Shown here piece by piece: positions 1 to 20,580 of a stretch of DNA of 20,580 nt. A model generated the notes under the pieces. It saw only the letters and a program-made list of their open reading frames with translations, searched no databases and was not told the origin of the DNA. The translations under genes were made by a program, and so were the position numbers. Each line of letters opens with the position of its first letter. Within the stretch, counting starts at the first letter, position 1. Source of the stretch: Haloferacaceae archaeon (GTDB taxonomy: Archaea; Halobacteriota; Halobacteria; Halobacteriales; Haloferacaceae). The stretch covers positions 1-20,580 of the forward strand of contig PWFE01000032.1 of the NCBI GenBank assembly GCA_003554115.1, given 5' to 3'.

Positions 1-149
1 AAATTTAGGTACTACTACTGTTGTTACTATTTTACAACCCGTTATGTAGTTACTGGTTATTCGTGATAGAATAGACACACAAGCAATCCCTAGCACCGTC
101 ACACAAACTACGAGCCTGCGGATCACAGCGGGGTGAAAATACAGAACAG

Positions 150-168
150 CGAGTAGCGAGGTTACTCG
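150..168 (-). terminator. Possible short hairpin at the amylase 3' end
   Basis: A 6-bp inverted repeat (CGAGTA at 150-155 and TACTCG at 163-168) spans the amylase stop codon, with a 7-nt loop. On the minus strand it is followed by a moderately T-rich stretch (CTGTATTTTC). Archaeal termination depends mainly on a U-rich tract, so this is only a candidate end signal. The rest of 1-161 is AT-rich at its left end and shows no coding potential I can support. Confidence 0.25.
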
Positions 169-2159
169 TCGACTTCGAAGACGGCGACACTCTCGACGGT
201 CAATCCCTCTTCGGCCGCACGCGACTCACCAGAAACAAGGTCGGTTGCGTCGACAGTTTTGTCGATTCCCACCGTCTGGGTCTCCGAACCGAAGTTGAGG
301 ATGACGACGTACTCGCCGGCCTCGCTTTCGCGGCCGAAAGCGACGACCTCGTCGCTGTCGGCCTCATAGTTGATTCGCTGGAGGTCACCATTAAAGCCGA
401 GCGATGGATGCTCATCGTGCAGCGCGATCAGGTCATCGTAATGCTCACGGATCTCCTCGCGGGCGTGATCCCACGCGAGATGATCACGTCGACCGCGCTG
501 GCCGATCTCTTGGCCGCCGTACAGCATCGGAATCCCCGGCAGCGTAAACAGCGCGCCAGCGGCGGCTTTCGTCGCGTCGTCGCCACAGTCGACGATATAG
601 CGCGTCTCGTCGTGGTTTTCGAGATACAACATGAACGCGGCGTGATCCGGAAAGCCCGAACGGGTGCGCCCCTCGACGGCATCGAGAATCGCATCGGCGT
701 CTTGGTTGCCGGTTCCGACCTGCCGGAGCGTAAAGTAGAGGGTTGTATCGAAGTGGATGTCGAACATCCCCTCGTGGAAGTCGGCGATGTACGGAATCGT
801 CTCATCGAGCAGGAGGAACTCCGGATCCTTGGTTTTGAGCCGTTCGCGCATTTCTTTCCAGAAGGACTCGGGGACGGCCCACGCCATATCACACCGGAAG
901 CCGTCGGCGATTTCGGCCCAGGTGTCGACCGCCTCAAGTAGATGCTCGCGGACTTCGAGGTTCGTAAAGTCGAAGTTGGCGATGTACTCCCAGCCGAAGT
1001 AGGTGCCGGGCTCGCCGTTGTCTTGCCATTCGTACCAGTCGTAGTACTCTGAGTCAGGGTTCTGGTAGGCGTCTTGGAAGTGTGGGTGATCCCGCGCAGA
1101 GTGGTTCATCACGAGATCGAACAGGACGGACATCCCGCGCTCGTGGGCGGCCTCAACGAACGCCTCGTAATCCTCGCGGTCGCCGAGGTCCTCGGCAATC
1201 GAAAAGAAGTCCGTGATGTTGTAGCCGTGCGGCGCGCCGTCGTGCTGCAAGACAGGTGTAAGCCACAGACAGTCGACGCCCAACTCCTCGATGTAATCAA
1301 GCCGCTTTTCGAGGGCTTCGAAGGTGGTTTCGGCTTCATCGTCGTCCGAGGCATAGCCGCGGACGTAAATTTCGTACAGTGTGACCTCAGTGCCCCACTC
1401 CGGCGGGTCATTCAGCCGGTGGACTGAAAAATCGCCGGTTGCAGCCACCCCGCCGTCGGTTTTGAGGTCGCCACTGAGTCGGTCAACGCTGATGGCGTCA
1501 GCCACGCTGTAGCTATCGCCGACGGCGACCGCATGAACGCGAGCCTCGCCCTCGATCACATCGAGCGGAATCCGGAGTTCGCGGTCATCGATCGTCACAT
1601 CGCGTTCGGAGATCTCAGTTCGGTCATCGAGCAAGAACTCCACGTCGATCTCGTCGACATCCCGCGTCGAGTCAGGATGGGGTTTCGGCGTCGCGGTGAT
1701 TACGGCCTCGTCGCCGACGATCTCGGCGTCGAGTCGGATGCGTGGTCGACCCTGTCCCTCGCCGCCCGATTCGCCGAGCGCAGCCGACCCCGACCCAGAG
1801 CCACTGACGCCGCCGGATTCGAACGGGCGCGCAGAGCCACTCTGGCCACTGTAGCCGCTGTAGCCGCTGTAACCCGAGCGGCCAATCCGACCCGAGCCTT
1901 CACCGGTGGGTCGACGGTCGCTCGGGAAGACGCGAACGGTGAGGTCGAATCGGTCTTCGGGCGTTCGGAGCGTCGCCGTATAGCGACCTGGCACGTCGGG
2001 GATGAACTCCTCGACGGCCTCATCGCCAAGGGTCGCCTCGCTGGCGAGTGGTGCTTCACTGATTGTCCAACTGTAGGCGGCGTCGGGATCAGGGTCCCGG
2101 GGGGCGAGCTGGATACTGTCGCCAACCGCCATGAACTGCGGTGGTCCTGGATGGTCCAT
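162..2159 (-). CDS. Cytoplasmic GH13 alpha-amylase family enzyme
   Basis: A 665-aa protein expected to hydrolyse or transfer alpha-1,4-glucan (maltodextrin or glycogen). The four GH13 signature regions are visible: region I FDLVMNH (D348, H353), region II GFRCD with the candidate nucleophile D424, region III LLLDE with the candidate acid E453, and region IV LENHDE with D517. Ahead of the barrel are an N-terminal PKD/Ig-like beta domain (about residues 8-78), a Ser/Gly-rich linker (about 84-140) and a second beta domain (about 140-228). The barrel runs from about 255 to 600 and is followed by a C-terminal beta domain. No Sec or Tat signal is seen, so it is probably intracellular. I chose the ATG at 2159 because the segment from a possible start at 2231 is Cys-rich and not acidic, and a TATA-like box at 2191-2200 leaves only about 10 nt of leader. 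It is divergent from the giant GH15 protein. The exact specificity (amylase, neopullulanase or cyclomaltodextrinase-like) cannot be read from this. Confidence 0.9.
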   Translation of the reverse strand: MDHPGPPQFMAVGDSIQLAPRDPDPDAAYSWTISEAPLASEATLGDEAVEEFIPDVPGRYTATLRTPEDRFDLTVRVFPSDRRPTGEGSGRIGRSGYSGYSGYSGQSGSARPFESGGVSGSGSGSAALGESGGEGQGRPRIRLDAEIVGDEAVITATPKPHPDSTRDVDEIDVEFLLDDRTEISERDVTIDDRELRIPLDVIEGEARVHAVAVGDSYSVADAISVDRLSGDLKTDGGVAATGDFSVHRLNDPPEWGTEVTLYEIYVRGYASDDDEAETTFEALEKRLDYIEELGVDCLWLTPVLQHDGAPHGYNITDFFSIAEDLGDREDYEAFVEAAHERGMSVLFDLVMNHSARDHPHFQDAYQNPDSEYYDWYEWQDNGEPGTYFGWEYIANFDFTNLEVREHLLEAVDTWAEIADGFRCDMAWAVPESFWKEMRERLKTKDPEFLLLDETIPYIADFHEGMFDIHFDTTLYFTLRQVGTGNQDADAILDAVEGRTRSGFPDHAAFMLYLENHDETRYIVDCGDDATKAAAGALFTLPGIPMLYGGQEIGQRGRRDHLAWDHAREEIREHYDDLIALHDEHPSLGFNGDLQRINYEADSDEVVAFGRESEAGEYVVILNFGSETQTVGIDKTVDATDLVSGESRAAEEGLTVESVAVFEVDE
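1836..1877 (-). repeat. Short in-frame repeat encoding a Ser-Gly-Tyr linker
   Basis: Nine-base units encoding SGY are repeated three times and followed by SGQSG, at about amylase residues 95-108. They sit in a longer Ser/Gly-rich stretch (about 84-140) that separates two beta domains. Such units are prone to slip and change length between strains. They most likely act as a flexible spacer. Confidence 0.75.
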
Positions 2160-2190
2160 ATCTCTATCAACACACACCGTCACTTTGGTC

Positions 2191-2200
2191 TTATGTATTT
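2191..2200 (-). promoter_or_regulatory. TATA-like box for the amylase gene
   Basis: The minus strand reads AAATACATAA here, centred about 36 bp before the ATG at 2159. An archaeal start site about 25 bp downstream would fall near 2170, giving a leader of about 10 nt. Confidence 0.4.
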
Positions 2201-2249
2201 GGAATGTACAATTGATCCGAATGCTAACCATCTATCCGCATTATTAATT

Positions 2250-2261
2250 GTATTTTAATAC
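2250..2261. promoter_or_regulatory. Inverted repeat in the divergent glycosidase promoter region
   Basis: GTATT-TT-AATAC lies between the two divergent glycosidase genes, within 225 bp of AT-rich DNA (2160-2384). It could be an operator shared by both genes. The half-sites are only 5 bp, so chance cannot be excluded. Confidence 0.25.
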
Positions 2262-2320
2262 CACATTTTCACACACGGAGTGACATCGGACCGAAACTGA
2301 TCAGCCAATCATTCATAATA

Positions 2321-2328
2321 TTTTATAA
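2321..2328 (+). promoter_or_regulatory. TATA box for the tandem GH15 gene
   Basis: TTTTATAA is centred about 60 bp before the ATG at 2385. A start site about 25 bp downstream (near 2350) leaves a leader of about 35 nt carrying GGGGAG at 2376-2381. That predicted start site lies after the GTG at 2337, which supports translation from 2385. Confidence 0.5.
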
Positions 2329-2384
2329 CAGATCGAGTGTGTGAGCCGCCAATACTTTGTTGTAGACCACCAATCGGGGAGTAT

Positions 2385-5300
2385 ATGCGACTCCGAACTG
2401 CGTTGAACGAGTACAAACGCGACGGTGCTCGACGCTTCCCTGAGGAGGCCCGAACCACCGACGGCGCGTTTTCGGCCCACGGGGACCGACTGGTCTACGT
2501 CGACCCTGACGGAAGTCTCCGTGATTATTCGTCAGCGCTTTCTGGACTTTACGGCATCGACAGATCGCGGTTGGGCATCGAAACCGCTGAGGGAACACAG
2601 TGGTTCGACGAGTTTTCGACCGTTAGACAGCACTACTACCGCGAAACCAACGTGGTCGAAACCGAGTATGACGCCCACGGCTTTACGGTCCACCAGTACG
2701 ACCTCACGCTCGGTCGCGCCCACCTCACACACGTCGAACTCCGGGGTGCGATCCCAGCGGACGCCGAGCTGACGGCGTTTCTGACGTTCGCCCCCGAGGG
2801 CAGAGAGACACAGGTTGGTCGACTGATCCACGAGAACGTCGGTCCCGATGACACCAAAACCGTCGAGGTGTTCCATCGGTCCGAACACGACTATGTCACT
2901 GCCTCGAACGGGATCACCGACGTCCGGGGTCAGATTCCCGAGCGGTTCGAAGAAATCCTCTCGGAGGATGCCTACGAGTTCCCGCGGGATGCTGTTATCA
3001 ACCGCTTTGAGGACACTCATCTCAGCGGTGATGTCGTTGTCAATGCGCCGCTCGAACAGACCGGTCGAGCGGCCAAAACAACGCTTGTCACCCAGATTTC
3101 GGATCACGACACCCTCAACCGAGCCGAGGCTCTCGCCGACATTCGGCGGTGTGCTGAAGCCCACCGAACAGCCGACGACATCCGAGATGCTGGACGCGAG
3201 CGTGCAGAGGTATCGGTGCCGGCTTCGGCTCCGAACAGCAACGTCGTTCGGGCGGATCTGCGGGCGCTGTCGTTGCTTACTGCCCCGACCGGTGCGCACA
3301 TTGCAGCCCCCGAGTTCGATCCGTTTTACAGCCATTCGGGCGGCTACGGCTACACGTGGTTCCGTGATGAGGCTGAAACCGGCCGAAACCTGCTGGATGC
3401 CGACCGTCTGCTCGATCTCGGTCTCTCCCAACAGATCCAGAAAACGGCCGAGTTTTTCTGTCGAACCCAACAGCCCGACGGCTCGTGGTCACACCGGGCG
3501 TGGGCCGTCGACGGCTCGCTCGCCCCAGGGTGGGCACACAGCCGCCTCGAAGGCGCGGGCAACGACGAGTATCAGGCCGACCAGACCGCCAGCGCAGTCG
3601 CCTTCTTGTCGACGCTGCTGTCGGAACGCGGCGAGAGTCTCGACGACGAGTTGAAGGACTCGATTCGCGAGACCGTCGACGCCGCTGTCGGCGTTCTGGA
3701 CGAAACGCTCGAAGACGACGGGCTGCCCGGGCGTTCGCAGAACCTCTGGGAGAACATGGAAGGTCGGTTTACGCATACGGCCGCCAGCTATCTGCTGGCG
3801 TACGCGACGGTAGCCGATGCGCCATTCGACGACGAACTGACCGCGCATGCCCGCCAGCAGGCCGAGACAGTCGTCGACAGTCTCGATCTGCTTTGGAGCG
3901 AACAACGCGAGTGTTACGGACTGCGATTGAACAAAAGCGGCAAAATCGACAACCGGGTTGATTCGGCGACGTTTGCGATTGTCGAGGCACTCGTTGCCTA
4001 CGACCGCATTGCCGACCTTGAGGAACCGCTCGTCGACCGGCTGGCCGATCACATTCGGAACGTCTTCGAGATGCTGTACCGCAATCCAGACGACACCGAA
4101 GTTGCCGGGCTTGCTCGCTTCGAGGGCGACACCTGGCGGTCGGCCGGTCAGTCCGGCGAGAAAGTCTGGAGCGTCTCGACGGCGTGGGGAGCCAACGCGG
4201 CCGCCGACCTCGGTGTCTTGTTGGAAGCCTACGACCGTGAAAAAGAAGCCGAAGAGTACATCGAGATTGCCGAAACGCTGTACTCGCTGTTGTTGCCCGA
4301 TGGTCCGCTTGCGAGTCACGCAGGCTATCTCGCCGAGCAGGTTTTCGACAACGGTGAACTCGATGGGGCCTCACCACTCGGATGGTCCCACGCCCTGCGG
4401 CTCCGGTCGACTGCCGTCCTGCGTGAACAGAACGCGCTGCCGGTTTCGACGCCAGCACCATCGGGTCCGATGAGCCGACCGCGCTGGACGACCGGCGAAA
4501 AGTACGGCGTTGCCACGGTGGCCGACCACGGCCTTGCGGAGCCCTCGAAAGTATGGTATACGCTCACCGAGGGCGCACTCACTGAGGTTCGGTTCCCGCG
4601 TGTCGACCTGATGAACCTGCGGACAGTCGACTTTATCATCAGCGATACGAACGAGAAGTCGACCTACACGGCTCGAACACACAACGAAACCCGGATCGAC
4701 GACAAAAATGACACCATCGAACGCCGCGTCGAGCCAACCGATGACGACGCGCTGTTGTTCCGCCACGTCATCACTGAACGCGGCGACGGCCGCGGCCACA
4801 GATGGCAACTCACCGTTGAGTATGCGATTGATCCGAACCACGACGCCCTGTTGGCCGATGTCGAGTTTGACGCACGCGACGACAACGAGTACGAACTGTA
4901 TGCGATTGCTGATGTCTCGCTTACCAACACCGGCACCCGTGACCGAGGCTACCGGCTCGGTGAGACCGGCAACTACCATCTGGCTGCCCGCGACTCCGAA
5001 GCATACGACACCGGCTCGGAACCGATTCTGACCGATGAAAACGGCAACACCTACAGCGTCGCCGTCGCGATGACGACAGCGAGTCGGTTCGATTGGGCGA
5101 CTGTCGGTTCGGCCGGCTCAGATCACCTCTCGAAGCTGTTTTCGGAGGGCAAACGACCAACGCCGAACGACAGACTTGACGACGACAACATCGTACTCGC
5201 CGGGCGGATCGGCGAGGGAGATGTACACGAGACGGTTGCGGTCGGCTTCGGTGAGAACGCCGATACGGCTGCCGCACTCGGTGAGGCCGAAGGCGCGCTC

Positions 5301-6920
5301 GCGCGAGGCTACGAGAACGTCAGAAGCGAGTTCGCCGAAACGTGGGTCGACTTTTTGGCAGACAAACCGTTCCCTGATTCGGTCACCGGCGACGACGACC
5401 TGCTTGCACAGTACAAAAGCTGTCTGATGGCACTGCGGGCAGTCGAGGACAAAACGTACATGGGTGCCGGCATCGCAAGCCCCTCGGTGCCGTGGGGCGA
5501 GGCAGTCACCGCCGACGAGCCCAAAGGCTACGGCTACAACTTCGTCTGGTCGCGAGATCTGTATCAGGTCTTTACCGTCTTCGAGGCGGTCGGCGACCTG
5601 AAAACGGCGACCGACGCGCTACAGTACATCTATGAGTACCAACAGGACGACGAGGGCTTCATTCCACAGAACACCTACGTTAACGGCCGAACCCGGTGGG
5701 GCGGCGAGCAGATTGATAACATCTCGTTCCCGCAGGTAATGGCCTACCAGCTGGCCGAAGACGGCGTTGAGTTCGACGACGTCGAGTACGGCTACATCAA
5801 CGTCAAACGCTCGGCGGACTACGTTGCACGCAACGGGCCCGCCACGGCCCAAGAGCGGTGGGAAGAAGAAGCAGGCTACTCGCCGTCGTCGATTGCCGCC
5901 GAGATTGCAGGGCTGGTGTGTGCGGCTGATCTCGCCATCGAGGAGGGCGAGGAGGCCGACGCCCTGCCGTGGCTTGCGCTTGCCGACGAGTGGACCGAGC
6001 GCGTCGAAGAGTGGACGGCCACCGAAACCGGCACCAAGTTGCATACAAACACGCCGTACTACGTCCGAGTCACCCGTGACGGCAACCCCGAGGCGGGCCA
6101 CCTCCGAACGCTTGCGAACGCCGGGCCGACGCTTGATGAGCGCGAAATCATCGACGGCGGCTTTCTCGAACTGACGCGACTGGGGATCAAACCCCACGAC
6201 CACGAGGTAATCGAAAACTCACTGGTCGAAGTCGACGAAACCATTCGGGTTGATACACCCCAAGGGCCCGCGTTCTATCGGTACAACGGCGACGGCTACG
6301 GCGAGCGCGGCGAGGAAGCCGAGGGCGCGCCGTGGTCGGTCGAAACGAAAGGCAAAGGTCGACTCTGGCCCATCTTCACCGGCGAGCGCGGCGAATACGA
6401 GTTGATCGCCGGCACCGATGAGGGCGAACTTGAGCCCCAATCAATGCTGGAGACAATGGCTGGCTTTGCCAACAGTGGCCGGATGATTGCCGAACAGGTC
6501 TGGGATCGCCACATCGAAAACGACTACAACTGGGATATCGGCGAAGGCACCGGCTCGGCTACGCCGCTGGCGTGGAGTATGGCCCAATTCATCCGACTGG
6601 CTCACGGTATCGACGAGGGCCACCCTGTCGAGATGCCCACGGCCGTCGAAAACCGGTATCTCAAAACCGAGCGATCGGCCAAACCCTCGCTCCGGGTCGA
6701 AAGCAAAATCGTCGACGACAGCCTCAAACTCACCGGCGAGACTGACGGCGAACTGCTCGCGGTGAAAGTCGACGACGAGGCGGTTATCGAGACAGTCGAA
6801 GACGGGGAGTTCTCACTGCGGCTGCCGATTACACACGGCGAGGTTCCAGTTACTGTGGCTGCTGCAAGCGACAGCGACCTTCGGGTTGCGGGAACAGCAG
6901 TCGAGCGGTTTACGATCTAA
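2385..6920 (+). CDS. Tandem double-GH15 glucoamylase / glucan 1,4-alpha-glucosidase
   Basis: A 1511-aa protein expected to release glucose from non-reducing ends of alpha-glucans. It has two GH15 (alpha/alpha)6 modules. The N-terminal half has a beta domain (about 1-290) and a barrel from about 310, including GYGYTWFRDE, NLWENMEG with candidate acid E456, and LAEQVFD with candidate base E651. The second half starts near residue 700 with a glucodextranase/bacterial glucoamylase-type beta-sandwich. Its catalytic module has NFVWSRDLYQ, RWGGEQID, QERWEEEAGYSPS (candidate acid E1160) and IAEQVWD (candidate base E1370). A small beta domain closes the protein from about residue 1435. No signal peptide is seen, so it is probably cytoplasmic. 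I chose the ATG at 2385 over the GTG at 2337 because MRLRTALNEY reads as a normal start and the extension is Cys/Pro-rich. Typical bacterial GH15 enzymes are about half this length. It is divergent from the GH13 gene. Confidence 0.9.
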   Translation: MRLRTALNEYKRDGARRFPEEARTTDGAFSAHGDRLVYVDPDGSLRDYSSALSGLYGIDRSRLGIETAEGTQWFDEFSTVRQHYYRETNVVETEYDAHGFTVHQYDLTLGRAHLTHVELRGAIPADAELTAFLTFAPEGRETQVGRLIHENVGPDDTKTVEVFHRSEHDYVTASNGITDVRGQIPERFEEILSEDAYEFPRDAVINRFEDTHLSGDVVVNAPLEQTGRAAKTTLVTQISDHDTLNRAEALADIRRCAEAHRTADDIRDAGRERAEVSVPASAPNSNVVRADLRALSLLTAPTGAHIAAPEFDPFYSHSGGYGYTWFRDEAETGRNLLDADRLLDLGLSQQIQKTAEFFCRTQQPDGSWSHRAWAVDGSLAPGWAHSRLEGAGNDEYQADQTASAVAFLSTLLSERGESLDDELKDSIRETVDAAVGVLDETLEDDGLPGRSQNLWENMEGRFTHTAASYLLAYATVADAPFDDELTAHARQQAETVVDSLDLLWSEQRECYGLRLNKSGKIDNRVDSATFAIVEALVAYDRIADLEEPLVDRLADHIRNVFEMLYRNPDDTEVAGLARFEGDTWRSAGQSGEKVWSVSTAWGANAAADLGVLLEAYDREKEAEEYIEIAETLYSLLLPDGPLASHAGYLAEQVFDNGELDGASPLGWSHALRLRSTAVLREQNALPVSTPAPSGPMSRPRWTTGEKYGVATVADHGLAEPSKVWYTLTEGALTEVRFPRVDLMNLRTVDFIISDTNEKSTYTARTHNETRIDDKNDTIERRVEPTDDDALLFRHVITERGDGRGHRWQLTVEYAIDPNHDALLADVEFDARDDNEYELYAIADVSLTNTGTRDRGYRLGETGNYHLAARDSEAYDTGSEPILTDENGNTYSVAVAMTTASRFDWATVGSAGSDHLSKLFSEGKRPTPNDRLDDDNIVLAGRIGEGDVHETVAVGFGENADTAAALGEAEGALARGYENVRSEFAETWVDFLADKPFPDSVTGDDDLLAQYKSCLMALRAVEDKTYMGAGIASPSVPWGEAVTADEPKGYGYNFVWSRDLYQVFTVFEAVGDLKTATDALQYIYEYQQDDEGFIPQNTYVNGRTRWGGEQIDNISFPQVMAYQLAEDGVEFDDVEYGYINVKRSADYVARNGPATAQERWEEEAGYSPSSIAAEIAGLVCAADLAIEEGEEADALPWLALADEWTERVEEWTATETGTKLHTNTPYYVRVTRDGNPEAGHLRTLANAGPTLDEREIIDGGFLELTRLGIKPHDHEVIENSLVEVDETIRVDTPQGPAFYRYNGDGYGERGEEAEGAPWSVETKGKGRLWPIFTGERGEYELIAGTDEGELEPQSMLETMAGFANSGRMIAEQVWDRHIENDYNWDIGEGTGSATPLAWSMAQFIRLAHGIDEGHPVEMPTAVENRYLKTERSAKPSLRVESKIVDDSLKLTGETDGELLAVKVDDEAVIETVEDGEFSLRLPITHGEVPVTVAAASDSDLRVAGTAVERFTI

Positions 6921-6966
6921 CTTCGCTTGTCGCGCGGTTTTTCCTACTGGCTCTCCTAAAGCGTGT

Positions 6967-7455
6967 ATGTCGACCTACCGACGCCGCAGCAGAATCCGGG
7001 CCCCGCTCGATAAGGTTTGGGCGTTTCATTCGACAATTGATGGCCTCGAAGCACTCACCCCCGACTGGATGGGTTTGAACGTCGAATCCGTCCGCACACC
7101 CGACGGCCACGACAGCGAAACGCTGGTTGAAGGCACCGAAATCACGATGGCCTCGCGGCCTTTCGGAATCGCACCAGAAACGCGCTGGATTTCACGGATC
7201 ACTGATCGCCGGGAAAGTGAGGGCTACTGCATGTTTCGAGACGATATGCTCGGCGGTCCGTTTGGCCTCTGGATTCACACCCACGAGATGTACGGCGACG
7301 GCAATGAAACAGTGCTGATCGATACGGTCGAGTACGAACTCCCCTCGGCAGTCGACCGACTCAACCCGCTGGCTGTGGTTGGGTTCGGACCAATGTTTCG
7401 GTATCGCCATCGGAAAACAAAGGAGTTGCTCGAATCGAGTGCAGGCGAGGAATAA
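6967..7455 (+). CDS. SRPBCC-superfamily (START/polyketide cyclase-like) protein
   Basis: A 162-aa protein with a helix-grip fold pattern: MSTYRRRSRIRAPLDKVWAF at the start, then alternating beta strands (including ETRWISRITD and MLGGPFGLWIHTHEM), ending in a long amphipathic helix (FRYRHRKTKELLE). This superfamily binds hydrophobic ligands in a cavity; ligand and reaction cannot be read from sequence. The ATG at 6967 matches the usual start of such proteins, and the in-frame extension back to 6886 would overlap the glucoamylase gene. It lies 46 bp after that gene and could be read from the same transcript, although a T5 run near 6938 may end it. It converges on mgtE with a 15-bp gap. Confidence 0.75.
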   Translation: MSTYRRRSRIRAPLDKVWAFHSTIDGLEALTPDWMGLNVESVRTPDGHDSETLVEGTEITMASRPFGIAPETRWISRITDRRESEGYCMFRDDMLGGPFGLWIHTHEMYGDGNETVLIDTVEYELPSAVDRLNPLAVVGFGPMFRYRHRKTKELLESSAGEE

Positions 7456-7470
7456 AAAGCCGCGAGCGGC
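7451..7470 (-). terminator. Hairpin plus T-tract terminator of mgtE
   Basis: Directly after the mgtE stop codon the minus strand reads GCCGCTCGCGGC, a 4-5 bp GC stem, followed by TTTTTATT. This looks like an intrinsic terminator. It overlaps the stop codon of the convergent SRPBCC gene, so little separates the two transcripts. Confidence 0.6.
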
Positions 7471-8499
7471 CTACAGCAGGTGGGCGAGGAGGACGGTCGC
7501 CAATCCGAAGTAGATCACGAGCGCGGTCACGTCTTTGACAGTCGTGACGAGTGGGTCGGCAACGGCTGCAGGATCGTAGCCAGCCTTGTTGGCCAGCCAC
7601 GGAATCACATAGCCGACAGTGCTTGCGATCACACAGACTGCCACGAGCGAGACGAAGATGACAAACGCGATGGTGCCTGCATCGGCTGTCTCACCGCGAA
7701 GGCCAGCGATCCACCCGTAGGCTGCCAGTGCGCCAATGCCACCGATTATCAGCCCAATCGTGAGGCCGACTTTCGCTTCGCGGGCGAAATGCCGCATCGC
7801 GTTGCGGTCATCAATGTGGCCAAGAGCCATCCCGCGGACGAAAATCGTCGACGCCTGTGTCCCGACGTTGCCGCCCATATCCATAATAACAGGGATGAAA
7901 AACCCGAGGACGATAACGGCATCAAGCGTTTCTTCGAAGCCTTCGATCACCAATCCAGCGGCCAGTCCACCGGCCAGTGCGACCAACAGCCACGGCAATC
8001 GAAGTTTCAGAATCTTCGACAGCGACGACTCAAGAATGAGTTGGCTCCGGTTTTCCTCGATTTCAGTGAACGAAAAGCCGGCCGATTTCAGAATGTCTTC
8101 GGTTGCTTCGTCTTCGACAACGTCCAACATTGATTCCGACCGAAGCACGCCCACAAGCACACCATCGTCGTCGACAACCGGGATTGCCGAAAAATCAAGC
8201 TCGCTTATCTGCATCGCTGCCTGTTCGACGTCGACACCTGCATTGATCGTAACGAGGTCCGTCTCCATGACGTCGGAGACTTCGATATCCTCAGGTGCGT
8301 TCAGAAGCTCTCGAAGCGACAGCACACCGACTAGCTTGTCGTTCGGATCGGTGACGTACAGGTAGTAAATCGTCGTCTCGTCGTCGGTAGGTGCAAACTC
8401 TCGGAAGCGTTCGACGGCGATCCCAACGAACGTATCGCTCCGAACGCTGACATACTCATCGTCCGTAATCTGTCCAACTGTATCAACGTGTTCTTGCAT
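7471..8499 (-). CDS. mgtE: MgtE-type Mg2+ (divalent cation) transporter, short form
   Basis: A 342-aa inner-membrane channel/transporter. Residues about 12-130 form a tandem CBS pair (SDLV-type repeats around VSVRSDTFVGIAV and SDVMETDLVTI). Five hydrophobic segments follow between about 168 and 342. The family hallmark PVIMDMGGNVGTQASTIFVRG lies at 203-223. The last-helix motif DPLVTTVKDV (315-324) carries D323, aligned by eye with the pore Asp of Thermus MgtE. The protein starts almost directly with the CBS domains: the N-terminal superhelical MgtE_N domain of the roughly 450-aa bacterial proteins is absent. The ATG at 8499 is preceded by a good ribosome binding site (GGGAGG, minus strand of 8505-8510, 5-nt spacing), so the mRNA has a leader. 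The upstream region holds two inverted repeats. Mg2+ is the likely ion; Co2+ or Mn2+ is possible. Confidence 0.92.
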   Translation of the reverse strand: MQEHVDTVGQITDDEYVSVRSDTFVGIAVERFREFAPTDDETTIYYLYVTDPNDKLVGVLSLRELLNAPEDIEVSDVMETDLVTINAGVDVEQAAMQISELDFSAIPVVDDDGVLVGVLRSESMLDVVEDEATEDILKSAGFSFTEIEENRSQLILESSLSKILKLRLPWLLVALAGGLAAGLVIEGFEETLDAVIVLGFFIPVIMDMGGNVGTQASTIFVRGMALGHIDDRNAMRHFAREAKVGLTIGLIIGGIGALAAYGWIAGLRGETADAGTIAFVIFVSLVAVCVIASTVGYVIPWLANKAGYDPAAVADPLVTTVKDVTALVIYFGLATVLLAHLL

Positions 8500-8504
8500 C
8501 GTAT

Positions 8505-8510
8505 CCTCCC
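8505..8510 (-). promoter_or_regulatory. Strong Shine-Dalgarno site of mgtE
   Basis: GGGAGG on the minus strand lies 5 nt before the ATG at 8499. A clear site like this indicates a leadered transcript. It contrasts with the nearby genes, several of which look leaderless. Confidence 0.65.
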
Positions 8511-8599
8511 GTGGGTTCGCCTGTATAGTGGACGTTCAAAAACGCTTCAGCAACAGCCGTAACTGAATCAACAGCTCTCGACAGCTCATCAATGGGTTC

Positions 8600-8619
8600 G
8601 TATGTATTAGAATGCATAC
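8600..8619. promoter_or_regulatory. Inverted repeat upstream of mgtE
   Basis: GTATGTATT-AG-AATGCATAC pairs 8 of 9 positions, plus one T-G wobble, across a 2-nt centre. It is one of two inverted repeats about 100-145 bp before mgtE. It could be a regulator site or, if transcribed, the 5' hairpin of the leader. Confidence 0.4.
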
Positions 8620-8628
8620 GCCGAAAAG

Positions 8629-8642
8629 TTAGACTTGTCTAA
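8629..8642. promoter_or_regulatory. Perfect palindrome, possible DtxR-like operator of mgtE
   Basis: TTAGAC-TT-GTCTAA is a perfect 6-bp inverted repeat with a 2-bp spacer. It overlaps the end of a TATA-like element (GTATTATATT, minus strand of 8641-8650) in the mgtE direction. The TTAG...CTAA ends resemble operators of metal-responsive DtxR/IdeR-family repressors as I recall them. Its place just after the TATA box suits a repressor. No regulator gene is in the window. Confidence 0.4.
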
Positions 8643-8650
8643 TATAATAC
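8641..8650 (-). promoter_or_regulatory. TATA-like box, candidate distal promoter of mgtE
   Basis: The minus strand reads GTATTATATT. A start site about 25 bp downstream would be near 8620, giving mgtE a leader of about 120 nt. Other TATA-like elements lie closer (near 8605 and 8525), so the true start site is uncertain. Confidence 0.35.
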
Positions 8651-8696
8651 TGTCCGTTTGATTATATATTTGTGAATAGATACCATGATGAGGTGC

Positions 8697-8727
8697 AACA
8701 CACACCGTTCTGCGGTGCACGTGTGTT
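8697..8727. other. Imperfect hairpin in the mgtE-pyrophosphatase gap
   Basis: An outer 6-bp stem (AACACA at 8697-8702 with TGTGTT at 8722-8727) encloses an inner 5-bp stem (CACCG and CGGTG, loop TTCTG), with a 4-nt bulge. It lies 34 bp beyond the pyrophosphatase stop codon and could be part of its 3' end. A TTTT run (plus AAAA at 8733-8736) lies between the stop and the hairpin. The gap 8500-8760 otherwise holds only the mgtE control elements. Confidence 0.3.
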
Positions 8728-8760
8728 CGCTAAAAGGGTTGGCGTCGACCGCAGACCGGT

Positions 8761-9678
8761 TCAGCGAAGCGCCGATTCGAGCGGTGGAACAATCTGTTTT
8801 TTGCGTGACATTACACCAGGAAGGAACGATTCGCCATCAGTGAGTTCCGCATCGAGTGCGTCACCGACACGGTCGATCTGCTCGCCGACCACGAACGCTG
8901 TCGAGGCCTCTTCAAGCAGATCAGTCACGACCAAGACCAGAATATCATAGTCGCGTTCGTCGACGATTTCGCCCATCGCCTCGCGGATCGCCTCGCGCTG
9001 ATCAACAACGGGATCGGGATCGACGGTTTCGACCTGGCCGATACCGACGGCCGTTTCGCCAAACTCGAACTCCTTGAAATCGCCCAGTACCATCTCACGG
9101 GGTGTTTTCTCGCCGAGTTTGCTTTTCTGTGCGAGCAGCTCTTTGCCATATGCTTCGATGTCGACGTCCGCGATGTCGGCCAGACGCTCGGCGACGACGC
9201 GATCCCGCTCGGTTGTGGTTGGCGAGCGCAGAATGACCGTATCGCTCACCAGCCCACTGAGCAAGAGGCCCGCCGTCTGGCTGTCAACTTCGACGCCACG
9301 TTCGTCGTACAGATCGGCGATAACCGTCGCCGTCGAGCCGACAGGTTCGATTCGACAGAAAATGGGCTCGCTCGTCGTTACATCCCCGAGGCGGTGATGG
9401 TCGACGATCTCGGTAATTGTGGCTTCGCGCGCGCCATCGACTGTCTGGCTGTGTTCGTTGTGGTCGACGAGAATCAGTTGTTCGTCGGTGGCATCCTCCA
9501 ACAACAGCGGTTCCTCGACATCCCAGTATTCAAGGACGAACTCGGTTTCGGGGTTGAGTTCGCCGGCTCGTGCCGCGACAGTCGAGTCGTCGTCGGTGGC
9601 TTTCAGGCGTGCGTAGGCGAGTGCCGAACAGATCGCATCCGTGTCTGGGCCCCGGTGGCCGATAACGTAGGTCCGCAT
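8761..9678 (-). CDS. ppaC: Manganese-dependent (family II) inorganic pyrophosphatase
   Basis: A 305-aa cytosolic enzyme that hydrolyses pyrophosphate to phosphate and so drives biosynthetic reactions forward. The DHH-family motifs are in order: GHRGPDTD (H8, D12, D14), LVDHNE (D72), IVDHHRLGD (D93, H94, H95) and GLVSDT (D146). The DHHA2 domain follows, with the basic substrate-binding motif SRKKQ near the C-terminus. Length is normal for the family (about 305-310 aa). The ATG at 9678 is chosen because MRTYVIGHRGPDTD places the first motif where it normally sits; the in-frame extension back to 9744 has no family resemblance. GHRGPDTDAICSA differs from the common GHKNPDTDSICSA, so a substrate close to pyrophosphate cannot be fully excluded. 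Confidence 0.92.
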   Translation of the reverse strand: MRTYVIGHRGPDTDAICSALAYARLKATDDDSTVAARAGELNPETEFVLEYWDVEEPLLLEDATDEQLILVDHNEHSQTVDGAREATITEIVDHHRLGDVTTSEPIFCRIEPVGSTATVIADLYDERGVEVDSQTAGLLLSGLVSDTVILRSPTTTERDRVVAERLADIADVDIEAYGKELLAQKSKLGEKTPREMVLGDFKEFEFGETAVGIGQVETVDPDPVVDQREAIREAMGEIVDERDYDILVLVVTDLLEEASTAFVVGEQIDRVGDALDAELTDGESFLPGVMSRKKQIVPPLESALR

Positions 9679-9752
9679 AGCTGACACAGACGGACCCCCG
9701 AAGCAAAGGTGTTTCATTGATTCCGCGGTCGGTCCGTGATTCACACTCAGCG

Positions 9753-9760
9753 TTTTTATA
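9753..9760 (+). promoter_or_regulatory. TATA box of a leaderless promoter (VOC gene)
   Basis: TTTTTATA is centred about 25 bp before the ATG at 9782, the usual geometry for a haloarchaeal leaderless transcript. No Shine-Dalgarno site precedes this ATG. Confidence 0.65.
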
Positions 9761-9781
9761 TGCCGACAGCCAACTCGGCGT

Positions 9782-10186
9782 ATGGATCTCGATATCGTCG
9801 ACCTCGATCATGTCGCCATCCGGGTGACGGATATGACGCGCGCACTCGAATTCTATCACGAGTTGCTCGGCTTGGAAATCCGCGACCGCGAGCGATTCGA
9901 GGCGGGTGAGGTTCCGTACGTCGCGGTTGTCGCTGGCGGTCGACACATTCATTTGGTACCGACCGACGAGCCCGTCGACGTCGTCGGTGAGCACCTCTGT
10001 CTGCTCGTTCGGTCGAACGAACTAGAGACACAAGCCGAACTCGAACAGCTGCTCGACAAACTGCGGGAGGCAGGCGTCACTGTCGAAGACGGCGAACCGT
10101 ACAAACGGTACGGCGCATACGGCCGCGACTGGGCGGCGTACGTCCGTGATCCCGACGGTCGACGCGTTGAACTCAAACTTCACTAA
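9782..10186 (+). CDS. VOC-superfamily (glyoxalase/dioxygenase-fold) protein
   Basis: A 134-aa protein with the paired beta-alpha-beta-beta-beta modules of the vicinal oxygen chelate fold. It begins IVDLDHVAIRVTDMTRALEFYHELLG and ends DWAAYVRDPDGRRVELKLH. Candidate metal ligands are H10 in LDHVAI, H57 in GGRHIHL, H71 in GEHLCLLV and E130 in RRVELK. The complete ligand set suggests a metal-dependent enzyme rather than a binding-only bleomycin-resistance type. Lactoylglutathione lyase, dioxygenase, epimerase and thiol-transferase activities share this signature, so the substrate is unknown. The start is supported by the TATA box. It converges on the histidine kinase with only 5 bp between stop codons. 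Confidence 0.85.
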   Translation: MDLDIVDLDHVAIRVTDMTRALEFYHELLGLEIRDRERFEAGEVPYVAVVAGGRHIHLVPTDEPVDVVGEHLCLLVRSNELETQAELEQLLDKLREAGVTVEDGEPYKRYGAYGRDWAAYVRDPDGRRVELKLH

Positions 10187-10191
10187 GGTGG

Positions 10192-11847
10192 TTACTCGTC
10201 GATAGCGATATCGAACCGCGCGCCGCCCTCGTTGCTATCGGTGGCCTCGATTTCCCAGTCGTGGCCTTCGATCACTGACTGGACGATGGACAACCCCAGA
10301 CCCGTGCCGTTGCCACCAGTGTGGCCGTGCTCGAAAATCTTGTCCTGTTCGTCCGCAGGGATCCCCGGCCCATCGTCGGCGACAGAGACGGTTTGGCCGG
10401 CCAACTCGACGCGTATCCCGACGTCTTCGCCGGCGTGAACAATCGAATTTTTAAACAGGTTCTCGAAGGCCTCTTTCAGCCTCGATTCGTCCGCCTCAAT
10501 GACGGTATCAGACTCAAACCCGACCAACTCAATGGTCGCCTCATACGTTTCGACGCTCTCCCAAGCACCGGTGACGACGGTTTCGAGATCGACTGGCTCC
10601 AGTTCGCCAACCGCTCGTCCTTCACGGGCCAGCGTCAACAGATCGTTCAGCAGCCGCTCCATGCGGTCGGCGGCGTTGACAGCCGGTTCGAGTTGGTCGA
10701 TGTTGCCGGTCTCTAGTACCAGATCTAGATAGCCAGTGATCACGTTTAGTGGGTTCTGCAGGTCGTGGCTGATCACTGATGCGAACTGTTCGAGCTGCTC
10801 GTTTTGGCGTTCGAGTTCCGCCCGCTGTCGACGCCGTCGTTCCATATGACCGATGAGTTCGCCAACCGCCTGCAGCCGCTGTCGGGCCTCTTCAGTCCAC
10901 TCTCGGGGCCGGTCGACGGTGAGAACGATCACCCCCGAGAGCTGCCATTCGATCACAATTGGTAAGGCGAGCAGCGTTCCGCTGTCGACATCCACATCCA
11001 GCGTCCCGTCGCTGAAATCGGTCCACTCGATGGCTTCGTCATGCGTGGGTGGTGCGTGTTCGCCGGGGTCGTGCTGGCCGCCGTCAGTACTCGACCGTTC
11101 GAGACTGTGCACGTCGACACAGACGGAGGCGAACTGCTGGAGTTGGCTGGAAAAGCCCGGAAACCGCTCGCCGTCGATGGTGTCGGTGCCGATTCCGAAC
11201 AGTCGCCGATGGATTTCGGTCTCAGTCACCTCGCTGTCAGTCCAGCCGTGCAGCAACGACAACGTGCTGTTGTCGACGCTGTAGATCAGACACTGGCTGG
11301 CATCGATTTTTGTCGCCAACGACTGGAGTGCCCACTCGGTTTTCATATCGACTTCGTCGTCGGCCGCACCCATCAGTGACCGCGACACGTCGAGTGTGAT
11401 TCCGTCGAGATCGACTGACGGCGTCTCCAAGTCGGCAAGCCGGTCGACCAGCCCGTCAATTCCGTCCATGCCGTCGGCATTTGATCTCTCGGGATCGGTC
11501 GATGCAGCCGTCGACTCCGGGTTCGCGTACTGTTTATAAATGACGTCGGTGACGCCAGCCCGAAACGCCGCACGAATAAAGCCGATATCCTCGGTTGCAG
11601 TAAACAACAGAAACGGCAGTCGCTCGTTTTCGGCCCGGACGTCCTGAAACAGTTCGAGGCTGCCGCTGTCGGGGAGTTGGTCGGACGCAACCACGCACTC
11701 AACGCTGTCGATGGAATCCATCGCCTCGGCAGCAGAGTCTGCGGTCTCGACTACCCAGTCGGGTTCACAGGCCGCCGCAACGTCGGCCTGAAAAACCGGG
11801 TCGGGCTCAACGTAGAGCAGCCGAGATGAATCCCCCCGATAACTCAT
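10192..11847 (-). CDS. Hybrid sensor histidine kinase (REC-GAF-HisKA-HATPase)
   Basis: A 551-aa soluble signalling kinase. Residues about 8-110 form a receiver-like domain: acidic pocket E14/D16, phospho-acceptor candidate D56 (ASDQLPDSG), T84 in LFTATED, and K105 in VIYKQ. A GAF-like sensor domain follows at about 165-335. HisKA carries the H box FASVISHDLQNPLN (H361). The ATPase domain has the N box ENLFKNSIVHAG (N467), the G1 box DDGPGIP (491-497) and the G2 box GGNGTGLGLS (511-520). No transmembrane segment is seen, so it should sense a cytoplasmic signal. I chose the ATG at 11847 because MSYRGDSSRLLYVEPDP starts the receiver domain directly; the in-frame ATG at 11877 adds 10 residues. 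No response regulator or output partner lies next to it. Confidence 0.92.
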   Translation of the reverse strand: MSYRGDSSRLLYVEPDPVFQADVAAACEPDWVVETADSAAEAMDSIDSVECVVASDQLPDSGSLELFQDVRAENERLPFLLFTATEDIGFIRAAFRAGVTDVIYKQYANPESTAASTDPERSNADGMDGIDGLVDRLADLETPSVDLDGITLDVSRSLMGAADDEVDMKTEWALQSLATKIDASQCLIYSVDNSTLSLLHGWTDSEVTETEIHRRLFGIGTDTIDGERFPGFSSQLQQFASVCVDVHSLERSSTDGGQHDPGEHAPPTHDEAIEWTDFSDGTLDVDVDSGTLLALPIVIEWQLSGVIVLTVDRPREWTEEARQRLQAVGELIGHMERRRRQRAELERQNEQLEQFASVISHDLQNPLNVITGYLDLVLETGNIDQLEPAVNAADRMERLLNDLLTLAREGRAVGELEPVDLETVVTGAWESVETYEATIELVGFESDTVIEADESRLKEAFENLFKNSIVHAGEDVGIRVELAGQTVSVADDGPGIPADEQDKIFEHGHTGGNGTGLGLSIVQSVIEGHDWEIEATDSNEGGARFDIAIDE

Positions 11848-11902
11848 AATAACCACTATTCGTGAAGGTTGTATCAACGTTCCTATCTAGTTATCACTAC
11901 TG

Positions 11903-11911
11903 ATTATATAT
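11903..11911 (-). promoter_or_regulatory. TATA-like box for the histidine kinase
   Basis: The minus strand reads ATATATAAT here, about 60 bp before the kinase ATG at 11847. This implies a start site near 11882 and a leader of about 35 nt. Confidence 0.4.
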
Positions 11912-12011
11912 CGGGGGTTCGACCCGGTGAGACTGTCGGAAACAGCTTCAACAGGAGATGTCGACCGACCCGCTGTGTTTATACATCTGATGACATGCTA
12001 GTTGCCGCCGA

Positions 12012-12038
12012 CTGTTGTCGACGCAGAGTCGACGGTAG
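12012..12038. other. GTCGAC inverted repeat between the kinase and the small membrane ORF
   Basis: GTCGAC (12017-12022) and GTCGAC (12028-12033) flank a 5-nt loop. Five further pairs, three of them G-T wobbles on the plus strand, extend the stem. It lies about 30 bp after the stop of the 46-aa ORF. GTCGAC is very common in this genome, so this may be chance. The rest of 11912-12065 shows nothing I can name. Confidence 0.2.
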
Positions 12039-12065
12039 CGCACAGCCACAACCACAGAGTCGAAG

Positions 12066-12206
12066 TTAGCGTACAGACGCGATCGCAGAGATTCCCCTGC
12101 CGGGTGGATTTTCGATCATTCCTTCGGGAGCGACAACGAGCAGGCCGACGACGAGAGCAACCGCAAACGCAACCATGACAAGCATGAGAATGCTGATTTT
12201 GTTCAT
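12066..12206 (-). CDS. Small single-span membrane protein (46 aa), hypothetical
   Basis: A 46-aa protein with a short N-terminus (MNKIS), one strong hydrophobic segment at about residues 6-26 and a short tail (APEGMIENPPGRG). This would give one membrane span, possibly an uncleaved signal anchor. The longer frame reaching back to 12518 is Ser/Pro/Arg-rich antisense reading through the neighbouring gene and should be ignored. A TATA-like element (minus strand of 12281-12290, GGCTTTATAC) implies a leader of about 50 nt from the ATG at 12206. It lies between the RecA/KaiC-like gene and the histidine kinase on the same strand. I do not recognise a family, and its coding status rests mainly on the clean membrane segment. 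Confidence 0.45.
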   Translation of the reverse strand: MNKISILMLVMVAFAVALVVGLLVVAPEGMIENPPGRGISAIASVR

Positions 12207-12280
12207 CGGTTCGGGAGTACAGCACAGTGGCCTGTCCTGATTGCTGATCGGTTCATTACCGTACAGATAGCCTACGAGAA

Positions 12281-12290
12281 GTATAAAGCC
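12281..12290 (-). promoter_or_regulatory. TATA-like box for the 46-aa membrane ORF
   Basis: The minus strand reads GGCTTTATAC, about 80 bp before the ATG at 12206 and just after the stop of the RecA/KaiC-like gene. This gives the small ORF a possible promoter of its own. Confidence 0.3.
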
Positions 12291-12315
12291 TTGTACACGT
12301 GAACACCACGGGTTC

Positions 12316-12948
12316 TCAGGCGATATCGCGACTGGTATCGATAGAGACACCGCTGGCCAGTTTGAGCTTGATTGTCTCGTCCAGTGCACGACCGCCGCGG
12401 AACTTCGGCACCGAAAGACGGTTGACGATTTCAGTTCCCTGGGTTTCGGTGGTGAGTTCGAAAACGACATCGGCCATATGCTCAGTGACATCCCGTAACA
12501 CCGGAACCGAACGCCCATCCATCGCGTGCAGAATGGCTATCGATTCTGTGTTTCGCATCTGCGTCTGTAGCTGGTTCAGAAAGTACCGATACCGGCTCGG
12601 ATCTTGTCGTTCGAGCGGATCCAGCGAGTCGATAATCAGTGTCGACTCCGAGCTGAGCGTCCCCATGAGCTTGTTGGCCTTATCAAGGGGTGCCTCAACA
12701 CCGATATCTCGTATCGTTGGCTCGCCGACGCGCGTATACTGGCTCGTTCGGTCGATGGCGTCCTGGACGGCCTGATCTGCGCGGATCGTCGTCAGATACA
12801 GTGTCATCCGCACCGCCGTCACTTCGTACAGCAGTAGCTCCGACTGACTGGCTGGATCGGCCGAAAACAGGACGATGCTCCCGGTTGGGATGCCACCGTC
12901 GAGCTGTCGATCCAGCACGTCGATCCCAGTCGAGAGACGTCGACTCAT
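12316..12948 (-). CDS. RecA/KaiC/RadA-superfamily protein with a degenerate P-loop
   Basis: A 210-aa protein that begins like archaeal KaiC/RAD55-type ATPases (STGIDVLDRQLDGGIPTGSIVLF). At the Walker A position, where GxxxxGK[ST] is expected, it reads SADPASQSELL (about 29-39), with no Gly-Lys-Thr/Ser. A Walker B-like strand is kept (STLIIDSLDPLE, D107). The fold therefore looks intact, but ordinary ATP binding looks lost. Such haloarchaeal proteins are often annotated as RAD55-family ATPases or regulators; a signalling or scaffold role is my inference. The ATG at 12948 is chosen over the adjacent GTG at 12951. A TATA-like TTTAAT is centred about 27 bp upstream, consistent with a leaderless mRNA. 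Confidence 0.75.
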   Translation of the reverse strand: MSRRLSTGIDVLDRQLDGGIPTGSIVLFSADPASQSELLLYEVTAVRMTLYLTTIRADQAVQDAIDRTSQYTRVGEPTIRDIGVEAPLDKANKLMGTLSSESTLIIDSLDPLERQDPSRYRYFLNQLQTQMRNTESIAILHAMDGRSVPVLRDVTEHMADVVFELTTETQGTEIVNRLSVPKFRGGRALDETIKLKLASGVSIDTSRDIA

Positions 12949-12968
12949 CACGGACAGATGGTGTTGAA

Positions 12969-12980
12969 CTGAATTAAACG
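12969..12980 (-). promoter_or_regulatory. TATA-like box of a leaderless promoter (RecA/KaiC-like gene)
   Basis: The minus strand reads CGTTTAATTCAG, centred about 27 bp before the ATG at 12948. That spacing places the start site at or next to the start codon. Confidence 0.45.
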
Positions 12981-13015
12981 TACCTCCCGAATTATCGAAA
13001 CTGAAATCTTTCGTG

Positions 13016-13025
13016 TAAAAATAAA
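13016..13025 (-). terminator. T-rich tract after the YlbF-family gene
   Basis: The minus strand reads TTTATTTTTA here, about 63 nt after the YlbF stop codon, just past a short palindrome (CCGATATCGG at 13038-13047). U-rich tracts are the usual archaeal termination signal. Confidence 0.35.
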
Positions 13026-13088
13026 GGCCATTTTCGACCGATATCGGCAGCTCGTCCAGCCCCGACGTGCTACCGGTCCAAACGCTGG

Positions 13089-13463
13089 TTAGTCCTGACA
13101 GCAGCCGCCAGCCTCGCCACCGAAGTCGACGGCGATCTCGGCGGAAATCGCGTCGTTGACCGCCGCAAGGCGATCTTGGAGGGCCGCTTGGGCGTCGAGA
13201 TACTCCTTCATCACCGGCAGGTTGTGGAGGTTTCGTTGGGCGTCTTGGACTTCGCGCATCGATTGGCGATCCGCACGGCCCGCCTCCCGATCCAACATGA
13301 ACTCATGTCGGAGCTGTTCGAACTCGCGGATCAGCTCTTGGGCTTCGGCGTCGTTTTTTACCGCTGTGTCGGCTTCGATAAACGCCTCGTGTTCGGGACT
13401 GTTGGCGATCTGTTCGCCCAGTTCTCGGCCCAAATCTTCGAGTGTTGCAGTATCGACGCTCAT
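13089..13463 (-). CDS. YlbF/YmcA-family protein with a C-terminal Cys-Cys
   Basis: A 124-aa, almost entirely helical acidic protein: long amphipathic helices at about 6-60 and 65-108, with LGEQIANSPEHEAFIEADTA and AQELIREFEQLR typical of the Com_YlbF family. In Bacillus, YlbF, YmcA and YaaT form a complex that affects mRNA processing through RNase Y and carries iron-sulfur clusters. Whether that role applies in archaea is unknown. The C-terminus is Gly-rich with adjacent cysteines (GGCCQD, C121-C122), the only cysteines in the protein. This suggests metal or cluster binding, or a redox switch. The ATG at 13463 starts at the domain boundary. The gene is divergent from the CaCA exchanger, with about 120 bp between. 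Confidence 0.8.
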   Translation of the reverse strand: MSVDTATLEDLGRELGEQIANSPEHEAFIEADTAVKNDAEAQELIREFEQLRHEFMLDREAGRADRQSMREVQDAQRNLHNLPVMKEYLDAQAALQDRLAAVNDAISAEIAVDFGGEAGGCCQD

Positions 13464-13585
13464 ACCCGTTTGTGGGGATCGAGCGGCTTAGATGTGCCGG
13501 AATACGGGACTCCGAGACCGACCATGCTGGACAGCCGGCGTCTATTGGCTCAACCGAGGGGCTTAGTACCGTTGGTCGACCTATT

Positions 13586-14599
13586 GTGGCTGTGTCAATA
13601 CTCGCGCTCATCGTGCTGACAGTCGTCTCGACGGCGATTGTCTGGGCCGGTAGTCGCCTACTGGATACGGCCAGCCAGCGGCTCGCACTCTACTACGGGC
13701 TGCCCGCCGTCGTTCAAGGAGCCGTTATCGTTGCTATCGGATCGAGTTTCCCCGAGCTTGCGAGCGTTGTCCTTGCGGTACTGATCCACGGTACCTTCGA
13801 TCTCGGCGTCGGAACGATTGTTGGCTCGGCGATTTTCAATATTCTCGTGATTCCAGCGGTAGCCGCGCTCACCCGAAGTCCGCTCCGAGTCAACCGAGCG
13901 GTTGTTTATAAGGAAGCACAGTTCTACATGCTCTCGATTGCCGTGCTGTTGCTCACGTTTTCGTTCGGTGTGATCTACAACACCAACGGCTCGACAAGCG
14001 TCTCGGAGATCGGTCGACCGCTCGCGTTGATCCCACTGGCGGTCTACGGGCTGTATCTGTTCATCCAGTATCAGGATATCGTCGACTACGAGCCACCAAT
14101 CAACACCGAAACGATTGTCATCTCTCGTGAGTGGCTACGGTTGGCTGTCGCGCTTGTGCTTATTGTGATCGCCGTCGAGGGGCTTATTCGGGCAGCCCTC
14201 GGCTTCGGCGAACTGTTCGATTCACCCGAGTTCATCTGGGGGCTCGTCATCGTCGCCGCCGGAACCAGCCTGCCGGATGCGATTATGAGCGTTCGTGCTG
14301 CTGCCCGCGATGAAGGAGATGTGAGTTTGGCGAACGTCCTCGGGAGCAACACGTTTGATCTGCTCGTCGCGCTGCCGGTCGGTGTGATGCTAGTCGGGAC
14401 GGTAACTGTCGACTACGCGCTGGCGGTGCCGATGATGGGCGTGCTCACACTGGCGACGATCATCCTCTTTACGCTGATGCGAACTGATCTCGCAATCACA
14501 CGCCGGGAAGCATGGGTGCTAGCCGGTAGCTACGGGCTGTTTGTCGTGTGGATCGCCATCGAAACGGTTGGGCTGGTCGATACGTTACCCGGCGTATAA
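13586..14599 (+). CDS. CaCA-superfamily cation exchanger, NCKX-like
   Basis: About 337 aa with roughly ten hydrophobic segments in two inverted halves. The alpha-1 repeat reads GSSFPELASV (E57), followed by GTIVGSAIFNIL. The alpha-2 repeat reads GTSLPDAIMS (D231), followed by NVLGSNTFDLL (D258). These are the ion-binding segments of Na+/Ca2+ exchangers. The alpha-2 residues Asp and Asp, in place of the Glu and Asn usual in NCX-type proteins, match K+-dependent exchangers (NCKX) as I recall them. Ca2+ export driven by Na+ is the likely role. The start is uncertain: no ATG fits, and GTG codons at 13586 and 13592 both place the first helix correctly. A TTAGTA element centred near 13565 would give a leaderless start close to these. 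The in-frame extension back to 13442 overlaps the divergent YlbF gene and is not membrane-like. Confidence 0.87.
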   Translation: MAVSILALIVLTVVSTAIVWAGSRLLDTASQRLALYYGLPAVVQGAVIVAIGSSFPELASVVLAVLIHGTFDLGVGTIVGSAIFNILVIPAVAALTRSPLRVNRAVVYKEAQFYMLSIAVLLLTFSFGVIYNTNGSTSVSEIGRPLALIPLAVYGLYLFIQYQDIVDYEPPINTETIVISREWLRLAVALVLIVIAVEGLIRAALGFGELFDSPEFIWGLVIVAAGTSLPDAIMSVRAAARDEGDVSLANVLGSNTFDLLVALPVGVMLVGTVTVDYALAVPMMGVLTLATIILFTLMRTDLAITRREAWVLAGSYGLFVVWIAIETVGLVDTLPGV

Positions 14600-14678
14600 C
14601 ACCTGAAAGATGGGTGTCGACGCATACGGTAGCGTGACATCCGGTCGAGTCCCGCTCATTTGGCCCCTGCGTGGGCTG

Positions 14679-14921
14679 TTAGTCACTGATTTCAAGGCGT
14701 CGCCACATCTGATCAGTCAGAAACAACACGGCGAGCCCGCCTGCAAAGAGGCCGGCCGACAGCCCAACCGAACGATATCCGACAGACGTTCCGACCCACA
14801 GCGCAACCGCAAACAGCATACTCGCCCAGAGACTCACTGAGACGAACCACGTCCCAATAGTATCCGGCGATGTGAGCCACCGGCGTACCGTATTGAGCGG
14901 GTGTGTTTGGCGGGCGGACAT
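14679..14921 (-). CDS. Small two-span membrane protein (80 aa), hypothetical
   Basis: An 80-aa protein with a polar N-terminus (MSARQTHPLNTVRRWLTSPD) and two hydrophobic segments at about 22-43 and 49-68, ending QMWRRLEISD. The two segments and charged ends suggest a small hairpin membrane protein. I do not recognise a family. The ATG at 14921 is supported by a TATA-like CATACTTATC (minus strand of 14945-14954) about 29 bp upstream. The in-frame ATG at 14975 would lie before the predicted start site. It is convergent with the exchanger (79-bp gap, with a weak 5-bp hairpin directly after the exchanger stop) and downstream of the carboxylesterase on the same strand. Confidence 0.6.
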   Translation of the reverse strand: MSARQTHPLNTVRRWLTSPDTIGTWFVSVSLWASMLFAVALWVGTSVGYRSVGLSAGLFAGGLAVLFLTDQMWRRLEISD

Positions 14922-14944
14922 GAATGATATACTGAATTGAATGC

Positions 14945-14954
14945 TGATAAGTAT
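14945..14954 (-). promoter_or_regulatory. TATA-like box for the 80-aa membrane protein
   Basis: The minus strand reads CATACTTATC, centred about 28 bp before the ATG at 14921. It suggests a separate leaderless transcript rather than read-through from the esterase gene. Confidence 0.4.
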
Positions 14955-14991
14955 GCACTGTCTACCGGCCACCACCGAACGAGTAGGAACT

Positions 14992-15030
14992 GCCTACGGC
15001 CGGTCTCGATAGCCAATGGCCCGAGTAGGC
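14992..15030 (-). terminator. Hairpin downstream of the carboxylesterase gene
   Basis: GCCTAC (14992-14997) pairs with GTAGGC (15025-15030), and GGCC (14998-15001) can pair with GGCC (15018-15021). This gives a 10-bp stem with a 3-nt bulge, starting about 17 nt after the esterase stop on the minus strand. No T-run follows, so it may protect or shape a 3' end rather than stop transcription. Confidence 0.3.
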
Positions 15031-15046
15031 CTGTTGGTCGTGGTTC

Positions 15047-15700
15047 TTAGAGCTGTGCGTCGACGAACGCAACGAGGTCTGTCAGCTCCTCGCGGCTCAC
15101 ACCATGGGCCGTCTCATACACGTTGTACCCAACAGCCGCGCCCAGCTGCTCGAACCGCTCGGCGGCAGCCTCTGTGCGCGCTGCCGGAATGATCTGGTCG
15201 GCACTCCCGGCAGCGATAAAGACAGGTTTGTCGACGATTCCGTCCGGATTGAGCTTACGGTGTGAGGCCGGTAGATAGCCGTGGAGTGCGACAACCCATT
15301 GGAAATCGGTCGGGGACTCCAACAACAACGACATGCTGGTGATTGCCCCCTGACTGAACCCAAGCAGGCCGAGTCGCTCGGAGTCAAGTCCGTAGGCGTC
15401 GACGGCCGCCTCAACACTGTCGGCGATCAGCCCGAGGCTCCGCTCGAAATCACCCTGATGAGGTTGGCTCTGGTGGAGTCCACCGCCCGAGAGATCCAAC
15501 TCGTACCACGTATACCCGCCCTGTAGCCGGTCGGGTGCCCGGAGGCTGATAACGTGCAAGGAATCCGGAAGCTCGGCGGCAATCGGCAACAGGTCCTGTT
15601 CGTTGGCTCCTCTGCCGTGCAAAACGAAGACAGCTGGCGAGGGGCCCGCACTCGCTGTTTCGGGCTCGATATGGACGGATTCGAGTGGTAGCTCGCTCAT
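15047..15700 (-). CDS. Phospholipase/carboxylesterase-family alpha/beta hydrolase
   Basis: A 217-aa serine hydrolase of the short carboxylesterase (YpfH/EstB-like) family. It has the oxyanion-loop motif LHGRGANEQD (28-36), the nucleophile elbow GFSQGA (S116), the acid in GSADQIIP (D168) and the His in ETAHGVS (H199), so the triad is complete. Length is typical (200-225 aa). No signal peptide is seen, so it is cytoplasmic, acting on small carboxyl esters or thioesters; the natural substrate is unknown. The ATG at 15700 is chosen because a TATA-like ATTAATAC (minus strand of 15724-15731) lies about 27 bp upstream. The in-frame extension back to 15964 runs antisense through the actin-homologue gene. 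Confidence 0.9.
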   Translation of the reverse strand: MSELPLESVHIEPETASAGPSPAVFVLHGRGANEQDLLPIAAELPDSLHVISLRAPDRLQGGYTWYELDLSGGGLHQSQPHQGDFERSLGLIADSVEAAVDAYGLDSERLGLLGFSQGAITSMSLLLESPTDFQWVVALHGYLPASHRKLNPDGIVDKPVFIAAGSADQIIPAARTEAAAERFEQLGAAVGYNVYETAHGVSREELTDLVAFVDAQL

Positions 15701-15723
15701 ACTGGCTTCTAACGCTGCCAGTC

Positions 15724-15731
15724 GTATTAAT
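15724..15731 (-). promoter_or_regulatory. TATA box of a leaderless promoter (carboxylesterase)
   Basis: The minus strand reads ATTAATAC, centred about 27 bp before the ATG at 15700. It lies in the 94-bp gap after the actin-homologue stop, so the esterase gene has its own promoter. Confidence 0.55.
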
Positions 15732-15794
15732 GGGGGAGTAACAGTCGTGTCACTGGACAGGTCCCTAATAAGTAGGAAGTTCCTAACCGCCTGC

Positions 15795-16868
15795 TCAGCG
15801 GTTCTCAGCGAGCTTGGCGGCGATCCGCTGGGCCCCTTGTGCGGCTGCGAGATCCGGTCGATCCGCTGCCACAACGGTGACCTCTCGGTCGAGTTCCTCG
15901 GAGAGTCGCTCTTCGAAGACCTCGGCGATACCGGGGATACAGGCCATTCCTCCAGTGAGCGCAATCGGCTTGCCGAGAGCGATCTGATAGGGTTTCATGT
16001 GGGTGTTGGCCAACTCCGAAAGGAAGTTGTTAGCGATCTCGTCGACCGCTTCGTCGACGTACTCGTTGAGTGGCTCCATCACGCTGCGTTTGATGGTGAA
16101 CTCGTGCGAACCGCCGCCGGGCTGTTGGATCACGTCGGTAAAGGGTTCGAAGTCGACGAAGTCGCCGTGTTCTTCTTTGTACTCGCGGGCGGTCGTTAGG
16201 TCGATGTTGACCCGGCCCTGTGTTTCTTCTTCGACCGCATTGGCGATCCGGCGGTCGACCTCGCTGCCAGTGACCGCACCCGTCGAAAAGGGTTCGAGCT
16301 GTTCGGCATGTCGGTAGGCACAGGCTTCGAGATTAGTCGAGCCCATATTGACCGCGATAAACACCTCGTCGATCGCTTGCAGTTCGTCGCCCATTGCGGG
16401 GACAGCCCCACACAGCGATTCGGGGAAGCTCCGGACAAGCTCTGTGCCGATTGGGCTCTCTTCGATGACTTTGGTGAGGTTTTCGAGGCCTTCGTCGTTG
16501 TCGATTGTCGGAATCGCATACACAACGACACTGTCTTGTGGGATGTCCTGTGCTCGGACCAACTCGGTAAAGAACTTCGAGGCCAACGCCGCCCGATCGT
16601 CGTCTTCGGGGAGTCCCGACCGGAGCATGAACTCAACGGTATCAGGGAATTCTTGGGCGGCCTGCTCGCCGTAGAGGACTTTTTCCTCGCCGGTGATGGC
16701 GTCCTCATAGGTTGCCAGACAAGTCAGTGTCCGAACCGTTTCCATCTCGCCGTCCTTCGGGTACTGCAGGACGGTTCGGGTGCTGCCGAGTTTGACACCG
16801 ACAGGGGTTGTTTCGCTTGTTTCGGTCGATCCATCGAACGCGCCGTCGTCTTCAGTTTCGTCTGCCAT
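15795..16868 (-). CDS. Actin/MreB-superfamily filament protein (salactin/volactin type)
   Basis: A 357-aa actin-fold protein, likely a cytoskeletal filament. After an acidic disordered start (1-20) comes the phosphate-1 loop VGVKLGSTRTVL (23-34). The phosphate-2 strand is VFIAVNMGSTNLEA (169-182). An MreB-like subdomain IIA follows (AVTGSEVDRRIANAV, TTAREYKEEHG), and the adenosine motif is IALTGGMACIPGI (302-314). Two positions that are usually Asp in actin-fold ATPases differ: K26 in phosphate-1 and N174 in phosphate-2. Haloarchaea have described actin homologues (salactin in Halobacterium, volactin in Haloferax), and this sequence fits that group from memory. An Hsp70-like or plasmid-segregation ParM-type assignment is less likely. 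It follows the FlaD/E-domain gene by 15 bp, suggesting one operon. The ATG at 16868 is the natural start. Confidence 0.8.
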   Translation of the reverse strand: MADETEDDGAFDGSTETSETTPVGVKLGSTRTVLQYPKDGEMETVRTLTCLATYEDAITGEEKVLYGEQAAQEFPDTVEFMLRSGLPEDDDRAALASKFFTELVRAQDIPQDSVVVYAIPTIDNDEGLENLTKVIEESPIGTELVRSFPESLCGAVPAMGDELQAIDEVFIAVNMGSTNLEACAYRHAEQLEPFSTGAVTGSEVDRRIANAVEEETQGRVNIDLTTAREYKEEHGDFVDFEPFTDVIQQPGGGSHEFTIKRSVMEPLNEYVDEAVDEIANNFLSELANTHMKPYQIALGKPIALTGGMACIPGIAEVFEERLSEELDREVTVVAADRPDLAAAQGAQRIAAKLAENR

Positions 16869-16883
16869 AGTTGGAGAAGTGGG

Positions 16884-17345
16884 TCACGGTAGCGACGCCA
16901 GCGTGGCGACATACAGCAGGCTGAGACGATGGTCACCAGCAGTCAGCGATCGGTCGTGGGTCGGTTCGGGAAACGCCTCGACTCGCCGTTTGAGATCGGC
17001 TTCGGCCGCTGGTGTGATCCATTTGAGCTGTCGGTAGTAGTTGAGTGCGTCCGCGGCTCGCTCGCGTCCACCGACGTGAACGAGGAAATCGAGCCACTCC
17101 TCACAGACGTCGTTACCGACGTCCGAATCCGGGATCGCCGACAGAAACGGCCGCTGTAGCTGCTCAAGCCGTTGGCGTTCCGACTGGAGTGCCAGCAGAT
17201 TCCGAAACTGCTTTTGGCGGATTGACTCGTCCGGTTTGGGTGTCTGTCTCGTCGCCCCGCCGGTCGAACCCTGCTGGTCGACCGACTCCGCACCGGCGAG
17301 CGCTCGGAGCTCCGCCGCATCGTACTCTCGTGGATTTACTGTCAT
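16884..17345 (-). CDS. Orphan FlaD/E (ArlD/E)-domain protein
   Basis: A 153-aa protein. Residues 1-40 are a Gly/Gln-rich flexible start. Residues about 41-66 form a charged helix likely to coil (SIRQKQFRNLLALQSERQRL). Residues about 78-150 match the archaeal archaellum accessory FlaD/E domain by pattern: EEWLDFLVHVGGRERAADALNYY, then LKWITPAAEADLKRRV. In archaella, ArlC/D/E proteins form the cytoplasmic part linking the motor to chemotaxis. No archaellum or che genes are in this window, so this copy is outside the usual cluster. It is the first gene of the apparent operon with the actin homologue (15-bp gap). The ATG at 17345 lacks a clear ribosome binding site. Assignment is by eye and needs a profile search. 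Confidence 0.65.
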   Translation of the reverse strand: MTVNPREYDAAELRALAGAESVDQQGSTGGATRQTPKPDESIRQKQFRNLLALQSERQRLEQLQRPFLSAIPDSDVGNDVCEEWLDFLVHVGGRERAADALNYYRQLKWITPAAEADLKRRVEAFPEPTHDRSLTAGDHRLSLLYVATLASLP

Positions 17346-17407
17346 CGTCTCAGGTCATGCCGCTGGGTGGTCACCCGCGTCGTGCCCTGGCTGACCCTCT
17401 CTTTTGA

Positions 17408-17415
17408 ATGAATAT
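17408..17415 (+). promoter_or_regulatory. TATA-like box for the HD gene leader
   Basis: TGAATATC lies in an AT-rich patch (17402-17420) of the divergent gap. A start about 25 bp downstream would be near 17436, right at the first leader hairpin. The same patch, read on the minus strand, could serve the FlaD/E-actin operon. Confidence 0.35.
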
Positions 17416-17434
17416 CAGCATTCTGGTGAGTGTG

Positions 17435-17459
17435 CGGCGTGTGGTGAATCCACACGCCG
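17435..17459 (+). promoter_or_regulatory. Perfect 10-bp hairpin or palindrome (leader hairpin I)
   Basis: CGGCGTGTGG (17435-17444) and CCACACGCCG (17450-17459) are perfect inverted repeats around a TGAAT loop. As RNA this is a very stable hairpin at or near the predicted 5' end of the HD-gene mRNA. As DNA it could be an operator between the divergent HD gene and FlaD/E-actin operon. Confidence 0.7.
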
Positions 17460-17467
17460 AGAGTGCT

Positions 17468-17496
17468 GGCTCTAGGTGTCGTAACGCCTAAGAGCC
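17468..17496 (+). promoter_or_regulatory. 11-bp hairpin with a single bulge (leader hairpin II)
   Basis: GGCTCT-AGGTG pairs with CGCCT-A-AGAGCC: 11 base pairs (one G-T wobble), a bulged A at 17490 and a 6-nt loop (17479-17484). It begins 8 nt after hairpin I. Two such hairpins in a row are unlikely by chance in 208 bp of gap. Confidence 0.65.
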
Positions 17497-17511
17497 AAAC
17501 GGCCGTCCTAT

Positions 17512-17550
17512 CACCTAATGAATCAACCCGATAGCCCTCTCGGGAGGTGG
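17512..17550 (+). promoter_or_regulatory. Strong Shine-Dalgarno site with competing masking pairings
   Basis: GGGAGGTGG (17542-17550) precedes the ATG at 17555. It can pair with three upstream segments in mutually exclusive ways: CCCGA (17527-17531) with TCGGG (17540-17544), CCTC (17536-17539) with GAGG (17544-17547), or CACCT (17512-17516) with AGGTG (17545-17549). This is the pattern expected of a leader that can open or close ribosome access. No ligand is suggested by sequence. Confidence 0.5.
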
Positions 17551-17554
17551 CCCC

Positions 17555-18253
17555 ATGGGAGTTGAGATTAAAGAATCTGGGGTCACTGACCAAGAATTTG
17601 CTGAAATGGAGCAGTTTGTCTACGACTATCTGTCAGCAAGCGTCCAGTCCGAAGACGACGGCGGGCGCATGCGGTGGTACCCTTGGCACAGCGCCGAGTA
17701 CCGATTCAACCACATCAAAAACGTCGTTGATCTCGCCAGAGTGATCGCTAAAGACGAAGGTGCAGACATCGACGTCGTTACCGTTGCGGCGATCTTTCAC
17801 GATATCTCGAAGCTTGAAGCTCCCCAAGACGTCCACGCTGAAGCCGGCGCAGACGTCGCTCGCCAGTATCTAACCTCCCGATGTGAGTATCCGCAATCGT
17901 TCGTCGACACCGTCTGTGCGGCGATTGAGGCCCACTCTCATCAAGGACCACTCGAGGAACTCCCACTGGAAACCCGGTGTCTGGTCGAAGCCGACATCCT
18001 TGATAAAATCGGAGCTAACGGCACCGCGCTCATGCTGTTGCGGATGGGGTATGAGTCCAGAACACACATGGATGCCGCCCGCATGGTAGACCGTGTATTC
18101 CAGCGTGGCAACGACCACGTCGACAGACTGGTGTCCGATAAGGCCGAATCGCTCGCCTACCAGCGACTCAAACGCGTCAAATGGTTCCGCGAGTGGCTCG
18201 AAGACGAGGTTGCCGAGATGGACCGCGAACGCGACGTTCACGGACCGAGTTGA
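17555..18253 (+). CDS. HD-domain metal-dependent phosphohydrolase
   Basis: A 232-aa protein with the HD-superfamily metal motif in order: H53 (RFNHIKNVVDLA), the HD dyad H82-D83 (AAIFHDISK), an accessory His (IEAHSH, 125-130) and D147 (EADILDKIGANG). This arrangement is typical of small single-domain HD hydrolases acting on nucleotides or other phosphoesters; the substrate cannot be read. The C-terminal third is helical and charged (LKRVKWFREWLEDEVAEMDRE). The start is well supported by the strong Shine-Dalgarno site 5 nt upstream and a leader of about 120 nt with hairpins, unusual among its leaderless neighbours. The 41-aa ORF and the GIY-YIG gene follow on the same strand after 40 bp. Confidence 0.9.
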   Translation: MGVEIKESGVTDQEFAEMEQFVYDYLSASVQSEDDGGRMRWYPWHSAEYRFNHIKNVVDLARVIAKDEGADIDVVTVAAIFHDISKLEAPQDVHAEAGADVARQYLTSRCEYPQSFVDTVCAAIEAHSHQGPLEELPLETRCLVEADILDKIGANGTALMLLRMGYESRTHMDAARMVDRVFQRGNDHVDRLVSDKAESLAYQRLKRVKWFREWLEDEVAEMDRERDVHGPS

Positions 18254-18293
18254 TTCCGCAAGCCTCACCAATCCGTTCTCGAATCTGTAGTAT

Positions 18294-18419
18294 ATGGCGT
18301 TCGACTACAGCCAGCTGTCGCTTCCCGACCGAATTCGGCTGTTTGAGGCCGACGATGATACACAGTCGACGGCCACAGAGCACGCAAGGCAAGTTGCGGG
18401 AACAACTGAGGCTCACTGA
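18294..18419 (+). CDS. Small acidic protein (41 aa), overlaps the GIY-YIG gene start
   Basis: A 41-aa ORF beginning MAFDYSQLSLPDRIRLFEAD and ending GTTEAH. It is acidic like haloarchaeal cytoplasmic proteins. It has an amphipathic helix at about 10-20 and a polar tail. Its TGA stop shares one base with the ATG of the next gene (TGATG at 18417-18421), the classic arrangement for translational coupling. It starts 40 bp after the HD gene stop with no clear ribosome binding site. I do not recognise a family. Its coding status rests on composition and the stop-start overlap. Confidence 0.55.
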   Translation: MAFDYSQLSLPDRIRLFEADDDTQSTATEHARQVAGTTEAH

Positions 18420-18832
18420 TGGCTGATCTGGGATCATATCTGTTAGTCATTGACTGCAGCCACTCTACCGAAATTTCGGTTGGCGCACTCGGCAGCATCG
18501 AGTTCGAGGTGGGCTACTACGCCTACGCCGGCAGCGCGTTCGGCCCCGGCGGGCTCGCGCGCGTCGACCGCCACCGCCGGATCGCCACTGGTGAGCACGA
18601 CGTTCGGCACTGGCATATCGATTATCTGCTCGGCGCTGGCGGCATCAGCATCGCACGCGTCGAGACGTTTCCCGAACGGGATGTCGAATGTGTGCTATCG
18701 AGCGCACTGCGAAACGAAGGCGTCGACTCTGTCGAGTCGTTTGGGGCCTCGGACTGCGACTGTGTGAGCCATCTGTGGGGTCCGACCAGTCGGTTGAGGC
18801 TACGGGCTGCTGTAGATTCTGTCGAAAAGTAA
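18419..18832 (+). CDS. DUF123-family GIY-YIG nuclease-like protein
   Basis: A 137-aa protein with the DUF123 form of the GIY-YIG fold: GSYLLVIDC (5-13), the GIY-YIG-like strand GYYAYAGSA (32-40), GGLARVDRHRR (44-54), the family-specific HWHIDYLL (64-71) and the Cys/His C-terminal motif FGASDCDCVSHLWG (108-121). The last could bind a metal. Members occur across archaea, alone or fused to endonuclease III; nuclease activity is inferred from the fold. The start is fixed by the overlap with the 41-aa ORF stop codon. It converges on gltB with a 38-bp gap. Confidence 0.88.
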   Translation: MADLGSYLLVIDCSHSTEISVGALGSIEFEVGYYAYAGSAFGPGGLARVDRHRRIATGEHDVRHWHIDYLLGAGGISIARVETFPERDVECVLSSALRNEGVDSVESFGASDCDCVSHLWGPTSRLRLRAAVDSVEK

Positions 18833-18870
18833 CGAGTGGCTACCGGCGCGTATAAAACGACTACCGCGGG

Positions 18871-20580
18871 TTAGTCGTCGCTTGAGACGGCTTCTGCGTC
18901 GAGGCGGGCGTCGACGGCTGCACTTGCGGCTGCAGGCAACTCCTCGCGCACGTCGTCTGCGCCCTGGGTTTCGATCACGTTGGCGTAGGCATCCGGGAAC
19001 ACACGGACGAAGTTTTCGAGTTCGGTCGCCCACTCATCGAGCAACTCGGCGGCGCGCTCGCTACCGGTGTACTCGACGTGGTTTTCGAGCATGCGTTCGA
19101 GCATGCGTTCGTCCTTCTGGGTGAGTTCTTCCGAGAGTGTCACCATCCCCGTATTGAGTTTGGATTCGAACTCGCCGTCTTTGTCGTAGACGTAAGCGAC
19201 ACCGCCGGACATCCCGGCCGCGAAGTTCCGGCCAGTTTCGCCAAGCACGGCGACGACACCACCGGTCATATACTCACAGCCGTGGTCGCCGACGCCCTCG
19301 ACGACTGCTTTGACACCGGAGTTCCGAACGCCGAACCGCTCGCCAGCGACGCCGTTGATGTAGGCTTCGCCTTGCGTGGCTCCGTAGAGGGCAACGTTGC
19401 CGATCAGGATGTTCTCGTCGGCTTTGTAGGCTGCCGTTTCAGGCGTTTGGACGATCAGTTTGCCGCCAGAGAGGCCCTTGCCGATGTAGTCGTTTGCCGC
19501 CCCAGTGAGATCCATCGTCACACCCGACGCAAGGAACGCCGCGAAGCTCTGGCCCGCCACTCCCTCGAAATCAATCGAAATGGTGTCGTCAGCCAGTCCC
19601 TCGCCCCCATAGTTCGCAGAGATGGCGTTCGACAGCGTCGCACCGACTGCGCGGTCGACGTTGCTGATCTCGTGATCCAACTGGACACGTCGACCTTCCT
19701 TGATGGCGGCGTTGGCCTCCTCGATGAGTTCCCAGTCGAGTTGTTCGTCGACGTCGTGATCCTGCTCGCGGACCTTGGTTCGCTGTTCGCCCGCGGTGGG
19801 TGCGATCACCGTCGAGAGATCGAGATGTTTGGCCTTTTCGTGGTCGGTCTCACGCTGGCTGAGGAGTTCGGGTCGACCGATCATCTCATCGAGCGACCGG
19901 AAGCCGAGTTCAGCCATAATCTCACGGAGTTCTTGGGCCATGAACGTCATGTAGTTGATGACGTGGTCCGGTTGACCAGGGAACCGTTTGCGGAGGTCTT
20001 CGTCTTGGGTGGCGACACCGACTGGACAGGTGTTGGCGTGACACTGTCGAGCCATCACACAGCCCGCGGTGACAAGTGCGGCCGTCCCGAAGGTGTACTC
20101 TTCGGCCCCCAGAAGGGCGGCAATCGCCACATCGCGGCCGGTTTTCATTCCACCGTCGGCCGAGACTTTGATTCGGTCGCGGAGTCCCGTGGCACACAGC
20201 ATCTGGTTGGCCTCGGCGAGGCCGAGTTCCCACGGAAGCCCCGCGTTTTTGATTGAGGTTTTCGGCGACGCACCAGTGCCACCGGAGTCTCCCGAGATGT
20301 GGACGACGTCGGCGTTGGCTTTGGCAACACCTGCGGCGATGGTACCGATTCCGGCTTCCGAGACGAGTTTGACGTTGATGTCTGCCTCGGGGTTGGCGGC
20401 TTTCAGGTCGTGAATTAACTGCTTGAGGTCCTCGATGGAGTAGATGTCGTGGAGCGGTGGCGGCGAGATGAGGCCGACGCCCGGCGTTGCATACCGAACG
20501 TGAGCGATCATCTCGTTTACCTTCTTGCCGGGCAGGTGGCCACCCTCGCCGGGTTTCGAGCCCTGGGCCATCTTGATCTG
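18871..20580 (-). CDS. gltB: Glutamate synthase large subunit, C-terminal part (cut by window edge)
   Basis: The visible 569 codons are the C-terminal part of the alpha subunit that forms glutamate from 2-oxoglutarate and glutamine-derived ammonia. The frame stays open to the right edge (the codons before the first visible Met read Gln-Ile-Lys), so the N-terminal amidotransferase and central domains lie beyond it. Seen here are the FMN-domain motif QGSKPGEGGHLPGKK, HISGDSGGTGASP, and the 3Fe-4S cluster motif CVMARQCHANTCPVG. The three cysteines have spacing 6 and 5, as in known enzymes. The C-terminal Gly-rich beta-helix domain (about 300-500) includes DYIGKGLSGGKLIV. The last 20 residues are an Ala/Asp-rich tail of haloarchaeal type. 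Confidence 0.95.
   Translation of the reverse strand, partial: QIKMAQGSKPGEGGHLPGKKVNEMIAHVRYATPGVGLISPPPLHDIYSIEDLKQLIHDLKAANPEADINVKLVSEAGIGTIAAGVAKANADVVHISGDSGGTGASPKTSIKNAGLPWELGLAEANQMLCATGLRDRIKVSADGGMKTGRDVAIAALLGAEEYTFGTAALVTAGCVMARQCHANTCPVGVATQDEDLRKRFPGQPDHVINYMTFMAQELREIMAELGFRSLDEMIGRPELLSQRETDHEKAKHLDLSTVIAPTAGEQRTKVREQDHDVDEQLDWELIEEANAAIKEGRRVQLDHEISNVDRAVGATLSNAISANYGGEGLADDTISIDFEGVAGQSFAAFLASGVTMDLTGAANDYIGKGLSGGKLIVQTPETAAYKADENILIGNVALYGATQGEAYINGVAGERFGVRNSGVKAVVEGVGDHGCEYMTGGVVAVLGETGRNFAAGMSGGVAYVYDKDGEFESKLNTGMVTLSEELTQKDERMLERMLENHVEYTGSERAAELLDEWATELENFVRVFPDAYANVIETQGADDVREELPAAASAAVDARLDAEAVSSDD
19084..19107. repeat. 12-bp tandem duplication inside gltB
   Basis: TTCGAGCATGCG occurs twice in direct tandem, followed by a further TTCG. 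It encodes a repeated Arg-Met-Leu-Glu in the gltB C-terminal region. The reading frame is kept. Confidence 0.7.

What the first reader, a model, noticed from the sequence alone, without database searches (positions are those of the whole stretch)
15795..17345. Operon pairing an orphan archaellum-accessory (FlaD/E) domain with a haloarchaeal actin
Seen: a 153-aa protein with a FlaD/E-like C-terminal domain is followed after 15 bp, on the same strand, by an actin/MreB-fold protein. Known: ArlC/D/E proteins form the cytoplasmic collar of the archaellum motor and contact chemotaxis adaptors, and salactin in Halobacterium has been reported to act from the cell poles. Inference: the FlaD/E-domain protein may be an adaptor tying actin filaments to a polar or motor structure. 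I know of no report of such a partner.
Basis: partly seen in the sequence, partly recalled or inferred. Interest (0 to 1): 0.72.

Follow-up and report, generated by a model that had tools for sequence, protein, structure and literature searches.

The report
Archaellum protein paired with haloarchaeal actin
In many salt-loving archaea, the gene for a part of the swimming motor (ArlD) sits directly in front of the gene for a polar actin filament (salactin), which suggests that the motor protein may hold or seed the filament at the cell pole.

Summary
Observation confirmed. Window 16884-17345(-) encodes a 153-aa protein with a strong FlaD/E domain (PF04659, 3e-19); 15 bp on comes salactin (PF25229, 7e-183). 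'Orphan' is wrong: by domain tree, N-terminal motif and genome inventory it is ArlD-type, and in Haloferax larsenii and H. elongans the order is cheY-cheC-cheD-arlD-salactin. The pair is widespread: of 292 class genomes, 140 have salactin, and 119 of these have FlaD/E within 1.5 kb on the same strand; the next neighbour family occurs in 32. Salactin is in 140 of 230 FlaD/E genomes and 0 of 62 without; volactin shows no such link (p 0.56). Where the archaellum is lost (Halocatena, a Haloplanus-like genome), FlaD/E remains beside salactin, and in Halocatena it is constrained. So the pair probably has a role beyond the motor. Best reading: ArlD docks or nucleates salactin at the pole and is shared with the motor. 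Order, co-occurrence and retention are shown; contact is not. A tethered AlphaFold model gave no confident interface, and Δsalactin H. salinarum swims normally. I found no report of the pairing in the library searched.

The parts
16884..17345 (-). ArlD-type protein: short N-terminal motif (MTVNPREYDAAELR), low-confidence linker, C-terminal all-helical FlaD/E domain (residues 64-150)
   Evidence: PF04659 3e-19; tree and motif; alignment; model block means 88-96 pLDDT over residues 71-150
16869..16883 (-). 15-bp gap between the FlaD/E TGA stop and the salactin start codon; suggests one transcript (not shown)
   Evidence: sequence read directly; gap distribution in relatives
15795..16868 (-). salactin (actin fold; its H. 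salinarum relative forms dynamically unstable filaments from the poles)
   Evidence: PF25229 6.6e-183; NF053533 equivalog, 588.8 bits

Best explanation
The two genes form an arlD-salactin operon. The first protein is ArlD-type, the small collar/switch protein of the archaellum motor, which in Haloferax volcanii marks the polar motor. The second is the polar actin salactin. ArlD most likely has two jobs: it is part of the motor collar, and it docks or nucleates salactin filaments at the pole, so that filaments grow inward from an ArlD-marked site. Shown here: identity, conserved tandem order, absence of salactin from the surveyed class genomes without FlaD/E, and retention of FlaD/E beside salactin after loss of the archaellum. 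Inferred: a shared function of the pair (about 0.8) and co-transcription (about 0.85). Only proposed: that the shared function is direct docking or nucleation (about 0.45).
For: Same-strand FlaD/E within 1.5 kb in 119 of 140 salactin genomes. Estimated gap at most 150 bp in 158 of 177 pairs (named and survey loci together, some genomes twice). Flanking genes vary: with alternative-frame shadows removed, FlaD/E homologs by blastp are in 105 of 140 neighbourhoods and the next family in 32. Salactin in 0 of 62 FlaD/E-less genomes against 140 of 230; control: volactin in 39 of 62 against 135 of 230, p 0.56. ArlD-type: the 25 ArlCE domains lie together behind a branch of support 0.93, the window's protein outside it; the N-terminal motif is in 7 of 7 arl-operon short ArlDs and 0 of 35 ArlCE-class ORFs. 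G186, G280 and G292 lack ArlH, have no intact archaellin and no close ArlJ, yet keep one FlaD/E each, beside salactin; Halocatena pleomorpha and H. marina likewise, with dN/dS 0.18 and 0.13 in two of three Halocatena pairs. In SHR40 (L067) and G120 (L131) salactin lies inside the arl operon. Literature: ArlD-GFP forms polar foci in H. volcanii (PMC11588486, passages); salactin grows from the poles (PMC10746226, abstract, sections, passages); ArlD/HVO_1202 is named a transcriptional unit that rises with archaellum units in a csmR mutant (PMC13286277, passage).
Against: The tethered model had pTM 0.67, by my estimate about what two unrelated domains would give, so no interface is predicted. Δsalactin H. 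salinarum is as motile as its parent (PMC10746226, section 9). 21 of 140 salactin genomes lack the linkage. 90 FlaD/E genomes have no salactin, so ArlD does not need it. In 20 salactin neighbourhoods from genomes taken to be outside the class none is linked, and 7 of those 20 genomes have no FlaD/E, so salactin's older role is independent of ArlD. The FlaD/E proteins beside the arl-embedded salactins of SHR40 and G120 group with ArlCE, not ArlD. Fisher tests ignore relatedness of genomes.
Confidence: 0.45

Rival explanations
1. Shared regulation only: salactin belongs to the motility/pole regulon and is co-transcribed with arlD for timing or dosage, but the two proteins do not touch. Salactin might then help place or segregate motors, chemosensory arrays or chromosomes at the pole.
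For: cheD-arlD-salactin order in Haloferax-type loci; salactin embedded in the arl operon of L067 and L131; ArlD/HVO_1202 unit co-regulated with archaellum units (PMC13286277 passage); no confident interface in the tethered model.
Against: Most linked pairs lie away from che and arl genes within the fetched flanks (class 'SAL' 176 FlaD/E matches against 38 with CHE and/or ARL; named and survey loci together, and some ORFs counted twice), and FlaD/E persists beside salactin after the archaellum is gone, which co-regulation with motility genes alone does not explain.
Confidence: 0.3
2. Dedicated adaptor: the salactin-linked FlaD/E protein no longer works in the archaellum and only serves salactin.
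For: Retained without an archaellum in Halocatena and in a Haloplanus-like genome; Haloferax-type genomes have a further, diverged free-standing FlaD/E gene nearby that could serve the motor.
Against: In Halohasta litorea it is the only FlaD/E besides the arl-cluster one, and 112 of 140 salactin genomes have exactly two FlaD/E matches (counted). FlaD is needed for full motility where tested: ΔflaD H. salinarum is hardly motile (PMC2666748, passage). The arl-operon ArlDs group with 19 of the salactin-linked proteins (0.90) rather than apart from them.
Confidence: 0.15
3. Frozen gene order with no functional meaning: an ancestral che-arl-salactin cluster that has not yet rearranged.
For: Haloferax-type loci still have cheD-arlD-salactin.
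Against: Other neighbours turned over, salactin was not found without FlaD/E in the 292 class genomes, and FlaD/E is kept after archaellum loss.
Confidence: 0.08

Closest known systems
ArlD/FlaD of Haloferax volcanii and Halobacterium salinarum (archaellum collar/switch)
   Same: FlaD/E domain; N-terminal NPREYD..ELR motif as in arl-operon short ArlDs; outside the ArlCE group in the domain tree
   Different: encoded with salactin instead of with arlCE; function in this strain not tested; neither species' own protein was compared by name here
Salactin of H. salinarum (Zheng et al. 2023, PMC10746226)
   Same: family match well above the equivalog cut-off
   Different: the paper reports poor synteny even within Halobacterium and mentions no archaellum gene in the text searched; here arlD is directly upstream
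Bacterial actins with a co-encoded adaptor (ParM-ParR, MamK-MamJ; recalled, from no call)
   Same: actin filament gene in tandem with a small partner that could anchor it
   Different: FlaD/E is not known to be related to ParR or MamJ (recalled); it is shared with a rotary motor; no cargo is shown
Volactin of H. volcanii (PF25216)
   Same: haloarchaeal dynamic actin
   Different: its presence does not track FlaD/E

Membership tests
Salactin (PF25229 / NF053533) | full-length family match above curated cut-off | tested here: met
   607.7 bits against 27.1; 588.8 bits against 400
Salactin (PF25229 / NF053533) | dynamically unstable filaments from the cell poles | not testable with these tools
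   known for H. salinarum (PMC10746226, sections read)
FlaD/E domain (PF04659) | profile match above curated cut-off | tested here: met
   69.2 bits against 21, positions 2-95 of 96
ArlD (not ArlE/ArlCE) | short protein, FlaD/E domain without a fused ArlC part, N-terminal motif of arl-operon ArlDs | tested here: met
   153 aa; motif present. By a strict pattern it is in 7 of 7 arl-operon short ArlDs, 157 of 191 salactin-linked ORFs, 12 of 29 other ORFs and 0 of 35 ArlCE-class ORFs
ArlD (not ArlE/ArlCE) | groups with ArlD rather than ArlCE in a domain tree | tested here: met
   all 25 ArlCE and 6 arl-embedded domains in one group (0.93), the window outside it; 7 arl-operon ArlDs also outside, next to 19 salactin-linked (0.90). 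One salactin-linked protein, L155, falls with ArlCE. Nearest rows of the window are Halohasta-type, so orthology to a named ArlD is inferred
ArlD (not ArlE/ArlCE) | part of a working archaellum motor in this organism | not tested
   no whole genome is held for the window; relative Halohasta litorea has an arl cluster without a short FlaD/E of its own
Actin-adaptor pair | direct contact between the two proteins | tested here: inconclusive
   tethered read-through model, pTM 0.67, no interface measure given, no mismatched control
Actin-adaptor pair | stable genetic linkage | tested here: met
   119 of 140 salactin genomes of the class survey; 0 of 20 outside it

The most novel reading that the evidence does not exclude
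ArlD is the missing polar anchor of a haloarchaeal actin: salactin filaments are seeded on ArlD-containing polar structures (the motor collar or the polar cap of unknown composition), coupling motor, chemosensory pole and chromosome partition, and the ArlD-salactin unit outlives the archaellum as a stand-alone polar filament system.
Probability: 0.25. Interest if true: 0.9.

Novelty: new variant of a known kind. Interest (0 to 1): 0.72.

Why it matters
I know of no identified factor that holds salactin at the pole (the word anchor does not occur in the salactin paper), and the published synteny analysis reported poor conservation even within Halobacterium, a genus not among my 80 named loci. 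A conserved arlD-salactin unit gives a concrete candidate anchor and ties an archaellum motor protein to an actin, a link I did not meet in the searches listed. It can be tested at once, because an arlD deletion and ArlD-GFP already exist in Haloferax volcanii (PMC11588486, passages).

Tried and rejected
FlaD/E-salactin fusion ORFs in the fetched loci: none. Tethered model of the pair by reading through the FlaD/E TGA stop, with 17 tandem rows (window included) among 74: pTM 0.67, no interface evidence; the tool gives no inter-domain error and no mismatched control was folded. ArlD model against PDB by Foldseek: 0 matches at E 0.001 or better. Sequence profiles against PDB: none for FlaD/E at E up to 1, none for salactin at 0.001. 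CheA as a marker of lost motility was a poor test: it rang over cut-off in 3 of 8 genomes and failed in two that have ArlH, G115 and G255; G280 had one match below cut-off. A first neighbour count gave FlaD/E 116 of 140 but was mixed with alternative-frame shadows; the cleaned count is 105. Rejected: 'orphan' status; chance adjacency. Rows left out: two weak PF25229 genomes (G054, G290; E 1.9e-4 and 1.3e-5) before counting 140; one of 21 salactin genomes taken to be outside the class, G504, not fetched. Unlinked named loci L025 and L076 have little or no upstream sequence, so their status is unknown. Haloferax mucosum L012 has its FlaD/E downstream of salactin, a diverged one; it is unlinked by the upstream rule and linked by the either-side rule.

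Full report
What is there. On the minus strand, 16884-17345 encodes a 153-aa protein and 15795-16868 a 357-aa protein, 15 bp apart, both starting with ATG. The first matches PF04659 (Arch_fla_DE) at 3e-19 and 69.2 bits, cut-off 21; the second is salactin by PF25229 (6.6e-183) and by the NCBIfam equivalog NF053533 (588.8 bits, cut-off 400). The closest named relatives are Halohasta-type: salactin 96% identical in MAG B1-Br10_E2g22, 92% in H. litorea, 91% in H. salina. No whole genome is held for the window.

How widespread. A scan of species genomes with a salactin alignment gave 131 relatives, of which the best 80 were returned as named loci. A profile of the 153-aa family finds FlaD/E upstream on the same strand for 72 of 81 salactin matches in them; two of the nine others, L025 and L076, have little or no upstream sequence. 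By the rule (same strand, within 1.5 kb on either side) the named Haloferacaceae genera are all linked (for example Halorubrum 15 of 15, Halobellus 5 of 5), as is Haloarcula (13 of 13); Halosimplex (0 of 2) and most Halovenus (1 of 3) are not. As a less biased set I used 292 genomes drawn evenly from the class: salactin is over cut-off in 140, and I fetched salactin neighbourhoods from all 140. 122 of 149 salactin genes have FlaD/E upstream on the same strand within 3 kb; by genome, 119 of 140 have a same-strand FlaD/E within 1.5 kb. The gap from FlaD/E stop to the nearest plausible salactin start is at most 50 bp in 75 of 177 pairs and at most 150 bp in 158 (named and survey loci together, some genomes twice, and taking the nearest start makes gaps look small). 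FlaD/E is the only well conserved neighbour: after removing alternative-frame shadows, its blastp cluster is in 105 of 140 neighbourhoods (within 4 kb) and the next cluster in 32. On a FastTree of 251 salactin sequences, with duplicates between the two sets, linkage changes at least 15 times.

It is ArlD-type. In a FastTree of 209 distinct FlaD/E domains, the 25 ArlCE domains and the 6 FlaD/E domains of the two arl-embedded clusters below lie behind one branch (0.93), together with one salactin-linked protein (L155); the window's protein lies outside, next to its Halohasta relatives. The seven short ArlDs found directly upstream of arlCE also lie outside, next to 19 salactin-linked proteins (0.90); five of their seven genomes carry salactin elsewhere, G008 and G017 do not. 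The N-terminal motif is shared by 7 of 7 of these and by 157 of 191 salactin-linked ORFs under a strict pattern, and is absent from 35 of 35 ArlCE-class ORFs. In Halohasta litorea the arl cluster (archaellins, cheY, cheC, cheD, one large FlaD/E ORF, arlG, arlH, arlI, arlJ) has no short FlaD/E, and the only other FlaD/E match in the genome is the salactin-linked one. 112 of 140 salactin genomes have exactly two FlaD/E matches, 21 three, 3 four and 4 one (counted). A 2026 paper names ArlD/HVO_1202 as one H. volcanii transcriptional unit, up in a csmR mutant together with other archaellum units (PMC13286277, passage). By synteny HVO_1202 should be salactin; I could not check that locus tag directly. 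ArlD-GFP is an established marker of the polar motor in H. volcanii (PMC11588486, passages), and ΔflaD H. salinarum is hardly motile (PMC2666748, passages). In 8 of the 21 unlinked genomes the short FlaD/E lies next to a large one instead (G023, G028, G040, G072, G099, G130, G238, G249); in four others a FlaD/E is near salactin but on the other strand (G168, G115) or about 5 kb away (G164, G278). The rest were not all located.

Co-occurrence. Salactin is found in 140 of 230 genomes with FlaD/E and in 0 of 62 without (Fisher 1.6e-21, relatedness ignored), and in 137 of 227 with ArlH against 3 of 65 without. As a control, volactin is found in 135 of 230 with FlaD/E and 39 of 62 without, p 0.56. 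So within the class the link is specific to salactin. A phylum search (392 genomes) gave 60 with salactin, 21 of them not in the class sample. Of 20 examined none is linked and 7 have no FlaD/E. Salactin is therefore older than the pairing, in line with its published distribution (PMC10746226, section 5 read).

The informative exceptions. Three class genomes with salactin lack ArlH: G186, G280 and G292. G186 and G280 have no archaellin match and no ArlJ-like match at E 0.001; G292 has one archaellin match with two internal stops and only distant ArlJ-like proteins (best 1.5e-12, 23% identity). Each has exactly one FlaD/E, beside salactin. By nucleotide match G280 is Halocatena marina, G186 Halocatena-like and G292 Haloplanus-like, so probably two losses of the archaellum are represented. 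Halocatena pleomorpha, H. marina and MAG QS_5_70_17 also lack ArlH at E 1e-30 and have one FlaD/E each (the MAG may be incomplete), beside salactin. In Halocatena the FlaD/E region evolves under constraint: dN/dS 0.18 and 0.13 for two of three pairs, the third saturated; pairs with the MAG give 0.22-0.39; for comparison, close archaellate pairs give 0.44 and 0.50, and G292 against its Haloplanus relatives 0.43 and 0.46 (dS is high in the Halocatena pairs, so these are rough). These genomes argue that FlaD/E has a job with salactin that does not need the archaellum. At the other extreme, in SHR40 (L067, L145) and in G120 (L131) two salactin genes lie inside the arl operon, in the order cheY-cheC-cheD-FlaD/E-arlG-salactin-FlaD/E-arlH-salactin-FlaD/E; these FlaD/E domains are ArlCE-like.

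Mechanism. The simplest reading is that ArlD is a shared polar protein: a collar/switch subunit of the motor, and a docking or nucleating partner of salactin, whose filaments grow from the poles (PMC10746226, abstract, sections 5, 9 and 10, and passages). The review PMC8978795 (passages) notes that ArlC and ArlDE may contact a polar cap, a proteinaceous structure at the archaellated pole, another possible site. Shown: gene order, distribution, family, constraint. Inferred: co-transcription and functional coupling. Not shown: contact. I folded the two proteins as one read-through chain with an alignment of 74 rows, 17 of them tandem: mean pLDDT 85.3, pTM 0.67. Salactin's fold alone is about 65% of the chain, so by my estimate this is near what independent domains would give; it neither supports nor excludes an interface. 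The ArlD model itself (pTM 0.59, helical domain confident, N-terminus not) has no PDB fold match. Against a motility role, Δsalactin H. salinarum swims normally in soft agar (PMC10746226, section 9). Against a purely general DNA-segregation role within the class, salactin is absent from the 62 FlaD/E-less genomes surveyed.

Novelty. 'Salactin' is in four papers of the library, one of them unrelated by its title. One paper holds both 'salactin' and 'archaell-' and does not link them in the passages seen. HVO_1202 is in one paper. In the salactin paper archaell-, flagell-, anchor, operon and FlaD do not occur in the main text, and it states that synteny is poor even within Halobacterium. Searches gave no further link. 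The library lacks bioRxiv and most subscription journals, and figures and supplements were not seen, so earlier notice cannot be excluded.

Noticed in passing
L067 (SHR40) 3377-13038 and L131 (G120) 372-9554: Two salactin genes, each followed by a FlaD/E ORF of the ArlCE type, lie inside the archaellum operon between arlG and arlH/arlI.
   Followed up: partly
L075 4807-5763, L078 4586-5758, L151 2202-3101: Archaellum-less Halocatena-type FlaD/E proteins are longer, with a long acidic N-terminal part, a conserved HGFVWS segment and apparently two copies of the N-terminal motif.
   Followed up: partly
L221 8541-9119, L212 238-690, L220 6510-6956: Haloferax-type genomes have a further, diverged free-standing FlaD/E gene about 2.5-4 kb downstream of salactin; function unknown.
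   Followed up: no
G186 (L151, L200, L237, L238): A Halocatena-like genome with several salactin copies, one matched only in two pieces; only one copy is linked to FlaD/E.
   Followed up: no
L113 (G168) and L192 (G115): FlaD/E sits next to salactin but on the opposite strand (122 and 17 bp between open frames).
   Followed up: no
window 12316-12951(-): DUF7125 KaiC-like protein with a weak ArlH match (38 bits, cut-off 215), about 2.8 kb from salactin; not ArlH.
   Followed up: no
window 15047-15724(-): Carboxylesterase-like ORF (PF02230) about 70 bp downstream of salactin on the same strand; its own conservation was not counted.
   Followed up: no
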